A DNA stretch of 64,000 nucleotides from Gluconacetobacter tumulisoli (GTDB taxonomy: Bacteria; Pseudomonadota; Alphaproteobacteria; Acetobacterales; Acetobacteraceae), in assembly GCF_014174155.1 (NCBI RefSeq), contig NZ_JABEQM010000002.1:310001-374000 (forward strand), written 5' to 3'. Every line of letters starts with the position of its first letter. Positions within the stretch are counted from its first letter, which is position 1. The position numbers were made by a program, and so were the translations under genes. The notes beneath the pieces are model-generated. The model was given only the letters and a program-made list of their open reading frames with translations, made no database searches and was not told the DNA's origin. This document shows, one piece after another, positions 1 through 64,000 of this stretch.

Positions 1-85
1 GCGCCCCCGACCGCCGGATCTTGAACCCCGACAGATCGTCCAGCACGTAATGATCGCCCGGACTGTAGAACCAGCGTTCCGTCAC
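1..85 (-). CDS. phage small protein, N-terminal part only
   Basis: Only the first 28 codons lie in the window; the gene runs off the left edge. It starts with GTG at 85, preceded by an AGGAGG-type ribosome binding site 8 bases upstream, so the start is well supported. The visible peptide begins VTERWFYSPGDHYVLDDLSG and continues FKIRR. A short stretch of the type 'W.y..GD.nv.ddlsGFK.r' is common in small conserved phage proteins next to head genes, but I cannot assign a function. It is the most downstream visible gene of the leftward morphogenesis operon, showing that the prophage continues outside the window. Confidence 0.6.
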   Translation of the reverse strand, partial: MTERWFYSPGDHYVLDDLSGFKIRRSGA

Positions 86-144
86 CCGCGTCCCCTCCTG
101 CCCATCAGCCCCCGCCCGGCGCGCACCGTCACGCCCTCACACCG

Positions 145-555
145 TCACGCCTGCGGCACGCCCTTGACCATCTCCAGCTCCAGGGTGAACGCGCTGCCCG
201 CCGCCGCCCCGATGGTGGTCAGCAGGATCGATCCCGTGGCCCCCGGCGCCTTCGGGTTCGGGATGCCCTGCAACCGCCGGAAATCCAGATGGCCGAACCC
301 CGACAGCGTCGCCAGGTCCACCGGATCCGTCGCCTCCCATTGCAGGCGCACGACCATCCCATGCACGTCATAGGCGATGCGCCGCACCTTCAGATGCACC
401 CCCGGCGCCTGCCCCCCGACCGAAAAGGCGATGGACTGCGCATCCACGATCTTCACCGCCGCCAGCCCGCTCCCGTCGCTGACATCCGTCAGCTTGACGA
501 TCAGGTTGCGCGGCCCGTTCGCCATCACCTGCGACGTCACGCTCTCCGCCATCAT
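145..555 (-). CDS. phage structural protein, hypothetical
   Basis: A protein of about 136 residues starting MAESVTSQVMANGPRNLIVK; two adjacent ATG codons exist (555 and 552) and the purine-rich AAGGGGG stretch fits the second slightly better. It looks like a beta-rich protein with no signal peptide or membrane segment. Proteins of this size and style, with an early 'R.l.vkltdvSDGsG' stretch, are found between capsid and tail genes in tailed phages, so a head-completion or neck role is possible. That role is inferred from gene order, not from a catalytic or binding motif. It follows the capsid and the His-rich small gene in the leftward operon. Confidence 0.6.
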   Translation of the reverse strand: MMAESVTSQVMANGPRNLIVKLTDVSDGSGLAAVKIVDAQSIAFSVGGQAPGVHLKVRRIAYDVHGMVVRLQWEATDPVDLATLSGFGHLDFRRLQGIPNPKAPGATGSILLTTIGAAAGSAFTLELEMVKGVPQA

Positions 556-663
556 GTTCCCCCTTCACCGCCCGGCCCGCGTCTTCGACGACCGAAGCGC
601 GCACCCAGGCCCGCACGGAAAACGCGCGCCGGCTCCCCGCCGGCGCGCCCTCCGGAACGGCCC

Positions 664-858
664 TCAGGCCCGCCGGCCGCCCTTGCGCCCGGCACGCGCC
701 GCCGCCGTCACCTTGGCCGGCGCGTGATAATGGTGATGGTGATGGATCTGCACCCCACCCGCGCGCCCGCCCGTCGCCGCATCCGCAACCGGGGCGGCAC
801 GCCGCGCCGCCATCGCGCCGGCCCCCTTGGCGCCGGTCCGGTTCTTCTTCACGCTCAT
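664..858 (-). CDS. small basic histidine-tract phage protein
   Basis: About 64 residues starting MSVKKNRTGAKG. I chose the ATG at 858 because GGAG lies 6 bases upstream; an earlier in-frame ATG (870) and a TTG (882) are also possible. The protein is rich in Lys, Arg, Ala and Gly and carries a natural run IHHHHHYH in the middle. Its size, charge and place directly downstream of the major capsid gene suggest a small structural or DNA-associated head protein, but no family was recognised. The His run could bind metal; that is speculation. Confidence 0.5.
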   Translation of the reverse strand: MSVKKNRTGAKGAGAMAARRAAPVADAATGGRAGGVQIHHHHHYHAPAKVTAAARAGRKGGRRA

Positions 859-883
859 CGTCTGCTCCATCGTTTTTTTCAAA

Positions 884-957
884 TCCTCAGGGCTCCGCCC
901 TGAAACCCGCCAAAGGCGGTCGCCTTTGGAAACCGGTCACGATCGGGGGGCCCGACC
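884..957. repeat. GGGC-palindrome intergenic repeat, copy A
   Basis: Sits between the capsid gene and the His-tract gene. It contains two short perfect hairpins: TCAGGGC-tcc-GCCCTGA and CCAAAGGC-ggt-cGCCTTTGG, followed by a G-run. The same modules recur at 2.6-2.9, 10.15-10.3, 12.9-13.0 and 16.7-16.9 kb. In an operon this arrangement could cause partial termination or protect the capsid mRNA; that is inference. Confidence 0.75.
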
Positions 958-1866
958 TCACACGCCCGGCGTGCCGTACAGCCCGCGCCAGTCCGCCCAG
1001 TAGCCCGAATACCGCTCGTAGCAGGCGGCCTTGGCGTTCCGCGTGTCGAAATCGTTGTCCTGGTCGAACGAGATCGGATCGCGCTCGAAATAGGTCAGCG
1101 AATTGGGCACGTTGGTCCGGATGAACCACGCCGTCTGGCTGGTGAAGTAATGGTTCAGCTTGATGCCTTCAGGGAACGCGTTCGTCGCGCGCAGCACGTT
1201 GACGGCATTGTTCGCCGTGTCGTTCTGCAGCACCGAATTGCAGATCCGGTTGGCCTCGAACCACAGCGCCGACGGCACGTTCAGCGTGCGCGGCAGGGCC
1301 GAGATCCGCATCCCCCGGTTGTTCTGGCACTGCATGATCTGCACCGTCAGGTCCTCGACCGCCGCCTCCGACAGATCGGCCGCCGTGGCCAGCAGGTTCG
1401 ACTGCATGCCCGACAGCGTCGGATGCTGGCCGGACACCAGCGACACCCCGTCCCCCCCCGGCGCCGAGGCCGAGAACGCCATGTTATAGATCCCGGCCAG
1501 CACGTTTTCCTTGGTCTGGCGCATGGAAAACGCCAGCTGCGCCGCCCGCCGCTTGGACACGACCTCGTACAGATTGTCGCGCAGCTCCTCGTACGTGACG
1601 ACATAGCCCAGGGCATACGCCACATGCGTGAAGCGGCTGACCGACCCCTGCGCCTCGACATCGTAATAGATCTGCTGGCCCTGCGGCTTGACCGGCGCCA
1701 GGCCGAAGCCGGTAATCTCGACCTCCTCCTCATACGCCTTGTCCGAAGTCTGCCTGTCGAACAGATCCAGATATTCGACGCGATGCTCGTCGTAGCTGCG
1801 TCCCCACCACGCCTTGATCCCGGGCCACAGCGCCTTGGGATGCGCGCCAGTCGTAATAACGGCCAT
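958..1866 (-). CDS. phage major capsid protein
   Basis: 302 residues starting MAVITTGAHPKALWPGIKAW with AGGAG 9 bases upstream of the ATG. The N-terminal pattern (ALWPG...W.g..Y.eh...y..lFd...SdKaYEEevE.tgfGl.pVKpqG) and the later segments LGYVVTYEELRDN and AFSMRQTKENV are typical of major head subunits of tailed phages of the Mu gpT-like, HK97-fold type. It forms the icosahedral shell. The neighbours fit: a scaffold-like gene, a probable decoration protein upstream and portal/terminase further up the operon. No N-terminal protease domain is visible, so maturation cleavage cannot be judged. Confidence 0.85.
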   Translation of the reverse strand: MAVITTGAHPKALWPGIKAWWGRSYDEHRVEYLDLFDRQTSDKAYEEEVEITGFGLAPVKPQGQQIYYDVEAQGSVSRFTHVAYALGYVVTYEELRDNLYEVVSKRRAAQLAFSMRQTKENVLAGIYNMAFSASAPGGDGVSLVSGQHPTLSGMQSNLLATAADLSEAAVEDLTVQIMQCQNNRGMRISALPRTLNVPSALWFEANRICNSVLQNDTANNAVNVLRATNAFPEGIKLNHYFTSQTAWFIRTNVPNSLTYFERDPISFDQDNDFDTRNAKAACYERYSGYWADWRGLYGTPGV

Positions 1867-1963
1867 TGAAATCGCTCCTCAGCCCGCGCGACGAAATCGC
1901 GCGTCCTGCTCGATGTTTTTCACGATCGCGATGCCTCCTGAACCACGCCGGAGGCCCGCCGCC

Positions 1964-2560
1964 TCAGATCCCGGTCGGGCTGGTGACGGCATGCAGGTTG
2001 ATCCGCACCAGCCATTTCGCGTTCGCGCCGATCGCATTGTCGATCGACTGGTACGCCCGCAGGATCCGCACCTGCAGCGTCGCCGCGGTGCCCAGGCTGG
2101 CCGACTGCAGCTGCCAGCCGGAAAACCCGCTGACCGTCGACCCCGCCCCGGCCACCAGGTCGGCGTTCTTCGACACCGCACCGGCCGCCAGCGCCCCGCC
2201 GACCGAATCTTCCTGCACTGCGAACACAAGGTTCGGATCGTCGGCGACATAGACATACGCCGCCTGCCCCGCCGGCAGGTACGGCGCCTGGTTCTGCACC
2301 ACCGGCAGAACCAGCTCGCCGGCGTTGTTGGCCACGCCCTGCATCGCCCCGGTGATGACGCCCGATCCCCCGGCGGTGGCGATGCCCACTCCCGGCACGC
2401 CGTTCGCATCGGCGACACCATCCAGCGCCACCAGCGGATCGCCGATGAACAGCGGCGTGGGATTGCTCGCGGGCACATAATAGACCTGCACGCCGCCATT
2501 GTACGGCGCACCGGACATGTAGGATAACGGCCGAAGGCCGCTCGCAATATTCGAATTCAT
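1964..2560 (-). CDS. phage head structural (probable decoration) protein
   Basis: 198 residues from an ATG at 2560 (MNSNIASGLRPLSYMSGAPY); the longer open frame upstream runs into repeat sequence and is not supported. The protein is rich in Gly, Ala, Val and small polar residues, lacks charged clusters and is followed directly by the capsid gene. This is the usual place and composition of a head decoration or cement protein that stabilises the expanded shell. Function is inferred from position and composition only. It is separated from the upstream genes by a 350-bp repeat-filled gap, so it may have its own transcription signals. Confidence 0.6.
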   Translation of the reverse strand: MNSNIASGLRPLSYMSGAPYNGGVQVYYVPASNPTPLFIGDPLVALDGVADANGVPGVGIATAGGSGVITGAMQGVANNAGELVLPVVQNQAPYLPAGQAAYVYVADDPNLVFAVQEDSVGGALAAGAVSKNADLVAGAGSTVSGFSGWQLQSASLGTAATLQVRILRAYQSIDNAIGANAKWLVRINLHAVTSPTGI

Positions 2561-2604
2561 CTGGCAGGACCCCTGCACGAGTGATGGAACGGCGCATGCG
2601 CCGC

Positions 2605-2875
2605 AAGGTCGATGCCTGTGCCTCAGGGCTCCGATGCGAAGGCCAGGGCGTTGCCCTTGACCCATCCCCTTGGAAACCCGGGACGTCACGAAACGAACGG
2701 GATGCAAGGGCCGAGGCCCCTGCCGGGTTCGGGCAGCGCCCGATTTTCCTTGTCCCATATAACTTGGTACCTACGGGGCTCCCCCCGAAACCCGCCAAAG
2801 GCAATCGCCTATGGATCGGGGTCCAGGGCCTCAGGCCCTGGCGGGTTCGGGCAAAGCCCGAATCCTGTTCATTGC
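2605..2875. repeat. GGGC-palindrome intergenic repeats, copies B and C
   Basis: Two back-to-back repeat units fill the gap between the head-protein gene and the gene ending at 2910. Copy C ends with the clearest modules: CAGGGCCTCAGGCCCTG (perfect hairpin) followed by TTCGGGCaaaGCCCGAA. Copy B carries degenerate versions (AAGGGCcgaGGCCCCT, TTCGGGCagcGCCCGA). No gene is supported here. The same ordered modules occur outside the phage genes, so this is a host-genome repeat that has entered the prophage or is shared by both. Confidence 0.8.
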
Positions 2876-2909
2876 CTGTACCGTACCTGCCCCCCCGATC
2901 CCGCCCGCC

Positions 2910-3413
2910 TCAGCGGCGTTCCTCGCGGATGGTGATCCCGACATCGCGCGGCACGTACTGGGCAGTGCGGTCGGCGCCGGTCGGCCCGCCGGGGACGCGG
3001 CCCTGCCTGATCTGGGCCAGCAGTTCCTGCTGCTGGGCCTCCTGCGCGGCCATGTCTTCCCGATACCATTCCATCGGTATTTCCATCAGGTACGCCGTCA
3101 GCGCCCCGCCGCCGCGTGCGACGCCGACGGTCATGCTGACGGGCCTGCCGCTGTCGTCGTCGACCTGGGTATAGCCCGCCTCCTGCGCGCGGGCGATGCG
3201 GCCGGGCTCGTCGTTGAACCAGTGCCGGTGGTATCCCTCCCTGTCGGGATAGGCCAGTTTCTGCTCGCGCGTGCCGAACGGCTTGCGCACGGCCGCCCCG
3301 CGCCGCCCCGCCGGCCCGGCACCGGGTCCCGCGTCCGGCATTCCGGCCGACGCCCCCGCCGCACGCGGCCGCGCGCCCTCGGCCGGCCCGCGCCGGCGCT
3401 GCTCGTCGCTCAT
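2910..3413 (-). CDS. phage hypothetical protein in head operon
   Basis: 167 residues from the ATG at 3413 (MSDEQRRRGPAEGARPRAAG). The start overlaps the stop of the upstream scaffold-like gene by 4 bases (ATGA), which points to translational coupling. The first 50 residues are low-complexity Ala/Gly/Pro/Arg; the conserved-looking core is FGTREQKLAYPDREGYHRHW followed by N-D-E-P-G-R and a C-terminal part with a Gln/Glu-rich helix. The core resembles small proteins found between scaffold and capsid genes in several tailed phages. No function known to me. Confidence 0.65.
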   Translation of the reverse strand: MSDEQRRRGPAEGARPRAAGASAGMPDAGPGAGPAGRRGAAVRKPFGTREQKLAYPDREGYHRHWFNDEPGRIARAQEAGYTQVDDDSGRPVSMTVGVARGGGALTAYLMEIPMEWYREDMAAQEAQQQELLAQIRQGRVPGGPTGADRTAQYVPRDVGITIREERR

Positions 3414-4393
3414 CCTTCGTTCTCCCAGTAATAGGCCGCCCATTCCTCGCGGGTCAGCGGCTGCCCCTTGCCCGACAGGGCGCGGGCATAGCGGTCGAAT
3501 TCCCGGCGCACCTCGGCCGGCAGCGCGTCGAACCCGCGCGGGTTGGCCGGCCGCACGGCCTCGGTGCGCGACGGGCTGACGGCGGCGGGTGCGGCGCGAC
3601 GCGCGTTCTCGAACAGGGCGGGATGCAGCTGCCGCACCTTGCGCCGGGTGATCTCCAGCCGTTCCGACAGCGGCAGGCGCGGATGCTGCCGGTCCACCGC
3701 CGCGTGGATCGCGATCGCGTCCTGCCGCGCCTCCTCATGCGTGCCGAACCACGGATTCGCCTGCATGAAGGCCGAGATTTCCGGCGGCACCGCCCCCGCA
3801 CCCGTCCCGGCGCCGCTTCCACCGCCCGCGCGCGCCGGGGATGGGGATGGGGCCGGCTCCGGCGCGGCCGCCGGCCGGGCGGGCGGCGCGCTCTCGCGCA
3901 GGTCCTGCAATTCCTGCTCCGCGACGGCGAAGGCCCGGGTGTCGCCGTCGGCCACCGCCCGCTGCCGGCGGGATTCGATCTCCTTCATCGCCCGGCCCAG
4001 GGCACGCTCGTCGGCCCGGCGCGCGCGCTCGGTCAAATCGACCAGCGCCTGCCGCGTCTCGCGCAGTTCCGCCTGCACCGCGCCATAGCGGCTGTCCAGC
4101 GTGCGGTAATTCTGTTGCAGCACCGGCAACAGCGTCATGCCCCGCTCCAGGAACTGCTCGGCGGGCCGCCAGTTGGCCGGATCGCCGCGAAACGCCTCGC
4201 GCGGCACCCAGCCCATGCGCCGCGCCTGCGCCTCGACATCCAGCGCCAGCGGCGCCGGGGGCACAGGACCGGGCGCGGCAGCCTCGGACGCGGCCTCCCC
4301 CGCCGCCCCGGCCCCGCCCTCCATCGCCGCGCCGCCCGCCACGGGCAGCTCGTCCACCGGCGCGGGCCGCGCATCGCCATGCATATCCGACAT
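3410..4393 (-). CDS. phage scaffold-like coiled-coil protein
   Basis: 327 residues, starting MSDMHGDARPAPVDELPVAG. After an Ala/Gly/Pro-rich leader there is a motif of the type ARRMGWVPREAFRGDP..WRPAEQFLERG (around residues 55-85), then a long charged helix predicted as coiled coil (about 95-170), a flexible Ala/Pro linker, and a C-terminal domain ending in acidic residues. This order is typical of phage internal scaffolding proteins that guide capsid assembly and then leave the shell. It overlaps the co-chaperonin gene by one base (TGATG) and the next gene by four, so the block is read as one unit. No protease domain is visible. Confidence 0.7.
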   Translation of the reverse strand: MSDMHGDARPAPVDELPVAGGAAMEGGAGAAGEAASEAAAPGPVPPAPLALDVEAQARRMGWVPREAFRGDPANWRPAEQFLERGMTLLPVLQQNYRTLDSRYGAVQAELRETRQALVDLTERARRADERALGRAMKEIESRRQRAVADGDTRAFAVAEQELQDLRESAPPARPAAAPEPAPSPSPARAGGGSGAGTGAGAVPPEISAFMQANPWFGTHEEARQDAIAIHAAVDRQHPRLPLSERLEITRRKVRQLHPALFENARRAAPAAVSPSRTEAVRPANPRGFDALPAEVRREFDRYARALSGKGQPLTREEWAAYYWENEG

Positions 4394-4857
4394 CAGACCG
4401 TTCCTTCCATCATCCCGTCATTTCCCGAATCTGCACCGGCACCGGCACCGGCATCAGCATCGACATCGGCACCGACGCCGATCGCCGCGATGCAGCGCTG
4501 CGACATCAGCCGGTACATCCGCCCGTCCTCGCCCTTCAGCAGCTGCCCGGCATAGCGCTCGAAATAGACCCGGTCGCCCGGACGCGGGATGCGCCCCTCC
4601 CACTGCCGCGTCCCGTCGTCGTTCCAGCGGAACGCCGCCGGTCCCACGGCGATGACGGTGCCGTGCTCGGCGGCCAGGGTCTGCCGCTCGACATACTCGG
4701 CCGGCAGCTGCACCGCCCCGCTGGTGATGTCGGCATGAATGTCCGCCAGCACCAGGATCTTGTCGTCCAGCGGCACGTACCCCGCCCGGTTCACCCCGTC
4801 CCAGTCCGAAACGACATATTCCTGCCGGTCGAGTTTCAGAATCCGTCCCTCACGCAT
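4393..4857 (-). CDS. phage-encoded GroES-like co-chaperonin
   Basis: 154 residues from the ATG at 4857, which overlaps the preceding stop (TGATG); a GTG one codon earlier is possible. The middle matches the Cpn10/GroES fold in order: PLDDKILVLAD (first beta strand), SGAVQLP (position of the mobile loop, short here), EHGTVIAVGP, PGDRVYFERYAGQLLK, then RLMSQRCIAAI at the end of the domain. The last 30 residues are a low-complexity acidic Asp/Ala/Gly tail absent from host GroES. Host GroES is about 95 residues. Like T4 gp31, it could partner with host GroEL to fold the capsid protein; that role is inferred from fold and operon position. Confidence 0.8.
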   Translation of the reverse strand: MREGRILKLDRQEYVVSDWDGVNRAGYVPLDDKILVLADIHADITSGAVQLPAEYVERQTLAAEHGTVIAVGPAAFRWNDDGTRQWEGRIPRPGDRVYFERYAGQLLKGEDGRMYRLMSQRCIAAIGVGADVDADAGAGAGADSGNDGMMEGTV

Positions 4858-5165
4858 CACACATCGTCCCCGCCGTAGAATGTCCGCAGCACGTCCCGGT
4901 CCAGCCCGGCGATCTCGCCGGCCAGCAGGCTCCGCCCCCGCGTCTCGTGTTCCTGCGCCAGCACCAGCGTGCCGGCGCGCCAGTGCCCCAGCATCCCCTG
5001 CTCCAGGCTATCGCGGTAATCCCCAAGGAACAGCAGCACCGCCCGCGTCACCGGATGGTGCCGCCATGCCTGGAAATCCCCCTCGGTCAGGTCCGCCAGC
5101 GCCGCCCGGCGCCGGTCGCGAACCTCCTGCCGGTCCGTCCCTTCCGGTGTCGGCCGATCCGTCAT
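4857..5165 (-). CDS. small phage protein overlapping the portal C-terminus
   Basis: 102 residues from the ATG at 5165 (MTDRPTPEGTDRQEVRDRR). The conserved-looking core is LTEGDFQAWRHHPVTRAVL followed by a helical segment with FLGDYRDSLEQGML, a pattern seen in small proteins after portal genes in tailed phages. It shares about 158 bp with the portal gene in another frame, an unusually long overlap. Either both proteins are made, or the true portal ends earlier through an undetected sequence error. Its stop overlaps the start of the co-chaperonin gene by one base. Function unknown. Confidence 0.6.
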   Translation of the reverse strand: MTDRPTPEGTDRQEVRDRRRAALADLTEGDFQAWRHHPVTRAVLLFLGDYRDSLEQGMLGHWRAGTLVLAQEHETRGRSLLAGEIAGLDRDVLRTFYGGDDV

Positions 5166-7182
5166 CTCCGAACTCCTCACGCCATGCCTCCAGGTCCGCC
5201 AACGCCCCGTCCACCGCCCCCCGGTCGTCCCCGCCCCCCGCATCGGCGCCCGCGCCGGCATCCGCATCGGCCTCCGCCTTGCGCGCCTGCGCCAGCCGCA
5301 GGATCGCCCCCGCCAGCGCCTCGATCTCCTGCACCCGCTGGCGGCCCGCGCTCGCCGCCCCCTCGCGCGCCTCGCGCCGGACGCGCAGCGCCAGGTCCTG
5401 CGCCCGGCTCACGGCGTCCAGGTCCGGCGCCGGCCGGTCGCGCAGCACGCGCCCCACCTCGCCGATCGCGGCAGCGTCGAAGGCACGGCGGCGGATCTCA
5501 TGCCCGTCGCACCAGGGGTCGTCCTTGAACGCCAGCAGGAAGTTGGCCCGCGCCAGCTTCTGCATGTCGGTGACGATCTCCGGGTCCGATACCGGCTCCA
5601 CCCCGCTGCCCTGCTCGTAGTCGGCGCGGGTGACGCGGAAATAATCCGCCCCGACCCGAAACCCCACCTCGTCGGGCAGGTAGATCCGGTTCAGCCGGTA
5701 CAGCTTCCGGAACTCGGCCCCCAGGCTGCGATGCACGCGCTTGAAGATGGCGCTGAACACCTTCAGCCCCTGCTGGATCACCGCCAGCCCCAGCACCCCC
5801 GGCGTGTTGCCGCCCGGCATCGCGCCCGACAGGATGTCCTTCACCGACGCGATCTCCCGCCCCGCATCGACCAGGAAGGTCAGAAGCTGGAACAGCACCG
5901 GGTTCGGCCCCGGAAAGGCCAGCGGCACCAGGTTCTCGCGCAGCGCCGCCCCCGGCGCGTTCACCACCTTGTATTCGCCCACCTGGAACCGCACCGACCC
6001 CGCATTCAGCGACAGGCCCGACCCGATGAACCCGCCTCCCGCGTTCGCCAGGTGGGCGGCGTCGAACATCTGGTTCAGGCTGGTGTTCACCGCCTCGTTC
6101 AGCGGATGCAGCAGGGTGCCGAACCCGATGTCGTAGATCGCCGAGTCCGGCGACGGGATGAACGGAAACTTGGTGTAGTACGGCACCGGGTCGATCCGGC
6201 GGATGCGATGGTCGGCCGCGCCGAACATCACCCCCTCCATGTCGTACCCCGCCACGATGCGCGCCAGCCGCCCGGAATCGCGCGCGATCGTCACGATATA
6301 GGGCTCGGCATAACCGTCCTCGTCCAGGTCGATGCGCCGATGCTGCTCCAGGAACGTCACCGGCGCGTCGTCGTCGGGCGACGCATCGTGGTTGCACCCG
6401 TACTCGTCGTCCAGGAACAGGCCCGCGCGGATGCGCTCCTGCACCTCCCACGGGTACAGGTCGATCTCCTCGGTGATGCGCGGCGCGGTGGCGAACGATT
6501 TGGCGTTGTAGTCGATGCACAGCCGCAGCGGATCGACCGTCTCGCTGACATTGCGCTGCAACGCCGGGTCGAAATAGGTCTTGCGGAACATCACGCCGAC
6601 GATGGACAGTTTCAGCAGCAGCTTGTCGGTCTGCTCCTCCCACTCCTCCATCTCGTCCAGCACCTGCCAGCTCATGTGCCGGCCGATCGCATCCGCCCGC
6701 GTCCGCAGCGCCCCCGGCGGCACCAGCCAGACCGGCGCGCCGTCCGGCCCCGCCAGCGGCCGGCCGGGGCACAGCGGGTCCATCGCCGGCACCCCGTCGT
6801 CGCGGCCCAGCACCGTGCCCCGCACCACGTCGCGGTCGCGCACGATCGCCGGATAGGCCCGCGCCGCGAACTGCACCGCCGCGATCGTCAGCAGCGGGAA
6901 GATGACGTTCGACGCCCCCGGCCAGGGATAGGTCTTGGGCTCGGCCACCTGCTGCGCCAGGTCCAGCCAGCGGCGGTATTTTTCCTTCCACGGGCCACGG
7001 CTGGCGTCGTCCATGTCGTATTCCCGCCGCACCCGCTGCGCGATGGCGGCACGCGTCTCCCCGTCCAGCTCCACGGCGATGTTCGGGCTCTCGATCCAGC
7101 GCCGCAGACGCCGGGCCTGTTCCATGTCCGGCCCCCCGGCCGCATCCCCGGCCAGGACGTCATCCACCTCCCCCGCGCTCAT
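5008..7182 (-). CDS. phage portal protein
   Basis: 724 residues from the ATG at 7182 (MSAGEVDDVLAGDAAGGPDM), which follows a G-rich ribosome binding region; the longer open frame upstream overlaps the next gene and is rejected. Early residues carry a motif typical of large portal proteins: KYRRWLDLAQ, then TYPWPGASNVIFPLLTIAA, which precedes the wing domain. The central part (HPLNEAVNTSLNQMFDAAHL) and the stretch SGAMPGGNTPGVLG fit a P22-like portal, which forms the dodecameric ring at the head vertex and docks the terminase. The C-terminal 120 residues are charged and low in complexity and overlap the next gene. Gene order supports the call. Confidence 0.85.
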   Translation of the reverse strand: MSAGEVDDVLAGDAAGGPDMEQARRLRRWIESPNIAVELDGETRAAIAQRVRREYDMDDASRGPWKEKYRRWLDLAQQVAEPKTYPWPGASNVIFPLLTIAAVQFAARAYPAIVRDRDVVRGTVLGRDDGVPAMDPLCPGRPLAGPDGAPVWLVPPGALRTRADAIGRHMSWQVLDEMEEWEEQTDKLLLKLSIVGVMFRKTYFDPALQRNVSETVDPLRLCIDYNAKSFATAPRITEEIDLYPWEVQERIRAGLFLDDEYGCNHDASPDDDAPVTFLEQHRRIDLDEDGYAEPYIVTIARDSGRLARIVAGYDMEGVMFGAADHRIRRIDPVPYYTKFPFIPSPDSAIYDIGFGTLLHPLNEAVNTSLNQMFDAAHLANAGGGFIGSGLSLNAGSVRFQVGEYKVVNAPGAALRENLVPLAFPGPNPVLFQLLTFLVDAGREIASVKDILSGAMPGGNTPGVLGLAVIQQGLKVFSAIFKRVHRSLGAEFRKLYRLNRIYLPDEVGFRVGADYFRVTRADYEQGSGVEPVSDPEIVTDMQKLARANFLLAFKDDPWCDGHEIRRRAFDAAAIGEVGRVLRDRPAPDLDAVSRAQDLALRVRREAREGAASAGRQRVQEIEALAGAILRLAQARKAEADADAGAGADAGGGDDRGAVDGALADLEAWREEFGDDGSADTGRDGPAGGSRPAPGGAGGPDRGGFPGMAAPSGDAGGAAVPWGLPR

Positions 7183-7424
7183 GCCCGCCCCCCGGCCGCG
7201 AACTCGCCGCAGACATGCTCGGGCACCACCGGCGGAAAGGTCGCGAAGGGCTGCGGCGCCAGCTGCCCCACGCGCGGCGCGGGCTGCGGCACCATCACCA
7301 CCGTCACCTGCGGCGGATAGCGCCGGCAGACGACATCCGGCCCCTCCAGCCCGTGAAACCGGCACTGCCGGCAACTGCGCGCCGCCCCGGGCCGGGCGCC
7401 CGCCGGTATGATCAGTCCCGCCAT
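7179..7424 (-). CDS. small cysteine-rich phage protein
   Basis: 81 residues starting MAGLIIPAGARPGAARSCRQ. The motif SCRQCRFHGLEGPDVVCRRY, with another Cys near the end (EHVCGEF), gives four cysteines of the kind that bind zinc. It overlaps the stop of the large terminase gene by 1 base (TGATG) and the start of the portal gene by 4 bases (ATGA), so it is tightly coupled to both. Small proteins with this CxxC...C pattern lie between terminase and portal in several proteobacterial prophages. Role unknown; a packaging accessory role is possible from location only. Confidence 0.65.
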   Translation of the reverse strand: MAGLIIPAGARPGAARSCRQCRFHGLEGPDVVCRRYPPQVTVVMVPQPAPRVGQLAPQPFATFPPVVPEHVCGEFAAGGRA

Positions 7425-8905
7425 CAATACCCCGTCACGCTCGATCGCGTCCGGTCGTCCGCCGGATGCGCGTTGAAATCCTTGTCCCCGTCCCCCGCGC
7501 CGGCCTCGGCAAAGCGCAGCGACGGGCCGAACAGCCGGGTCGCCACGTATTGCAGCGCGTCGGTGACGTGCGACCACCGGTTCTTCTCCGGCCGGTCGGC
7601 ATGGCGCTCGCCGCCCACCTGCATGCGGCGGTAGCGGTAGCCGCCCATCAGCGCCCGCCGCAGCATCCTGCAGCGCGGATGCAGCAGAAATCCCGGCTGC
7701 GCCCCGTCCACCAGCGTCCGCAACGGCCTGCGCACGCTCTCCAGCCGGATCGCCAGCCCCTGCTGCCCCGGCTCGATCGCGATGCCCTTGGCATGCAGGA
7801 TCTCGAAACACGTCCGCTCGTCGGTCTGCGCCCGTTGCGTGCCCGCCGGGTCGCCCACGTCGATGAAGACGCTGCGCGGGTAATGCCGCGCCGAATGCTG
7901 CATCACCTCGTCCGAAAACCGGTCGATGCCCATCGACGACGACACCAGCTCGTCCACCACGATCCACTGCCCCGACGGCAGCACCTGGCTCCACACGCAC
8001 GCCGGCGTCAGCCCGAAATCCCACCCGCGATAGATCGGCAGGTCCGGCACCGTCCGGCATTCGGCGCAATGGAACCCGTCGGCATATTCCGCGAAGACCG
8101 GCCTGCCATCCATGACGAAGCCATAGTCCCCGTCGATATAGACCTTGACCCACTCGTCGCTTTTCCCGACCGCCAGCCTCTGGTAATAGGCCGGCGGCAG
8201 GTTCTCCAGGTTCTCGGCCCCGGCACTCAGCCCGCCCGGCTGGCGGAACAGCCGCGCAAAGCCGTCCGCCGTCATCCCCGGCAGGCCCGCGGCCAGCGCC
8301 GCGATGGCCGCGCTGTGGTCCTGCTCCTCGAAAAACCGGAACCAGTCCGATTCCGCATCCGGCGGGTTGGTGTCCATGATCAGGCCCGACCACGTCGCGC
8401 CCCCGTCGCGCCGCGCCGGATAGCGCCCCACGCGCCCCTGCACCGCCTCGACGATCGCCCACGGCACCTCGCGCGCCTCGTTGATCCACGCCCCCGTCAG
8501 CTCCAGCGACAGCAGGTTGCCCACCTGGTCGGGCCGGTCCAATGCCCGGAACAGGAATTCGATCTCGACCGGCGCGTCATCCCCCTCGTTCCGCATCCGG
8601 TCGATGACGTAGGAATGATCCGTCGGCTTCCACCGCCCGAACCGCGCCGGCGGAAACCACTGGTGCACCGTCCGGATCGTGGTATCCTCAAGCTGGCGGT
8701 AGGAATTTCGGATCACCGCCCACCGGCTGCGCCGCACCCCGTCCGGCCCCGGCGCCTGCCGCAGCCCGCGCAGGATGATCTCCCACACGCAACCCGAACT
8801 CTTGCCCGACCCGAACGGCCCCATCAGCCCGCGCACGAAGGCGTCCGACGCCATGAACGCCCGCACCGTCGGCACCGCATCCCGGTTGTACGACAGCGCC
8901 GTCAT
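7424..8905 (-). CDS. phage terminase large subunit (DNA packaging ATPase/nuclease)
   Basis: 493 residues from the ATG at 8905 (MTALSYNRDAVPTVRAFMAS). A Walker A motif GPFGSGKSS is at residues 29-37 and a Walker B-like stretch LELTGAWINE at about 134-143, where N-E is typical of terminases. The C-terminal half has IYRGWDFG, a later SVFIDVGDPAG acidic segment and HVTDALQYVATRLFG near the end, matching the RNase-H-like nuclease domain that cuts concatemeric DNA. It works with the small subunit at 9396 and docks on the portal. It overlaps its neighbours by 1 and 4 bases. Full length. Confidence 0.9.
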   Translation of the reverse strand: MTALSYNRDAVPTVRAFMASDAFVRGLMGPFGSGKSSGCVWEIILRGLRQAPGPDGVRRSRWAVIRNSYRQLEDTTIRTVHQWFPPARFGRWKPTDHSYVIDRMRNEGDDAPVEIEFLFRALDRPDQVGNLLSLELTGAWINEAREVPWAIVEAVQGRVGRYPARRDGGATWSGLIMDTNPPDAESDWFRFFEEQDHSAAIAALAAGLPGMTADGFARLFRQPGGLSAGAENLENLPPAYYQRLAVGKSDEWVKVYIDGDYGFVMDGRPVFAEYADGFHCAECRTVPDLPIYRGWDFGLTPACVWSQVLPSGQWIVVDELVSSSMGIDRFSDEVMQHSARHYPRSVFIDVGDPAGTQRAQTDERTCFEILHAKGIAIEPGQQGLAIRLESVRRPLRTLVDGAQPGFLLHPRCRMLRRALMGGYRYRRMQVGGERHADRPEKNRWSHVTDALQYVATRLFGPSLRFAEAGAGDGDKDFNAHPADDRTRSSVTGY

Positions 8906-9096
8906 CGCCGCGCCTCGTCCTCCGCCACCCGTTCGGGCGCCACACACCCCGGCATCATCCCCGCCTCCGCCAGCGCATTTCCAAACCGCGCCACATCGAA
9001 CGCCGGATGATCCCCCGAATCCGCCCGGCCGGGCACATACGCCCCGCCGGCCGCCACATCCGCCGCCGCCTGCGCCGGACGGCGGCCGCCGCTCAT
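8902..9096 (-). CDS. small phage protein before terminase
   Basis: 64 residues from the ATG at 9096 (MSGGRRPAQAAADVAAGGAY); the open frame extends further up but that part is Gly/Arg-rich shadow sequence. It overlaps the stop of the gene upstream by 4 bases (ATGA) and the start of the large terminase by 4 bases. The C-terminal half, with DHPAFDVARFGNALAEAGMM, looks like a real helical protein. This double coupling is the main evidence that it is translated. No function recognised. Confidence 0.5.
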   Translation of the reverse strand: MSGGRRPAQAAADVAAGGAYVPGRADSGDHPAFDVARFGNALAEAGMMPGCVAPERVAEDEARR

Positions 9097-9350
9097 CGCG
9101 TCCGGCCGTCCCGCCGCCCGGCGCGATGCGGCCCATGGTCGGGCGCGGCCGGCGCCGGCATCCGCCCGCCGCCCCGCGACAGGGGCGGCGCGCACCCCCG
9201 CGCGCCATCGTCCAGCACCGCGCCGGTGCGCGCGCGGTCCGGGCTCTCCCGCCCGCCATTCACCCGCGCCAGGGGCTGGATGCCGAAATCCGCCGCCTCG
9301 TCGGGAACCCGCCCGGTCTCGGCCATCTGCTTGTGCTGGCGAATCGCCAT
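9093..9350 (-). CDS. small phage protein between the terminase genes
   Basis: 85 residues, starting MAIRQHKQMAETGRVPDEAA with GGAAG a few bases upstream of the ATG. The first 35 residues look like a normal soluble protein; the rest is rich in Arg, Gly, Pro and Asp. It lies just after the small terminase gene and its stop overlaps the next start by 4 bases. Coupling and a good ribosome binding site support it; no family was recognised. Confidence 0.5.
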   Translation of the reverse strand: MAIRQHKQMAETGRVPDEAADFGIQPLARVNGGRESPDRARTGAVLDDGARGCAPPLSRGGGRMPAPAAPDHGPHRAGRRDGRTR

Positions 9351-9395
9351 GCTTCCATCCCCATTCTTGAAAACCGCATGCCGGATCTGGCGCGT

Positions 9396-9908
9396 TCAGC
9401 GCACCAATACGGTATAGGTCGCCGGCGGATCGACCGGCCGCCCGTCCTTGCCCAGATGCTGCCGCACGTCCTTCAGCATCCCCAGATGCCGCGCCAGCAG
9501 GTCCAGGCTGGTCGTCTTGGGCGACAGCTTCACCGTGAAATTCCCCGCCTTGTCCCACGACCACCCGACGATCGCCCGCCGCACGTCCTCCGGCAGGCCC
9601 GCGATATCCGCCGGTCCCTCCATCGGATGCGCCCCGATCACCCCCGCGTCATAGAACGCCAGGCACGACAGTTCCGAAATCACCCGGTCCTGGCTGGCCT
9701 CCGTCCGCGCCGCGCGCGCCGCCTGCCCCGCCGCGATCGCCGCCCGCACCTGGGGCAGCGCCATCAGCCTGGTGACCTGCCGCTCCGCGCTGTGCACGCT
9801 GTACCCCGTCCGGATCGCCGCCTGCCGGCCATTGAGGTCGACCAGATATTCCGCGACGAACCGCTGCTGGCTCGGCGTCAGGACCCCGTCCACCTTCCCC
9901 TGGTCCAC
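9396..9908 (-). CDS. phage terminase small subunit
   Basis: About 170 residues if translation starts at the GTG at 9908, which has GGAGGGGG 7 bases upstream; an ATG at 9965 would add 19 residues but has no clear ribosome binding site. The first 60 residues match the Terminase_2 type: LTPSQQRFVAEYLVDLNGRQ, then AAIRTGYS and a following helix with LMALPQVRAAI. This part is a helix-turn-helix that recognises the packaging site, and the rest mediates oligomers and contact with the large subunit. First gene of the packaging block. Confidence 0.85.
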   Translation of the reverse strand: MDQGKVDGVLTPSQQRFVAEYLVDLNGRQAAIRTGYSVHSAERQVTRLMALPQVRAAIAAGQAARAARTEASQDRVISELSCLAFYDAGVIGAHPMEGPADIAGLPEDVRRAIVGWSWDKAGNFTVKLSPKTTSLDLLARHLGMLKDVRQHLGKDGRPVDPPATYTVLVR

Positions 9909-9965
9909 CGCCGCACCCCCTCCGAACTCTCCCGTCAAGGACAGAATATCTCCCGAACATATCAA

Positions 9966-10304
9966 TGGATATCCTTATTCCGTCCCGACGGGACGCGAAC
10001 GGACGTCCCATGGTGGCTATGGTGGGTCCGGAGGGTCCCCCTCCCCCGGTACCGGAAAAACGTCACCGCCACTTCCCACGTACCGGCCCCGCCCGCCCCA
10101 CCAGACCCACCGAACCCACCGATGGAGCGCCGCGTCACCCGGGTGTCTGCCTCAGGGCGCTGCCCTGAAACCCGCCAAAGGCCACCGGCCTCTGGAAACC
10201 ATTTTGTTCATACTATCTTTTGCAAAGAGGACCGCGCGGCCTCCAACGATCGGGGTCCAGGGCCTCAGGCCCTGGCAGGTTCGGGCAGCGCCCGATCTTC
10301 TCAC
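9966..10304. repeat. intergenic gap with GGGC-palindrome repeat, copy D
   Basis: No gene is supported between the primase and terminase genes. From about 10150 to 10295 lies a full repeat unit in the order TCAGGGCgctGCCCTGA, a CCAAAGG...CCTCTGG hairpin, CAGGGCCTCAGGCCCTG and TTCGGGCagcGCCCGA. It has the same order and orientation as copies A and C, which implies one mobile or duplicated unit rather than chance terminators. The gap also separates early (replication) from late (packaging) phage genes, where a terminator would be sensible. Confidence 0.75.
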
Positions 10305-12869
10305 TCACGCCATCTCCACCGCCCATTTCTTCACCCCTCCATGCGCCACCCCGCATTCCGCGATGCGCCGCCCGTCGATCACCCGCCCCCGGCGCGCCAG
10401 GAACCACCGGCCCAGGCGCTTGGAATTGATCTTCCCCGCCGGCGTGCCGGCAATCCGCACCAGCGCGTCGCGCAGTTCGGGAAAGCGCAGTCCTGTCCGG
10501 TATCCGGCGGAATCCTGCGTTTCCAGCGCCGACAATTCGTCGATCTCGCGTACCGTGCGGCCGCAGGGCCGGCCCATGCCGGCGGCCTCGGCCAGCAGGC
10601 CCAGGATCTCGCGCAGCTCGCTGCGCTCGGGGTCGTCCTCGCGGGCGGCCTGCATGCTCCGGCACGGATCGGCCTGCCCCAGCCAGACCAGCGCGCTGCG
10701 CACCGTCCGGCTCCACACCTCGAACGAGGCCAGGGGCGGCAGATCCACCTGCTCCCCGCTCGCCAGCCACGCCCGCACGATGGTCAGGCACGCCGCGACA
10801 TGGGTGCCGCGATCGGCCATGATGTCCTCCACCGGATTGCGGGCGAAGACGCGCAGCTCCGGCTGCTCCATCCCGGCCTCCAGCGTGGCCACCAGCGTGC
10901 GCCGCGTCATGTCGCCGCGCACCCGCAGGGCGTTGCCGGTGGCGAAGATCACCGCCCGGTTCTCGATCTCGGTGCTTTCCGACGTCCCCAGCGCGCGCAG
11001 CCGCACGATCGGCCGCTCGGTCGCCTGGCACAGCAGGTCTCCGCCCAGCTCCTCGTTCACATTGTCCAGCGACATGATCGGATAGCCGGCCAGCAGCAGG
11101 CCGGTCAGCCGCTTTTCCATCTCCGCCGTGTCCTCGCCCGCGCTGGTCACCGGGCAGACCCGCCCGGTGGCGATCGCGCTGGCGACGTCGACCAGGAAGC
11201 TCTTGCCCGATCCCGGCGTATTGGCGCGAAAGGCGAACAGCGGGCTGACCGGCATCATGCCCCGCACCACGGCGGTCAGGATCCCCGCCAGCGCCACCGA
11301 CCGGTCGGTCTCGGCGGCGAAGGGAAATTCGGCCAGCAGCCCGCGCAGCCCCGCCAGCGCCCGCTCGGCGGCGGCGCGCGTGGGTTCCGGCAGGCGCAGG
11401 TCCAGCAACGGATCGTCGATATGATACAGCCGCGTCGCCCGGTCGTACCCCGGCGTCATCAGCACCGACCCGTCCGGCCGCAGGGTCGGCGTGGTGATCA
11501 CCCCGGCGATGGCGGGAAACGACCATGTGCCCGCCCGGCTCAGGATCACCTGCGCCGCCGCCGGGGGCGGGTCGATCGGCTTCCACGCCTGACTGCGCCG
11601 GTCGAATTTCCGCCATTCCACCGCCTGGCACAGCAGGTCGGTCAACGCCGGCACCCCGATCTCCACCAGGCAGGCGGCATGGGTCATCCGCCCGTCGGCG
11701 GCCGCCACCTCCCGCCGGCCCGGCCGCGCCAGGATCGTCCCGCGCTGGTAGACCGGGGCGTTCGCCGCCATCAGCGCGCGCTCGCCCTCGGTCGCGACCA
11801 GGTCGATCTCCCCGCCCCGCACCGCGATCGGCTCCAGCCCCGCCGTCCGCCGGGCCGCCGCCGGGGCCCGGGCCGCCGCGCGCTTGACCGTGACCCCGCA
11901 CAGCACCGGCCCCACCCGCGCGCGCAGCCACGCACCCGGGTCGTCCACCCGCAGGTCCGCCGCATCCTCGCCCGGCTCCATGTCGCGGACATCGACGACG
12001 CGCACGGTCTCGGCGACGGCGGCCAGGATCGCGGCGATCTCGGCCGCCGCCTTCTCGCCCGGCCCGTCATGATCGGGCCAGACGATGACATGCCGCCCCG
12101 CCAGCCCGGTCCAGTCCGCGCGCCCGACATTGCCGGTGCCGGCGGTCCAGGTGACGCAGGCCAGGCGCGGGAACAGGCGCTGCGCCGCGTCGGCCGCCTT
12201 CTCGCCCTCGCAGACCAGCACCGTCCGCGCCCCCGCCACCCGTTCCAGCCCGTACAGCGACCGGGGCGCGTCGGCATGGCGCATCTGCCACCCCACCCGC
12301 TCCACGCCCCGCTCGACCAGCCGCCCCCAGGTCAGCGGCATGATCCGCTTGCGCTCCTCCGCGCCGGCGTCGCGCCGCACGACATAGCGCAGCACCCGCC
12401 CCGCCGCGTCGCGATAGGCATAGGCATGGTCCCACCCCGACAGGTCCGGCGCGGGCGCATCGGCGGGCGGCACGCCGGGCGTCCACTCCGCCCCGGCGCT
12501 CCCGGCGGCCACCACCGCCACATTTCCAGCACCCCCCGCATCCCCCGCCGGCCTGCCGCCCCGCGCGGCCGGCCCGGCCGGCCCCGGCGTCACGGCCAGG
12601 TACGCCCCCAGGTCCCGGGCCGCCTGCACGCGGTCGTGGCTGGTATGCAGCGCCGCATACAGGCTGATCGGATCGCCGCCGCGCGGCCCGTCGGCGAAAT
12701 CGGCCCAGCGCCCGGTCCGCAGGTTGATCGACAGCGACCGGCCGGGATCGTTGGCCAGGCTGCCCACCACCCATTCGTCCCCCCGCCGCCGCCCCGCCGG
12801 CAGCCAGCGCGCGACCAGCTCCGGCAGGCACGCCAGCGCCGCGTCATTGATCTGCTCGAAGGGAATCAT
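10305..12869 (-). CDS. phage DNA primase/helicase (TOPRIM plus AAA ATPase)
   Basis: 854 residues from the ATG at 12869 (MIPFEQINDAALACLPELVA), with GGGAGGA about 8 bases upstream. Residues 30-90 resemble the N-terminal part of phage primases (GDEWVVGSLANDPGRSLSIN, then WADFADGPRGGDPISLY) but lack the zinc finger. A TOPRIM domain follows: VLVCEGEKAADA near 218-229 and VIVWPDHDGPGE near 261-272. The C-terminal half carries a Walker A motif ANTPGSGKSF (about 549-558) and a helicase-like core. It probably primes and unwinds DNA at the phage origin. It is the first large gene of the leftward early operon. Confidence 0.85.
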   Translation of the reverse strand: MIPFEQINDAALACLPELVARWLPAGRRRGDEWVVGSLANDPGRSLSINLRTGRWADFADGPRGGDPISLYAALHTSHDRVQAARDLGAYLAVTPGPAGPAARGGRPAGDAGGAGNVAVVAAGSAGAEWTPGVPPADAPAPDLSGWDHAYAYRDAAGRVLRYVVRRDAGAEERKRIMPLTWGRLVERGVERVGWQMRHADAPRSLYGLERVAGARTVLVCEGEKAADAAQRLFPRLACVTWTAGTGNVGRADWTGLAGRHVIVWPDHDGPGEKAAAEIAAILAAVAETVRVVDVRDMEPGEDAADLRVDDPGAWLRARVGPVLCGVTVKRAAARAPAAARRTAGLEPIAVRGGEIDLVATEGERALMAANAPVYQRGTILARPGRREVAAADGRMTHAACLVEIGVPALTDLLCQAVEWRKFDRRSQAWKPIDPPPAAAQVILSRAGTWSFPAIAGVITTPTLRPDGSVLMTPGYDRATRLYHIDDPLLDLRLPEPTRAAAERALAGLRGLLAEFPFAAETDRSVALAGILTAVVRGMMPVSPLFAFRANTPGSGKSFLVDVASAIATGRVCPVTSAGEDTAEMEKRLTGLLLAGYPIMSLDNVNEELGGDLLCQATERPIVRLRALGTSESTEIENRAVIFATGNALRVRGDMTRRTLVATLEAGMEQPELRVFARNPVEDIMADRGTHVAACLTIVRAWLASGEQVDLPPLASFEVWSRTVRSALVWLGQADPCRSMQAAREDDPERSELREILGLLAEAAGMGRPCGRTVREIDELSALETQDSAGYRTGLRFPELRDALVRIAGTPAGKINSKRLGRWFLARRGRVIDGRRIAECGVAHGGVKKWAVEMA

Positions 12870-13010
12870 GTCACGGTCCTCCCGGGCCCCGCCCGAACCC
12901 GCAAGGGGCCACATCCCCTCCGACCCCGATCTGTTTCAACGACTGGTTTCCAAGGGCGACCGCCTCTGGCGGGGCGCGGGGCGGCGCCCCGCAGACCGAC
13001 GCACCGCCGC
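12870..13010. repeat. GGGC-palindrome intergenic repeat, copy E (degenerate)
   Basis: Lies between the small regulatory gene and the primase gene. It carries diverged modules in the opposite orientation to copies A, C and D, including CCGACCCCGAT, TTTCCAAGGGCGACCGCC and the hairpin GGGCGGCGCCC. No gene is supported. Confidence 0.55.
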
Positions 13011-13014
13011 CGCC

Positions 13015-13287
13015 TCAACACTCGGCGCGGCAGGTCGGGCACAACCGCAGGAACCGCGACCGGACGCTGAACGCCGCCCCGCAATTCAGGCACGACCGAT
13101 GGACCACCGGCGACAGGTCGCGGCGCGGCCCGGGCTGCGGCGCCCGCCGGCGATAGCTCAGCCGGTCGCGAAGGGTCTGGGCACGCATGCCCAGCGCCTC
13201 GGCGATCCGCACCACCTTCAGGCCGCGCGCCAGCATGGCGTCCACCTTGGGATCGATCGTCGGCCAATCGTATTTCGGGCGCGCCAT
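13015..13287 (-). CDS. small HTH/zinc-ribbon phage regulatory protein
   Basis: 90 residues starting MARPKYDWPTIDPKVDAMLA. Residues 15-45 (KVDAMLARGLKVVRIAEALG then MRAQTLRDRLSY) fit a helix-turn-helix. The C-terminal end has two CxxC pairs, SCLNCGAAF and LCPTCRAEC, a typical zinc ribbon. It is transcribed divergently from the S24 repressor, in the position of a Cro or early activator, and heads the early operon. Role inferred from position and motifs. The intergenic region holds the putative operators. Confidence 0.65.
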   Translation of the reverse strand: MARPKYDWPTIDPKVDAMLARGLKVVRIAEALGMRAQTLRDRLSYRRRAPQPGPRRDLSPVVHRSCLNCGAAFSVRSRFLRLCPTCRAEC

Positions 13288-13340
13288 CAGCCGGCGCGCC
13301 CGGCGGGGGAAATCGGGTCACAGGTCATGGCGCCGACCGT

Positions 13341-13394
13341 AATAGGCAATTTCCTGCCGATCAAGAGGAAAAAACCTATTAGAAATTTCCTATC
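13341..13394. promoter_or_regulatory. putative phage immunity operators in the divergent control region
   Basis: Between the divergent HTH gene and the repressor lie two opposed similar sites: AATAGGCAATTTCCT at 13341-13355, and at 13384-13394 TTTCCTATC, whose complement gives GATAGGAAA. The hexamer AATAGG/CCTATT occurs at 13341 and 13375. This is the usual layout of a CI/Cro switch where the repressor blocks the early leftward promoter and controls its own gene. Exact promoter elements cannot be fixed by eye. Confidence 0.55.
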
Positions 13395-13414
13395 GTTCCG
13401 CCGATACTCCGCCC

Positions 13415-14137
13415 ATGACCGCCTTGACCCCTCCCCGCTACGCCCTGCTCAGGCTGATCGCCGGGGCGGCGACCACCCTGAAGGCCGAATCCCTCGCCCT
13501 GGGCCGCAACCACGCCTATCTCCAGCAATATCTGCACAAGGGCACCCCCCAGAAACTGCCCGAGGAGGTCCGCGACGCGCTGGCCCGCCGCTTCGGCGTC
13601 AGCCCCGACGTCTTCCGCGACGAAGCCGACCCGAACCATCAGCCGCTGGACGACGTCCCCCCGGCCCCGCCGCCCGTCGCGGCCGCCCCGCCCGTCGCCG
13701 ACGGCCAGTTCCGCATCCCCGAATACAACGTGGCGCCCCAGGCCGGCGCCGGCGCCATCCCCACCAACGTCGCGGTCGAGGACGGCCCCCGGCCGGTCGA
13801 CCACTGGTCCCTGCCCCGCCGCTTCCTGGGCGCCTTCACCGAAAGCCCGGAATCCCTGGTGGTCCTGCGCGTCGCCGGCGACAGCATGGAACCCGACTAC
13901 CAGGCCGGCGAGCGCGTTCTGGTCGACACCGCCCACCGCACCCCGTCCCCGCCGGGGGTCTACGTGCTGTGGGACGGATTCGGGCTGGTGCTGAAACGCC
14001 TGGAAATCGTCTATGGCTCCGAGGACCCGGTGACGGTCCAGATCATGAGCATCAATCCCGGCTACCCGACCTATACCCGCACCCTGGACGAGGTCCATAT
14101 CAATGGCCGTGTGGTCGGCAAATGGGTGTGGAAGTGA
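13415..14137 (+). CDS. phage repressor, LexA/CI-like with S24 peptidase domain
   Basis: 240 residues starting MTALTPPRYALLRLIAGAAT. Residues 10-65 form an atypical N-terminal helix-turn-helix (LALGRNHAYLQQYLHKG); a Pro/Ala-rich linker follows. The C-terminal half is an S24 peptidase: RVAGDSMEPDY puts the nucleophile at Ser157, and LVLKRLEI puts the general base at Lys194. An Ala-Gly pair (QAGAGA, around 110) is a plausible self-cleavage site. It should hold the prophage silent and lose activity after RecA-stimulated self-cleavage. It is divergent from the early operon and next to operator-like repeats. Confidence 0.85.
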   Translation: MTALTPPRYALLRLIAGAATTLKAESLALGRNHAYLQQYLHKGTPQKLPEEVRDALARRFGVSPDVFRDEADPNHQPLDDVPPAPPPVAAAPPVADGQFRIPEYNVAPQAGAGAIPTNVAVEDGPRPVDHWSLPRRFLGAFTESPESLVVLRVAGDSMEPDYQAGERVLVDTAHRTPSPPGVYVLWDGFGLVLKRLEIVYGSEDPVTVQIMSINPGYPTYTRTLDEVHINGRVVGKWVWK

Positions 14138-14202
14138 CCCCCGCGCCCGACCACACAGTCGCCACGATCCTGCCTAGACTCGCTGTCGAAGGGAGAACTC
14201 CG

Positions 14203-14373
14203 ATGAATCTGATCCGACCCGCCTGCGCCCTGCTGGCCATGCTCACCCTGGCCGGCTGCGTCTACGAACGCCCGCCCTATCGCGGCTGGCATCGCGGCTA
14301 TTACGGCGGCCACCATGGCTGGTACGACGAACGCGGCGGATGGCGCGGCGACTACTACCACCACCGCTACTAA
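14203..14373 (+). CDS. small Gly/Tyr/His-rich lipoprotein
   Basis: 56 residues, ATG at 14203 with GGGAGA upstream. A clear lipoprotein signal runs MNLIRPACALLAMLTLAGC, where LAGC is the lipobox and Cys19 would be lipidated; a residue other than Asp follows, consistent with outer-membrane sorting. The mature part is only about 38 residues and is rich in Tyr, Gly, His, Arg and Trp (WHRGYYGGHHGWYDERGG). It lies 65 bp after the repressor gene in the same direction. It could be expressed in the lysogen and act at the cell surface, but it could equally be a host gene; function unknown. Confidence 0.6.
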   Translation: MNLIRPACALLAMLTLAGCVYERPPYRGWHRGYYGGHHGWYDERGGWRGDYYHHRY

Positions 14374-14384
14374 GCCCTGCCTGC

Positions 14385-14531
14385 AAATGCGCGCCGGTGG
14401 CGATCCGGCGCGCGTTTCCCGCGCTCCGATGCTCTCGGTCCTCACGGCCGCTCCGCTTCGATGCTCGTAAACCCACGCCGAACGCGGCCCAAGGCGCCGC
14501 TCTCGCGCACCAGCCCACATTTGCAGACACG
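14385..14531. repeat. 150-bp inverted-ended repeat, copy 1
   Basis: Begins CTGCAAATGCGCGCC and ends with CACATTTGCAG, so the ends CTGCAAATG and CATTTGCAG are exact complements. Inside is GGCGATCCGGCGCGCGTTTCC. Reading the complement of 45578-45750 gives the same order of blocks, including CGCTCTCGCGCACCAGC near the end. The element has no open frame of its own and sits in a 520-bp gap (14374-14899), the rest of which holds nothing recognisable. It may be a small non-autonomous transposable element or a structured-RNA repeat. Confidence 0.7.
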
Positions 14532-14899
14532 CCCTGACCGGCCGCCGCCGGCAACGATCCGACCCGCGTTCGCCGGCTCCGACGCGGCCACCCACAAGGC
14601 CGCTCCGCGTCGGCGCCCGAAACCCCACGCCGGGCACGGCCCAGAACCGCCCCGTCGCCACCGCATATCTTCAACCCGCCTCCAGGCCCTCCCGAAACCG
14701 GGCTGCCGGCCATCCGACGCGCATTCCCGCGCACCACGACGCGCGGCCCCGCGCCGCCGCATCCCCGCACCCGCACACAGCGCCGGGCGCACGGCCGGCC
14801 GCATCGTCAGCCGCTCCCCGACAGCGTTTTCCACCCCGCCGCACCTTGCGCTCCCTCTCCGCCGACCCACCTCCGAGAGAAGCGATGGAGGCACACGCC

Positions 14900-15112
14900 A
14901 TGTCCAGCAGCGGTTACCCCGGCACCGACTATCCCGGCATCGACCTGCCCAGCGGCGACCTGTCCGGCGGCGAGGCGGCCCACACCGGGCCGCGCCGCCC
15001 GATGCCCACTCCCACCCCCGGCCCGTTCAACCCCGACGACCCGCCGCCCGACGAGGTCCCGGTCGACGACCCGATCGAACCCGACGAGGAAGACGAAGGC
15101 CCGGTCATCTGA
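14900..15112 (+). CDS. small acidic Pro/Gly-rich protein
   Basis: 70 residues from the ATG at 14900, which has GGAGG 8 bases upstream; an in-frame ATG at 14885 is less well placed. The sequence is MSSSGYPGTDYPGIDLPSGD, then Pro/Thr repeats, and ends in a strongly acidic tail (DDPIEPDEEDEGPVI). It is probably disordered. No family recognised. It is followed by the operator-like palindrome at 15149. Moderate support only, from the ribosome binding site and composition. Confidence 0.5.
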   Translation: MSSSGYPGTDYPGIDLPSGDLSGGEAAHTGPRRPMPTPTPGPFNPDDPPPDEVPVDDPIEPDEEDEGPVI

Positions 15113-15140
15113 CCCGCCCCGCCACCGCGCCTATCCGCTT

Positions 15141-15179
15141 CCTATTTTCCTATTGACGCAATAGGCATAAACCTATCAT
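15141..15179 (+). promoter_or_regulatory. promoter with repressor-like palindrome
   Basis: CCTATT-gacgc-AATAGG (15149-15165) is a perfect 6+6 palindrome with a 5-base spacer, and another CCTATT lies at 15141. The same hexamers occur in the repressor control region at 13341-13394. A TTGACG (-35, 15153) and TATCAT (-10, 15174) with a 15-base spacer overlap it, so a protein bound there would block transcription of the gene at 15217. That the S24 repressor binds is inference from motif sharing. Confidence 0.55.
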
Positions 15180-15216
15180 CCTGCCGCCCACCCAAAGAGG
15201 AGGGCAGGAGACAGGA

Positions 15217-15531
15217 ATGCCGTACGACCCGTACGACCACGACCCCCACGACATCCGCCACGGCCATGACGACGAGGTCCTCGCGGCCGCCCGTCTCGTG
15301 GCCCTGCGCGCCCTGATCGACCAGGCGATGTCCGCCGCGCGGCGCATCCGCGGCGCCGAGGACGTGCGGGACGCCCTGGACGGCGCGCTGGTCAATCTGG
15401 ACGACCTGCGCGTCCGCGAAGACGCCGCCTGCGACGCCCGCCGCCGCGCCGCCCACCCGCACGACGAACGCACCACCCGCGCCTGCACCCTCGCCGACCT
15501 CCGCCGCGACGAACGCGACCTGCCCCCCTGA
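15217..15531 (+). CDS. hypothetical protein under a repressor-like operator
   Basis: 104 residues starting MPYDPYDHDPHDIRHGHDDE, with a strong GAGGAGGGCAGGAGACAGGA region before the ATG. The N-terminus is rich in Asp and His; the middle (DEVLAAARLVALRALIDQAM to LDDLRVREDAA) is predicted helical, and the end is charged. No family recognised. Because its promoter carries hexamers like those at the phage switch, it may be silenced in the lysogen and induced with the phage; if so, the prophage control region extends to at least 15.5 kb. Confidence 0.55.
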   Translation: MPYDPYDHDPHDIRHGHDDEVLAAARLVALRALIDQAMSAARRIRGAEDVRDALDGALVNLDDLRVREDAACDARRRAAHPHDERTTRACTLADLRRDERDLPP

Positions 15532-15627
15532 TCCCCGGCCGCCGTCGCGGCCGCGTGTGGGCATGAACGAAAAATCAACACTCCCCCCGCAGACAGGATG
15601 CGTCGCTGGAACGGAGCCCGGACACGC

Positions 15628-16734
15628 ATGCTTCACGTCACCGTCGGCCATCCCAGGACGGCCGCCATGCTGGACCTCGAGGAAAGCGCCCGCCGCGCCG
15701 GCCTGGATTTCCACGCCCTGCGCCCGGAGGGCGAGCGCGAACGCATCATCTTCATCGACAAGTACCTGACCCTGGCGCGCGCCCTGGGCCAGCCCTCGGT
15801 CCGGCCGCATGACATCGTCCTGTTCACCGACGCCTACGACACCCTGGTCGTCGGCGCCGCGGGCGAAATCCGGCGCGCCTTCGCCGCCGGCGGCAGCGAC
15901 ATCGTCTTCAACGGCGAAACCACCTTCTGGCCGCCGGCCGACGGCCCGGACGACCCCGTCCAGGCCTATTTCGACGGCTACAGCCCCCAGCGCTGCCGCT
16001 ACCTGAACAGCGGGTGCTACATCGGCTATGCCGGCGCGATCCGGACGATGCTGTCCCACTGCATCGCGCTGTCCCGCGACACCGCCGACCATGACGACCA
16101 GCGCCTGGCCGCGCGCTTCATGGCCCAGGCCGCGCCACGGCACGGCCTGCGGGTCACCGTCGATGCCGACAGCACGATCTTCGGCACGCTGGGCGGCTCG
16201 CTCGACCTGTACGACTACGCCGGCGGCGCGGTGCGCAACCGCGCGACCGGGGGCTGGCCGCCGGTCATCCACGCCAACGGCAACAAGGGGCCGATCGCCG
16301 CCCTGTCGGTCCTGAACATGATCCACCGCCTGGTGCCCGAGGGGCTCGACCTGCTGGCGATCCGCGCGCCCGGGGGCTTCCTGCATGACGGGCCGGACGG
16401 CGCGGCCCCGACGCTGCGCGCCCAGCCCGGCCCCGGCCTGTGCGTCGCCGTGCGGGCCGGCCCGTCATCGGCCTTCCTGCTGTCGCGCGACGGCACGTCC
16501 ATCCGCAGCTTCCGCCCCGACCGCACGATCGCCACGGTGTCCTGGGCGCAGGGATGGGAAGTCCTGGCCCTGCGGCCCGACGGCATCCGCACCAGCCACG
16601 ACACGCCGCTGACCGATTACGGCATGGGCACGGCCGGCGACACCCTGACCGCCTGCCCCCTGCCCCTGGCCGCCCTGGCCCACTGGACGCCCGACCAGGT
16701 GCGCGCCACCCTGACCGCCCTCGCCTCCCTCTGA
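15628..16734 (+). CDS. PLOD-type glycosyltransferase domain protein
   Basis: About 368 residues from the ATG at 15628 (MLHVTVGHPRTAAMLDLEES); an upstream ATG at 15598 is possible. The segment DIVLFTDAYDTLVV carries the acidic 'D.yD' centre typical of the glycosyltransferase domain of procollagen galactosyl/glucosyltransferases, and RCRYLNSGCYIGYAG and DHDDQRLAARF follow in the expected order. It should transfer a sugar from a nucleotide sugar using a metal ion. The acceptor is unknown. It starts a cluster of four transferases next to the prophage. The last 120 residues look like a separate beta-rich domain. Confidence 0.7.
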   Translation: MLHVTVGHPRTAAMLDLEESARRAGLDFHALRPEGERERIIFIDKYLTLARALGQPSVRPHDIVLFTDAYDTLVVGAAGEIRRAFAAGGSDIVFNGETTFWPPADGPDDPVQAYFDGYSPQRCRYLNSGCYIGYAGAIRTMLSHCIALSRDTADHDDQRLAARFMAQAAPRHGLRVTVDADSTIFGTLGGSLDLYDYAGGAVRNRATGGWPPVIHANGNKGPIAALSVLNMIHRLVPEGLDLLAIRAPGGFLHDGPDGAAPTLRAQPGPGLCVAVRAGPSSAFLLSRDGTSIRSFRPDRTIATVSWAQGWEVLALRPDGIRTSHDTPLTDYGMGTAGDTLTACPLPLAALAHWTPDQVRATLTALASL

Positions 16735-16736
16735 GA

Positions 16737-16945
16737 GGTCCCCGCCAAGGGCGTTGCCCTTGACCCACCAAAGGGCGGTCGCCCTTTGAAAACCCGTTCG
16801 TTGTCAAACGGTTGGGGTGCAGGGCCTCAGGCCCTGCCGGGTCCAGGGCAGGGCCCTGGCCATACCTTGATCTCCAGGCGGCCTGGCATAAGAGCCTGCT
16901 CGGAAATGCGCGCCGCCGGCGATCCGACGCGCGTTTCCCGCCCGA
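16737..16945. repeat. GGGC-palindrome repeat copy F and half-copy of the 150-bp repeat
   Basis: From 16737 to about 16862 there are hairpins AAGGGCgttGCCCTT, AAAGGGCggtcGCCCTTT and CAGGGCCTCAGGCCCTG, another unit of the GGGC family placed between convergent genes, where it can serve as a two-way terminator. From about 16891 to 16945 there is a half copy of the other family: GCCTGCTCGGAAATGCGCGC, then GGCGATCCGACGCGCGTTTCC. Two unrelated repeat families thus abut here. Confidence 0.75.
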
Positions 16946-16966
16946 CCCGGCGGGCGGGCGCCCGCC

Positions 16967-18100
16967 CTACTGCCGCCGCACCATCCGCATCTCGTCGCGC
17001 AGGCGGCGGATCTGCGTGTCGTCCCGCCAGGGCGGGCGATAGGCGCATTCCCCGTGGATGCGGTGAAAGACCGCCGAATTGTCGTCCACCTCCTGCTGCG
17101 AGAAGTTGGAGACCGATTCCATGATCTCGATCCCGCCTTCCAGCAGGTAGAAGATCCGCGACGCGCCGTCTTCCTTGGTATGGCCGCCATAACCCATGCG
17201 GATCATGCGCGAGGTATGCTCGACATGCTCATGCCCGTACTGGCCGAATCGCGTATCGATATACCCGACATAGGACAGCGCCTCGCGGCTGAACCCGGAA
17301 CATTGCGCCGTCAGCACGTCATTATGGAACGGGTCGTGCCAGGACCCGTTGCCGAACGACGCGCGCGGAAACCAGGGCGGCGCGAAATTCACATGGCCAT
17401 AGCGGACGCAGGCCAGCATCCAGTCGATGTTCCAGCCATAGGCCGTCGGCTGGGCGTCATCCTCCAGCAGCAGGATGACGTCGCATTTCTCGATCTCGTG
17501 CAGGTGGAACAGCAGGCGGTTCTTGTTCCACGCGATGCCCGCGTTCGGCGCGTTCAGGACATGAATGCCGGGAATGCGCGCCAGCAGCGGCGCGGTATCG
17601 TCGGTCGAACCGTCGTTCGACACCAGGATGACGGGGTCGAACTGCGTCATGTCGCGCACCCGCCGCACCGTCTCCATCACCAGCCCGGCGCGGTTGTAGG
17701 TCGGAATCCCGATGCCCAGCCGCAGGTCGCGCAACGGCACGCACGCCAGCTCCCCCGCCGCCGTATCCGTCCCATCGGCCGCCTGCACCGGCAGCACCCG
17801 CGCCGGGCCGTCCCCCTCGAAGGACAGGACCATGATCCGGAGCATCGCCAGGGACAATTCCCCGGGAAAGGGAAAGGTGACATGAAAACGCACGGCCCCG
17901 TACCGCGCCTCCGACAGGGCCGCGACGTCGGCGCTGGGCTGGCGCCATTCGTCGGGCCGCGCGACATGCAGGGTCGCTCCCCCGCACAGGACCGCCAGCC
18001 GGTCGCAGCCGATGCAATCGAGAAACCAGCCGGAGATCGAGACCCGGTTGCCCGTGGTCCGGATATGGTCGATGGAATAGCGGTCGTCCGGAACGTTCAT
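16967..18100 (-). CDS. family 2-like glycosyltransferase
   Basis: 377 residues starting MNVPDDRYSIDHIRTTGNRV. The first 120 residues form a separate domain that I do not recognise. The catalytic GT-A domain begins around 130: LGIGIPTYNRAGLVMETVRR, VILVSNDGSTDDTAPLLARI, then LLLEDDAQPT, which supplies the DxD-like metal site. Such enzymes add sugars to lipid-linked or surface polysaccharides. It is convergent with the gene at 15628 and in line with the one at 18196. Acceptor and donor cannot be told from sequence. Confidence 0.8.
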   Translation of the reverse strand: MNVPDDRYSIDHIRTTGNRVSISGWFLDCIGCDRLAVLCGGATLHVARPDEWRQPSADVAALSEARYGAVRFHVTFPFPGELSLAMLRIMVLSFEGDGPARVLPVQAADGTDTAAGELACVPLRDLRLGIGIPTYNRAGLVMETVRRVRDMTQFDPVILVSNDGSTDDTAPLLARIPGIHVLNAPNAGIAWNKNRLLFHLHEIEKCDVILLLEDDAQPTAYGWNIDWMLACVRYGHVNFAPPWFPRASFGNGSWHDPFHNDVLTAQCSGFSREALSYVGYIDTRFGQYGHEHVEHTSRMIRMGYGGHTKEDGASRIFYLLEGGIEIMESVSNFSQQEVDDNSAVFHRIHGECAYRPPWRDDTQIRRLRDEMRMVRRQ

Positions 18101-18195
18101 ACAGGCTGATATCCATCCAGGCAGAGGCAGGTCGCGTCCATAAGGACGGCGCGACCGTCAACAAAGGGTTTAGACACGCGTCGGGCGACGATGCA

Positions 18196-19137
18196 TCAGG
18201 ACGGAATCAGGTACGGCACGAACAGGATCCGCAGCATCGGCGATTCCATGCGCTTCTGGAACAGATAGAGCGCGAAGATCCGCTCCGAAAAATAGCCCAG
18301 CGACCGGGGCGGGCAGGCGCGGTTCCGGGCGATGAACCCGATGACGTCCCACCAGAATCCCATATATTCGTCGAAGCAGGCACGGGTCATGACGAACATG
18401 CTGCGATAGCACGTCATGTCGTTGTCGAAATCGATCAGCATCCGGCGCGTCCGGAAATAGGCGGCATTGCGCACCGCCGCCTCCAGCAGCTTGAACGCGC
18501 CGTCGTCCATCTGGTCGCGTACCCGCAGCTTCTGCGGACGCAGCGCGATGATGTCGTATCCGCCGACGAAGGCCGCCAGGCCCTGCGCCTGCGCGTCCGT
18601 CATCGCCCGCCGGAACGCCAGGTACCGGTCGAAGGCGAACGGCCCGGTCAGGCATTCCGCGCCGGCATGGCGCATGAAATGCAGCCGCGCCATCGGCAGC
18701 GCCTCGTCCGCCGCCCCCATCTCGTCATAGGCCATGAAATCCAGGAAGATCAGGCGCCGATAATGCTCGAACCCGACATAATCGACATCCTCCAGCCGGC
18801 TCTTCCAGACATGGTAATGGGCCCGCATCTCGGAATGTTCGTTCAGCCCGGCGATATTGACGCCGCCCAGGTCGCCCAGGTACGACCCGTCCGCCGCATC
18901 GTGCTCCCCCAGCATCAGGTCCGAGAACATGCCCCGGTTCATATGCTGCCCGTCCACCTTGTGACAGATCCGGAAGATCCTGACCCGCGGCGCCACTGTC
19001 GCCTCTGTCGCCTCTGTCGCCACCATCGCCGCCGCCGTCGCCGCGTGCGCCAGGCGTGCCGCCCCGGCCCCGGTCCCGGTCCCGGTCCCGGCATCGGCCG
19101 GAACGTCCCGCGCCGGCCCGATCCGCCTACTCCACAT
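18196..19137 (-). CDS. DUF4422-type glycosyltransferase-like protein
   Basis: 313 residues from the ATG at 19137, which follows GAGGG by 9 bases. After a low-complexity Ala/Thr/Gly leader of 60 residues (with an ATEATEAT repeat) comes RIFRICHKVD, then FSDLMLGEHDAADGSYLGDL, NEHSEMRAHYHVWKSR and VDYVGFEHYRRLIF, the order seen in DUF4422 proteins encoded in capsule clusters. These are thought to be glycosyltransferases; no member's acceptor can be deduced here. It lies upstream of the GT2-like gene on the same strand with a 95-bp gap. Confidence 0.75.
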   Translation of the reverse strand: MWSRRIGPARDVPADAGTGTGTGAGAARLAHAATAAAMVATEATEATVAPRVRIFRICHKVDGQHMNRGMFSDLMLGEHDAADGSYLGDLGGVNIAGLNEHSEMRAHYHVWKSRLEDVDYVGFEHYRRLIFLDFMAYDEMGAADEALPMARLHFMRHAGAECLTGPFAFDRYLAFRRAMTDAQAQGLAAFVGGYDIIALRPQKLRVRDQMDDGAFKLLEAAVRNAAYFRTRRMLIDFDNDMTCYRSMFVMTRACFDEYMGFWWDVIGFIARNRACPPRSLGYFSERIFALYLFQKRMESPMLRILFVPYLIPS

Positions 19138-19296
19138 GCCGGTCATCCCTCGCGTGCATCGTGCGGACATCCCTCCCATCGCGGTACGCGGCCGCGACGC
19201 CGCCCGTCCGCCATTCCTTAATTCCAGCAAGGTCTTAGGATTATCTTAACGGGATCCGTTTCACGATTCCCCTGTCGCAGCAGGACGAATCACGGA

Positions 19297-20496
19297 TTGC
19301 ACCAGATACACGCCCCCCGCGCGCCGCTCGTCCTCCTGGGCCTGGCGGTCGCCCTCCTGCCCGCCGCCGCACGGGCCGCCTCCGACGCCGCGCGGTGCGC
19401 CGGCCGGCCGGTCACCAGTTTCGTCGGCTCGGTCATCGGCGGGTACCAGCTGTCGCAGCCCTGGCGCTTCCCCAACCTGCTGGCCACCGGCAATATCGGC
19501 CTCTACCAGGTCGACGGCACGACCCGCCGGCTGCTGGACTGGCCCGACGGCAACCGGGCCTGGATCAGGCCCCCCGGCTATGACGGCCAGGCCGTCATGA
19601 AGGCGATGATCGCCCTGTGGCAGGGCCGGGCCGGCGGCGGCATGTTCGAAGGCGGGAATTCCCCGGCCCTGACCCCCAACGTGCCGCCCTCCCATTACCA
19701 TGTCTCGGACGACAGCCAGTCCGGCGCCCAGTTCCGCTGGTTCGCCGACGGATGGCATCCGCAGGTCGCGATGCTGAATCTCAGCTACGCCGACACCGCC
19801 CCGCCCTTTGGCGGCAGCTATCATAACCCGTCGTCGGAATTCACCGACCGCGACGTCGCCGACACCGCCACCGCCCTGCGCGACGCGCGGATGACGACCG
19901 GCGCGGCGCTGGTGCTGCCTTACATCTCCAACGGGTCGCGCGGCCATCTCTCCGACAGTTCGGACACCGACCGCCACGGAAATCCGGGCCTGGGCACCCG
20001 GGTGCAGAGCGATTACGCCACCGATCCCTACTACGCCAATTCCCGACGCATCGCGCTGCTGGCCGGCGGATTCGGCATCGACACGCCGGCCAACATCTTT
20101 TCGACGGACGCCTATTACGGCCCGGGACACAGCGAGATGTTCCGCCGCCTGATCGCCAGCGAAATCCGCTGGGCCAACCGCCATCACCTGACGACCGCCG
20201 TGTTCATGACCATCTTCGACACGCAGCACGGCATGCGCGGCAACGGCCCCGACTTCCGGTTCCTGCGCGGCGTGCAGACCGAAGTCCGCTATCTGGAAAA
20301 CGCCGACGCCCGCCCGACCTACTGGATCGTCGGGCAATATTCCAACGGCCCGGCCACCACCAACATGCCCGAAACCGACACCACGCCCGAAAGCATCACG
20401 CAGGTCGCGAACTGGGTGGCCCGCAACGCCCATACCACCCCGCCCCCCGTTCCGGCCGCCACATGCTCCCCCCCGCCCGCCGGCCCGAACGGCTGA
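19297..20496 (+). CDS. exported protein of unknown function
   Basis: 399 residues if the TTG at 19297 is the start; AGCAGGA lies upstream. A signal peptide is clear: APLVLLGLAVALLPAAARAA, with likely cleavage after ARA-A near residue 27. The mature protein has many aromatic and acidic positions (QFRWFADGWHPQVAMLNLSY, AALVLPYISNGSRG, ASEIRWANRHHL), in a pattern that could be a TIM barrel of a glycoside hydrolase, but I recognise no family. The last 30 residues are Pro-rich. Its place among glycosyltransferases suggests work on a surface or exported glycan; that is inference. Confidence 0.6.
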   Translation: MHQIHAPRAPLVLLGLAVALLPAAARAASDAARCAGRPVTSFVGSVIGGYQLSQPWRFPNLLATGNIGLYQVDGTTRRLLDWPDGNRAWIRPPGYDGQAVMKAMIALWQGRAGGGMFEGGNSPALTPNVPPSHYHVSDDSQSGAQFRWFADGWHPQVAMLNLSYADTAPPFGGSYHNPSSEFTDRDVADTATALRDARMTTGAALVLPYISNGSRGHLSDSSDTDRHGNPGLGTRVQSDYATDPYYANSRRIALLAGGFGIDTPANIFSTDAYYGPGHSEMFRRLIASEIRWANRHHLTTAVFMTIFDTQHGMRGNGPDFRFLRGVQTEVRYLENADARPTYWIVGQYSNGPATTNMPETDTTPESITQVANWVARNAHTTPPPVPAATCSPPPAGPNG

Positions 20497-20560
20497 ACCA
20501 GCCCCGACCGCCCGAACACCCGAACTCTCGAACGCCGCACACCCCTCCGAGGCCCGCCCG

Positions 20561-21961
20561 ATGCAAACCGGATATGTCATTGTCGCCCACACGGGGTCGC
20601 TGATCGCCGTGGATCCCGAAGGCATGTTCCATATCATCCCCGGCTTCCTGCACCAGGATGGCCGCCCCCTGCTGCGCTGCGACGCGGCGCTGCGCCCCTG
20701 CGTCGCGCGGGACGGCGCGCTGGTCCCGATCGACGGCCTGGCCTGCTCCGACCCCCAATGGACCGACGGCGCCGCGCGGATCGGCCTGCGCCGGGGCGAC
20801 CGCTACGGATCGGTCCATCCCAACGGCACCGAAATCGAATTCGACCGCGACACGCAGCAGGGATGGGAATATTTCCTGCTGCTGCCCGAGGCCGACCTGC
20901 CGGCCATCGCCCGCTTCGCCGAACGCGCCTGGCTGGTCCCCGACGCGGGCCAGGTCGTCACGCCGGCCCGCGCGACCGCGCTGTGCGCGATCCACGCCGG
21001 AAAATCCGAGTATCGGATCGACGAGAACATCCAGGCCCTCCGCGCCCTTCCCCCCGACGCGACCGACGTCGTCCTGACCCGCAGGACGTACTGCATCGGG
21101 CGGTTCGTCGCCTATCGTCCCCTCGTCTATTACGCCTGCTTCGGCGCGGACGCGCAGTTCGCGCTGCTGCGGGCCAGCCTGGACGCGCTGCTCGCCGTCG
21201 GGCGGTACGACGGCGACCTGTGCATCATCACCGACCGCGACGACCTGCGCGACTGGATTCCCGAACGCTTCGCCGGAACGCTGCACATCCTGCGCAAGAC
21301 CCCGACCCGGCACGAGGAATTCTGGCGGTCGCGCTACGAGATCGCGGACCTGGAGGGCATCGGCGCATACGGCCCGATCCTGTATGTCGACACCGACGTC
21401 TGCGCGGTCGCGGACATCTCGATCATCCTCCACCGCATAGCCCTCAGCGGAAAGATCTGCGTCGGGACCGAGGAATATCCGGCCAGCATCACCAATCCCC
21501 CGTCCCTGCTGACGGTCGCCGATTCGATGGGCGGCACACTGTTCCGCATGGACGGGCACGACCCGGGCTACCGGTTCGGCTTCAATTCCGGCATCATCGG
21601 CTTCGCATCGATGCGGATCGCGCGCGACCCGTTCCGCCGGGTGGCCGGGACGATGGACCGCCTGCTGCGGGCGGGAACATGGATCCCGTTCATGGACCAG
21701 GCGGTCGCCAACTACCTGTTCCACAAGCTGGGCATCGTCGATACCGAAACCCTGTCCGGCCATGTGCAGGCCGGCACGCCGACCCGCCTGTATTCGCATG
21801 TCCGCCCGGCCGACACCCAGGTCCTGGTCCATTTCTGGGCCACCCCGGGCAAGGACCGCGAAACGATCCTGCGCGCCATGACCGCCACCCGCCTGGCCGA
21901 ACGCGCCGCCCGCGAGGCCGGCCGCATCCGCCAGCACGTGACGCTGCCGCCATCGCCCTAG
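20561..21961 (+). CDS. GT8-like nucleotide-sugar glycosyltransferase
   Basis: 466 residues starting MQTGYVIVAHTGSLIAVDPE. The N-terminal 170 residues resemble a beta-rich lectin- or fascin-like domain. The C-terminal half is a GT-A domain: VYYACFGADAQFALLRASLD, LCIITDRDDL, then GPILYVDTDVCAV, which carries the D-T-D metal motif, followed by FGFNSGIIGF and HVQAGTPTRLYSHV. This order matches GT8/LgtC-type transferases. It lies 65 bp after the exported protein gene in the same direction, so the two may be co-transcribed. Substrate unknown. Confidence 0.75.
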   Translation: MQTGYVIVAHTGSLIAVDPEGMFHIIPGFLHQDGRPLLRCDAALRPCVARDGALVPIDGLACSDPQWTDGAARIGLRRGDRYGSVHPNGTEIEFDRDTQQGWEYFLLLPEADLPAIARFAERAWLVPDAGQVVTPARATALCAIHAGKSEYRIDENIQALRALPPDATDVVLTRRTYCIGRFVAYRPLVYYACFGADAQFALLRASLDALLAVGRYDGDLCIITDRDDLRDWIPERFAGTLHILRKTPTRHEEFWRSRYEIADLEGIGAYGPILYVDTDVCAVADISIILHRIALSGKICVGTEEYPASITNPPSLLTVADSMGGTLFRMDGHDPGYRFGFNSGIIGFASMRIARDPFRRVAGTMDRLLRAGTWIPFMDQAVANYLFHKLGIVDTETLSGHVQAGTPTRLYSHVRPADTQVLVHFWATPGKDRETILRAMTATRLAERAAREAGRIRQHVTLPPSP

Positions 21962-21983
21962 CCCGATCCGTCATTCCCCCCCG

Positions 21984-23339
21984 TCATTCCGCCTCCGGGA
22001 CGGCCATGTCCCCCAGGCCCGTCCGCCCCCGCGCGGCCAGCGTGCGCCATCCGCCATAGACCACGCCCCAGGCCAGCCAGCTTCCGCCGACGATCAGCGC
22101 GGTACGGTTCAGATGCGCCCAGACGAAGGCGCAGATCGCAAATCCCGCCAGCGGCGTCAGCACGAAGCCCGGCGACCGCCGCCGCTGCCGGATCGCATAG
22201 GCCGCGAACGCCGCCGCGTTCACGCCCATGAAGGCCACGAACGCCCCGAAATTCAGCGCCTGCGCCCCGATCTCGAACGCATCGCCGCCCAGCCGCCCGG
22301 CAAAGGCCTCCATCATCTCGGCGCCGGCCACCGTCACGGCGCCCACGGCCAGGATGTTGTTGCGCGGAATCCGATGCACCGGGTCCAGCGTGCCGAAGAA
22401 CCGGCGCGGCAACGCCCCCGCCCGCCCCATGCTGTACAGCAGCCGCCCGGCGGCCAGCTGCGACCCCAGGCCCGAACCCACCGTCGCCACCAGCAGCGCC
22501 ACGTTGATCATCTGGAACAGCGCCACCCCGCCCAGCCGGCCCGCCACCATCGCGAAGGCCGATTCCACGTTGCCCGCCGGAAAGGGCGCGCTGCCCCACA
22601 CCAGCTGCGCCGCATAGACCTCCAGCCCCGACAGCAGTCCGGTCGTCAGGCAGACCAGCATGATCGCCCGCATGACGGCGCGCCGCGGGTCGCGCGCCTC
22701 CTCCGACAGGGTCGAAACCGCGTCGAAACCGATATAGGTCAGCACCGCCACCGACGCCCCCGCCAGGACGCGGTCGGGGCGAAAGCTGGCCGGGTCGTGG
22801 AACGGCCGCCAGAAGAACGCCGCGTCATGCCCCGCGCCGGCCACCCGGTGCCAGACGAAGGCCAGGAACACCACCACCACCAGCAGCAGCACGCCGCACA
22901 TCGCCCCGCTCAGCCGCGCCGACGTCTGCACCCCCCGCAGGTTCAGCAGCGTGAACAGGCCGACGAACGCCGGCACCCAGGCGTAATAGGGCACGCCGGG
23001 CACGATATTCGTCATCGCCTTGGCGCAGAACGCCGTGCAGACCAGGGGATTGAGCAGATAATCCAGCAGCAGCGCCCAGCCCACCACGAAGCCCAGCGCC
23101 GGGTGGATCTCCTGCCGGACATAGACATAGGCCGACCCCGCGCTGGGATACAGCCGCGCCATGCGGCCGTAGCTGACGGCGGTGAACAGCATGGCCGCCA
23201 TCGCGATCAGGATCGCGGTCACGACATGCCCGTGCGCGGTATTGCTGATGACCCCGTAGATCCCCATGGGCGCGGTCGGCTGCACGATCACCATGCCGAT
23301 CAGCACCAGTTGCCACAGGCTCAGGCTGCGGTTCAGCAT
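21984..23339 (-). CDS. APC-family amino acid permease
   Basis: 451 residues from the ATG at 23339, preceded by GGGAGGGG; the longer frame upstream is not needed. It has about 12 hydrophobic segments and the APC signature GIYGVISNTAHGHVVTAIL, then YPSAGSAYVYVRQEIHPALG in the early transmembrane part, with TYIGFDAVSTLSEEARDPRR in the middle, a hallmark of this family. It imports an amino acid across the inner membrane. It is the last gene of the SDR/PLP-enzyme/RidA/TonB unit and gives the inner-membrane step for the same substrate. Substrate not deducible from sequence. Confidence 0.85.
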   Translation of the reverse strand: MLNRSLSLWQLVLIGMVIVQPTAPMGIYGVISNTAHGHVVTAILIAMAAMLFTAVSYGRMARLYPSAGSAYVYVRQEIHPALGFVVGWALLLDYLLNPLVCTAFCAKAMTNIVPGVPYYAWVPAFVGLFTLLNLRGVQTSARLSGAMCGVLLLVVVVFLAFVWHRVAGAGHDAAFFWRPFHDPASFRPDRVLAGASVAVLTYIGFDAVSTLSEEARDPRRAVMRAIMLVCLTTGLLSGLEVYAAQLVWGSAPFPAGNVESAFAMVAGRLGGVALFQMINVALLVATVGSGLGSQLAAGRLLYSMGRAGALPRRFFGTLDPVHRIPRNNILAVGAVTVAGAEMMEAFAGRLGGDAFEIGAQALNFGAFVAFMGVNAAAFAAYAIRQRRRSPGFVLTPLAGFAICAFVWAHLNRTALIVGGSWLAWGVVYGGWRTLAARGRTGLGDMAVPEAE

Positions 23340-23456
23340 CGCCCCTCCCTCCCCTGCGCCGGACACCGTGCCCGACATGTGACGATCCGGCATGCTGTCT
23401 CCCCTCCCCTGCCCGCGATCCGCGCCGCACCCTGCGGCGCGCGACCGGACGATGCC

Positions 23457-25973
23457 TCAGAACGCGCTGGACATCGAAACGAACGCCGCGAACGGCGCCC
23501 CGGTCAGATAGATCGGCGCGCTCCCCGCCACGACGGCACCGTGCATGCCCACCATCGTATGCGCGTTCCCCGTCGTGCTGCCCGCGGCGGCCAGGTAATG
23601 GACGTCGCCGATATTGATCAGGTTCAGCTGGATCTGCGGATGCCTCGCCGGCCCGATCGAGCGGAAACGATAGCCCAGCGTCAGGTCCGACGTCGTATAG
23701 GACGGAATGCTCTCGTCATTCATGAAGGTCGTGTACTGGCTGTCCACATACCGCAGGTTGAAATTGCCGAAGACCGTGCCGTTGTCGTACTGCAGCCCGA
23801 TCGCCCCGGTGAATTTCGGACTCCCGACCGAGATCTTGCCCTTGGTCGGCAGGATGTCCGCGCCGGCATCGAAATTGTTGTCCATCGTCGAATGCAGGTA
23901 CTGCCCAGACAGGTACGGGCTGAAATGATGCCAGTACCCCAGCCCGAATTCCGCCTGCACGCCGCGCGACGTCTCGCCCCCGGCATTGATCGGCTCCGCC
24001 ACCGGGCTGGTCGACCCGGGGATGTAGCCCGAGGACGAGATATTGTGGTTCGTCAGGTTCAGGTTGAACAGCGAGATCGAGAAATTATAGAATCCCGTGT
24101 GCCGGTATCCGATTTCCTCGCCGATCGAATATTCCGGCTTCAACGAACCCGCCTTGGCGATCTGCCCGGAATTGGGGTCGTAGTCCGGCGTATAGGCCTC
24201 GACCGACACGGGCGCGCGGAACGCCGTCGTGCCGTTGATGAACACCTGGTCGTGGCGGTCGATCTGGTAGCTGGCATAGAATTGCGGCAACGGCTCGAAA
24301 TAGCTGCCGGTCGCCTTCCACGGGCTCGCCCCCGGCAGGTTGTTGGTGCCGCTCCGATACATCATCGCCGCCTTGAACCCGCCGCCGATCTGTAATTTGT
24401 CATGCAGAAGCTTGATATTGTCCGAAACGTACAATGCGTTGACCTGCTGCCAGAAATTCAGGTTGTCGCCGCTCAGGATCTGCCCGTTCGACAGCCGCAC
24501 CGGGTTCAGCCCATAGCCCGTCACCGGGTTTCCCGCATAGTTCACCAGGTCGTACTGGTACCGCTCGGTATGCGCGGCATAGGAATACCACCAGCCGAAC
24601 GTCAGCGTGTTGTTGCCATGGGTCCAGCGCAGGGTCGAATTCAGGCCGCTGTTCTTCTGGTTCCACGGATCGTTCAGCAGCGCGGTCAGATAGCCGTTGG
24701 TCGCATAAGGCTGCGTCAGCGCCCCGTACTGCGACCCGGGGGTGCCATACGTCGCCGCCCCGAAATAGCCGCCCGACACCGGAATGTTCTCGCCGCCCAC
24801 CTGCGGGCCGTACTCGTGCACGTAATAGGGCGTCAGGTTCAGCTGCAGTTCCTTCGTCAGCGTAAACTGCATCGGCGCCACGATATTGACGACATTCGAA
24901 TTGACTTGCGAAAACTTGTAGTAATTCACATCCCCCGGCGTATAGGTCGCATCCAGATTGTAATGATCGCCCATCTGACGCCACTGCTGCAGGGTCGGGT
25001 TCAACATCGCATTGATGCTCTGCCGGTTGAACCCCAGGATAAAGCGAATGCTGTTGCCCTGCCCCCATTCCTTCACGAACTTCGAATCCACATGATACCG
25101 GAACTGATCCCCCGGCCCCCGCCAGTTATTGGCCGAAGTATAGGAAAAGGACACAAACCCCCGCACCCCGCTATTGCCAATATCACCAGTCTCGAAACGC
25201 GCGAATTCCTTGTTGCCGCTATGGGTCCCCCCCATCACGTCCACATACCCGCCCATCCGGTGCGACGGATTGATCTCGAAGGTCGAAATCTGTCCTCCCA
25301 CCGCATTCAGCAACGGCCCGTCCAGGTCCGGCGAACCCTGCGACACAGTCACCGAACCGATATTCTCGTTATCCACCAACGTCGGCGAAAACGTGACGTA
25401 ACTCAGCGGATCCGCCTCCGGCGCGCCTTCGAACAGAAAACCGATCTGCGACTGCGTCAGGCCGCGCATCGTCATGGTGTCGTTGGGAAACATCCCCAGC
25501 GGATCAATCTTGGCCGATACCACGCCCGGCAGGCTGGCCACCAGATTGTCGATCGAGGTCGTGGGCGCCTGCTTGGCGATATAATCCCGCGTCATGCCGC
25601 TCTGCGAACGCGGGGCGCGTTCCACGGGCATAAGCCCGCCGCCAGGCGTGGTATTGGTCACGCCATTGCCGCCCGACATCCCACCGGTCACCGACACGGT
25701 TTCGGTCTGGCCGGAATCCGGCAGGATGGACATGCCCATCAGTGTGCCCGATGCCGCGGTACCCACCGTCCGCCCGCTACCCACTGCTGCCCCCGTGGGC
25801 GGTACGGACGGCGTGGACACCGCCGCGGGGGTAGCCGCCGCACGCACGGCCGCGGCCTGCCCGGCCGCACGCCGATGCGACGTCGACTGCGCCAGGGTCG
25901 GCCCGGGCAGGGCCAGCCCGACCGAGATCATGATACTGGTCGCCCGAAAATTATTCCTGAGAGTCATATTCAT
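23457..25973 (-). CDS. TonB-dependent outer-membrane receptor
   Basis: 838 residues starting MNMTLRNNFRATSIMISVGL with a signal peptide cleaved near LAQS. A TonB-box region and plug follow: VASLPGVVSAKIDPLGMFPN, TMTMRGLTQSQIGFLFEGAP and a segment with VTVSQGSPDLDGPLL. The rest is a 22-strand barrel type sequence with many aromatic-alternating segments, ending in Phe (MSSAF) as required for barrel assembly. It should import a ligand through the outer membrane with TonB energy. It sits between the RidA and permease genes of a minus-strand operon, so its ligand may be an amino-acid derivative or peptide rather than a siderophore. Confidence 0.85.
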   Translation of the reverse strand: MNMTLRNNFRATSIMISVGLALPGPTLAQSTSHRRAAGQAAAVRAAATPAAVSTPSVPPTGAAVGSGRTVGTAASGTLMGMSILPDSGQTETVSVTGGMSGGNGVTNTTPGGGLMPVERAPRSQSGMTRDYIAKQAPTTSIDNLVASLPGVVSAKIDPLGMFPNDTMTMRGLTQSQIGFLFEGAPEADPLSYVTFSPTLVDNENIGSVTVSQGSPDLDGPLLNAVGGQISTFEINPSHRMGGYVDVMGGTHSGNKEFARFETGDIGNSGVRGFVSFSYTSANNWRGPGDQFRYHVDSKFVKEWGQGNSIRFILGFNRQSINAMLNPTLQQWRQMGDHYNLDATYTPGDVNYYKFSQVNSNVVNIVAPMQFTLTKELQLNLTPYYVHEYGPQVGGENIPVSGGYFGAATYGTPGSQYGALTQPYATNGYLTALLNDPWNQKNSGLNSTLRWTHGNNTLTFGWWYSYAAHTERYQYDLVNYAGNPVTGYGLNPVRLSNGQILSGDNLNFWQQVNALYVSDNIKLLHDKLQIGGGFKAAMMYRSGTNNLPGASPWKATGSYFEPLPQFYASYQIDRHDQVFINGTTAFRAPVSVEAYTPDYDPNSGQIAKAGSLKPEYSIGEEIGYRHTGFYNFSISLFNLNLTNHNISSSGYIPGSTSPVAEPINAGGETSRGVQAEFGLGYWHHFSPYLSGQYLHSTMDNNFDAGADILPTKGKISVGSPKFTGAIGLQYDNGTVFGNFNLRYVDSQYTTFMNDESIPSYTTSDLTLGYRFRSIGPARHPQIQLNLINIGDVHYLAAAGSTTGNAHTMVGMHGAVVAGSAPIYLTGAPFAAFVSMSSAF

Positions 25974-26185
25974 GTCAGATGCCTTCCGAAAACAACTTTC
26001 AAGACAACGGACTTCCCGATCATGCGGTTGGAGCGCATTTCACGTGGTTCAGAACGGTTTCCATATCTTCCCGACAGCCGGATTTACCGGATGTCGAAAA
26101 TCGATGGCGTTTTTCTTCTTCTATTCAGCTCATTTACCCAGGCACGCGACCTGCGGCATCCGTGTGACATAACGGATCGCACGCG

Positions 26186-26584
26186 TCACGCCTTCCTGCG
26201 GTCCGCGCGAAATGCCACGCAATCGACCTCGACCTTGCAATCCAGCATCATGCTGGACCGAACGCAGGCGCGCGCCGGCGCCGCATCGCCGAATATCTCG
26301 CGGAACACCCGGTTGAACAGCCAGAAATCACGCGGGTCGTCCAGCCACACCCCCACCCGCACCACATCGTCCCAGCCATAGCCCGCCGTGGTCAGGATGC
26401 GGGCGATATTCGCGAAACATTGTTGGGATTCGGCGACGATTCCACCAGGAACGATCCCGCCATCTGCGGCACCCACTTGTCCGGACACGTGCAGCCACCC
26501 GTCGGCCTCCACCGCGTCGGAAAAGGGCAGCGACAGGCTGCCAGCCGGCACGGCGTCGGAGCGGTAACGAATCAGATCACTCAT
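26186..26584 (-). CDS. RidA-family enamine/imine deaminase
   Basis: 132 residues starting MSDLIRYRSDAVPAGSLSLP. The fold and key residues of the Rid family are visible: DGWLHVSGQVG at 28-38, the active-site Arg in PARACVRS (Arg105) and the acidic partner in CKVEVDCVAF (Glu119). Rid proteins hydrolyse reactive enamine/imine products released by PLP-dependent dehydratases. It lies 66 bp after the gene for such an enzyme, which makes a clean-up role in the same pathway likely. Usual full length for the family. Confidence 0.85.
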   Translation of the reverse strand: MSDLIRYRSDAVPAGSLSLPFSDAVEADGWLHVSGQVGAADGGIVPGGIVAESQQCFANIARILTTAGYGWDDVVRVGVWLDDPRDFWLFNRVFREIFGDAAPARACVRSSMMLDCKVEVDCVAFRADRRKA

Positions 26585-26650
26585 AAACGGTTCTCTCCGA
26601 TACGACAGGGTTCGTGCCCCGTCGGACTGTGGGCGGATGCGCGGGGCGCT

Positions 26651-27925
26651 CTACCCGAACTCGGTCTGATAGGCGGCGGTGACCACGCCGTCCGCGTCGA
26701 GCGCGAACAGGATTCGCCACCGATCCAGGCAGGTGCATGGATGGGCAATGCCGAATTCCACGCAATCCCCCACCTGCAGACCGTCTGCTGCCGACCCGCA
26801 CAGGAAGGCGTGCTGGTCGTTCAACTTCGTCACCATGGCATACGACGGATCGAAATCCGCCACCGGCCCGCCATCGCGATATGCCGCCAGCGGGCGCGGT
26901 AGCCCGGCGTCGTTTGATGCATCGCGCAACCCGAATCCGCAGATCGCCACACCCTCTTCCGGCCGGGACAGGACTTCTGCCCACAGCCGCAATGCCGGGC
27001 GCAGCGCGGCGAGATCGGGAAAGATCTGTCCCGGCAGTTGTGCCTTGCGTGCGGCCACCGCGTGCAAGGCCTGCTCGTACGGTCCGTGGTCCTGGAAGAA
27101 TGCCGCGCCGCTGCGCAGGATCAGCGTTGCGTTGCCGTCTGCTGCGGCTATGGGGGCGAGTTGGGCCAGTACCTGGTCGTAGTAGACTGATCCGCCGGCT
27201 GTCAGCGTGAGGGGAATGTCTGGTTCGGCGCGGCGTATGCGGGTGAACATTTTTGCTGTCAGCGACAGAAGTGTCGTGATGCGTGATATTGTATCCGCCG
27301 GTCCGTCGCCGCTGATCGTTCCTTCGTAGGTGCCGACGCCGGCGAGGCGTAGCCATTGTCCCTCGGCCAGGATGGCGGCCATCACGGCGTCGCCCTGGGC
27401 CAGCGTGCGGGCGCCGGCCCGGGCGGCGCCCATCTCGACCAGTACCGGCAGATGCCGTCGTCCCGCCATGCGCGCCGCGGCGGCCAGGCTGCGAACGATG
27501 GCCGGGGAATCAGCGAAGAACAGGATCTGCGCGTCGGGATACGCGCGCAGCACCCGCGCCAGGTGGCGCGCCGCGGACGGGCCGCCGAGTTCGTTGGCGA
27601 AGATCAGCCGGTCGATGCCCGCGCGCAGCATGACCAGCGCCTGCCGCAGGTTGGCGACGGTCATGCCCCATGCGCCCCCGGCCATCAGCATCGCGGCCAG
27701 TTCCGGGATCATCGGCGTCTTGGCGTGGGGGGCGATCGCCACGCCGGCCTGGCGCGCGAAGGCCAGCATCGCGGCCGCGTTTCCGGCGAAGGCCGGCAGG
27801 TCCAGCGTCAGGACGGGCAGGGTCATGTCGCCGGACGCGGGCCGCCACCCCTGGGCGGGCACGTCCTGCAGCGCGAGGGTGCCGCTGCCCGGCGGGACCC
27901 CGCGCACGGTCTCGTCGAGCGTCAT
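26651..27925 (-). CDS. D-serine dehydratase-like fold-III PLP enzyme
   Basis: 424 residues from the ATG at 27925, overlapping the SDR stop by 4 bases. The N-terminal domain is of the alanine racemase type; IAPHAKTPM puts the PLP lysine at Lys69. The later AGVGTYEGTIS and LTAGGSVYY fit the DSD1/D-threonine aldolase family. Near the C-terminus the metal motif reads HPC (His395, Cys397); known D-serine dehydratases of this fold use His-x-Cys with zinc, whereas D-threonine aldolases use His-x-Asp. This favours dehydration of D-serine or a D-3-hydroxy amino acid, giving an enamine for RidA. Substrate not proven. Confidence 0.75.
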   Translation of the reverse strand: MTLDETVRGVPPGSGTLALQDVPAQGWRPASGDMTLPVLTLDLPAFAGNAAAMLAFARQAGVAIAPHAKTPMIPELAAMLMAGGAWGMTVANLRQALVMLRAGIDRLIFANELGGPSAARHLARVLRAYPDAQILFFADSPAIVRSLAAAARMAGRRHLPVLVEMGAARAGARTLAQGDAVMAAILAEGQWLRLAGVGTYEGTISGDGPADTISRITTLLSLTAKMFTRIRRAEPDIPLTLTAGGSVYYDQVLAQLAPIAAADGNATLILRSGAAFFQDHGPYEQALHAVAARKAQLPGQIFPDLAALRPALRLWAEVLSRPEEGVAICGFGLRDASNDAGLPRPLAAYRDGGPVADFDPSYAMVTKLNDQHAFLCGSAADGLQVGDCVEFGIAHPCTCLDRWRILFALDADGVVTAAYQTEFG

Positions 27926-28683
27926 GGCTTGGCCTCGCACACGGTCTGGCCGCCGTCGACGACGATGGTCGTGCCGCTGACATAGGCCGCGTCGTCCGAT
28001 GCCAGGAAGAGGCATGCCCCGGCGATGTCGTCGGGCGTGCCCAGCCGGCCCAGCGGCACCGACCGTTCCATGCCGGCAATGAAGTCCGCCGAGCGCGTGC
28101 GCTGCATGGCGTCCGTCAGGATGTTGCCCGGCTCGACCCCGTTGACGGTGATGCCGTAGGGCGCCAGTTCCATGCATGCCCCGCGGATCAGCCCGACGAT
28201 GCCGGCCTTGCTGGCGCCGTAATGGCCGTGCCCGGCGCTGCTGACCCGCGGCCCCGTCACCGACGACATAAAGATGATGCGCCCGGCCTGCTGGCGCTTC
28301 ATAATCGGCAGGCACGCCTTCAGCGACAGGAAGCAACCCTTGAGATTGACGGACAGGACCTGGTCCCATTCCTGCTCGGACGTGTCTTCCAGCAATGTCC
28401 ATGGAAAGATGCCGGCATTCTGGACCAGGATGTCGACACGCCCGAAGCGTTCGACCGTTTCGCGAACCAGCCGTTCGGTCGCCTCGCGGCTGGACACGTC
28501 CGTCCGCACGACATGAACGGCCCCGGGCACGCCCAGCCGTGCGGCCAGCGCCTGGGCCGGGGCCTCGTCCCAGTCGCCGATCACCACCGACGCGCCTTCG
28601 CGCACGAAGCGCGTCACGATCGCCGCGCCAATTCCCTGCGCACCGCCGATCACGATCGCCGTCTTGCCTGCCAGTCGTCCCAT
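27922..28683 (-). CDS. short-chain dehydrogenase/reductase, first gene of catabolic operon
   Basis: 253 residues from the ATG at 28683, with GAGGA just upstream. The Rossmann motif is GGAQGIGAAI at 13-22, NAG at 89-91, catalytic Ser140/141, and the Tyr155-x3-Lys159 pair in GHYGASKAG. It ends VDGGQTVCEAKP. It should oxidise or reduce an alcohol/ketone with NAD(P). Being first in an operon with a D-amino acid enzyme suggests it prepares the substrate or handles a product, for instance a 3-hydroxy group; that is inference. It overlaps the next gene by 4 bases. Confidence 0.85.
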   Translation of the reverse strand: MGRLAGKTAIVIGGAQGIGAAIVTRFVREGASVVIGDWDEAPAQALAARLGVPGAVHVVRTDVSSREATERLVRETVERFGRVDILVQNAGIFPWTLLEDTSEQEWDQVLSVNLKGCFLSLKACLPIMKRQQAGRIIFMSSVTGPRVSSAGHGHYGASKAGIVGLIRGACMELAPYGITVNGVEPGNILTDAMQRTRSADFIAGMERSVPLGRLGTPDDIAGACLFLASDDAAYVSGTTIVVDGGQTVCEAKP

Positions 28684-28800
28684 CGCATCCTCACACGCCG
28701 CCCGGATACCGCCGCGCCCGTCGCGCGCCGGCTGCCCGGGCGGAGTAACGGCGCGCCACCAGGGCGGCGCGCCGCACTCCAACAAGGGGTTCCGTTGCCC

Positions 28801-28850
28801 TTGACAATTGTCCTATATACTGGACATATATCCCGTATATCGGACAACCG
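28801..28850. promoter_or_regulatory. divergent promoter/operator with inverted repeats (IclR site candidate)
   Basis: An 11-base inverted repeat with one mismatch, TTGTCCTATAT (28808-28818) against ATATCGGACAA (28837-28847), plus an inner TGTCC-n8-GGACA pair (28809-28826). A TTGACA at 28801 lies at the left. The 217-bp gap between the operon and the IclR gene is AT-rich compared with its surroundings. This is the expected place for IclR binding; promoter strengths on each strand cannot be assigned by eye. Confidence 0.6.
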
Positions 28851-28900
28851 GATAGTAGGCATACCGTCCAATTCGCTGCAAGAACAAAATCGGGAAGAGA

Positions 28901-29677
28901 ATGATGGGTGGTGGAAATGAAGGTGGGCGCATGCGTGGCGTCGACCGCGTGCTGCAATTGCTGGAGGTGCTGCATACGGCGCGCGAGCCGTTGCGCATCG
29001 GGGAGCTGGCGCGGCGGCTGAACGCCCCGCGATCGACCACCTACGACCTGGTCAACACGCTGCTCGCGGCCGGGATCCTGGAAACCTACGAGGAGGAATC
29101 ACGCGTCTTCTTCGGCCGCACGCTGCATTTCTATGCGTCGGATTACATGAACGGCCATCGCCTCAGCCGCCTTGCCCGCAAGGAGGTGCAGGACCTGTGC
29201 GCCGGCACGGGGCAGACCAGCCAGTATTGCGCGCTGACCCGCGACAAGTTCACCGTGCTGCACATGGAAACCGGCAACGCGATGTTCAAGATCAGTTCCG
29301 ATATCGGCATCGCCCTGCCCCTGCCGTGGACGGCGTCGGGCCGGCTGCTGGTCGACCACATGACCGCCGATGAAATCCTGGCTTTCGTACCCGAGGAGGA
29401 TTTCATCCTGCCCAATGGCCACCGCATCGACCGCGCGACCTTCTGCGCGGAAGTCGCCGCCGCGCGGCGGGACGATTTTTTCTCGACCAAGGGGCTGGTC
29501 GACGATTTCGCCGAATGCCTGGCGGTTCCGGTGCGCGACGCCGCCGGCGTCGCGGTGGGGTGCATGTGCCTGATCACCGTCCGCGACCGCGATCCCGACG
29601 AACGCGGCCGCTATCTGGACCAGCTTCATGCCAGCGGCGAACGGCTGAGCCGCGCGCTGTCGATCAAGGCGGGGTGA
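28901..29677 (+). CDS. IclR-family transcriptional regulator
   Basis: 258 residues if the ATG at 28901 is used; the ATG at 28931 with AAGGTGGG upstream is an alternative that starts directly at the domain. The winged helix is VDRVLQLLEVLHTAREPLRI then GELARRLNAPRSTTYDLVNT at 15-55; the effector domain includes LPLPWTASGRLLVDHM and CLAVPVRDAAGVAVGCMCLI. It is transcribed away from the D-amino acid catabolic operon and probably controls it through the inverted repeat in between. Whether it represses or activates is not visible. Confidence 0.85.
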   Translation: MMGGGNEGGRMRGVDRVLQLLEVLHTAREPLRIGELARRLNAPRSTTYDLVNTLLAAGILETYEEESRVFFGRTLHFYASDYMNGHRLSRLARKEVQDLCAGTGQTSQYCALTRDKFTVLHMETGNAMFKISSDIGIALPLPWTASGRLLVDHMTADEILAFVPEEDFILPNGHRIDRATFCAEVAAARRDDFFSTKGLVDDFAECLAVPVRDAAGVAVGCMCLITVRDRDPDERGRYLDQLHASGERLSRALSIKAG

Positions 29678-29698
29678 GCCCCGGGCCCGGCGGGCGGA

Positions 29699-31498
29699 TC
29701 AGGCGCCGTAGCGTTCCAGCAGTTCGTCCCAGCCCGCCCTGACATGGGGCGCGTAGGGCGCGTCCCGGACCACGTCGCGGCTTTGCCGGACCAGGTCGCG
29801 GATGCGGTCGCGGAACAGGGCGCGGGCATCGGCTTCGGCGGCGCGGATGTCGGGGATGGCGCGCAGGCGCGCCATCTCGGCCTCCAGCGCCGGAAGGAAC
29901 GGCAGCAGCCGCGTTTCGGGCAACGCCTGGTCGGAATCGAAGAACCGGACGAAGGCGTCCAGGAAGCGCGCGGTGAACTGGCGCGTCGGCCGCGGGTCGC
30001 TGTTCCCGCCGCGGGGGCGGCTGCTTTTCCAGACGAATTCCTCGAACGATTTGTAAAAATGATGCGCGATCCAGGCGTTTTCCTCCGACAGCCTGCCGAC
30101 GGCCACGCTGGGCGATGCCTCGGTATGCAGCAGGGCCCCTGACGCGTCGAGCGTGCGGAACGACCGCTGCGCCGCCCAGTGCGGGTTGTGGGCGTGCGCG
30201 AAGGGCGACAGGCGGGTCTGCGTCGCGGATTTCACCAGGGCGTTTTCCGGCGGTTCGCGCCGCTGGAACCGGGCCGTCATCGGGGCGTCGTCGTGATGCA
30301 GCAGGCCGCCGGGCGTCATCATCACCCATGAAAACGCCACCGCGTCGGCGCCCCGGGCCTCCTGCAGGTCCAGGAACGGGCCGATATGGGTATAGCGGTC
30401 GGGATCGAGCGCCAGCATTTCGTCCAGGTCGATCACCAGCGTCCATCTGTAATCGAGCATCTGCGGCACCGCCGACAGGGCGGCGGCGTAGGCCTTGCGC
30501 TGGATCCGCGTGGCGGACTGGGGGTTGGTGTCGATCCAGGTGATCAGGCCGTGGCGCGCCAGGGCCGCCAGCAGCGCGTCGGACCCGTCCACATTGTTGT
30601 TCGAGCAGATGAAGATATGGTCGAAGCCGATCATCCGGTGCCAGGCGACCCATTCCAGCAGGTAGATCGCCTCGTCCCGCGCCGTGGCCAGGACGCAGGC
30701 GCGCCGGCGCGGCGCGACCAGCCGCCGCGCCTGGCCCAGCAGGGCGAAGCCCAGCGGCGGGGGCCCATGTTCGCCGTAGTCGGCGCGGCCGAGGAAATCG
30801 GTGTCGCCATCCAGCCGCCGGTGCGCCAGCGGGCGGCGGTGGGCGCGCCACGACACGAGGTCGGGCAGGACGGCGCGGATCCAGTAATCGTCGGGCACGG
30901 CCCGGCGCAGGCGCGCCAGCATCGCGGGTTCGTTCAGGACGATGCCGGCGAAGCGTTCCATTTCGTCGCGCGGCAGCAGGCGCAGGAACGCCACCAGGGC
31001 CCTGGCCTGCACGCCGGCCGCCGCCGCGCGGCACCAGCCCCGCAGCGCCATCGCGCCCATCCCGCCGGACACGACCGCGTGGATCGCCGCCGCCAGCGCG
31101 GCGTCCGGCCCGGCCGTGCCGGCGGGGGGCGGTTCGATCGCGAACTGTTCCCACCCGCCGAGGCGCGGCCGGTCGCAGCGTGCCGGCGCGTTCTGGTCGG
31201 GCGGCAGGGCGCAGACATAATGTTCCCACATCGGATGGCGCAGCCCGACCCGGCCCTGCCCCGCCGGCACCAGGCGGTAGGACAGCAGCGCGCGCGGCAG
31301 GGCGTCGTCCGCGTCGCAGGCCAGGGCGGGCGCCGCGCCCGCCGCCATCAGGAACCCCAGGTCCGGCCGTGCCGGATGGCGGACCAGCAGCACCGGCACC
31401 ATGCCGGGCGCGGTATGAAGCCGCCCGGTCGCGGGATCGGCGGCAAGCAGGCCCCCATGCGCGTCCTTGAGCACATGGACCAGAAGAGTATCGACCAT
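29699..31498 (-). CDS. glycosyltransferase of the GT2_4/GT92-like type
   Basis: 599 residues from the ATG at 31498 (MVDTLLVHVLKDAHGGLLAA). The N-terminal 260 residues are a separate domain with no family I recognise. The catalytic domain begins VLATARDEAIYLLEWVAWHR (about 285-305), then HIFICSNNNVDGSDALLAAL and WTLVIDLDEMLALD, whose D-L-D is the metal site. This is the arrangement of Glyco_tranf_2_4 enzymes. The end (HHFYKSFEEFVWKSSRPRGG) is also family-like. It is convergent with the IclR gene. It may modify a surface polysaccharide like the 16-22 kb cluster. Confidence 0.75.
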   Translation of the reverse strand: MVDTLLVHVLKDAHGGLLAADPATGRLHTAPGMVPVLLVRHPARPDLGFLMAAGAAPALACDADDALPRALLSYRLVPAGQGRVGLRHPMWEHYVCALPPDQNAPARCDRPRLGGWEQFAIEPPPAGTAGPDAALAAAIHAVVSGGMGAMALRGWCRAAAAGVQARALVAFLRLLPRDEMERFAGIVLNEPAMLARLRRAVPDDYWIRAVLPDLVSWRAHRRPLAHRRLDGDTDFLGRADYGEHGPPPLGFALLGQARRLVAPRRRACVLATARDEAIYLLEWVAWHRMIGFDHIFICSNNNVDGSDALLAALARHGLITWIDTNPQSATRIQRKAYAAALSAVPQMLDYRWTLVIDLDEMLALDPDRYTHIGPFLDLQEARGADAVAFSWVMMTPGGLLHHDDAPMTARFQRREPPENALVKSATQTRLSPFAHAHNPHWAAQRSFRTLDASGALLHTEASPSVAVGRLSEENAWIAHHFYKSFEEFVWKSSRPRGGNSDPRPTRQFTARFLDAFVRFFDSDQALPETRLLPFLPALEAEMARLRAIPDIRAAEADARALFRDRIRDLVRQSRDVVRDAPYAPHVRAGWDELLERYGA

Positions 31499-31699
31499 CG
31501 GGCATCCCGGGACGTGACAGATGCGGCCCAATGGGGGGGATCTTTATGAAGGTTCGGTTAGAGCCCGCGTGGAAATCGGGCCGGCCGGCGATGCGGGGCG
31601 CGTTTCCTGCGCCGCGCGAGGGGCAGTCGCGTTCCGGGCAGGCTGGTGGACGGGGCGGCGATCTGCTACCGGACTGGTTCCATTCGTTGCGGGGTCGCC

Positions 31700-32605
31700 A
31701 TGGTTCGCGTTTCGGATCGTGATCGTGAGCGTGATCGTCGGCATGGCGTCGCCCTTGTCGCCCTGTCCGCCGTGCTGTGGAGCACGGCCGGGCTGTTCGT
31801 CCGGATGGCGGCCCTCGATTCCTGGACCATCGTGGCGTGGCGTTCGCTGTTCACCGTCCTGACGCTCGGCGCGATCGCGGTGGTCCGGCACCGCGTCACG
31901 CCGGCGCGGCGGGTGATCCGCCTGGGCTGGACCGAGCTGACGGCCATCGCGCTGTCGGTCGTTTCGTCGATCAGCTATATCGTCGCGCTGGATATCACGA
32001 CGGTGGCGAACGTCATGACGGTCTATGCCGCGCTGCCGTTCATCGCGACCGGGATCGCCTTCCTGTGGCTGCACGAGCGTGTCACGAAGCGGTTCCTGGT
32101 CGCCGGGGCGGTGGCCCTGGGGGGCATCGTCCTGATGGCCGGGGCGGCGGCGACCGCGCGCGACCTGCTGGGCATCGGGGCGGCGGTCGTCATGACCGCG
32201 GGCTTCGCGACGCAGCTGGTCCATGCCAAGCGCCATCCGGCGATGGACACCACCGTCATGAGCGCGCTGGCCGCCGCCGGGTGCCTGCTGGTCGCCGCCC
32301 CCCTGGCGCAGCCCACCCTGCCGACGCCGGCGCAGCTTGTGGCCTGCGCGCTGTTCGGGATCGTGACGACCGGGCTGGCCTATGTCCTGGTGCTGGCCGG
32401 CGGGCGACTGATCTCGTCCGGCGAGGCCGGGTTCATTTCCATGCTCGACGTGGTGCTGGGGCCGCTGTGGGTCTGGATCTTCTACGCCGAGCGGCCCGGC
32501 GGCACGGTCCTGGCCGGGGGTGGCATCGTCCTGGCCTCGGTCGCCTGGTATCTTGCCACCCATCGCGGCCCCGAAATCGACGTCGACGCCGCGCAGATCG
32601 TGTGA
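31700..32605 (+). CDS. EamA/DMT-family transporter
   Basis: 301 residues from the ATG at 31700. Ten hydrophobic segments are present in two EamA halves: GVALVALSAVLWSTAGLFVR at the start of the first, and VACALFGIVTTGLAYVLVLA and GEAGFISMLDVVLGPLWVWI in the second. These proteins export or import amino acids, nucleotides and other metabolites through the inner membrane. Nothing in the neighbours fixes a substrate. Confidence 0.8.
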   Translation: MVRVSDRDRERDRRHGVALVALSAVLWSTAGLFVRMAALDSWTIVAWRSLFTVLTLGAIAVVRHRVTPARRVIRLGWTELTAIALSVVSSISYIVALDITTVANVMTVYAALPFIATGIAFLWLHERVTKRFLVAGAVALGGIVLMAGAAATARDLLGIGAAVVMTAGFATQLVHAKRHPAMDTTVMSALAAAGCLLVAAPLAQPTLPTPAQLVACALFGIVTTGLAYVLVLAGGRLISSGEAGFISMLDVVLGPLWVWIFYAERPGGTVLAGGGIVLASVAWYLATHRGPEIDVDAAQIV

Positions 32606-32739
32606 CGGCCGGGGGGATGGGGCGATCGGGTGCCGCGCGTGGCGGCGAGCCGATGGGGCCGCGTTCCGCCGTGATCGATCCGGCTGGCGGGGTCGGCGGA
32701 TCCGCGCAGGTGGCCGCAGGCGTTCCTCGATCGGAATGC

Positions 32740-32975
32740 CGTGGATGGGGTGAGCGGCTGATTCGTCGTCAGGGTGAAGGCGGGCGTCGGGTTTGGGCGG
32801 GCCGTACAGGATCGGGGGCGGCCCCTTCAGGATGTCGATGCGGTTCGGCAGACGGGGAGCGATCTGCCGGGGCACATGGCAGGCGGCGTTGCATGGGCGC
32901 GGATTGTTCGGGAACGCGTCCGCCGGCGGCGCGCCTGGAAGTCCTGGATTTCGGCCGGATCGAGCCGGGTCGTCC
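32740..32975 (-). pseudogene. possible remnant of a TonB-receptor plug
   Basis: In the 435-bp gap between transporter genes, the minus strand reads LPNRIDILKGPPPILYG (about 32800-32855), close to the plug signature 'dRiEiLKGP.svLYG' of TonB-dependent receptors, preceded by a stretch with the composition of a plug. There is no proper start, and the frame soon becomes low-complexity. It looks like a decayed fragment; the rest of 32606-33040 holds nothing I can support. Confidence 0.3.
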
Positions 32976-33040
32976 AGCCCGGACGCCGCATTCCCGAGGC
33001 GCGGGATTGTGGCGCGGCGCCCCGGCGGGGTGGATGACGC

Positions 33041-34411
33041 CTATCCGATGGATTCCGTGACGTGCCCCCGGCCGGATACCGGCGTGCCAAGGTGCCGCCG
33101 GAAGGCGCGGCGGAGCAGCAGCAGGCTGACCGATGCCTGGAGCACGACCGAAGCGTTCGAGAGCCGCCATATGTCGTGGAGCGTCGCCTGTGGCCAGTGC
33201 GCGAGCAGGATCACGGGCAGAACGAAGGTGACGAGGCGGCTGGCGGTGCCGGCCAGTGCCGGGCCCGTGTTGCCGAAGCCCTGAAACATGGCCGAGCAGC
33301 TGAAGACCAGTCCCATCGCGACGAAATTCCAGGACACGACGCGGAGATAGTCTGATGCGACGGCGGCGACCGTCGGATTGCCGGTGAAGACCCGGACCAG
33401 CAGGTCCGGATGCAGCCGGCACAGGAACGTCAGTGCCAGCATGATCCCGCTGCCGGTCAGGGCCGTGGCGCGGAAGGTTGCGCGAACGCGATCGGCGCGG
33501 CCCGCGCCGTGGTTCTGCGCGGCGATGGGGGCCGCGGCAAAGGCGACCGCCATCGCGGGCAGGAAGATCGACTGCATGACGCGCGAACCGATGCCGAACC
33601 CGGCCTGGGCGTCCGAGCCGTAGCGGCGCAGCGCCCAGTAGACCACGCCCGAGATCACGAACATCAGCAGGAATTCGCCCGAAGCCGGCAGGCCGGTCGC
33701 CGCGATCCGCCGCCATGTCGCAAGCCGTGGCGCCGCCGCGCGGAGTTGCAATGTCGTGTCGAGCCTGCCGAACAGCACGACCTGCGCGACCGTGCCGATG
33801 GCGGCCGCGCCCGAGCTTGCGAACCCGGCGCCCGCGACGCCGAAGGGATGGCCGGTGCCCCATCCGGCGACCAGGACGGGGGCGAGCGCGGCGTTGAGCA
33901 GCACCGTCGCCGACTGGATCGCCATCGGCGCGCCGACGATGCCCGCCGCCCGCAACGCCGCGCCCAGCGCGGCGCCTGGAAACATGAGCGCCAGGGACGG
34001 CAGGAGGGCGAAGAGATACGCGCGAGCCGCCATCGCCGTGCGGTCGTCGGCCGACAGCACCGTCATGAGCGATCCGCCGGCCGGATAGCCGGCCAGCAGC
34101 GTCGCGGCGCCCGCGACCATCGCCATGCCGATGGCCTGTTCGAACACGGTTTGCGCCCCCGCCGCATCCCTGGCGCCGATCGCGCGGGCGATCAGGGACA
34201 GAGCGCCGACCGAGACCGCCTGGCTGAGGGCCATGACGAAGAGCATCACGCTGCCGGCCGCGGCCACGCCCGCGACCGCCGGCCCGCCGAGCCGGGCCAC
34301 GAAGTAGAGATCGACGAGCAGGTACAGGGTCTGCACGATCAGCCCGAAGCCGATGAAGCCCGCCATTCCGGCGAGCAGGCGCGGGATGGAGCCCTGGGTC
34401 AGGTCGCGCAT
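33041..34411 (-). CDS. MATE-family efflux transporter
   Basis: 456 residues starting MRDLTQGSIPRLLAGMAGFI with the family opening L.G.i...l. and 12 hydrophobic segments. Characteristic parts are LVDLYFVARLGGPAVAGVAA and SLIARAIGARDAAGAQTVFE in the N-half, and ATALTGSGIMLALTFL and FQGFGNTGPALAG in the C-half. MATE proteins expel cationic drugs or metabolites using Na+ or H+ gradients. It stands alone between the transporter at 31700 and the GIY-YIG gene. Confidence 0.85.
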   Translation of the reverse strand: MRDLTQGSIPRLLAGMAGFIGFGLIVQTLYLLVDLYFVARLGGPAVAGVAAAGSVMLFVMALSQAVSVGALSLIARAIGARDAAGAQTVFEQAIGMAMVAGAATLLAGYPAGGSLMTVLSADDRTAMAARAYLFALLPSLALMFPGAALGAALRAAGIVGAPMAIQSATVLLNAALAPVLVAGWGTGHPFGVAGAGFASSGAAAIGTVAQVVLFGRLDTTLQLRAAAPRLATWRRIAATGLPASGEFLLMFVISGVVYWALRRYGSDAQAGFGIGSRVMQSIFLPAMAVAFAAAPIAAQNHGAGRADRVRATFRATALTGSGIMLALTFLCRLHPDLLVRVFTGNPTVAAVASDYLRVVSWNFVAMGLVFSCSAMFQGFGNTGPALAGTASRLVTFVLPVILLAHWPQATLHDIWRLSNASVVLQASVSLLLLRRAFRRHLGTPVSGRGHVTESIG

Positions 34412-34517
34412 CGGGGCGGCCTTTTGCCGGGCGTGCCGTCCGTGCGCGTGTGGCGGTGATGGCGCATCAAGGTCACCTGAGTTGGGTGGAGGTCGCCCGG
34501 GCCGGGCCGTTTCGGCA

Positions 34518-34853
34518 TCAGATGCGGATGGCCTGCAGTTTTCCGGCCCATCGGGTGAGGAGGTCTTTCAGCATGGCGTCCCGGACGTAGCCGGTCTCCT
34601 CGCCCTGGAGCCGTTCGACGACCTCGAACGTGAAGGCGGTGCTGCCGTGGGCGGTCCATGCGTCCTGGAGCGAACGGTGGGGGTTGCTGCCCTGGCGGAG
34701 GGTGAACCACAGCCGGTTTTGGATCGTCGAGAGGTCGGGCGCGCCGCCCAGCCATATCTGACCGGATGTCGCGCACCGCACGGCGTAGACGCCCGCTGCC
34801 GGTTTTCGCTCCTTGTAGGCCGAGACGGCAGCCTTCCGCCTTTCCCGTTCCAT
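34518..34853 (-). CDS. GIY-YIG-like nuclease family protein
   Basis: 111 residues from the ATG at 34853 (MERERRKAAVSAYKERKPAA). The motif AAGVYAVRCATSGQIWLGGA has the spacing of the GIY...YIG signature, with GVY and WLG in place of the canonical triplets; DLSTIQNRLWFTLRQGSNPH and AFTFEVVERLQ follow as in small stand-alone members. The catalytic Arg and Glu positions seem kept, but the second Tyr is Trp, so nuclease activity is uncertain. It is divergent from the DUF2239 gene, 110 bp away. Cellular role unknown. Confidence 0.65.
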   Translation of the reverse strand: MERERRKAAVSAYKERKPAAGVYAVRCATSGQIWLGGAPDLSTIQNRLWFTLRQGSNPHRSLQDAWTAHGSTAFTFEVVERLQGEETGYVRDAMLKDLLTRWAGKLQAIRI

Positions 34854-34963
34854 GCGTCGTGTGCCCCATCGGTTGGTGGGGCATTGGTATCGGAACGGGG
34901 CGCGCGATGCAATATCACCCGGGTATATTGACAATGGTCCGTATAATGCCGGATAAAAATAGG

Positions 34964-35581
34964 ATGTCGGATTATCTCTCCATCCCCTGCACCGCGTTCG
35001 CCGGCACCCGGCGGATCGCCAGCGGCGCGCTGGTCGACGTGGCGCTTGCGATCAAGGCGGCGGCGGCGCGCGAGCCGGTTCTGACCTTCGATGATGCGAC
35101 GGGCGCGGTGATCGATTTCGATCTTCGTGGCACCACGGCCGAGATCGTCACGCGATTGACGCGGCAGGGCGAGCGCGAGGCATCGGCGGCGCGGCCCCGG
35201 ATTCGTCCGGAGGGCGATGCGCCGGCGCGGCCCCGGGGGCGGCCCAGGCTGGGCGTGGTTGCGCGCGAGGTCACGCTGCTGCCGCGCCATTGGGAGTGGC
35301 TGGGGATGCAGGCGGGGGGCGCGTCGCAGGCATTGCGGCGCCTGGTCGATGAGGCGCGTCGTTCCGACAATGGGCAGACGCAGGTCAAAATGGCGCGTGA
35401 ACGCGCCTATCGTTTCCTGTCGGGGCTGGCGGGCGATCTGCCCGGTTTCGAAGAGGCGGCGCGTGCCCTGTTCGCAGGAGATGGCGATGCCTTTGCCGCC
35501 CGTATGGCGGCGTGGCCGCCCGATGTGAGGGACCATGCGTTGCGGCTGGCATGCGCTGATCCGGCGATGGGTAAGGGGTGA
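34964..35581 (+). CDS. DUF2239 family protein
   Basis: 205 residues from the ATG at 34964 (MSDYLSIPCTAFAGTRRIAS); earlier in-frame ATGs at 34946, 34934 and 34907 are possible, but the family normally starts just before TAFAG. The typical core is VLTFDDATGAVIDFDLRG, GRPRLGVVAREVTLLPRHWE and ASQALRRLVDEARR. Function of the family is unknown to me. A TATAAT at 34942-34947 lies directly upstream, which would give a very short leader. It is divergent from the GIY-YIG gene. Confidence 0.7.
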   Translation: MSDYLSIPCTAFAGTRRIASGALVDVALAIKAAAAREPVLTFDDATGAVIDFDLRGTTAEIVTRLTRQGEREASAARPRIRPEGDAPARPRGRPRLGVVAREVTLLPRHWEWLGMQAGGASQALRRLVDEARRSDNGQTQVKMARERAYRFLSGLAGDLPGFEEAARALFAGDGDAFAARMAAWPPDVRDHALRLACADPAMGKG

Positions 35582-36259
35582 TGGTTGGGTGTTGGTGCAG
35601 GCAGTTGCAGTTTCTGAAAACCCGGTCAAGTCAGTGGCTTGGTAGGGTTCTGTTCGGAAAAACCGAGGCTCTCTCCCGAATAACTGTTTTATTCCAGAGT
35701 TATGGGAAGAAGGCTCAAACCGAGGGTATCATACCTCGCAATCTCTTGCGATTATCCGCATTGACGTGCGGCACCTGCAGACAGGCCGCTTTGGGGGAAA
35801 CCAGAATGTCGGCTCAGTGGTGATAAAGAGAGACAGCGGTCAGATTGTAGGCCTCGATCTTCAGTTAGAGCAGACTTGGAAATATCTGAGGCTGATTAAA
35901 CGGGGGTTTGTCAGAGCTATGGCTAGGGAGGCTGTTCTATTCCAGGACGCGTTCGAAACGTGATGAGACAGACGACGGCTGACAACAAGACGACCGGTTG
36001 AGAGCGGTCGGTATACGCCTTTCTCCGATCCTGCCGCCTCAAGGCAGCAGGGCGGAAAAAAGCCATCACAGGTGCATCGCCTCAACCCAGTCTGCCAGCG
36101 ATCCGTCAGGCCATTCTTGCTCGCATCCTCCGACCACCATGCCGACAGTGCCCTCACTGCGGCAGGACGTTCAGCCCGCCCTCAGCACAGAAAATGCCAA
36201 AGTAGTGCTAATCGGGTCTTTCCGATCTCTGCGTCCTATTGAGGATGGGAACGAAAAAA
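35582..36259. other. 678-bp gene-poor, more AT-rich gap with a short zinc-ribbon-like frame
   Basis: No full gene is supported. On the plus strand an open frame from about 36002 to 36205 lacks ATG, GTG or TTG near its start but encodes a plausible end: SLPAIRQAILARILRPPCRQ then CPHCGRTFSP, with four cysteines in a C-x2-C-x2-C style cluster. It could be the end of a decayed gene or transposase. Base composition is lower in GC than the flanks on the left, marking the edge of the mosaic region. Confidence 0.4.
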
Positions 36260-38473
36260 CTACCAACTATATCCTAAGCTGAATTGAGCGTTGCGTCGCT
36301 CTCCATAATAGCAATATTCACCATCGGTGCCGTAGGCGAAACAGTTGGCGATATAGTTCTTGTCGAAGAGGTTGCGGACATTCGCCGACATCTTCCACCC
36401 ATGGAGCGAAGGGGACGCATTTGACAGATCATAGGTCACGGACGCATCGAAGAGGGCGTATTGCGGAAGCCACACGCTGCCATAAGTTGCTTCACCACCA
36501 TAGGCTTTCGCGGAATAGCGCATGCCGCCGCCGAAGCCGAAACCTTTGAGGCGCCCCGAGGGCATCGTGTAGAAGGCGAACAGGGAGGCATTTCCCTTGC
36601 CGGACTGGATAAGCGGCTTTCCGGTTGAATCGTCATGCACTTTCTGGACGCTGACTGCCGCCGTGATCATGAGATTCTTGTAGGGTTCCGCATGGGCTTC
36701 GAACTCGAACCCATCCGAATGGACCAGTCCACTCTGGACGCTGTATCCGGTATTGGCGACGGAAACGAGCACATTGCTTTGCTCGATATGGAAGCCCGCT
36801 GCGGTGAGGAGAATGGATGTGCCCGGAAGCTGATATTTCAGTCCGCCCTCAAGCTGCTTGCCTATGGAAGGGTTTGCCTGCCGCAGTGTGGACCCGCCAT
36901 CATTGGAGACCAGGCCCGATTGCGGCTGAAAAGAGGTCGAATAGCTGATGTAGGGAGAAAGTCCGAAATCGAAGTGATAGAGGCCGGAGGCGCGCCATGT
37001 GATCTGGCTCGAATTCTGGCGGGTATCCGTGTCGGAGAAGCGTTCGATCTGACGGGAACTATACCAGTCATTGCGGATGCTGCCGGTAAGTATCAAGCGG
37101 TGCCAGCGGATTTCGTCCTGGCCGTAGGCGCCGATCTGATGGGAGTGCGTTACATAATTCAGATAAGGCGTCAGGCCGGGGATCTGCATGTGATAGTCGG
37201 GGTGCAGGACGTCCAGGTCGGGGGCGTCGCCGTAGGATTCGGTGTCGTTCGCCCGCTGCTGCATGTAGTCGAACCCGAACATCATCATATGGCGCAACGG
37301 TCCGGTGCGCACATGGCCCTTGAACTGGCTGTCGAAGGCCAGGTTGTAGGTATGCTCATGGGTTCCATATGCGGAGCGAGAGAGCATCTCGCCGCTGGTG
37401 CCGTCGTCGCTGTCATAATAACCGTTATCATAGACGCTACGGTAGGTGGTCATGATGTCGTCGTACCGTCCGCGCGTGCTGAAGCTCCAGTCGTTGTTGA
37501 AACGGTGGTTGAAAATGTAGGTGATCGCACCCTGTCGGCGGTTGAATTTTTCGGAAGGTACGTCGCCATCATAGAAATTTCTCGGAAGATAGCCATATGA
37601 CGCCGGCTTGAGCGAACCGACCAACGGCACGCCGCCATAGGAGCCGCTCTCTGGATCGTACTGGTAGTTGCCCAGCAGGGTCAGGGTGCTGGGTCCATCT
37701 CCCCCGAACGTGAAGGACGGGCTTATGCTGAAGCGTCTGCTCCCCGTCTTGCTGAGCTGGGTATGCTGCCCATTCGCCGTTCCATAGATCCGGTAGCGGA
37801 CGAGGCCGTCATCTGTTGCGAACCCGCCGACATCGGCATCGACGCGATAGAGATCGAACATGCCGCCGGTCGTGGTCACGCCGCCATAGGACCGCTGGTC
37901 GGTCGGCAGTTTGCTGGACAACGCGACGAGCCCGCCTGGGCTAGACTGGCCATAAAGCGCGGAGGCCGGACCCTTGAGGATTTCGACGCGATCAAGGCGA
38001 AACGTATCGGTCTGGGCGACTGCGAATCCTGTAGGGCTGTCCTGAAATTTCAATCCGTCGAGGAAGGTGGGGACTGTGAAACCGCGCAGGTCGAAGAGGT
38101 CGTAGCGTGTTCCTTCGCCGCCGCGTGTATCAGCGGTGATGCCTGCGGCGTAACGCACCGCCTGATTGAGCGTCAGTACGCCGCGCACGTCCATCTCGTC
38201 ACGGGTGACGACGGTGACCGACTGTGCCGTCTCGACAAGAGGCATATTCGTCTTGGTGGCGGAAGAGGCCACCGTTGACGCCACGTGGCCATGCACCTCG
38301 ATCTGCTCGGCACGCACGGCGGGTGTTGCTGGCTTGCCGGTGGCCGTTCGGTCTGTGGCAGCCGTTCCAGTATGCCGGAGCTTGTCGGCTTTTTTCTCCT
38401 GCCCGGCAGCGAGGGCCGTGTCGCTCAGGATGAGCGAGAAAAGAATCGTGTAGATAATCCTGTTGCGCTGCAT
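36260..38473 (-). CDS. TonB-dependent siderophore receptor
   Basis: 737 residues from the ATG at 38473 (MQRNRIIYTILFSLILSDTA) with a signal peptide ending near LAAG. The plug has ETAQSVTVVTRDEMDVRGVL, DLFDLRGFTVPTFLDGLKFQ and RLDRVEILKGPASALYGQSS, the classic hydroxamate-siderophore receptor pattern (FhuA/FoxA-like). The barrel ends in an aromatic residue (LGYSW), and a Cys pair in IANCFAYGTDGEYCYYGERR is typical of this group. It should import a ferric siderophore. Base composition is lower in GC than the flanking genes, suggesting transfer. The AraC regulator upstream on the same strand may control it. Confidence 0.9.
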   Translation of the reverse strand: MQRNRIIYTILFSLILSDTALAAGQEKKADKLRHTGTAATDRTATGKPATPAVRAEQIEVHGHVASTVASSATKTNMPLVETAQSVTVVTRDEMDVRGVLTLNQAVRYAAGITADTRGGEGTRYDLFDLRGFTVPTFLDGLKFQDSPTGFAVAQTDTFRLDRVEILKGPASALYGQSSPGGLVALSSKLPTDQRSYGGVTTTGGMFDLYRVDADVGGFATDDGLVRYRIYGTANGQHTQLSKTGSRRFSISPSFTFGGDGPSTLTLLGNYQYDPESGSYGGVPLVGSLKPASYGYLPRNFYDGDVPSEKFNRRQGAITYIFNHRFNNDWSFSTRGRYDDIMTTYRSVYDNGYYDSDDGTSGEMLSRSAYGTHEHTYNLAFDSQFKGHVRTGPLRHMMMFGFDYMQQRANDTESYGDAPDLDVLHPDYHMQIPGLTPYLNYVTHSHQIGAYGQDEIRWHRLILTGSIRNDWYSSRQIERFSDTDTRQNSSQITWRASGLYHFDFGLSPYISYSTSFQPQSGLVSNDGGSTLRQANPSIGKQLEGGLKYQLPGTSILLTAAGFHIEQSNVLVSVANTGYSVQSGLVHSDGFEFEAHAEPYKNLMITAAVSVQKVHDDSTGKPLIQSGKGNASLFAFYTMPSGRLKGFGFGGGMRYSAKAYGGEATYGSVWLPQYALFDASVTYDLSNASPSLHGWKMSANVRNLFDKNYIANCFAYGTDGEYCYYGERRNAQFSLGYSW

Positions 38474-38749
38474 GCCCGACTCATCTCGCGACCGCCACTT
38501 ATTCCCCAAAGGGGCGCCGGTCCGCATTGTTATTAAGAATAAGACTTAGTTGCGTTCCTAGCCACATTCAGAAGTCGCATCAACCGACGAGCTTGCCGTT
38601 GGCCCGAACACCAGCAAATTTTGCCTGATCGCCAACGCCCGATCGCTGAGATAGGGCTTCTGGGCACGCTGTCGGCGGGCGGGGCAGTTATTGCCCAATA
38701 AGAAGGGGGGCTATGGGCCGGAAAGAGGCGCCGCGTGAGGCGCTCCTGG

Positions 38750-39529
38750 CTACGGCAGTGGCGCTGGCGATGAACCGAATCGTAGAGTGCTGGGGGCGAC
38801 CCCGAACGTTCGATGGAACATCGTGCTGAAGCTGCCCGCGTTGTGGTAGCCAAGATCGAACGCGACTTCCGCGATCGACTGGCCCGCCGCGATCCGGGAT
38901 GCCGCCTCGATGACCCGTACTCGGCGACGCCACGCCGCAAAGCCCATCCCCATTTCCAGTTGAAAGAGGCGGGTAAAGGTGCGCCGCGCCATGCCGGATT
39001 CCCGCGCCCAATGATCGATGTCGCGGCAATCTCCCGGCTGGGCGGCAATTGCCTCGCACACGCGGCGTAGACGGGGGTCCGATGGAAAATGCAGGCGATC
39101 CGCGATCCGCGGCGCGCGCCGGATTTCATCGACCAGAAGCCGGGCGATGGTCGACATGCGGTCGTCCATGACGAAATCGAATCTCATGGCGATGATCTCG
39201 TCCACCAGACCCCGCATGAGGATGGAGGCATCGAACATCTTGCATGGAAGGTCGGTGCCGGCGACGCAGGAATCAATATAGATGACCTGGAACATCAGAT
39301 CGGTGCGGCAGGTCGCCTGATGGACCGTGTCGGCGGGAAGCCACAGGCCCTGGCCGGGACCGAGCACGAAGCTCCTGCCTTGCGTGTTGACCGTCACGGT
39401 TCCGGCCTGAAACACCGCCAATTGCGCCCGGTCATGTGCGTGGTACTCGTCCACGAAGCCGCCGACGTAGCAATCCGCGAAACCGACGACGGGAGGCGGG
39501 TGGAGCGGAAGGTCGGCAGTGCGTTTCAT
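38750..39529 (-). CDS. AraC-family regulator with cupin sensor
   Basis: 259 residues from the ATG at 39529 (MKRTADLPLHPPPVVGFADC). The N-terminal half is a cupin with YHAHDRAQLAVFQAGTVTVN and FVLGPGQGLWLPADTVHQAT. The C-terminal 100 residues are two helix-turn-helices: DIDHWARESGMARRTFTRLF and SIAEVAFDLGYHNAGSFSTM, then FHRTFGVAPSTLR. It is oriented with the siderophore receptor gene 276 bp downstream and is a likely activator of it, although it lacks the domain layout of PchR. Ligand unknown. Confidence 0.85.
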   Translation of the reverse strand: MKRTADLPLHPPPVVGFADCYVGGFVDEYHAHDRAQLAVFQAGTVTVNTQGRSFVLGPGQGLWLPADTVHQATCRTDLMFQVIYIDSCVAGTDLPCKMFDASILMRGLVDEIIAMRFDFVMDDRMSTIARLLVDEIRRAPRIADRLHFPSDPRLRRVCEAIAAQPGDCRDIDHWARESGMARRTFTRLFQLEMGMGFAAWRRRVRVIEAASRIAAGQSIAEVAFDLGYHNAGSFSTMFHRTFGVAPSTLRFGSSPAPLP

Positions 39530-39897
39530 GACGCTACGATCCCGTCCATTTTTTCGTAGAGAGTGCCCGACAGGCGGCAAATGTCCCGTGTTCCGTTGCA
39601 ATTCGCTTGGGTGGACGATCGGCCGTCGCAGCCGCTTCCCCAGGGCGGGGTCGGCAATCAAGCACACGAATATGTGCTGCGTCCATCTTTCTGTGCTTGA
39701 TGGACTCGATCATGGCTGGGATCATGTTTCGGCAGGTAGTGGAGCGCCGTTACCCGATGAGGAGGAGCTCTATCGAGCAGGTGCCGAACCGGGGAGGTGA
39801 GACATCGACCGCCTTGGCCGCTTGGCGAAAGCAAAGACTCGGACGTCAGGCGATCGAGCAACGGGCTGCGCACATCGCCGCCAGCCGGAGCTTATGG
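39530..39897. other. gap between AraC gene and IS element, no supported gene
   Basis: 370 bp with only short overlapping frames. On the plus strand, 39673-39801 encodes VLDGLDHGWDHVSAGSG, which vaguely recalls short 'GWDHVSVS' phage-type proteins but is too short and unsupported. Otherwise I see nothing in it. Confidence 0.35.
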
Positions 39898-39973
39898 GAC
39901 CTGTGCGCGGGTAGTGTACGGCGGGCGAGATTGATGATTCGCTGGCGTTCGATTTGGGACGTTGGAGACTGTG

Positions 39974-40920
39974 ATGGCGCATCGGTCGATCGGTCAGGAT
40001 TGTCTTGGATTCTCCCGCCCGGACCGGCCCACGTCATCGCTGGACGCGATCGTGGCGTTGATCGACTGGAAGCCGATCGGCGAGATGCTGTCGCCGCTGT
40101 ATCCTGCGACGAAGGGCGAACCCGCATGGCCGCCCCCCTCGATGTTTCGGGCGATGCTCCTGGCGGTCTGGTATGACCTGTCCGACGTCAAGCTGGCCTA
40201 GGCGCTGGACGATCCGAGGCCCTGGACGATCGAGCGTCCTTTCGCCGGTTCTGCGGTTTTTCTCTTCGCGAACCGACACCGGAGCGCACGGCCTTCGTGC
40301 GGTTCCGGCGCTTATTGGTGTCCCGATCCCTCGACAAATCCTTGTTCGAAACCATCACGGCCCAACTGAAAGCCCGGGCGATCCGGATCAAGACCGGCAC
40401 GATCGTCGATGCGACAGTCATCGCGTCGCACACGGAACACGACAGCGAAGCGCGCTGGGTCAAACACAAGGGCAAAAAGGCCGTTCATGGTTTCAAAGCC
40501 CATGTGGGCGCCGACGCAGCAACCGCCCTGGTGGAGAAGATCTCCATCACGCCGGCCAACATCAATGATGGTCGGGCCGGTCCCGATGCTTTGCCGGACA
40601 ATCCGGGCGAGGTGTTTGCCGATAGCGCCTATCGGGGAGCGTATTTCCGTGAAGCCGTGCGCGCCAGGGGTGGCAGCATCCGGGTGGCGGCGACGGGGAT
40701 GTGGGGGCGCGACAAAAAGGAGACGCTTGCGCGCCTGAAGGCATGGAACCATGGGGGCCATCGTGTCCGCAGACGGATCGAGAAGATTTTTGGCACATGG
40801 AAACGAAGCTATGGCCTGCACCGCATGCGATGGCGCGGCCTCGCCAAGGCCGCCGTCCAGATCCACCTCACGGCCATCGCCTACAATTTCAGACGCACAC
40901 TCACTATCGTCGCCGGGTAG
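39974..40920 (+). pseudogene. IS5-family transposase, broken by stop and frameshift
   Basis: The N-part (MAHRSIGQDCLGFSRPDRPT to LAVWYDLSDVKLA) ends at TAG 40199. The reading then resumes in another frame as DDRASFRRFCGFSLREPTPE and continues to the stop at 40918. The cause is visible: a 17-base imperfect duplication, TAGGCGCTGGACGATCC, precedes GAGGCCCTGGACGATCGAG. The DDE residues are kept: Asp in IVDATVIAS, Asp in FADSAYRG and Glu in RRIEKIFGTWKRS. So the enzyme was recently intact but is no longer made as one chain. A programmed frameshift is unlikely because an in-frame stop is also present. Confidence 0.85.
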
Positions 40921-40940
40921 TCGGGGAATAAACGTAACGT

Positions 40941-40960
40941 GGGCATCTCCGGTGCCCTTT
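40941..40960 (+). terminator. terminator-like hairpin after the transposase
   Basis: GGGCA-tctccgg-TGCCC followed by TTTG, 20 bases after the transposase stop. The stem is only 5 bp, so weak; it lies inside the IS right end. Confidence 0.45.
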
Positions 40961-41042
40961 GTATTATCAGACCCCAAAATAAAGGAGCGGCAGCCCTGAA
41001 AAGACTACTGCCCGCAGGCAATCCACTACCCGCGCACAGATC

Positions 41043-41335
41043 TCATTACGCACCATGACGCAGTGGTTCCCAACAGATTCTCCTTATCATCAGTGATGAT
41101 TACGCGGGAGGATAGCTGAATGACCATCTTCAGAAGACGAAATTTCCATCATTTTCGGTCGCACCTGGGGCAACGCTCCGTACGATGACGCCAGCAGCGG
41201 CCCGTCCGCTCACCTCATACGAATTCAATTGCCAGTAGTGGGAAAAAGAACCATCACGGTTCATAGAAAATCCGCGCCATCAAATTACGCAACTAAACAT
41301 CTATCTTACAGATACAAAACCTTATGTGAGACAAA
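41043..41335. other. AT-rich gap upstream of the orphan gene, probable promoter region
   Basis: About 290 bp that are markedly more AT-rich than the rest of the window. TATCTT near 41302 could serve as a -10 for the gene at 41336. No open frame of note; a 22-codon frame at 41120 is too short to support. Confidence 0.4.
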
Positions 41336-42073
41336 ATGTTAAAAGAAGATCGCCATGATGTTGTTTTTCCGGGTTGGGATTCCGGAGATCCAGGCACGCC
41401 GGAGCACCGATCCATTTGGCTCTATGGCATAGAGCCGGGTGGAACTGATGAAATATGTGAATTTATCAACGCTCCAATATCAGAGCCATCCTCTCCCGAT
41501 GAGGAAAATTATTCAGTAAAGTATCAATGGGATATTCGAAGGTGGCAGTTTAATAAGAAGGCCCATTTTCTTCTTTCTGTTATCGAAGGTCTGCCTGTGA
41601 CTTCTGCATTGATGGAGGATACCAGGCGCTATGCTGACACGCACAAGATATTTGAACGCGACTGTATTGGATATTTCAAGGGGAACCTTTTCCCACAGAA
41701 GAACATCAGCGTAGGGCATTGGAGTCCGGAGGCAAAAGCCAGAACAGGGTTTGATACCAAGGAGGAGTTTTATGACTTCTTCAGGAACTATTTCGACAAT
41801 CTACATAATATCATTTTAAAGCATTCACCTCGTCTTTTTATTGGAACGGGACTTAGCCATGCGAATGACTTCTCCAAAGTCGTCTGTGGTGAGGCTGTAG
41901 ACTTTGAAGAGCATACATTCACTGTGAATGGCTATTGTAAAAGGCTGCTTCTCAAGGACGGAGAAACACCCCTGGCAGTGATTCCTCATCTTACCGGCGG
42001 CCGTCATGGTCTCAACAGCTATGATTCGATCATCCAGGCCGGCACGATCATTCGTGAGCGTTTTAGGCTGTGA
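41336..42073 (+). CDS. AT-rich orphan protein, possibly uracil-DNA-glycosylase-like fold
   Basis: 245 residues starting MLKEDRHDVVFPGWDSGDPG. Its codon use is much more AT-rich than its neighbours, so it is probably acquired. The N-terminal stretch WDSGDPGTPEHRSIWLYGIE then PGG and the C-terminal IPHLTGGRHGLNSYDSI resemble, in spacing, the first and last active-site loops of the uracil-DNA-glycosylase superfamily; the middle has LFIGTGLSHANDFSKVV. I cannot confirm this by eye. It lies between an IS element and a toxin-antitoxin pair, a place where defence or repair genes are often found. Confidence 0.55.
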   Translation: MLKEDRHDVVFPGWDSGDPGTPEHRSIWLYGIEPGGTDEICEFINAPISEPSSPDEENYSVKYQWDIRRWQFNKKAHFLLSVIEGLPVTSALMEDTRRYADTHKIFERDCIGYFKGNLFPQKNISVGHWSPEAKARTGFDTKEEFYDFFRNYFDNLHNIILKHSPRLFIGTGLSHANDFSKVVCGEAVDFEEHTFTVNGYCKRLLLKDGETPLAVIPHLTGGRHGLNSYDSIIQAGTIIRERFRL

Positions 42074-42137
42074 GCGGCCGCCGCAGCCTGGATCAAGTGC
42101 TAACAGAGCCCAACCAGTTTCATTGATCTTCCGTTTT

Positions 42138-42165
42138 GTGACTAAGTCATATAGACTAAGTTTGG
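42138..42165 (+). promoter_or_regulatory. putative operator/promoter of the toxin-antitoxin operon
   Basis: Two direct repeats GACTAAGT at 42140-42147 and 42154-42161, 14 bases apart, with the palindrome GTC-atata-GAC between them, about 20 bp before the antitoxin start. Toxin-antitoxin complexes usually bind such repeats to repress their own genes. A -10-like TATAGA falls within the site. Confidence 0.5.
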
Positions 42166-42183
42166 GACAAGGGGGATGTCAGG

Positions 42184-42432
42184 ATGCGGACCGTGAATAT
42201 TCATGAGGCGAAGACCCACCTCTCCCGGCTGATCGACGAGGCGATGAAGGGTGGGGAGGGATTTGTCATTGCCAAGGCGGGACGTCCGATGGTGCGGGTC
42301 GTGCCCATGACGGCGTCTGAGCCGCGACAGACGCGTCGCCTCGGGTTCCTGACGGGGTACGTCAGGGTTCCGGATGATTTCGACCGGATGGGCGGGGAGA
42401 CCGTGGGGGAGCTGTTCGAGGGCGAGGCGTGA
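42184..42432 (+). CDS. Phd/YefM-type antitoxin
   Basis: 82 residues starting MRTVNIHEAKTHLSRLIDEA, the classic N-terminus of Phd-type antitoxins, which dimerise and bind DNA. VIAKAGRPMVRVVPM completes the DNA-binding part. The C-terminal tail (about 50-82, RLGFLTGYVRVPDDFDRMGG and GELFEGEA) should wrap around and block the toxin. It overlaps the toxin gene by 4 bases (GTGA), so the two are made together. Confidence 0.9.
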   Translation: MRTVNIHEAKTHLSRLIDEAMKGGEGFVIAKAGRPMVRVVPMTASEPRQTRRLGFLTGYVRVPDDFDRMGGETVGELFEGEA

Positions 42433-42815
42433 AGCTGCTTCTCGACACGCATCTACTGCTCTGGGCCGCCGGCATGCCGGAAAAGCTGTCTGCGGATGCC
42501 TTGGTCCTGATGGAGGATCCCCGGAATACGCTGCTGTTCAGTGTTGCCAGCCTGTGGGAGATCACGATCAAGGCGGGTCTGGGGCGGGAGGATTTTCAGG
42601 TCGATCCGCATCTGTTGCGGAGGGGGCTGGTCGAGAACGAATATGAGGAGCTGCCGATCACCGGCCGGCATGCGCTGGCTGTGGGGCGACTGCCCGATCT
42701 GCACCGGGATCCCTTCGACCGTATGCTGGTCGCCCAGGCCACGGTCGAAGGGATCCTTCTTCTGACCCATGATCCGGCCGTCCAGGCTTATCCGGGGCCG
42801 ATCCGCGCCGTCTGA
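42429..42815 (+). CDS. vapC: VapC-type PIN-domain toxin
   Basis: 128 residues starting with GTG at 42429 (MKLLLDTHLLLWAAGMPEKL). PIN acidic residues are in place: Asp6 in LLLDTHLLLW, Glu44 in SLWEITIKAG, Asp97 in RDPFDRMLVAQA and Asp115 in LTHDPAVQ. VapC toxins are RNases that cut tRNA or rRNA and stop growth when the antitoxin is lost. The antitoxin gene lies upstream with a 4-base overlap. The last codons overlap an AraC remnant on the other strand. The pair may stabilise the surrounding mosaic region. Confidence 0.9.
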   Translation: MKLLLDTHLLLWAAGMPEKLSADALVLMEDPRNTLLFSVASLWEITIKAGLGREDFQVDPHLLRRGLVENEYEELPITGRHALAVGRLPDLHRDPFDRMLVAQATVEGILLLTHDPAVQAYPGPIRAV

Positions 42816-42922
42816 CCAAAGGCGCGGAGGAAGGCGCGACGCATGCCCTCGGGGTCATGGAAGCCGGTTGGGGCGGCGATCGCCTCGATGGGCGTGGCGG
42901 AATGCTCGACCCGTTTGCGCGC
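42788..42922 (-). pseudogene. C-terminal remnant of an AraC/GlxA-type regulator
   Basis: The minus strand reads RKRVEHSATPIEAIAAPTGF then HDPEGMRRAFLRAFGQTARI before a stop at 42788. This is the usual last helix-turn-helix and tail of AraC-family proteins. The rest of the gene is missing; it breaks where the IS256 remnant begins, so an insertion or deletion removed it. Confidence 0.7.
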
Positions 42923-42924
42923 CG

Positions 42925-43204
42925 GTGGTGTGCCATCTGCTGCGCCATTCGCTGGATTTCGTCGCCCGGAAAGACCGGAAATCCGTAGCTACGGCATTGA
43001 AGGATGTCTACCGGGCGGTGGACGCCGAGGCGGGCCGTCCGGGCCAGGGGGCATTTCCCCGATGACGACGCGGCCCTCAAGCCCCTCTTCCCGGCCTTGA
43101 ACCGGGCCGAGAAAGAATGGATCATGCCGCCGAGGGAATGGTCCGTGGCAAAGGCCCGGTTCGCCATTCTCTTCGGTGACCGCTTCGCGCGCGCCACCGT
43201 CTGA
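42925..43204 (+). pseudogene. IS256-family transposase remnant
   Basis: One frame reads VVCHLLRHSLDFVARKDRKS then VATALKDVYRAVDAEA up to about 43045; another frame (from about 43050) reads HFPDDDAALKPLFPALNRAE, then WIMPPREWSVAKARFAILFG and DRFARATV before the stop at 43202. Both match consecutive but non-adjacent parts of IS256-type transposases ('i..LiR.SL.fV..KDRK.v...LK.iY' and 'W..p.reW..A...faI.F.DRF'), so an internal deletion and frameshift have occurred. No terminal repeats were found. Confidence 0.75.
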
Positions 43205-43324
43205 TCAACAACGTGAACAACGCCTCGCACACGCAATTCCTGACAGTCCTCCTTTGGAATGTGAAACAGGCGGGCGGTCACGCCACGAGGCCCCCGTCGC
43301 ACCGATCGTGAAAGGACGTTTCCC

Positions 43325-44890
43325 TTGACTTCGCCCGACCTTGCCCGCGCCGTCGCGTTCCTCTTCAGCCTGCCCGACCGCTATCGCGGACCCGGCGGCG
43401 TCGCCGGCATCGTTCATGAGGGAAGGGTCGTGGCGCGTCATGCCTGGGGATTTGCGGACCTCACGCGCCATGACCGCATGCGCTACACCACACCGTTGCC
43501 CATCTGTTCGATTAGCAAGCAGTTCACCTGCGCCACATTGCTGTCGGTCATGAAAGATCCGGCCCGCTTCGACGACAGGCTGCGCGGCGCCCTGCCCAAT
43601 CTGCAAGGCCCGCTGCCGACCACGGCCCAGATGTGCCACAATCAGTCCGGCCTGCGTGACTACTGGGCGCTGACGGTGCTGCATGGTGCGACCCCCGACG
43701 GGGTTTTCCGTCGGTCCGACGCCGCCATCATGTTCGAGCGGATGCACAGGACCCATTTCCGGCCGGGAACCAGCTATTCCTACAGCAACGGCAATTTCCG
43801 CATCCTTTCCGACCTGCTGGAAGCCGAGACCGGGCGCTCGCTCGAAGAACTCTACCGTCAGCACATCTTCGAGCAGGCAGGCATGGAGACCGTCACCCTG
43901 ACGGCCGATACGGCCTTTCCCGCCGGCGGGGTCACGGGCTATGAAGGGAGGAGCGATGTCGGTTTCTTCCCCGCCACCAACAGGATTTTCTGGACAGGCG
44001 ATGCCGGCCTTTCCGCCTCTCTGGACGACATGCTGGCCTGGGAATCCTTCATCGACGCCACCCGTGACGATCCGGACGGGCTCTACCGCCGCATCTCCGC
44101 CCCGCAATGTTTCAGCGATGGCACGCCAGCCCGATACGGCTTCGGGCTGAAACACCAGCAGATCGGCGGTCTTGCGATCACGGGGCACGGCGGGGCCCTC
44201 CGTGGGTTCCGGAGCCAGCGTCTGTACGCCGCGGACGCCCGGCTGTCCGTGGTTGTCCTGTTCAATCACGAGACATCGGCCGATGGCGCCGCCAGAGGCG
44301 TCATGGCCGCCGCACTCGAAGCCGAGACGCCCCCGCCCCCGTCGCCAGCCGCCGGGCAGGATTGGACAGGCACCTGGCTCGATGCCGAAACCGGCCTCGT
44401 TCTCGGCGTCGATCCCGGTCCAGGCAGCCGGATCACGGTTCATTACGGCGTCGGTCCCGACCTCCTCACATTGCAGGACGATGGTTCGGCATCTTCCGAT
44501 ACCATGACCCTGCGTCGCGCCGGAGACGGGGTGGTGGACATCCATCGTCCGGGCGAAAACTATCACGGACGGGGCCGCCGCATCACCGGCACGGCACGGC
44601 CTGACATCGCAGGTCGTTACATATGCGAGGAGTTGCAGGCCTGCTTCGAGATCGAGCAGACGGGAGACGGGTTCTATGCGGCCGCCAGCGGCTTCCTTGG
44701 CACAGGCCCCATGCAGCCGCTCTATCCTCTGGGCGACGACCTCTGGACCATGCCCTGCCAGCGCAGCATGGATGCGCCGGCTCCGGGAGGGTGGACCCTT
44801 CGCGTGGCGCGGACCACCAGCGGCGCCGTCTCGGGATTTGAGCTAGGATGCTGGCTGGCCCGCCATGTCATCTACCGCCGCGTGACCTGA
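43325..44890 (+). CDS. dap: D-aminopeptidase (serine peptidase S12 type)
   Basis: 521 residues if the TTG at 43325 is the start; AAAGGA lies upstream. The penicillin-binding-protein-like catalytic residues are CSISK (Ser62, Lys65), YSYSN (Tyr153, Asn155) and HGG (His288). Their positions and the total length agree closely with the Ochrobactrum D-aminopeptidase (520 residues; Ser62, Lys65, Tyr153), and the C-terminal half holds the two extra beta-barrel domains. It removes N-terminal D-amino acids from peptides. No signal peptide, so cytoplasmic. It is not near the D-amino acid operon at 26 kb but fits the same theme. Confidence 0.85.
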   Translation: MTSPDLARAVAFLFSLPDRYRGPGGVAGIVHEGRVVARHAWGFADLTRHDRMRYTTPLPICSISKQFTCATLLSVMKDPARFDDRLRGALPNLQGPLPTTAQMCHNQSGLRDYWALTVLHGATPDGVFRRSDAAIMFERMHRTHFRPGTSYSYSNGNFRILSDLLEAETGRSLEELYRQHIFEQAGMETVTLTADTAFPAGGVTGYEGRSDVGFFPATNRIFWTGDAGLSASLDDMLAWESFIDATRDDPDGLYRRISAPQCFSDGTPARYGFGLKHQQIGGLAITGHGGALRGFRSQRLYAADARLSVVVLFNHETSADGAARGVMAAALEAETPPPPSPAAGQDWTGTWLDAETGLVLGVDPGPGSRITVHYGVGPDLLTLQDDGSASSDTMTLRRAGDGVVDIHRPGENYHGRGRRITGTARPDIAGRYICEELQACFEIEQTGDGFYAAASGFLGTGPMQPLYPLGDDLWTMPCQRSMDAPAPGGWTLRVARTTSGAVSGFELGCWLARHVIYRRVT

Positions 44891-45577
44891 TCCACGCGGC
44901 CATTTACTGCCGGCCTGGACGGCGGGCCGGCGCGTCGCCCCGATCGTCGGCGATCAGGGCCGGCGCCAGATCCATGCCGGCGCCGATCGCCGCCGAGGTC
45001 CGGAGGGGGGCCATCCTGAATAGGGGGCCATCGTGACTATGGATGGCATCGGGTTCGACCCGCGTTGCAGGAAACGGGTGCGCGAGCGCCTCGGCGCGCT
45101 GCCAGTGGGGGTGGCGTGCCGCCGACCGGCCCATGCTGATGGACCGGGCCCCCTGTCCGGGTGTCGGTCCCGGGATCATCCATCGCGGAGACGGGGCGAA
45201 GGGTTTCGGGGGGCTGCCTGGCCGCCGGGGTGTCGGCCGATGAGTTGTCGGTCGCCGGGTAGTCGGTCGCTGGGTAGTCGGTCGCCGGGTAGTCGCCGCT
45301 GGGTTGTCGGGCGAACATTCGGTTGGATGACGCGCCGGCGTCGCCGGGTGCGCGATTACGCGCGCCGCATCGACATGCCGCAGGCCATGATCCCCGTTGC
45401 CGGGGGCAGCAATCCGATGCGTGGAGATGCTTGTCCCCGATTTTCCAGGCAGGTTCTGGGATAAGGATCCATAATTTATTCATATGGCGTCAAAGCAATG
45501 TCGCATTTGACATGCGCTGCGATTTGGCAAGATGTATCGGTATCGATATATCATGTGTGTTGTATGCGAGGCTGGGC
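44891..45577. other. intergenic region with a tandem repeat and a GC hairpin
   Basis: After the D-aminopeptidase, GCCGGCC-n9-GGCCGGC (44909-44931) forms a 7-bp hairpin that may end transcription, but without a T run. At 45244-45302 there are about four tandem copies of a 15-base unit (GTAGTCGGTCGCCGG and variants). Short frames here have no support. From about 45470 the sequence becomes more AT-rich. Confidence 0.6.
45244..45302. repeat. 15-bp tandem repeat, about four copies
   Basis: Units: GTTGTCGGTCGCCGG, GTAGTCGGTCGCTGG, GTAGTCGGTCGCCGG and a 14-base GTAGTCGCCGCTGG, followed by GTTGTCGGG. Being in multiples of three it would encode repeats of D-Y-P-A-T on the minus strand, but no convincing gene uses it. 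Such loci vary in copy number by slippage. Confidence 0.75.
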
Positions 45578-45750
45578 TGAGAGCTTGTCTGGACATGCGC
45601 GCTGGTGCGCGAGAGCGATCGTTTGAGGCCGCGCCCGTCGTGTGTTTCCGCGTATCGGAGCGGAGCGGCCTTGGTGGCCGCCCGCCGCGACGCACAGGAA
45701 ACGCGCGTCGGATCGCCGCCAGCGCGCATGTCCGCACAGGCCCTGAATGC
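45578..45750. repeat. 150-bp inverted-ended repeat, copy 2
   Basis: Starts TTGTCTGGACATGCGCGCTGG and ends CCAGCGCGCATGTCC GCACAGGC, so the ends GGACATGCGCGCTGG and CCAGCGCGCATGTCC are perfect complements of 15 bp. Read on the minus strand it aligns block by block with copy 1 at 14385-14531. It lies in non-coding DNA. The remaining gap up to the GH13 gene holds nothing else. Confidence 0.8.
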
Positions 45751-45888
45751 TGACGGGACCGCCGGGAGATAGGCCATGACTTCCGCGTCGCAGGGACCGG
45801 GCGCGAATCCTTCCCCCGAACGTCCCGGGACTTTTGCCCCGTCGATCTGGCGATATTTGATCTGCCCATGCCATCAGGAACGAGAGAT

Positions 45889-47646
45889 ATGCGAATGCTG
45901 AAGCGGAGAAGCCTGCTGGGCGGTGCAGTGGCTGGAGCCGGCACGGTCATGATCGGCCGGCCTGCGGCAGCGCGCGGGGATCAATCCGCCGCACGCCGCA
46001 CATGGTGGAAAGAAGCCGTCATTTACGAGGTCTATCCGCGTTCGTTCAAAGATTCCAACAATGACGGGATAGGCGATCTTCCCGGTATTATCGACAAGCT
46101 GTCCTACATTCGGGATCTGGGCGCCGATACGATCTGGCTGGCGCCGATCTTCGCGTCCCCCAATCGCGATAACGGCTATGATATCAGCGATTACAAGGCG
46201 ATCATGCCTGAATTCGGGACCATGAGCGATTTTGACAGGCTGATGGAGAAGGCATCGTCCCTCGGACTTCGCATCATCCTGGACCTTGTCGTCAATCATA
46301 CCAGCGACCAGCACCCGTGGTTCCAAAAAAGCCGGGCATCCAAGGATGGTCCGTATCGCGATTATTACATCTGGCGCGAACCCAAAGGCGGACTGCCGCC
46401 CAACAACTGGCCCTCCCCCTGGGGAGGGAGTGCCTGGACCTTCGACGCGGCGTCGGACAGCAGCTATCTTCATCTGTTTTCGCCGTATCAGCCGGATCTG
46501 AACTGGGATAACCCCGCCGTTCGCGACGAAGTGTTTTCCATCATGAAATTCTGGCTGGACAAGGGCGTTGCCGGTTTCAGGATGGACGCCATTACCATGA
46601 TTTCCAAAATGCCGTCCTTCCGGGACATGACCGTGGAAGAGTTGAAGGCCCCGGAATATGTGTATGCCGCGGGTCCGCACCTGCATGCCTACCTGCGCGA
46701 AATGAACGACCGCGTCCTGTCCCATTACGATGTCATGACCGTCGGCGAAGCATATGGCATGCATGCGCAGGACATCCCGCTGTTCACGGACAGCGGCCGT
46801 CGGGAGCTTGATATGGTCTTCGCGTTCGATATCGTCCATGTCGATCGGCAGGGCTGGCGTAAAATCGCCTGGCCACTGTCCAAGTTGAAGGACATCTACG
46901 CCGCGGCAGGGCGGCCGCAGTCGCCGGATTCATGGAATACGGTCTTTCTCGACAACCACGACCAGCCCCGCGCCGTTTCGCGTTTTGGCAACGATACCGC
47001 ATTTTTCCGCGAAGCCTCGGCCAAGGCGATTGCGACCATGCTTCTGACGCAGTGTGGAACACCCTTCATCTACCAGGGTGAAGAACTGGGCATGACGAAT
47101 CTTCCCTTCGAGGGACTTGAGGATTTCGAGGACGTGCAGGTTCCGACCGCGTGGGAGACGCTGGTGAAGCGCCAGGGGGTCGACCCGGAAGCGTTCTTCG
47201 AAAGCCTGAAGGGGCTGGGACGAGACAACGCACGCAGTCCGATGCAGTGGGATGCGTCGAAAAATGCGGGATTCACGACGGCGGACAAGCCCTGGTACCG
47301 TGTCAATCCAAATCATATTCAAATCAACGCGCGGGAATGCTTGAACAATCCCGATTCGGTATATTATTATTTCCGCGACCTCATTGCGCTTCGGCGCAAG
47401 CATCCGGCGCTGGTCCATGGTTCCTATCAGGATCTGGATCCTGATCACAGTGCCGTCTTTTTCTACTGCCGCGAGTCCGGAAAGAGCAGGCTGTTCATCC
47501 TGATCAACATGTCGGATCGCGGCTTTACGTATGACTCGCCCCATCTCGCCCAGGCATCGCTTCTGATTTCCAATATGGCCCATCGTGGGGGGACACGAGG
47601 CGTGACGTGGCTGGCCCCCTGGGAGGCGCGGGTCTATACAGCGTAA
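45889..47646 (+). CDS. exported GH13 alpha-glucosidase (oligo-1,6-glucosidase/sucrose-isomerase group)
   Basis: 585 residues from the ATG at 45889 with AGGAACGAGAG upstream. A Tat-type leader is present: KRRSLLGGAVAGAGTVMIG, cleavage near AAARG. GH13 motifs: DLVVNHTSDQH, GFRMDAITM (nucleophile Asp233), VGEAYG (acid Glu287) and FLDNHDQPRAVSRFGND (Asp358). The layout fits enzymes hydrolysing alpha-1,6 or alpha-1,4 glucosides or sucrose; the RLDRD loop typical of sucrose isomerases is not seen, so hydrolysis is more likely. It is followed 66 bp later by a GH31 gene, so the two may form an operon for alpha-glucoside use outside the cytoplasm. Confidence 0.85.
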   Translation: MRMLKRRSLLGGAVAGAGTVMIGRPAAARGDQSAARRTWWKEAVIYEVYPRSFKDSNNDGIGDLPGIIDKLSYIRDLGADTIWLAPIFASPNRDNGYDISDYKAIMPEFGTMSDFDRLMEKASSLGLRIILDLVVNHTSDQHPWFQKSRASKDGPYRDYYIWREPKGGLPPNNWPSPWGGSAWTFDAASDSSYLHLFSPYQPDLNWDNPAVRDEVFSIMKFWLDKGVAGFRMDAITMISKMPSFRDMTVEELKAPEYVYAAGPHLHAYLREMNDRVLSHYDVMTVGEAYGMHAQDIPLFTDSGRRELDMVFAFDIVHVDRQGWRKIAWPLSKLKDIYAAAGRPQSPDSWNTVFLDNHDQPRAVSRFGNDTAFFREASAKAIATMLLTQCGTPFIYQGEELGMTNLPFEGLEDFEDVQVPTAWETLVKRQGVDPEAFFESLKGLGRDNARSPMQWDASKNAGFTTADKPWYRVNPNHIQINARECLNNPDSVYYYFRDLIALRRKHPALVHGSYQDLDPDHSAVFFYCRESGKSRLFILINMSDRGFTYDSPHLAQASLLISNMAHRGGTRGVTWLAPWEARVYTA

Positions 47647-47712
47647 CATCGCGAACGCGATCAGGCGGACGCCGGTGACGCATGGCAAGGCCGCGGACTC
47701 GTTTCGAGTGCA

Positions 47713-50310
47713 ATGAAAGGTATCGTCTCGCACATGGCTCTTTCCATGATGGGCTGCGGATCCCGCATCGGCGCGCTTCTCGCATCGGCCCTGGGTCTTT
47801 CTCCCTGCGTGGCCTATGCGTCGGCGCCCGAGACGGCGACGGCCGCCGCGTCGGCGTTTCATGTCCTGTCCACGGGGATCGAGTGGCAGCATGGTCCGGT
47901 CGTCATGCGCATCACGGTGCTGCGCGACGACGTGGTGCGGGTGCGCATCGGCCGGAACGGCGCCCTGCCCGAGGATGCGTCCTGGGCGGCGTTGCCCGCG
48001 GCCCGCCGGGCGTCGGTGGCGGTCACCGGCTTTTCGACCGCCGACGCGGCAGGCTTCTCCACCGGGGCGATGAAGGTCTCGGTCGCGCGCAGGGATGGCG
48101 GGGTGACGGTAACCGACCGCACCGGCCGGGTGCTGCTCTCCGACCTGGACGGCGCGGTGCTGCCGGACCGGCGCGGCGCCGGATTCACCATCACCAAGGC
48201 CATCCCCGACGACGCGCATTACTTCGGACTCGGCGACAAGTTCGGCCCGCTGGACCGGCTGGGGCGCAGCTTCGTCATGTGGAACACCGACAGCTATGGC
48301 TACCAGGAAGGGCAGGACCCGCTCTACAAGGACATTCCGTTCTTCATCGGCTATACCAAGGGCGGCTATTACGGGGTGTTCCTGGACAATAGCTGGCGCA
48401 CCAGCTTCGATTTCGGCAAGGCGCGGCGCGGGGAACTGACGATCGGCGCCGACGGCGGCCCGGTCGATTACTACGTCCTGGCCGGCCCCGACCCCGGGGA
48501 CGTGGAACGCGCCTATGCCTGGCTGACCGGCACGCCCGCCATGCAGCCGCTCTGGGCCCTGGGCTTCCAGCAGTCGCGCTGGGGCTATCCGACCGAAAGG
48601 GATGTCCGATCGGTCGTCGCGCGCTATCGGCACGATCGCATTCCCCTGGACGCGATCTGGCTCGATATCGACTACCAGCAGCATTTTCGCCCTTTCACGG
48701 TCGATCCCGGGACCTTCCCGACCTTCGGCAGGATGGTGGCGGATTTCACCGCCCAGCGCGTGCATACGGTGGCGATCACCGACCTGCACATCGCCGACCT
48801 GCCGAACGCGGGCTATGCCCCCTATGACAGCGGCATGGCGCAGGACCGGTTCGTGAAGACGGGCGCCGGCCAGCCTTACGTCGCCCCGGTCTGGCCGGGC
48901 CCGACCCTGTTCCCCGACTTCACCCAGGCCGCCACCCGCGCCTGGTGGGGTACGCTCTACCGGCAGTTCTACCTTGAGGACGGCATTGCCGGCTTCTGGA
49001 ACGACATGGACGAGCCGGCGATCTTCGAGACGCCGACCAAGACCATGCCGCTGGACAACCGGCACCGGATCGACGAACCGGGCTTCGCGTCGCGCGTCGC
49101 CTTCCATCGCGAGATCCACAATCTCTACGGCATGCAGAACCACCGCGCGACGTACGAGGGCCTGCTGGCGCTGAAGCCGGACGAGCGGCCCTTCGTGATG
49201 ACGCGCGCCACCTATGCCGGCGGCCAGCGCTATGGCGTGACCTGGACCGGCGACAACAGTTCGACCTGGAACCATCTGCGCCTGACCATCCCGATGCTGG
49301 AGAGCCTGGGCCTGGGCGGGTTCACCTTCTCGGGCGCCGATATCGGCGGCTTCGCGGGCTCGGCCTCGGCCGACCTGCTGACCAGATGGATCGAGGTGGC
49401 GACGTTCACCCCGATCGCCCGCGACCATAGCGACGAGCAGAGCCTGCCGCAGGAACCCTGGATCGGCGGCAGGCGGCACGAGGACATCCGCCGCCGCTTC
49501 ATCGAGGCGCGCTACCGGCTGCTGCCGTATCTGTACACCGTGGCGGAAGAGGCGGCGCGCACCGGCCTGCCGATGATGCGCCCGCTGTTCCTGGAATTTC
49601 CCGAGGGCCTGCTGGACGGCACGCCGCTCGACCTCGCCACCGGCAGCCAGTTCATGCTGGGACGCGCGCTGATGGTCGCGGCGCCGCCCACCCCGGAATC
49701 GCCGGGCCCCTATTCCGTCATCCTGCCGGCGGGCGGGTGGTACGAGTACTGGACCGGCCGGCCGGTCGGCGGCCTCAGGCCGCTCAGCCTGTGGGGGGCC
49801 GGCGGGTTGTTCATCACCCTGAAGGATACCGGCCCCGCCGCGCCGCACATGGTCAGCATCACGCCGCGCCTCGACCAGTTGCCCGTCTATGTCCGGGCGG
49901 GTTCGATCATTCCGCGCCAGCCGCTGGTGCAGAGCACGGGCGAAACGCCGCGGGGACCGTTGGAGATCGACGTCTATCCGGGTGCGAACTGCCAGGGCAG
50001 CGTCTATGCGGACGACGGCCACAGCTTCGCCTTCCGCCAGGGCGTCTACAGCCGTGTCGCCCTGTCATGCACCGTGGAGGCCGACCATGGCGTGGCGGTG
50101 ACAATCGGCAGGCCGGAAGGCAGTTTTCAGCCCTGGTGGCGCAGCTATCGCGTCGTCGTCCACGGGTTCGACCATGCGCCGCACGGCATCGGCGGCAATG
50201 GCGGCAATGGCACCCGCCCGATCCCCGTCGCTTATGATGGCGCGGCCGGAAGCGCGCAATTCACCGTTTCCGCCGACGGAGCGGCCAACACATACCGCCT
50301 CCGTCCCTGA
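47713..50310 (+). CDS. exported GH31 alpha-glucosidase
   Basis: 865 residues starting MKGIVSHMALSMMGCGSRIG with a signal peptide cleaved near VAYASA. The GH31 core is visible: LDAIWLDIDYQQHFRPFTVD, GFWNDMDEPAIFE with nucleophile Asp431, and GVTWTGDNSSTWN with acid Asp514. N-terminal beta sandwich (about 50-250) and C-terminal beta domains complete the fold, so it is full length. It releases glucose from alpha-glucosides. It follows the GH13 gene on the same strand; both are exported by different routes (Tat and probably Sec). Confidence 0.9.
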   Translation: MKGIVSHMALSMMGCGSRIGALLASALGLSPCVAYASAPETATAAASAFHVLSTGIEWQHGPVVMRITVLRDDVVRVRIGRNGALPEDASWAALPAARRASVAVTGFSTADAAGFSTGAMKVSVARRDGGVTVTDRTGRVLLSDLDGAVLPDRRGAGFTITKAIPDDAHYFGLGDKFGPLDRLGRSFVMWNTDSYGYQEGQDPLYKDIPFFIGYTKGGYYGVFLDNSWRTSFDFGKARRGELTIGADGGPVDYYVLAGPDPGDVERAYAWLTGTPAMQPLWALGFQQSRWGYPTERDVRSVVARYRHDRIPLDAIWLDIDYQQHFRPFTVDPGTFPTFGRMVADFTAQRVHTVAITDLHIADLPNAGYAPYDSGMAQDRFVKTGAGQPYVAPVWPGPTLFPDFTQAATRAWWGTLYRQFYLEDGIAGFWNDMDEPAIFETPTKTMPLDNRHRIDEPGFASRVAFHREIHNLYGMQNHRATYEGLLALKPDERPFVMTRATYAGGQRYGVTWTGDNSSTWNHLRLTIPMLESLGLGGFTFSGADIGGFAGSASADLLTRWIEVATFTPIARDHSDEQSLPQEPWIGGRRHEDIRRRFIEARYRLLPYLYTVAEEAARTGLPMMRPLFLEFPEGLLDGTPLDLATGSQFMLGRALMVAAPPTPESPGPYSVILPAGGWYEYWTGRPVGGLRPLSLWGAGGLFITLKDTGPAAPHMVSITPRLDQLPVYVRAGSIIPRQPLVQSTGETPRGPLEIDVYPGANCQGSVYADDGHSFAFRQGVYSRVALSCTVEADHGVAVTIGRPEGSFQPWWRSYRVVVHGFDHAPHGIGGNGGNGTRPIPVAYDGAAGSAQFTVSADGAANTYRLRP

Positions 50311-50334
50311 AGGGCCTTATGCTGCCGGGCGGCG

Positions 50335-50412
50335 CTTGACGGCCGGCCGCCGCGAAGCACGGAAAACGCGCGTCGGATCGCCGCCGGCGCGCATGTCCAC
50401 GCAGGCGCTCAC
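50335..50412. repeat. half-copy of the 150-bp repeat
   Basis: CACGGAAAACGCGCGTCGGATCGCCGCCGGCGCGCATGTCC GCGCAGGC-type sequence; on the minus strand it reads GGACATGCGCGCCGGCGGCG then ATCCGACGCGCGTTTTCCG, the same as one half of copies 1 and 2. It is inserted between the GH31 gene and a LysR remnant. Confidence 0.7.
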
Positions 50413-50429
50413 GTCCCGGCAGGCGTCCC

Positions 50430-50661
50430 CGAACCGCGCAAGCAGATTGCGGCGGTCCGTCATGAAATGCTCTGCGGCGGGGGTCAGCGCCACGTTGCGC
50501 GTTTCGGTCAGACAGCTTCACATCCAGCGTGCGCTCGATCGTGGCGATCCGCCGGCTGAACGGCGGCTGGCTCGTGTTCATCCGCTCGGCCGTTCGGCCG
50601 CCCGGCCGAAATGAAGCGTCCCGGCGAGGGTCATGACATGGTGCATGTGCCGCGTGTCCAT
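50430..50661 (-). pseudogene. N-terminal remnant of a LysR regulator
   Basis: Starts at the ATG 50661: MDTRHMHHVMTLAGTLHFGR, then after a frame change ERMNTSQPPFSRRIATIERT and LDVKL, then another change leads into sequence like NVALTPAAEHFMT. This is the winged-helix start of LysR proteins with two frameshifts and no effector domain. The half-repeat at 50335-50412 lies where the rest would have begun. Confidence 0.75.
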
Positions 50662-50760
50662 CCGATACCCTGCAAGTATTGATCATGCACCGTCCGGGCA
50701 TTGGATTATATCGATAGCCTGCGGTAGCGTCCCGCGTTTGCCGACCTCCCGAGACATTCG

Positions 50761-51702
50761 ATGTTGAACAATCTTCTGATCGTCCTGCCGATCTTCGCCC
50801 TTATCCTGACGGGATGGATCGCACGCAAGTCGGGCGCGCTGGGGCCCAATGCCACGCGGGAGGTCAACCGGCTGGTGGTCTATCTGGCACTGCCGGCGGT
50901 GCTGTTCGACATCGTGGCGAACGCAAGAACGACCGATATCTGGGAACCCGGGTTCATCCTGGCGTTCACGACCGGCTGCTTCGTCGTATTCGGCGGGACG
51001 CTGTGGTGGCGGGTGTCGACGGGGCACCATCTGGCCGACGCGGCCATCGACGGGCTGAACGCGAGCTATGCCAACACGGGGTTCGTCGGTTTTCCCCTTG
51101 TCCTGTCGCTGGTCGGCGAGACCGGCATGGCGCCGACGCTGATCGCAACGATCGTGACGGTCTGCGTGCTTTTCGTCGTCGCGATCGTCCTGATCGAGGC
51201 CGGATTGCAAACCGAGGCGCGGCGTCGCGACATCGTGGCGAAAATCGTCTTCTCCCTTGTCAGGAACCCGTTGCTGATTGCGCCGGTACTCGGCGGCCTG
51301 GTCATGATATCCGGCGGTCACCTGCCGGGCCCGGTTCATGTCTTCCTGAAGCTTCTGGGGGGTGCCGCCTCGCCGTGCGCCCTGATTGCGCTCGGGCTGT
51401 TCCTGGCCGGGACCTCCGCCAGCGCCGCGTCGCCGCGCGCGTCGACGGCCGGCATTCTGGTCGGCCTGAAGCTGGTCGCCCAGCCTCTGGTGACGTGGAT
51501 CGTCGCCGCGCCGGTGCTGAATCTGCCCTCGGCGATGACGCATGTTGCCGTTCTTCTCGCGGCGCTTCCGACGGGAACGGGATCGTTCATGCTGGCGGAA
51601 TTCTACGACCGGGAGGCGGCCCTGACCGGACGTGTCGTCCTGGCATCCACCGTGCTGTCGATTGCGACGATCTCGCTCTATCTCGCATTCGCGCACGCGT
51701 AG
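50761..51702 (+). CDS. AEC-family transporter (auxin efflux carrier type)
   Basis: 313 residues starting MLNNLLIVLPIFALILTGWI. About ten hydrophobic segments; typical parts are REVNRLVVYLALPAVLFDIV, DGLNASYANTGFVGFPLVLS and ASPCALIALGLFLAG. Members move dicarboxylates or similar anions. The gene is transcribed towards a LysR gene that ends close by and away from a LysR remnant that might have once controlled it. Confidence 0.85.
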   Translation: MLNNLLIVLPIFALILTGWIARKSGALGPNATREVNRLVVYLALPAVLFDIVANARTTDIWEPGFILAFTTGCFVVFGGTLWWRVSTGHHLADAAIDGLNASYANTGFVGFPLVLSLVGETGMAPTLIATIVTVCVLFVVAIVLIEAGLQTEARRRDIVAKIVFSLVRNPLLIAPVLGGLVMISGGHLPGPVHVFLKLLGGAASPCALIALGLFLAGTSASAASPRASTAGILVGLKLVAQPLVTWIVAAPVLNLPSAMTHVAVLLAALPTGTGSFMLAEFYDREAALTGRVVLASTVLSIATISLYLAFAHA

Positions 51703-51739
51703 GGGTGACGCGGTCATGGCGGTCGGACGCCTTCCATGC

Positions 51740-52666
51740 CTACGATCGCCCGGTGCGGCGCGCGTGCCGCGTCCCGGGGTGAAGTGCCGGGCCAATGACG
51801 TCCACCAGCCAGTCCACGAAGACGCGCACACGCGGCGAGAGCTGCCTGTTGCTCGGATAAAGCACCGAGAGCGGCGTCGGCATCGGTGGAAAACCGGGCA
51901 GGATTTCGACCAGCGTGCCGTTCGCAAGGTCGTCCGCGAAGCCGTGACGCGGCGCCTGCGCGAGGCCGAAGCCGAGCCTGGCCGCGGCTGCACCCGTATC
52001 GGCGCCCCCGACCAGCAGGCGCGCCGGCAGGAGCATCTCGATCACCTCGTCTCCGCGCGTGAATTCCAGCGGGAGCGGCTGGCCGGTGCGCGACGACACG
52101 AAGCCGATCATCTGATGGCCCCCGAGTTCGTCGGGAGAGGCGGGCGTTCCGTGCCTGGCCAGGTACTCCGGGCTGGCGACGGTCACTTCCTCCATCACGC
52201 CGAGGTGGCGGGCGATCATGTCGCTCTCGGGGAGCGTTCCGGCCCGTACGACGCAATCCACGCCTTCGCGCACCAGATCGACGAACCGTTCGCCCTCGCC
52301 GAGGTGAACGGTCAGCGCAGGATGCCGGGCAAGGAAGTCCGGCAGTGCCGGCAGCACGATCATGCGCGCCAGGCGCCCGACGACATCGGCGCGCAACAGG
52401 CCTGCCACGGCGCCGCTCGCGCCACGGTCCGCGTCCTCGATATCGGCGAGGATCGCGACACACCGGCGATAATAGGCCGTCCCCTCGACGGTCGGGCGGA
52501 CGTGGCGGGTCGAGCGGTGAAGCAGCCGCGTGCCGAGCCTGTGCTCCAGCGCCTTGATCGCGGCGGTTGCGACGGGGCGGGAGACGCCGCAGTCGGCTGC
52601 CGCGGCGCTGAAGCTGCCGCGATCGACAATGCGAACGAAGAGATCGAGTGTCGCGAGCCTGTCCAT
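51740..52666 (-). CDS. LysR-family regulator
   Basis: 308 residues starting MDRLATLDLFVRIVDRGSFS. The winged helix SAAAADCGVSRPVATAAIKA and LEHRLGTRLLHRSTRHVRPT is intact; the effector domain follows (VREGVDCVVRAGTLPESDMI). It is divergent from the SDR gene at 52767, with 100 bp between, the usual arrangement for a LysR regulator and its target. Confidence 0.85.
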   Translation of the reverse strand: MDRLATLDLFVRIVDRGSFSAAAADCGVSRPVATAAIKALEHRLGTRLLHRSTRHVRPTVEGTAYYRRCVAILADIEDADRGASGAVAGLLRADVVGRLARMIVLPALPDFLARHPALTVHLGEGERFVDLVREGVDCVVRAGTLPESDMIARHLGVMEEVTVASPEYLARHGTPASPDELGGHQMIGFVSSRTGQPLPLEFTRGDEVIEMLLPARLLVGGADTGAAAARLGFGLAQAPRHGFADDLANGTLVEILPGFPPMPTPLSVLYPSNRQLSPRVRVFVDWLVDVIGPALHPGTRHARRTGRS

Positions 52667-52766
52667 GGGATTATTCCATCGCGCAAAACAATGCTGACGG
52701 AAAGAGCGGTCTTATCGAACGGGCGGGGTTGTGGCCAGGATCGGCCCCTCACCAGAGGAGATCCCC

Positions 52767-53528
52767 ATGCCTGTCGCGAACACCATCGCCATCGTCACCG
52801 GCGGAAGCCGTGGACTGGGCCGCGCAACCGTCGAGGCGCTGGCGCGCCGTGGCGTTTCATCGATCCTCACGTACCATACCAACAGATCCGCGGCCGACGA
52901 GGTGGTCGACAATGTCGGACGGAGCGGAGCCCGCGCGGTGGCGCTGCCACTCGACACCGGGGACACGCACGCCTTTCCCGCCTTCGCCGATGAGGTCCGG
53001 CGCGTGCTGGGCGACTGGGGCGCCGAGCGTTTCGATTACCTGGTCAACATGGCCGGCACGTCACATGCCGGGCTGTTCGGCGAGGTGACGGAGGAGGATT
53101 TCGACGCCGCCTATCGCATGCATGCCAAAGGTCCGTTCTTCCTGACGCAGACGCTGCTGCCGCTGATCGCGGATGGGGGCCGGATCGTGAACATCTCCTC
53201 CGGGCTGACGCGCTTCGCCTATCCCGGCCGGATTGCCTATGCGGCCATGAAAGGGGCGGTGGAGGTCATGACGCATTACATGGCCAAGGAACTCGGTCCG
53301 CGCCGCATCGCCGTCAACACGGTGGCGCCGGGCGCTATCCAGACCGATTTCTCGGGAGGCCTGGTGCGGGACAATCCGGACGTCGCCCGCCATATCGCGG
53401 AGGTCACCGCGCTGGGGCGTCCCGGGCTTCCGGACGATATCGGCCCGATGATCGCCGCGCTGCTGTCCGAGGATAATCGCTGGGTGAACGCGCAGCGGAT
53501 CGAAGTTTCCGGCGGGCAGGCCATCTGA
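52767..53528 (+). CDS. short-chain dehydrogenase
   Basis: 253 residues from the ATG at 52767 with AGAGGAGA upstream. TGGSRGLGRA at 11-20, Ser144/145, and the Tyr158-x3-Lys162 pair in IAYAAMKGA define a classical SDR; the NNAG motif reads NMAGT. It ends IEVSGGQAI. Substrate unknown. It is divergent from one LysR gene and convergent with a second (53567). Confidence 0.85.
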   Translation: MPVANTIAIVTGGSRGLGRATVEALARRGVSSILTYHTNRSAADEVVDNVGRSGARAVALPLDTGDTHAFPAFADEVRRVLGDWGAERFDYLVNMAGTSHAGLFGEVTEEDFDAAYRMHAKGPFFLTQTLLPLIADGGRIVNISSGLTRFAYPGRIAYAAMKGAVEVMTHYMAKELGPRRIAVNTVAPGAIQTDFSGGLVRDNPDVARHIAEVTALGRPGLPDDIGPMIAALLSEDNRWVNAQRIEVSGGQAI

Positions 53529-53566
53529 AGGCTGGCCGCCCCTGGACGTCTTTGGCACGCTGGCCG

Positions 53567-54463
53567 TCATCGTCCAGTCGTCCCTTCCGCGGCCAGCCAC
53601 GCAACGAACCGGGCGGAGGGCGTGTCGCCGTCGATGCCGGTGGGGATCAGGGCCACGTAGCCGGTGCGGGCCACCCGGATCTGCGGGAGGGGTGTCACGA
53701 GGCGACCTGTCGCGATGTCGATATCGAGCATCGGGAGTGGACCGATACCCACGCCGAGCCCGTCCAGCACGGCCTGCCGGGTCATGAAGAAATGGTCGAA
53801 CACGGTGCGGGAACGGCCGACCAGATGCGGCAGGCCTGCTGCCTGCAGCCAGTCGGTCCAGTCCCCCGGCCGCGTCTCGCTGGCCAGGAACGCATGGCCC
53901 TCAAGATCGGCGGGATGCAGGATCGGCCGCCGTGCGAACAGCGTCGGGCTCATGATCAGCGTATCGACGTCGTCCAGCACGGGCGTGGCGCGATGATGCG
54001 GCCATGCGCCGGCCCCCGCCACGCCGCGTCGGATGGCGACGTCGAAGCCGCCGCGAAGTTCCTCGTGCACCGTCGAGACGGTCGTCACGACCACCTCCAC
54101 CGACGGATATGCGCTGTAAAAAAGCGCCAGCCTCGGGATCAGCCAGCGCATGGCAAAGCTGACCGGCGCATTGACGCGCAGGATCCGTCGCGCACCGGGC
54201 CGTCCGCACGCCTCGGCGGCCGCCGCTATCCGTTCGAAGGCACCGCCGACCTCGGCCGCGAAAATGCGCGCCATCGGCGTTGCGACCATGCGCCGTCCGG
54301 ATCGGCTGAACAGCCGCTGGCCCAGCCAGTTCTCCAGCAAGGCGATCTGACGGCTGACCGCGCCATGCGTCAGGCCGAGTTCCGATGCGGCCCGGGCATA
54401 AGTGCCCGTCCGGGCCGCGACCTCGAAGACACGCAAGGCATTGAGAGGAGGCAGGCGACGCAT
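53567..54463 (-). CDS. LysR-family regulator (GcvA-like)
   Basis: 298 residues starting MRRLPPLNALRVFEVAARTG, the GcvA-type opening 'LppLnaLraFeaaaR'. YARAASELGLTHGAVSRQIA is the recognition part; RRGVAGAGAWPHHRATPVLD and GLGVGIGPLPMLDIDIATGR belong to the effector domain. It is divergent from the MFS gene at 54563 and probably regulates it. Confidence 0.85.
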   Translation of the reverse strand: MRRLPPLNALRVFEVAARTGTYARAASELGLTHGAVSRQIALLENWLGQRLFSRSGRRMVATPMARIFAAEVGGAFERIAAAAEACGRPGARRILRVNAPVSFAMRWLIPRLALFYSAYPSVEVVVTTVSTVHEELRGGFDVAIRRGVAGAGAWPHHRATPVLDDVDTLIMSPTLFARRPILHPADLEGHAFLASETRPGDWTDWLQAAGLPHLVGRSRTVFDHFFMTRQAVLDGLGVGIGPLPMLDIDIATGRLVTPLPQIRVARTGYVALIPTGIDGDTPSARFVAWLAAEGTTGR

Positions 54464-54562
54464 GGAATCCGTGAGAAAAACTGACGGTTATGGTGATTTT
54501 ATTCCCACTATTTTCTGAAAAGTCACGTGTTTAAGGTTGTCCGCGGGAGGAGCGGGCGCACC

Positions 54563-55753
54563 ATGCGGACAAGCGTCGTCATGAAATCCGGGCGCCAGGC
54601 CGCGCGCCCCCGGGAACAGCGCCGGGGGCTGCTGGCGGCGTGCCTCGCCCACGCGCTGCACGATGGCTATACGGACGGGCTCTATGCCTTCCTGCCGGTC
54701 TGGCAATCGCAGTTCGGCCTTTCCTATGCCGGGCTTGCGATCGTGCGTGCGCTTTATTTCGGCACGATGGGCGGGCTGCAGATGCCTGCGGACCACCTGC
54801 TGAACGGCAGGTCACCCCGCGTCGCGCTGGTCCTGTCCACGCTGATCGCCGCAAGCGGTTTCGCGGTCATGGCGGTTCCGATGGGGTTTGCCGGTTTGTG
54901 CTGCGGCCTCGTGCTCGCAGGCGTCGGGTCGAGCATCCAGCATCCCCGGGCGTCGTTGCTGGTCACCGAAAGCTATGGCACGGCGGCACGGCGTCCGCTG
55001 GGGCTCTATAATTTCTCGGGCGATCTGGGCAAGGCGATCCTGCCGGCCTTCATCGCCCTTCTGCTGCCGGTCTTCGCCTGGCGGCCGGTTGCGGGTCTGC
55101 TGGCGCTGCTGGGTCTGGTGCTGGCCCTTGTGCTGACAGGGCTCATGACCCGGGAGGCGGCAGCCGGTCCCCTGGCGCCGCGACAGCAGCAGTCCCGGAG
55201 CGGCGGGTCGGGCTTCGCCTGGCTGCTGGCAATCGGCGCTTTCGATACCGCGACGCGGATGGGCTATCTGCTGTTCCTTCCGTTTCTTGTCCATGGTCGC
55301 GGTGGCTCGTCGGCGACGGTCGGGATCGCCCTGGCGCTGCTTTTTGCCGGAGGCGCGCTGGGAAAGGCGACATGCGGGTGGCTGGCCGATCGCCTCGGTG
55401 TCGTCGGGAGCGTCGTGGCGACGGAGACGCTGACGTCGTTCCTGATCGTCGTCACGCTGTTCACCCCCCTGAGGGGAACGCTGCTGCTTCTTCCCCTGCT
55501 GGGGATCGTCCTGAACGGCACGTCATCCGTCCTCTATGGAACGGTGCCCGAACTCGCGCCGGGCGGGGATACCGGTCGGGCCTTCGCGGTGTTCTACACC
55601 GGGGTGATCGGTGCGGGCGGGCTGGCGCCCATCGCCTATGGCGCCATTGCCGATCATACCAGCCGGACCACGGGCCATCTGGCGGCGGCCGCGACGGCGC
55701 TGCTGATCGTGCCCATGGTGCTTCGGCTGGGGTCCTCGCTGAAAAAAGCGTGA
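54563..55753 (+). CDS. MFS transporter (Fsr-like)
   Basis: 396 residues from the ATG at 54563 with GGGAGGAG upstream. Twelve hydrophobic segments; ACLAHALHDGYTDGLYAFLP and VGSSIQHPRASLLVTESYGT match the fosmidomycin-resistance (Fsr) type of MFS exporters. The loop LADRLGVVGS also fits MFS. Likely a drug or metabolite exporter, with the divergent LysR gene as its regulator. Confidence 0.8.
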   Translation: MRTSVVMKSGRQAARPREQRRGLLAACLAHALHDGYTDGLYAFLPVWQSQFGLSYAGLAIVRALYFGTMGGLQMPADHLLNGRSPRVALVLSTLIAASGFAVMAVPMGFAGLCCGLVLAGVGSSIQHPRASLLVTESYGTAARRPLGLYNFSGDLGKAILPAFIALLLPVFAWRPVAGLLALLGLVLALVLTGLMTREAAAGPLAPRQQQSRSGGSGFAWLLAIGAFDTATRMGYLLFLPFLVHGRGGSSATVGIALALLFAGGALGKATCGWLADRLGVVGSVVATETLTSFLIVVTLFTPLRGTLLLLPLLGIVLNGTSSVLYGTVPELAPGGDTGRAFAVFYTGVIGAGGLAPIAYGAIADHTSRTTGHLAAAATALLIVPMVLRLGSSLKKA

Positions 55754-55819
55754 TCCGGCGGGAAACTGACAGCACCGGGCGATTGCGGCGCGCAGCATTG
55801 CAGTCGGGAGACAGTCATC

Positions 55820-56251
55820 ATGACAGGCGATACGAACAACAGGACAGGCGGCTGCCACTGTGGCGCGGTGCGTTTCGCGGTGACGCTCAGCGACGGCTTC
55901 ACATCAATCCGGCGTTGCACCTGCTCGTACTGCCGGATGCGTGGCGCGGTCGTCGCCATGGCGGCAGCGGGCGGGATCAGGATCCTGCAGGGTGAGGACA
56001 TGCTGACGCGTTACCGCTTCAACACGGGAACGGCACAGCATTTCTTCTGTTCCCGGTGCGGCATCCACACACACCACCAGCGGCGTTCCGACCCGAGCCT
56101 GCATGCCGTGAACGTGGCCTGCCTGGACGGGATCGGCCCGTTCGATTTTCCCGATGTTCCGGTGATGGACGGGATCAATCATCCGAACGACACCGGCCAC
56201 CCGGCGCGGCAGGCCGGTGTCCTGCGCTTTGAGCGCGCGGCAGGATGCTGA
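55820..56251 (+). CDS. GFA-family protein (zinc, glutathione-dependent type)
   Basis: 143 residues starting MTGDTNNRTGGCHCGAVRFA. The zinc-binding cysteines of the family are all present: GGCHCGAV, RRCTCSYCRM and FCSRCGIHTH. Members include the glutathione-dependent formaldehyde-activating enzyme, but many act on unknown substrates. It follows the MFS gene by 66 bp and may share its transcript. Confidence 0.85.
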   Translation: MTGDTNNRTGGCHCGAVRFAVTLSDGFTSIRRCTCSYCRMRGAVVAMAAAGGIRILQGEDMLTRYRFNTGTAQHFFCSRCGIHTHHQRRSDPSLHAVNVACLDGIGPFDFPDVPVMDGINHPNDTGHPARQAGVLRFERAAGC

Positions 56252-56300
56252 ATCTTCTCGAGTCCAAAGGACGGCCACGCCTCTCGATGTTCGCTTGCTG

Positions 56301-57245
56301 CTATCTGGTGCTCATGGCCTTGGCGTATCGCATTGGCGACATTCCGACATGGCGGGCAAAGGCGGTACTGAAGGTGCTTCCCGAGCCATAGCCGACTTGC
56401 GCGGCGACATGCTCGATCGCCAGTTCGCGCGTGCGCAGCAGGCGCCTGGCAAGCGCCATGCGCCATGCCAGCAGATATTCCATCGGCGGATGGCCGACGA
56501 CGCGCGTGAAGCGCGCGAAGAACGCCGAGCGCGACATTCCGGCTTCGGCGGCGAGGCCGGCAACGGTCCAGCCGCGCGCCGGCCGCGCGTGCATGGCCCG
56601 CAGGGCAGCGACCAGACGATCGTCCGCCAGCCCCCGGGAGAGGCTCGGTATCGACATGACGTCGGCCCCGCACCGCAATGCCTCGATGAGCAGTACCTCG
56701 AGAAGGCGTTCCAGGACCACCTCCCGTCCCGGTCGGGAATGGCGCGTCTCATCGGCCACCAGCTGAAGCAGAAGCGCGAGTCGCGGCTCGCCGCTGGCGA
56801 CGATCATCGCCGGCAGCAGGGAGACGAGCAGCGCGGCATCGGGCGAGGCGAAGCTGCAGAGTCCGACCTGCATTCTGAGATTTACGGTTCCGTCCGGCGG
56901 TCCGACCCGAAAACGCCCCTCGCCGACCTCTGCCGGCATCATTGCGATACCATGCGGTGGCGCGTCGATGCTTTCGACGACGTGATCGCTGGTCGACGGG
57001 GACAGCACGAAATCTCCCTTTCGCACGATGATTGGGGGCCGGCCGGACGACACCACCCGGCATTCGCCCTCCAGGACCGCGAAAAAGACGGGCTTGCCCT
57101 CGATGTTGCGGCGGATGCGCCATCGTCCGGCATATTCGACGAGCTTGGAGTAACTGGCCGAGGGCTGGAGCAGGGTCACGATCTCGGCAAGCGGATCAAC
57201 GGTCATGACAGGACTATCGCCAATGAATTCGAGACGGGGAAGCAT
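56301..57245 (-). CDS. AraC-family regulator with cupin_6-type sensor
   Basis: 314 residues if the ATG at 57245 is used; ATG at 57206 (MTVDPLAEIV) is closer to the family start. The sensor domain has GRWRIRRNIEGKPVFFAVLE and IIVRKGDFVLSPSTSDHVV. The C-terminal part carries TVAGLAAEAGMSRSAFFARF and AIEHVAAQVGYGSGSTFSTA, the AraC double helix-turn-helix. It is divergent from the SDR gene at 57306, probably its target. Confidence 0.85.
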   Translation of the reverse strand: MLPRLEFIGDSPVMTVDPLAEIVTLLQPSASYSKLVEYAGRWRIRRNIEGKPVFFAVLEGECRVVSSGRPPIIVRKGDFVLSPSTSDHVVESIDAPPHGIAMMPAEVGEGRFRVGPPDGTVNLRMQVGLCSFASPDAALLVSLLPAMIVASGEPRLALLLQLVADETRHSRPGREVVLERLLEVLLIEALRCGADVMSIPSLSRGLADDRLVAALRAMHARPARGWTVAGLAAEAGMSRSAFFARFTRVVGHPPMEYLLAWRMALARRLLRTRELAIEHVAAQVGYGSGSTFSTAFARHVGMSPMRYAKAMSTR

Positions 57246-57305
57246 AGATGGTCTCTGGGTTCACGGCCATATCCAGATGACCACAAACACTCTCGGAGCA
57301 TGACC

Positions 57306-58055
57306 ATGCCGACTGTTCTGATCACCGGTTGTTCCTCGGGCTTCGGTCTCGAGACCGCGAAGCTGTTCCTCGAGAAGGGTTGGAACGTCGTCGCCACGAT
57401 GCGCCAGCCCAAGGCCGATCTTCTGCCCGATTCAGACAATCTCACCGTCCTGCCGCTCGACGTCACCGATCCGGACGGCGTCCGCGAGGCGTTCGGGCAA
57501 GCGGGTCATATCGACGTGCTGGTCAACAACGCAGGATTCGGCGCAGCCGTGCCGGTCGAACTGATCGAGCCGGATACGGCGCGCCTGCTGTTGGAGACCA
57601 ACACGCTGGGCACGCTGGCGACGATGCAGGCGATCCTGCCCGGGTTCCGCGAACGCCGCAGCGGTACCATTATCAACGTCACGTCGAGTGCGACGCTCAA
57701 GCCGCTACCGCTCATCGGCGTCTACCGGGCCAGCAAGGCGGCCGTGAACGCGCTCACCGAGAGCCTCGCGGTCGAGATGGAGCCATTCGGCGTGCGTGTG
57801 CACATCGTCCTTCCCGGACGCTCGCCCGAGACAAGCTTCGGCAGCAATGCCATGCCGCATCTGCGTGGGCTGGATAACGCCGACTACAAGCCGATGATCG
57901 AAGGCATGATCGCAAGCTTTCGCGAGGAGAGCGGTCCGGTCACCCATGCAACCGATGTGGCGGCGGCGATCTGGCGGGCAGCCACCGATCCGAACGCCCC
58001 GCTCAGGATCGCCGCCGGCGAAGACGCGGTGCAGTGGATGGCCGAGGCCGGATGA
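57306..58055 (+). CDS. short-chain dehydrogenase
   Basis: 249 residues from the ATG at 57306 (GGAG 7 bases upstream). LITGCSSGFGLETA at 5-18, NNAG at 74-77, Ser127/128 and Tyr140-x3-Lys144 in VYRASKAA are the SDR signature; the sequence is of the 'classical 2' type that acts on retinol- or steroid-like and small alcohols. Ends AVQWMAEAG. Target of the divergent AraC gene by position. Substrate unknown. Confidence 0.85.
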   Translation: MPTVLITGCSSGFGLETAKLFLEKGWNVVATMRQPKADLLPDSDNLTVLPLDVTDPDGVREAFGQAGHIDVLVNNAGFGAAVPVELIEPDTARLLLETNTLGTLATMQAILPGFRERRSGTIINVTSSATLKPLPLIGVYRASKAAVNALTESLAVEMEPFGVRVHIVLPGRSPETSFGSNAMPHLRGLDNADYKPMIEGMIASFREESGPVTHATDVAAAIWRAATDPNAPLRIAAGEDAVQWMAEAG

Positions 58056-58295
58056 CTGCAACCTGGCAAGCGACTACTCTCCGCCACCGGGAGTGGTCGC
58101 TTACGCAACGACGTCGGCATGAGTTGGATCAGTCGCGGGCGGCCATGTCCGGACACTGGCGACCTCGATCTGCTTGTCCGTAATGTGGGTGGGGCGTGCT
58201 GGATGTGATTTTTGTCCGCTCACATGCGGGTTTCGGGAAATCCGGTAGATGTGCGGGACAGAGGCGGCTGCGGGCGGGAGGTTTTCGCTGCGCGC

Positions 58296-59243
58296 CTACG
58301 CCAATTCCCCCAGATGTTCCCGCATCCATCCGGCCTCCTGACTGGCGTTGCGGCGGAAATGGCGCTTGAAGTCCCGGCTGAACTGGGCGGCGCTGGCATA
58401 GCCGACTGCGGCGGCAATAACGGCAATCGAGCCCTTGCGCCGTGCGATCATCAGCCTGGCTTCGTGCAGGCGCAGGGCCTTGATGTACTGGATCGGCGTG
58501 TTCCCGGTCAGGGACTTGAAGCCGGCGTGATAGGAAGGAACGCTCATACCGGCCGTTGCAGCGAGTTCCGGCACCGACAGTCCCTGATTGTAGCGTTCAC
58601 GGATCAGGGTCAGGCTCTGCACGATCCTGTCTGCCTTGTCATTGCGACGCAGCGCCGCCGTCAGCGCGCCACCCTGAGGCCCTACCAGTACGTGGTAATG
58701 CAGTTCACGCAGCAGCCCCGGGCCGAGAATGGCGAGTTCCCGCGGGGTGCAGAGGGCATGAAGCAGACGCCCGAGCACATCGGGAATGGGAGGCGTCATC
58801 GGACTTGAGACAAGGCTTCTCGCCGGCGTCCTGTCGTCATGACTGACCTGTCCATCCAGTGTGGTCACGATTTCAGCGGCAAGATGCAGGTCAAAATCGA
58901 AATAGATGGCGAGCAGGGGCTGGTCGGGACTGGCCTGCGAGGCCATTCGAAAGGGCACGGGGAGCGAAACGGCAAGGTAATGGTCGGCATCGTAGCGGTA
59001 GACCTCGCCATTGAGAAAGCCCTGCTTGGACCCTTGCAGTACGAAGACCGCACCTGGTCGGTAGAGGACGGGCACGTCCTCGAGAATGGTCTCGGACCGC
59101 AGGATGCGGATATTCGGCAAGGGCGTGACGTTGTAGCCATGCCGCGGTGCGAGTTCGGCGGCCAGCGCGAGGAGCAGAGAGGGTGTAGGTCGAGGATTCA
59201 TAGGATCGAGCAAGAAATCCAGAGAAACTGCGATAGAATGCAC
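58296..59243 (-). CDS. AraC-family regulator (AraC_N type)
   Basis: 315 residues from the ATG at 59243; a start at 59201 (MNPRPTPSLL) is equally possible. The N-terminal domain has ILEDVPVLYRPGAVFVLQGS and FRMASQASPDQPLLAIYFDF, typical of AraC_N. The C-terminal part has LSVPELAATAGMSVPSYHAG and IAVIAAAVGYASAAQFSRDF then KRHF. It is divergent from the SDR gene at 59297, with a 53-bp gap, so probably regulates it. Confidence 0.85.
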   Translation of the reverse strand: MHSIAVSLDFLLDPMNPRPTPSLLLALAAELAPRHGYNVTPLPNIRILRSETILEDVPVLYRPGAVFVLQGSKQGFLNGEVYRYDADHYLAVSLPVPFRMASQASPDQPLLAIYFDFDLHLAAEIVTTLDGQVSHDDRTPARSLVSSPMTPPIPDVLGRLLHALCTPRELAILGPGLLRELHYHVLVGPQGGALTAALRRNDKADRIVQSLTLIRERYNQGLSVPELAATAGMSVPSYHAGFKSLTGNTPIQYIKALRLHEARLMIARRKGSIAVIAAAVGYASAAQFSRDFKRHFRRNASQEAGWMREHLGELA

Positions 59244-59296
59244 GCCGATGTGATACTATCAGTCAAGGCATGAATGCAATCGAGCGGAGCGGAGCC

Positions 59297-60124
59297 ATGC
59301 CGGAGCAGATCTTTTTTATCACGGGCGCCAACTCCGGCTTGGGGTTTGCCATCGCCAAAGCCGCCCTTGAAGCGGGTCACCGGGTGATCGGTGCGGTGCG
59401 GTCGCACACCGCAAGGGCGTCGTTGCTGGAGCGGCTGCCGGATGTCCGCGCGGTCCTTTGTGACGTCACCGCGTTCGACCGCGTTCCCGCCATCGTCGCA
59501 CAGGCGGAGGAAGACCACGGCCCGGTCGACGTGCTTATCAACAATGCGGGCTATGGGCATGAAGGCGTGCTCGAGGAATCGCCCCTTGAGGAAATGCGCC
59601 GCCAGTTCGACGTCAATGTCTTCGGTGCGGTTGCGGTCGCCAAGGCGTTTCTGCCGCGTTTTCGCGAACGTCGCAGGGGCTTCGTCGTGAACGTGACATC
59701 GATGGGCGGCCTGATCACGATGCCAGGCATAGCGTACTACTGCGGCAGCAAATTCGCACTGCAGGGGATTTCGGAGGTCATGCGCGCGGAAATGGCGCCC
59801 TTCGGCGTTCATGTCACGGCGCTGTGTCCCGGGTCGTTTCGCACGGACTGGGCCGGGCGTTCGATGGTCAGGACCGAGCGCTCGATCGCGGACTACGACG
59901 CTCTGTTCGATCCGATCCGGGCCGCGCGGCACGAGAAGGACGGCAGGCAGCTGGGAGATCCCGCGAAGCTCGCATCTGCCGTGCTTGCGCTTGTTGCGTC
60001 GGATGCCCCGCCACCGCAACTGCTTCTGGGCAGCGACGCCCTGCGTCTGGTTCGTGAGCGTATGACTCGGCTGGACAGCGAAATTGCCGATTGGGAGGAA
60101 TTGAGCCGATCGACGGATGGCTGA
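59297..60124 (+). CDS. short-chain dehydrogenase
   Basis: 275 residues from the ATG at 59297 (MPEQIFFITGANSGLGFAIA, GGAG 7 bases upstream); an earlier ATG at 59270 is poorly spaced. ITGANSGLG, NNAGYG, Ser135 and Tyr148-x3-Lys152 in YYCGSKFAL define a classical SDR of the same subgroup as the one at 57306. Paired with the divergent AraC gene. Substrate unknown. Confidence 0.85.
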   Translation: MPEQIFFITGANSGLGFAIAKAALEAGHRVIGAVRSHTARASLLERLPDVRAVLCDVTAFDRVPAIVAQAEEDHGPVDVLINNAGYGHEGVLEESPLEEMRRQFDVNVFGAVAVAKAFLPRFRERRRGFVVNVTSMGGLITMPGIAYYCGSKFALQGISEVMRAEMAPFGVHVTALCPGSFRTDWAGRSMVRTERSIADYDALFDPIRAARHEKDGRQLGDPAKLASAVLALVASDAPPPQLLLGSDALRLVRERMTRLDSEIADWEELSRSTDG

Positions 60125-60169
60125 GAGCCTGTGTGGTGAGTTGAAGAATTGATAAACCGATGTTGCTCA

Positions 60170-60247
60170 TTATATTTCTGTGAAGGAGGGGCGACGGCCG
60201 TGGTGCAGGGCCTGAAGCAGGTCGAGCAGGCGGCTGGCGCGGGACAG
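60170..60247 (-). pseudogene. fragment of a YafY-type regulator N-terminus
   Basis: The minus strand reads LSRASRLLDLLQALHHGRRP before a stop at 60170, matching the usual first 20 residues of YafY/DeoR-type HTH-WYL regulators ('MsRasRLldLLq.LR..RrPvt'). The ATG is replaced by CTG and nothing follows, so it is a remnant. Confidence 0.55.
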
Positions 60248-60284
60248 GGTGGCTTCCTTTCGGAGGAGGGAGCGCGATCGCGCG

Positions 60285-61181
60285 TCAATCGCGCGATAGG
60301 GACAGCCCCTTGAGAAGGGGCGCGTGTGTGGCGAGCCTGCGGGATACGAATTCGGTGAAGAGCCGCACGCGCTTCGTCCTGCGCGTCTCCCCCTGCGTGA
60401 GAAGCCAGAGCGTTCCATGCCCGTGCAGGCCGGTGCCCGGCACCCTGGCCAGCAGGGGGTCGGCATCGCCGACGAAGCACGGCAGTTTCGTCATCCCGAT
60501 CCCTTGCCGCGTTGCGGCGATCTGCGCCTCGGCGTCCGGGGTCCTGAACGGGGTCCCTGTGGTGCGAACCTCTGCCTCGCGAGCCCAGCCCGGGAGTCCG
60601 TCAGTGTTTATGACGATCCAGCGGACAGGATCGGCCACACCGGCACGGCACGCGGCCAGGCGATCGCGCGACATATAGATGGCGCTGGACAATTCGGGGC
60701 CTGGCAGGCCGTGAAGATTGGGCGGCAGCGTTTCCCGGTCCAGCACGATGCGGATCGCGACGTCGGCCTCCCGGTTCGTCAGATTCGCGACCGCGCCGGT
60801 CGGGAGGATCTCCATCTCGATGTCCGGATACATGCGGGCAAAATCAGCAAGATCCGGCATGAGCAGATGTGTCGCGAGGAACGGCGGCAGCGTCACGCGC
60901 AAAAGCCCGCGCACGCTCTGGTCGCGACCGAAAACGCGTGTCTCCAGCTGGTGCGACGACGTTTCCATCTGGTTCGCGAACTCGAGAACCTCCTCGCCCG
61001 CTGCCGTCAGGCGATAGCCCGCAGGCCGCTTTTCGAACAGCTGCGTGCCGAGCTGCTCTTCAAGCTGGGCGATGCGCCGCAGCACGGTCGAATGGTTTAC
61101 CCCCAGATGCCCGGCGGCCGACCGCACCGAGCCGCCGCGCGCGACGGCCAGGAAGTAGCGAACATCGTTCCAATCGATCAT
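60285..61181 (-). CDS. LysR-family regulator
   Basis: 298 residues from the ATG at 61181 (MIDWNDVRYFLAVARGGSVR). The opening 'WnDvryFLavar.GS...AA..LgvnHsTv.Rri' is the usual start of a large LysR subgroup; SAAGHLGVNHSTVLRRIAQL is the recognition helix region. The effector domain is complete. It is divergent from the SDR gene at 61474, about 290 bp away. Confidence 0.85.
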   Translation of the reverse strand: MIDWNDVRYFLAVARGGSVRSAAGHLGVNHSTVLRRIAQLEEQLGTQLFEKRPAGYRLTAAGEEVLEFANQMETSSHQLETRVFGRDQSVRGLLRVTLPPFLATHLLMPDLADFARMYPDIEMEILPTGAVANLTNREADVAIRIVLDRETLPPNLHGLPGPELSSAIYMSRDRLAACRAGVADPVRWIVINTDGLPGWAREAEVRTTGTPFRTPDAEAQIAATRQGIGMTKLPCFVGDADPLLARVPGTGLHGHGTLWLLTQGETRRTKRVRLFTEFVSRRLATHAPLLKGLSLSRD

Positions 61182-61473
61182 GGTGCTCTCCGGCACCGCA
61201 CGGTGCGCCTTCCAAAGCCCGTATCCGATGCCATCGAACGTCTTCTCCGGCATCGGGCAGCATGGGTGGTGATCGTAGCCCATGCCGACAGGAACGGCCA
61301 CATTTCGAACCTCCGGCGGCAATCGTTACGACTGGCATCAATCGTCCATCCGGATCGATTTCGCACCACCGATGTGCGCGATTTCGCACTCAACGCCTGA
61401 CTCCGGCGGACCCATGTTGGGACTCTCGGGGATATCCCCGAACGATCGGAAACGGAGCCTGGAGGGAAAGATC

Positions 61474-62208
61474 ATGGGAAAGCTCGAGGGTAAGGTAGCC
61501 GTCATCACGGGTGGATCGAGCGGCATGGCGCTGGCCAGCGCCAGGCGGTTCGTTGAGGAAGGCGCCTATGTGTTCATCACGGGCCGGAGGCAGGAGGCGC
61601 TGGACGAGGCCGTCAGGCTGATCGGCCGGAACGTGACCGGCGTACGCGGCGACGCGGCCGATCTCGACGACCTCGACCGCCTGTTCGATACCGTCAAGCG
61701 GGAAAAGGGCAGGATCGACGTCCTGTATGCGAGCGCCGGCACGGGCGAAGCCGCCCCGCTGGGCGAGATTACCGAGCAGCATTTCGATGCGACCTTCAAC
61801 CTGAATGCGCGCGGCACGCTGTTTACGGTCCAGAAGGCGTTGCCGCTGTTCAACGATGGCGGATCGATCTTCATGACCGGGTCGGTGGCCTCGATCAAAG
61901 GGTTCCCTGGTTACAGCGTGTATGCGGCGAGCAAGGCGACGCTGCATGCGTTCGCACGCGGGTGGCTCAACGAGCTGAAGGGCCGGAACATCCGGGTGAA
62001 CGTGCTGCACCCGGGACCGATCGCCACGCCGATGCAGGACCAGGTCCTGACCGAAGAAGCGAAGCGGATGTTCGAATCCCTGATCCCGCGGGGAAAGATG
62101 GGTCGTCCCGAGGAAATCGCGGCGGCCGCGCTGTTTCTTGCTTCGGACGAGTCCAGCTTCGTGAACGGGGTGGAGCTGTCTGTCGACGGCGGGTTCTCGG
62201 CCATCTGA
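61474..62208 (+). CDS. short-chain dehydrogenase with variant nucleotide motif
   Basis: 244 residues from the ATG at 61474, preceded by GGAGGGAAAG. It has Tyr150-x3-Lys154 in VYAASKATL, Ser137/140 and the ending VELSVDGGFSAI of 3-oxoacyl-reductase-like SDRs. The glycine motif reads TGGSSGMALA instead of TGxxxGIG, and NNAG is replaced by ASAGT; both are known variants in this family. Divergent from the LysR gene at 60285 and followed by the F420-type oxidoreductase gene. Confidence 0.85.
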   Translation: MGKLEGKVAVITGGSSGMALASARRFVEEGAYVFITGRRQEALDEAVRLIGRNVTGVRGDAADLDDLDRLFDTVKREKGRIDVLYASAGTGEAAPLGEITEQHFDATFNLNARGTLFTVQKALPLFNDGGSIFMTGSVASIKGFPGYSVYAASKATLHAFARGWLNELKGRNIRVNVLHPGPIATPMQDQVLTEEAKRMFESLIPRGKMGRPEEIAAAALFLASDESSFVNGVELSVDGGFSAI

Positions 62209-62417
62209 AACCGCGCCGGAGCGCGGGAAGCGGCTGACCGGCGGGGATGCGCGTGTCCATGGTGGAACGATTTCCGCGCTGAACGCCCGGCCCGGCCGCG
62301 CGGACGTCGTTCACGGGGGGACGTCTGCGCGACGGTCGCCACAGGGCGGAATGGATAGCCCTGCGCCGCTGAAGGCCGGGGGGATCAATATCAACTGGAA
62401 TCAATTGGAGAAGCACA

Positions 62418-63017
62418 ATGCGCTACGCGATTGTAGGATTTGGCAGGATAGGCCAGGCCCTCGCCCACGCCTTCGCCCGCAGGAACATCGACGTGACAGT
62501 CGCGAGCCGCCGGCCGCCCGAGGCGCTGGCGCCGCAGGCGCGGGCGATCGGCCCCACGGTCGTCGCCGGGTCGCTGCGGGAGGCGCTCGAGGCCGACATC
62601 ATCATCCTGGCCGTTCCGTTCGAACAGCACCGGGAGGTTGCGAAGGCCCTGCCGAACTGGACAGGCAAGACGGTCATCGACGCGATGAACTCGTTGGCTC
62701 CCGTTGAGGAGATGGATGGCCTCCTGTCCTCCGCGTACGCTGCGAAGGCGTTCGCCGGTGCCAATTACGTGAAAGCGTTCAATCACCTGATTGCCGCCAC
62801 CCTGGCGACCGATCCGGTCGTCGAGGGCGGGCACCGGGTCGTCTTTCTGTCGAGCGACGACGAGGATGCGACCGCGCCCGTCGCGGCGTTGGCCAAGCAA
62901 CTCGGGTTCGCACCCGTCACGCTGGGAAAACTCGACGAGGGTGGCGCGCTGGTGCACGCACGCGGCCGCATCTGGGGACCGCTCATCTTCCAGGATGTGT
63001 TCAAGAAGGCGCAGTAA
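62418..63017 (+). CDS. NADPH-dependent F420 reductase-like protein (NAD(P)-binding)
   Basis: 199 residues starting MRYAIVGFGRIGQALAHAFA, a Rossmann nucleotide-binding start. ADIIILAVPFEQHREVAKAL, KTVIDAMNSLAPVEEMDG and AKAFNHLIAATLAT follow the order of the 'F420_oxidored' family. In acetic acid bacteria F420 is not expected, so it probably acts on another cofactor or substrate. It follows the SDR gene by 209 bp, possibly as part of the same LysR-controlled unit. Confidence 0.8.
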   Translation: MRYAIVGFGRIGQALAHAFARRNIDVTVASRRPPEALAPQARAIGPTVVAGSLREALEADIIILAVPFEQHREVAKALPNWTGKTVIDAMNSLAPVEEMDGLLSSAYAAKAFAGANYVKAFNHLIAATLATDPVVEGGHRVVFLSSDDEDATAPVAALAKQLGFAPVTLGKLDEGGALVHARGRIWGPLIFQDVFKKAQ

Positions 63018-63090
63018 TCGACCTGCGGCCGTCTGATACCGGCATGGCCTTCGGCGTTGTATTTCCGACGACCGGGAGGGGACGGCTAAA

Positions 63091-63123
63091 GCTCCCGGCA
63101 TCTGCGCACAGAGAACCGGGAGC
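63091..63123. terminator. hairpin between convergent genes
   Basis: GCTCCCGG (63091-63098) pairs perfectly with CCGGGAGC (63116-63123), an 8-bp stem with a 17-base loop. It lies between the convergent genes ending at 63017 and 63146, so it may end transcription in both directions. There is no T run. Confidence 0.5.
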
Positions 63124-63145
63124 GCTGCGCGCTGTCCGGCGCGCC

Positions 63146-63982
63146 CTAGCTTTGGACAAACTCCAGCAGATCCGCGTTGAGCACGTCCGCGTTGATGGTG
63201 AGCATGCCGTGCGAGAAGCCCGGGTAGGTCCTGAGGCGGGCGTTCGGCAGGAGCTTGATGGACTTCCGCGCGGAGGCGGCGATCGGCACGATCTGATCGT
63301 CCTCGCCGTGCAGGACGAGCGTCGGCACCGTTATCGCCTTGAGATCCCCTGCCTGGTCGGTTTCGGAGAACGCCCCGATCCCCTCGTAATGTGCCTTGGC
63401 GCTGCCCATCATGCCCTGGCGCCACCAGTTCCGAATCACGCCCTGATGCGCATTCGCCCCTGCGCGGTTGAAGCCGTAGAATGGGCCCGATGGCACGTCG
63501 AGGAAGAACTGGGCGCGATTGGCGGCGAGCGCGGCGCGGAAGCCGTCGAAGACATCGATCGGCAGGCCTTCGGGGTTTGCGTCCGTCCTGAGCATCAGCG
63601 GTGGCACGGCGCTGACCAGCACGGCCCTGGCGGTACGTCCGGACGGCTGGCCGTGCCGCGCCACGTAGCGCGCGACCTCCCCGCCGCCGGTGGAATGGCC
63701 GATATGAACGGCCCCCCGCAGGTCCAGCGCTTCGACGACGGCAAAGGCGTCGGCCGCGTAGTGGTCCATGTCGTGGCCGCCGGACACCTGCGCCGAACGT
63801 CCATGGCCGCGCCGGTCGTGGGCGATCACGCGAAAGCCCTTGTTCACGAAGAAGAGCATCTGCGCGTCCCAGTCGTCGGCCGAGAGCGGCCAGCCGTGAT
63901 GGAACATGATGGGACGGGCATCCTTCGGACCCCAGTCCTTGTAGAAGATGTCGACATCGTCCCTGGTCGTGACGAAGGGCAT
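63146..63982 (-). CDS. non-heme chloroperoxidase-type alpha/beta hydrolase
   Basis: 278 residues starting MPFVTTRDDVDIFYKDWGPK. The catalytic triad is visible: Ser97 in GHSTGGGE, Asp228/229 in HGEDDQIVP and His258 in GFSHGM; the oxyanion part is FHHGWPLSADDW. These are cofactor-free bacterial chloroperoxidases/perhydrolases, which in the cell more likely act as esterases. RVIAHDRRGHGRS is the usual second motif. The start codon lies 18 bp from the window edge. No signal peptide. Confidence 0.85.
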   Translation of the reverse strand: MPFVTTRDDVDIFYKDWGPKDARPIMFHHGWPLSADDWDAQMLFFVNKGFRVIAHDRRGHGRSAQVSGGHDMDHYAADAFAVVEALDLRGAVHIGHSTGGGEVARYVARHGQPSGRTARAVLVSAVPPLMLRTDANPEGLPIDVFDGFRAALAANRAQFFLDVPSGPFYGFNRAGANAHQGVIRNWWRQGMMGSAKAHYEGIGAFSETDQAGDLKAITVPTLVLHGEDDQIVPIAASARKSIKLLPNARLRTYPGFSHGMLTINADVLNADLLEFVQS

Positions 63983-64000
63983 GATCGCCTCCCGGTATCC

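What the first reader, a model, noticed from the sequence alone, without database searches (positions are those of the whole stretch)
21984..28683. Uptake-and-breakdown operon for a D-hydroxy amino acid or derivative
SDR, a fold-III PLP enzyme with a His-x-Cys metal motif (as in D-serine dehydratase), RidA, a TonB receptor and an APC permease lie in one direction under an IclR gene. The chemistry fits: dehydration gives an enamine, RidA hydrolyses it. A TonB receptor dedicated to such a substrate would be new, and suggests a bulky or scarce form such as a D-serine-containing peptide or conjugate.
Basis: partly seen in the sequence, partly recalled or inferred. Interest (0 to 1): 0.65.

Follow-up and report, generated by a model that had tools for sequence, protein, structure and literature searches.

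The report
Amino-sugar-acid uptake and breakdown operon
A row of genes that probably takes up an oxidised amino sugar, which is chemically also a D-amino acid, and breaks it down by a route resembling one described in 2022 in chitin-eating sea bacteria, but with a different regulator, receptor and helper enzyme.

Summary
In detail: SDR, fold-III PLP enzyme (His-Pro-Cys metal motif), RidA, TonB receptor and APC permease lie head to tail beside a divergent IclR gene. The chemistry (dehydration to an enamine, RidA hydrolysis) is well supported as inference. The substrate guess needs changing. The receptor belongs to an Acetobacteraceae clade whose genes sit near N-acetylglucosamine genes (13 of 13 relatives at 54% identity or more; 2 of 20 more distant paralogs). 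The IclR gene and its operator are shared with rhizobial operons (sugar-type ABC transporter, PLP enzyme, RidA, N-deacylase): a palindrome learned from 19 rhizobial regions has its two best hits of the 64 kb window side by side in the SDR-IclR gap. Among 129 related loci scanned, the closest SDRs lie directly before a PLP gene and beside a gluconolactonase. Best reading: a 2-amino-2-deoxy-aldonate such as D-glucosaminate, which is a D-3-hydroxy amino acid, is converted to 2-keto-3-deoxy-gluconate and ammonia. That reaction was shown for OngC of the ong pathway (Jiang 2022), whose cluster also has a TonB receptor, so the pairing is not new. The enzyme lies outside the clade with ong-like clusters: a new variant of a known kind. 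No activity was measured; plain D-amino acids remain possible.

The parts
28901..29677 (+). IclR-family regulator, divergent; 39-46% identical to the regulator of rhizobial sugar-ABC/PLP/RidA operons
28808..28827 (.). Predicted IclR operator 1 (TTGTCCTATATACTGGACAT)
   Evidence: best hit in the 64 kb window (27.2 bits) to a palindrome learned from 19 rhizobial regions without the window; null maximum 16.8
28828..28847 (.). Predicted IclR operator 2 (ATATCCCGTATATCGGACAA)
   Evidence: second-best hit in the window (20.3 bits), adjacent to operator 1
27922..28683 (-). SDR oxidoreductase; proposed hexosamine (aldose) 1-dehydrogenase; overlaps the PLP gene start (ATGA)
   Evidence: 46% to SDRs next to PLP and gluconolactonase genes in L058 and L144; role inferred
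26651..27925 (-). Fold-III PLP enzyme, D-ser_dehydrat domain, His-Pro-Cys metal motif; proposed D-hexosaminate dehydratase/deaminase
   Evidence: substrate inferred
26186..26584 (-). RidA-family enamine/imine deaminase
   Evidence: 46% to the RidA of the ong-type locus L195 and 63% to RidA of L075
23457..25973 (-). TonB-dependent receptor of the Acetobacteraceae clade that neighbours GlcNAc genes
21984..23393 (-). APC amino-acid permease (start 23393, or a downstream ATG near 23339); proposed inner-membrane importer of the amino acid-like substrate
   Evidence: role inferred from position

Best explanation
An IclR-controlled operon for uptake and breakdown of a 2-amino-2-deoxy-aldonic acid (amino-sugar acid), most likely D-glucosaminate or D-galactosaminate, or oligosaccharides that yield it. 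The receptor brings the amino-sugar compound across the outer membrane. The APC permease carries the amino acid-like monomer across the inner membrane. The SDR oxidises any unoxidised hexosamine at C1, with a lactonase encoded elsewhere. The PLP enzyme eliminates the metal-bound 3-OH, giving a 2-amino-enolate, which RidA hydrolyses to ammonia and 2-keto-3-deoxy-gluconate (or -galactonate) for a kinase/aldolase route. IclR binds tandem palindromes between the divergent genes and is released by the substrate or a product. Shown: gene order, families, motif, receptor clade, conserved operator. Inferred: every substrate, transport direction, the SDR role, the regulator's sign and ligand, and co-transcription of the last two genes.
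For: Receptor: of the 13 other places at 54% or more, 11 were fetched and 11 of 11 have GH20, NagB or NagA genes in the locus; the 2 not fetched have NagB next to the receptor. 2 of 20 paralogs at 42-51% do; Fisher p 9e-7 for 11/11 against 2/20. They form one clade with the window (98/97). Kozakia baliensis is annotated nagA, nagB, GH20 and ROK beside it. Regulator: the palindrome learned without the window puts its two top hits in the SDR-IclR gap. The 32 of 80 named loci with IclR all have the sugar-type binding protein and RidA, and mostly Amidohydro_2, AstE/AspA deacylase and F7. F7 is also in a nag locus (L060) and in the locus of the own genome's 73% receptor paralog (L059); its model is glycosidase-like. 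SDR: 46% to SDRs directly before PLP and beside an SGL gluconolactonase in L058 and L144. Precedent: OngC turns GlcN1A into KDG and ammonia, ongD (RidA) deletion abolished growth on GlcNAc1A, OngOT-1/2 are TonB receptors (PMC9537276, passages). Acetic acid bacteria oxidise glucosamine to glucosaminic acid (PMC9171043, passage); the genome has 3 loci over the PQQ membrane dehydrogenase cut-off, a DgoK-aldolase pair and a second KDPG/KHG-type aldolase.
Against: The PLP enzyme is 32% identical to the L195 ong-type enzyme and lies outside the clade with KdgK-linked loci. Its closest named relatives (Azospirillum 55-59%, Chelatococcus 55-56%) sit with a polar amino acid ABC transporter and LacI where looked at, as do 43 of 80 named loci. 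The window's RidA is not the rhizobial operon type (matches 1 of 80 named loci, against 71 for the rhizobial query; no hit in R. etli L192); its best plasmid DNA match is a RidA gene beside a polar amino acid ABC transporter and an IclR gene. No OngB-like deacetylase (best 33%, partial); no clear KDG kinase (best hit reads as ribokinase). 0 of 80 named loci hold the receptor or the APC. NagA and NagB exist elsewhere in the genome. The SDR family is broad: the window SDR passes a FabG subfamily cut-off as well. A shared operator does not prove a shared ligand.
Confidence: 0.55

Rival explanations
1. Operon for a small D-3-hydroxy amino acid (D-serine, D-threonine, D-threo-3-hydroxyaspartate or D-phenylserine) or its N-acyl or peptide form; the PLP enzyme is a D-serine/D-threonine dehydratase, RidA clears the enamine, the SDR handles a side product, APC is the importer.
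For: Family name, fold and metal motif fit. APC family permease. 43 of 80 named relatives lie with a polar amino acid ABC transporter and 75 of 80 with an AstE/AspA deacylase. The window RidA's best plasmid DNA match lies beside a polar amino acid ABC transporter. OngC itself takes D-Ser and D-Thr.
Against: The receptor clade is tied to GlcNAc genes. The operator-sharing relatives have sugar-type (Peripla_BP_4) transporters, Amidohydro_2 and a glycosidase-like protein. Free D-serine would not need a TonB receptor (established knowledge: small solutes cross porins).
Confidence: 0.25
2. Two units side by side: an IclR-SDR-PLP-RidA unit for some D-hydroxy amino acid, and an independently transcribed duplicate of the GlcNAc-type receptor with an APC permease that merely landed downstream.
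For: 212-bp gap before the receptor and a 10-of-12 promoter-like match at its start; no operator-like site near the receptor start; 0 of 80 named PLP loci have the receptor; the genome has at least 6 such receptors, one 73-74% identical.
Against: Same strand, no terminator-like site in the gap; the ong cluster and Novosphingobium L196 also put a TonB receptor with a deaminase and RidA.
Confidence: 0.15
3. The PLP enzyme is an aldolase or racemase (D-threonine aldolase or BhcC type).
For: VIA-align ties D-threonine aldolase, BhcC and 3gwq at Z 37-38, above the dehydratases at Z 32-34; NCBIfam's only hit is BhcC.
Against: BhcC scores 70 against a cut-off of 690 bits. Metal ligands are His-x-Cys, as in the dehydratase, not His-x-Asp as in the aldolase (PMC4401734, passage; alignments). 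Both histidines of the aldolase stretch that could be its base align with Glu and Gly here.
Confidence: 0.05

Closest known systems
ong cluster, oxidative chitin pathway of Pseudoalteromonas prydzensis (Jiang et al. 2022, PMC9537276, passages read)
   Same: Fold-III PLP deaminase, RidA and TonB receptor in one cluster; amino-sugar acid as (here likely) substrate
   Different: RpiR not IclR; no deacetylase, KDG kinase, SSS transporter or GH20 in the operon; APC permease and SDR added; PLP enzyme 32% identical to that of the ong-type locus L195 and in another clade than KdgK-linked loci; no tblastn hit of the receptor in L195
Rhizobial IclR operon (Rhizobium etli CFN 42 p42c, RHE_RS23695-RS23740; L192)
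   Same: IclR 43%, the same operator family in this group, PLP enzyme 50%, a RidA gene
   Different: Sugar ABC transporter, amidohydrolase, AstE/AspA deacylase and F7 instead of SDR, TonB receptor and APC; its RidA is of another type
Azospirillum/Chelatococcus PLP operon (L189, L190, L191)
   Same: Closest named PLP enzymes (55-59%), a RidA gene
   Different: Polar amino acid ABC transporter, AstE/AspA deacylase, LacI regulator; operator not found in the 3 loci scanned
GlcNAc (nag) loci of Acetobacteraceae, e.g. Kozakia baliensis pKB14400_3
   Same: Receptor clade (58% identity)
   Different: NagA, NagB, ROK and GH20 genes; no PLP-enzyme match at 1e-40 in that genome
D-serine dehydratase (3anu), D-threo-3-hydroxyaspartate dehydratase (3wqc), putative D-serine deaminase 3gwq
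   Same: Fold, PLP Lys; His-x-Cys metal site as reported for the dehydratase
   Different: 19-32% identity in the structural alignments
Predicted GlcNAc pathway of Natrarchaeobius (PMC12343721, passages)
   Same: Glucose 1-dehydrogenase oxidising glucosamine to glucosaminate, with IclR and RutC-family genes in the cluster
   Different: Archaeal; [quoted passage not shown] itself a prediction

Membership tests
Metal-dependent fold-III D-hydroxy-amino-acid dehydratase (D-serine dehydratase type) | Alanine-racemase-like barrel plus D-ser_dehydrat domain | tested here: met
   Pfam both domains over cut-off; model pLDDT 88, Z 32-38 to the group
Metal-dependent fold-III D-hydroxy-amino-acid dehydratase (D-serine dehydratase type) | His-x-Cys metal ligands rather than His-x-Asp | tested here: met
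   His-Pro-Cys, invariant in 19 and 32 rows; meaning from PMC4401734 (passage)
Metal-dependent fold-III D-hydroxy-amino-acid dehydratase (D-serine dehydratase type) | Ammonia plus keto acid from a D-3-hydroxy amino acid | not testable with these tools
   no enzyme assay
D-threonine aldolase / BhcC | His-x-Asp metal site and catalytic His | tested here: not met
   His-x-Cys; candidate His positions are Glu and Gly; BhcC 70 bits against 690
ong cluster (oxidative chitin pathway) | PLP enzyme in the OngC clade | tested here: not met
   clade of 34 (96/93) apart from the clade of 21 (96/84) that holds the 4 KdgK/DgoK-linked loci; [quoted passage not shown] 32% to the L195 enzyme
ong cluster (oxidative chitin pathway) | GlcNAc1A deacetylase OngB, KDG kinase and GH20 in the cluster | tested here: not met
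   none among the 10 proteins of 19297-32605 scanned with Pfam; own genome best OngB hit 33%, partial
ong cluster (oxidative chitin pathway) | RidA in the cluster | tested here: met
   46% to RidA of L195
ong cluster (oxidative chitin pathway) | TonB receptor related to OngOT-1 | tested here: inconclusive
   no tblastn hit at 1e-5 in the 25.2 kb locus L195; OngOT-1 of strain ACAM 620 was not available
Acetobacteraceae receptor clade with GlcNAc neighbours | Falls inside the clade | tested here: met
   12-row clade 98/97
Acetobacteraceae receptor clade with GlcNAc neighbours | GlcNAc genes beside the receptor itself | tested here: not met
   window locus has none; its 73% paralog L059 has GH20, HGSNAT_cat and F7
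IclR regulon of rhizobial sugar-ABC/PLP operons | Same operator between regulator and operon | tested here: met
   two top hits in 64 kb, 27.2 and 20.3 bits, null maximum 16.8
Siderophore receptor | Siderophore-receptor model over its cut-off | tested here: not met
   only a weak FoxA hit, 29 against 1300 bits
Siderophore receptor | Iron-regulated operator | tested here: inconclusive
   no match to a recalled enterobacterial Fur consensus with up to 3 mismatches; boxes of other iron regulators of Alphaproteobacteria were not tested

The most novel reading that the evidence does not exclude
An acetic acid bacterium carries a dedicated salvage operon for hexosaminates, the acids that such bacteria themselves make from hexosamines (or that oxidative chitin cleavage releases), with a duplicated GlcNAc-type receptor recruited to it and a non-phosphorylative chain of SDR, lactonase, PLP dehydratase and RidA; the same IclR/operator regulon in rhizobia would be an undescribed branch of amino-sugar-acid catabolism in Alphaproteobacteria.
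Probability: 0.3. Interest if true: 0.6.

Novelty: new variant of a known kind. Interest (0 to 1): 0.42.

Why it matters
It would move a large set of genes towards a testable function in amino-sugar-acid breakdown: relatives deposited as 'alanine racemase' or 'amino acid deaminase' in Rhizobium, Azospirillum, Chelatococcus and Aminobacter, and relatives in Bradyrhizobium and Mesorhizobium. It would also give acetic acid bacteria a possible way to recover the amino-sugar acids that they make. The shared operator makes it directly testable: one inducer should work on both regulators.

Tried and rejected
D-serine peptide as substrate: kept as a rival, not excluded. Iron uptake: no match to a recalled enterobacterial Fur consensus (other iron boxes not tested), and the receptor hits no siderophore model over cut-off. 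Replacement of the phosphorylative GlcNAc route: rejected, NagA and NagB are present on another contig. A KdgK-type kinase in the genome: not found; the best hit is ribokinase-like and itself under that model's cut-off. A first operator scan was circular, because its sites had been picked with a consensus taken from the window; I discarded it and repeated it de novo without the window. An earlier look for exact shared words gave mostly words absent from the window. Outside the training set the operator was found in 4 of 7 sugar-ABC or PLP-only loci (L123, L133, L128, L193 at 22.8-33.3 bits; not in L136, L138, L148) and in 0 of 3 Azospirillum/Chelatococcus loci; two unrelated loci reach the window's null maximum, L195 (17.1) and the same-genus GlcNAc locus L063 (16.8). 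The genome-contig scan with the single protein found nothing; the alignment scan kept the best 80 of 339. F7 has no PDB sequence match at 0.01. No plasmid match for the APC permease at 1e-60. Papers: the listings of searches showed none on this rhizobial or acetic-acid-bacterial operon, but several lists were capped (for example 25 of 1,440, 40 of 292 and 8 of 1,462), and searches were spoiled by word-start matching of 'glucosaminate'.
Full report
What is there. SDR and PLP genes overlap by ATGA, which argues for translational coupling; PLP-RidA and receptor-APC gaps are short; the RidA-receptor gap is 212 bp, without a terminator-like site. The genome lies in a family whose members include Kozakia baliensis: G022 contig C4 and NZ_CP014677.1 have the same length, 176,991 bases, and the same receptor place, so the family is Acetobacteraceae. 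The species was not identified.

The PLP enzyme. Pfam gives Ala_racemase_N plus D-ser_dehydrat. The closest solved relative is 3gwq, deposited as D-serine deaminase. PLP Lys and His-Pro-Cys are invariant in 19 and 32 aligned sequences. In the paper on D-threonine aldolase (PMC4401734, passages) the dehydratase coordinates the metal by His and Cys and the aldolase by His and Asp, and the aldolase's potential base His193 is absent from the dehydratase; here the two histidines of that stretch align with Glu and Gly. An AlphaFold2 model (pLDDT 88) matches aldolases (Z 34-38) and dehydratases (Z 32-34) of the group, so fold alone does not separate them; the motif does.

Where its relatives live. 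Of 150 genomes of the own family 13 have a homolog at 1e-40, the window's own included, the others at 33-39% identity; the two same-genus genomes examined have none. Of 297 genomes of another alphaproteobacterial family 28 have one at 1e-85, 45-54% identical. Named relatives are Azospirillum (55-59%), Inquilinus (56%), Chelatococcus (55-56%), Achromobacter (53-55%) and many rhizobia. In the tree of 56 rows the window is a deep branch in a clade of 34 (96/93); within it the order is unresolved. Contexts of the best 80 of 339 named loci (up to 8 kb each side, some cut): AstE/AspA deacylase 75, rhizobial-type RidA 71, then two main arrangements, polar amino acid ABC transporter with LacI (43 each) and sugar-type ABC transporter (36) with IclR (32), F7 (34) and Amidohydro_2 (34); an SDR match in 6; TonB receptor 0, APC 0. 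The window's own RidA matches only 1 of the 80; it is closer to RidA of L075 (63%) and of the ong-type locus L195 (46%), and its best plasmid DNA match (78% over 189 bases) is a RidA gene beside a polar amino acid ABC transporter and an IclR gene in Rhizobium sp. CCGE531.

The regulator picks the group. The window IclR is 39-46% identical to the regulator of the sugar-ABC arrangement. A palindromic motif learned from 19 non-redundant of 45 upstream regions, without the window, is aTGTCCAATATATTGGACAt. Scanning all 64 kb, its two best hits are adjacent, at 28808-28827 (27.2 bits) and 28828-28847 (20.3 bits), in the SDR-IclR gap; the best of 100 shuffles is 16.0 and of 30 Markov sequences 16.8. 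Outside the training set it occurs in 4 of 7 loci of the sugar-ABC or PLP-only kind and in none of 3 of the Azospirillum/Chelatococcus kind. The six other own-genome loci scanned (L059, L111, L118, L186, L187, L188) reach 14.5 at most; the rest of the genome was not scanned. Two unrelated loci reach 17.1 (L195) and 16.8 (L063, a GlcNAc locus of a same-genus genome). An earlier scan was circular and is not used. A shared operator suggests, but does not prove, a shared ligand.

The receptor points to amino sugars. Of the 13 other places at 54% identity or more, all have GH20, NagB or NagA genes nearby: 11 fetched and read, 2 by the NagB position. Of 20 paralogs at 42-51%, taken down the list with two skipped, 2 do (L105 and L108, each 4-5 kb off); L112 has a ROK gene only. 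Some reference proteins came from the loci tested, some control loci are shorter, and genomes of one family are not independent. The window and these 11 form one clade, 98/97; a 42% paralog in the same locus as one of them (L066b) falls outside it. The deposited annotation of Kozakia baliensis names nagA, nagB, GH20 and ROK beside it. The window genome's own 73% paralog sits with GH20, a HGSNAT_cat protein and F7.

F7. This protein of about 395 residues has no Pfam family over cut-off. It is found in an acetic-acid-bacterial nag locus (L060), in the locus of the own paralog (L059), in rhizobial PLP operons, and in L073, in one locus with DgoK and a KDPG/KHG-type aldolase. Its model (pLDDT 87) is a glycosidase-like barrel: Cwp19, an alpha-L-fucosidase and the PgaB glycoside-hydrolase domain at Z 23-25, followed by GH42 enzymes at 23; 990 of 999 chains compared had Z 8 or more, so this barrel is common. 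It ties GlcNAc loci to PLP loci independently of the receptor, but no copy was found in the window.

The SDR. In 129 loci scanned (49 and 80) its closest relatives, at 46%, lie directly before the PLP gene in L058 and L144, beside an SGL gluconolactonase. L058 also has an AA_permease_2 gene near the PLP gene, only 24% similar to the window's APC over 120 residues. Both SDRs pass the NCBIfam 'glucose 1-dehydrogenase' subfamily cut-off; the window SDR passes a FabG subfamily cut-off too, and 231 families match it, so the name is loose. Dehydrogenase, lactonase, dehydratase is the order of non-phosphorylative aldose pathways (established knowledge), here with a deaminating dehydratase. Novosphingobium L196 has TonB receptor, SGL, SDR, RidA, PLP enzyme and an HpcH-type aldolase together, but only its PLP enzyme is close (36%); the SDR is 24% and receptor and RidA gave no hit.

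Why hexosaminates. D-glucosaminate and D-galactosaminate are (2R) 3-hydroxy amino acids with the D-threo arrangement of D-threonine (own knowledge), so a D-serine-dehydratase-like enzyme is a fitting catalyst. This is shown for OngC of Pseudoalteromonas prydzensis: GlcN1A to KDG and ammonia, with D-serine and D-threonine also accepted; deletion of ongD (RidA) abolished growth on GlcNAc1A, and OngOT-1/2 are TonB receptors for oxidised chito-oligosaccharides (PMC9537276, passages). Cupriavidus papers annotate a glucosaminate deaminase or hydrolase with KDG kinase, without naming its family in the passages (PMC2842291, PMC3734047). A predicted haloarchaeal pathway oxidises glucosamine with glucose 1-dehydrogenase in a cluster with IclR and RutC-family genes (PMC12343721, passages). 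Acetic acid bacteria oxidise glucosamine, mannosamine and galactosamine to the acids (PMC9171043, passage), and this genome has three loci over the PQQ membrane dehydrogenase cut-off.

What does not fit. No OngB-like deacetylase and no clear KDG kinase were found; a DgoK-aldolase pair on contig C4 and a second KDPG/KHG-type aldolase on C6 are present, which would suit D-galactosaminate better. The polar amino acid transporters of the closest relatives, and of the best DNA match of RidA, keep plain D-amino acids open. Co-transcription of receptor and permease is unproven.

Verdict. The operon works like the ong pathway but is not a member: deaminase clade, deacetylase, kinase and GH20 criteria are not met. 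It is a new variant of a known kind, in an alphaproteobacterial branch that I did not find described in the papers searched (searches and their caps under Tried and rejected).

Noticed in passing
L188 (own genome contig C5:121000-138000), 5970-12762: A second cluster in the same genome: BhcC-like fold-III enzyme (198 bits, under cut-off), a DgaE-family PLP ammonia-lyase (324 bits against 385), and by eye RidA, a GntP-like permease, an IclR-like regulator and an MlrC-like protein.
   Followed up: partly
window 43325-44890 (+): D-aminopeptidase (NCBIfam 718 bits against 443; Pfam DAP_B), about 14 kb from the operon.
   Followed up: partly
window 36260-38527 (-): Siderophore-type TonB receptor (TIGR01783 over cut-off), unlike the operon's receptor, which has no such hit.
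   Followed up: partly
window 45868-50310 (+): Two glycosidase genes in a row, trehalose-6-phosphate-hydrolase-like and alpha-glucosidase MalA-like, both under their cut-offs.
   Followed up: no
window 958-12914: Phage genes: 4 of 6 proteins scanned hit PHROGs families (terminase, portal, head, primase); a prophage or remnant about 9 kb from the operon.
   Followed up: partly
L256:10732-11913(-), L060:10938-12128(+), L059:3573-4739(-): F7, a family without a Pfam model over cut-off and with a glycosidase-like barrel, shared by GlcNAc loci and PLP operons; function unknown.
   Followed up: yes
L123:8467-8486: In Paramesorhizobium deserti (the same place as L226) a PLP gene stands without the neighbours sought, yet the IclR palindrome lies 33 bp before its start.
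   Followed up: partly
L203, L209, L210: Achromobacter (Betaproteobacteria) carries PLP enzymes 53-55% identical to the window's, as high as or higher than the rhizobial ones; suggests transfer between classes.
   Followed up: no
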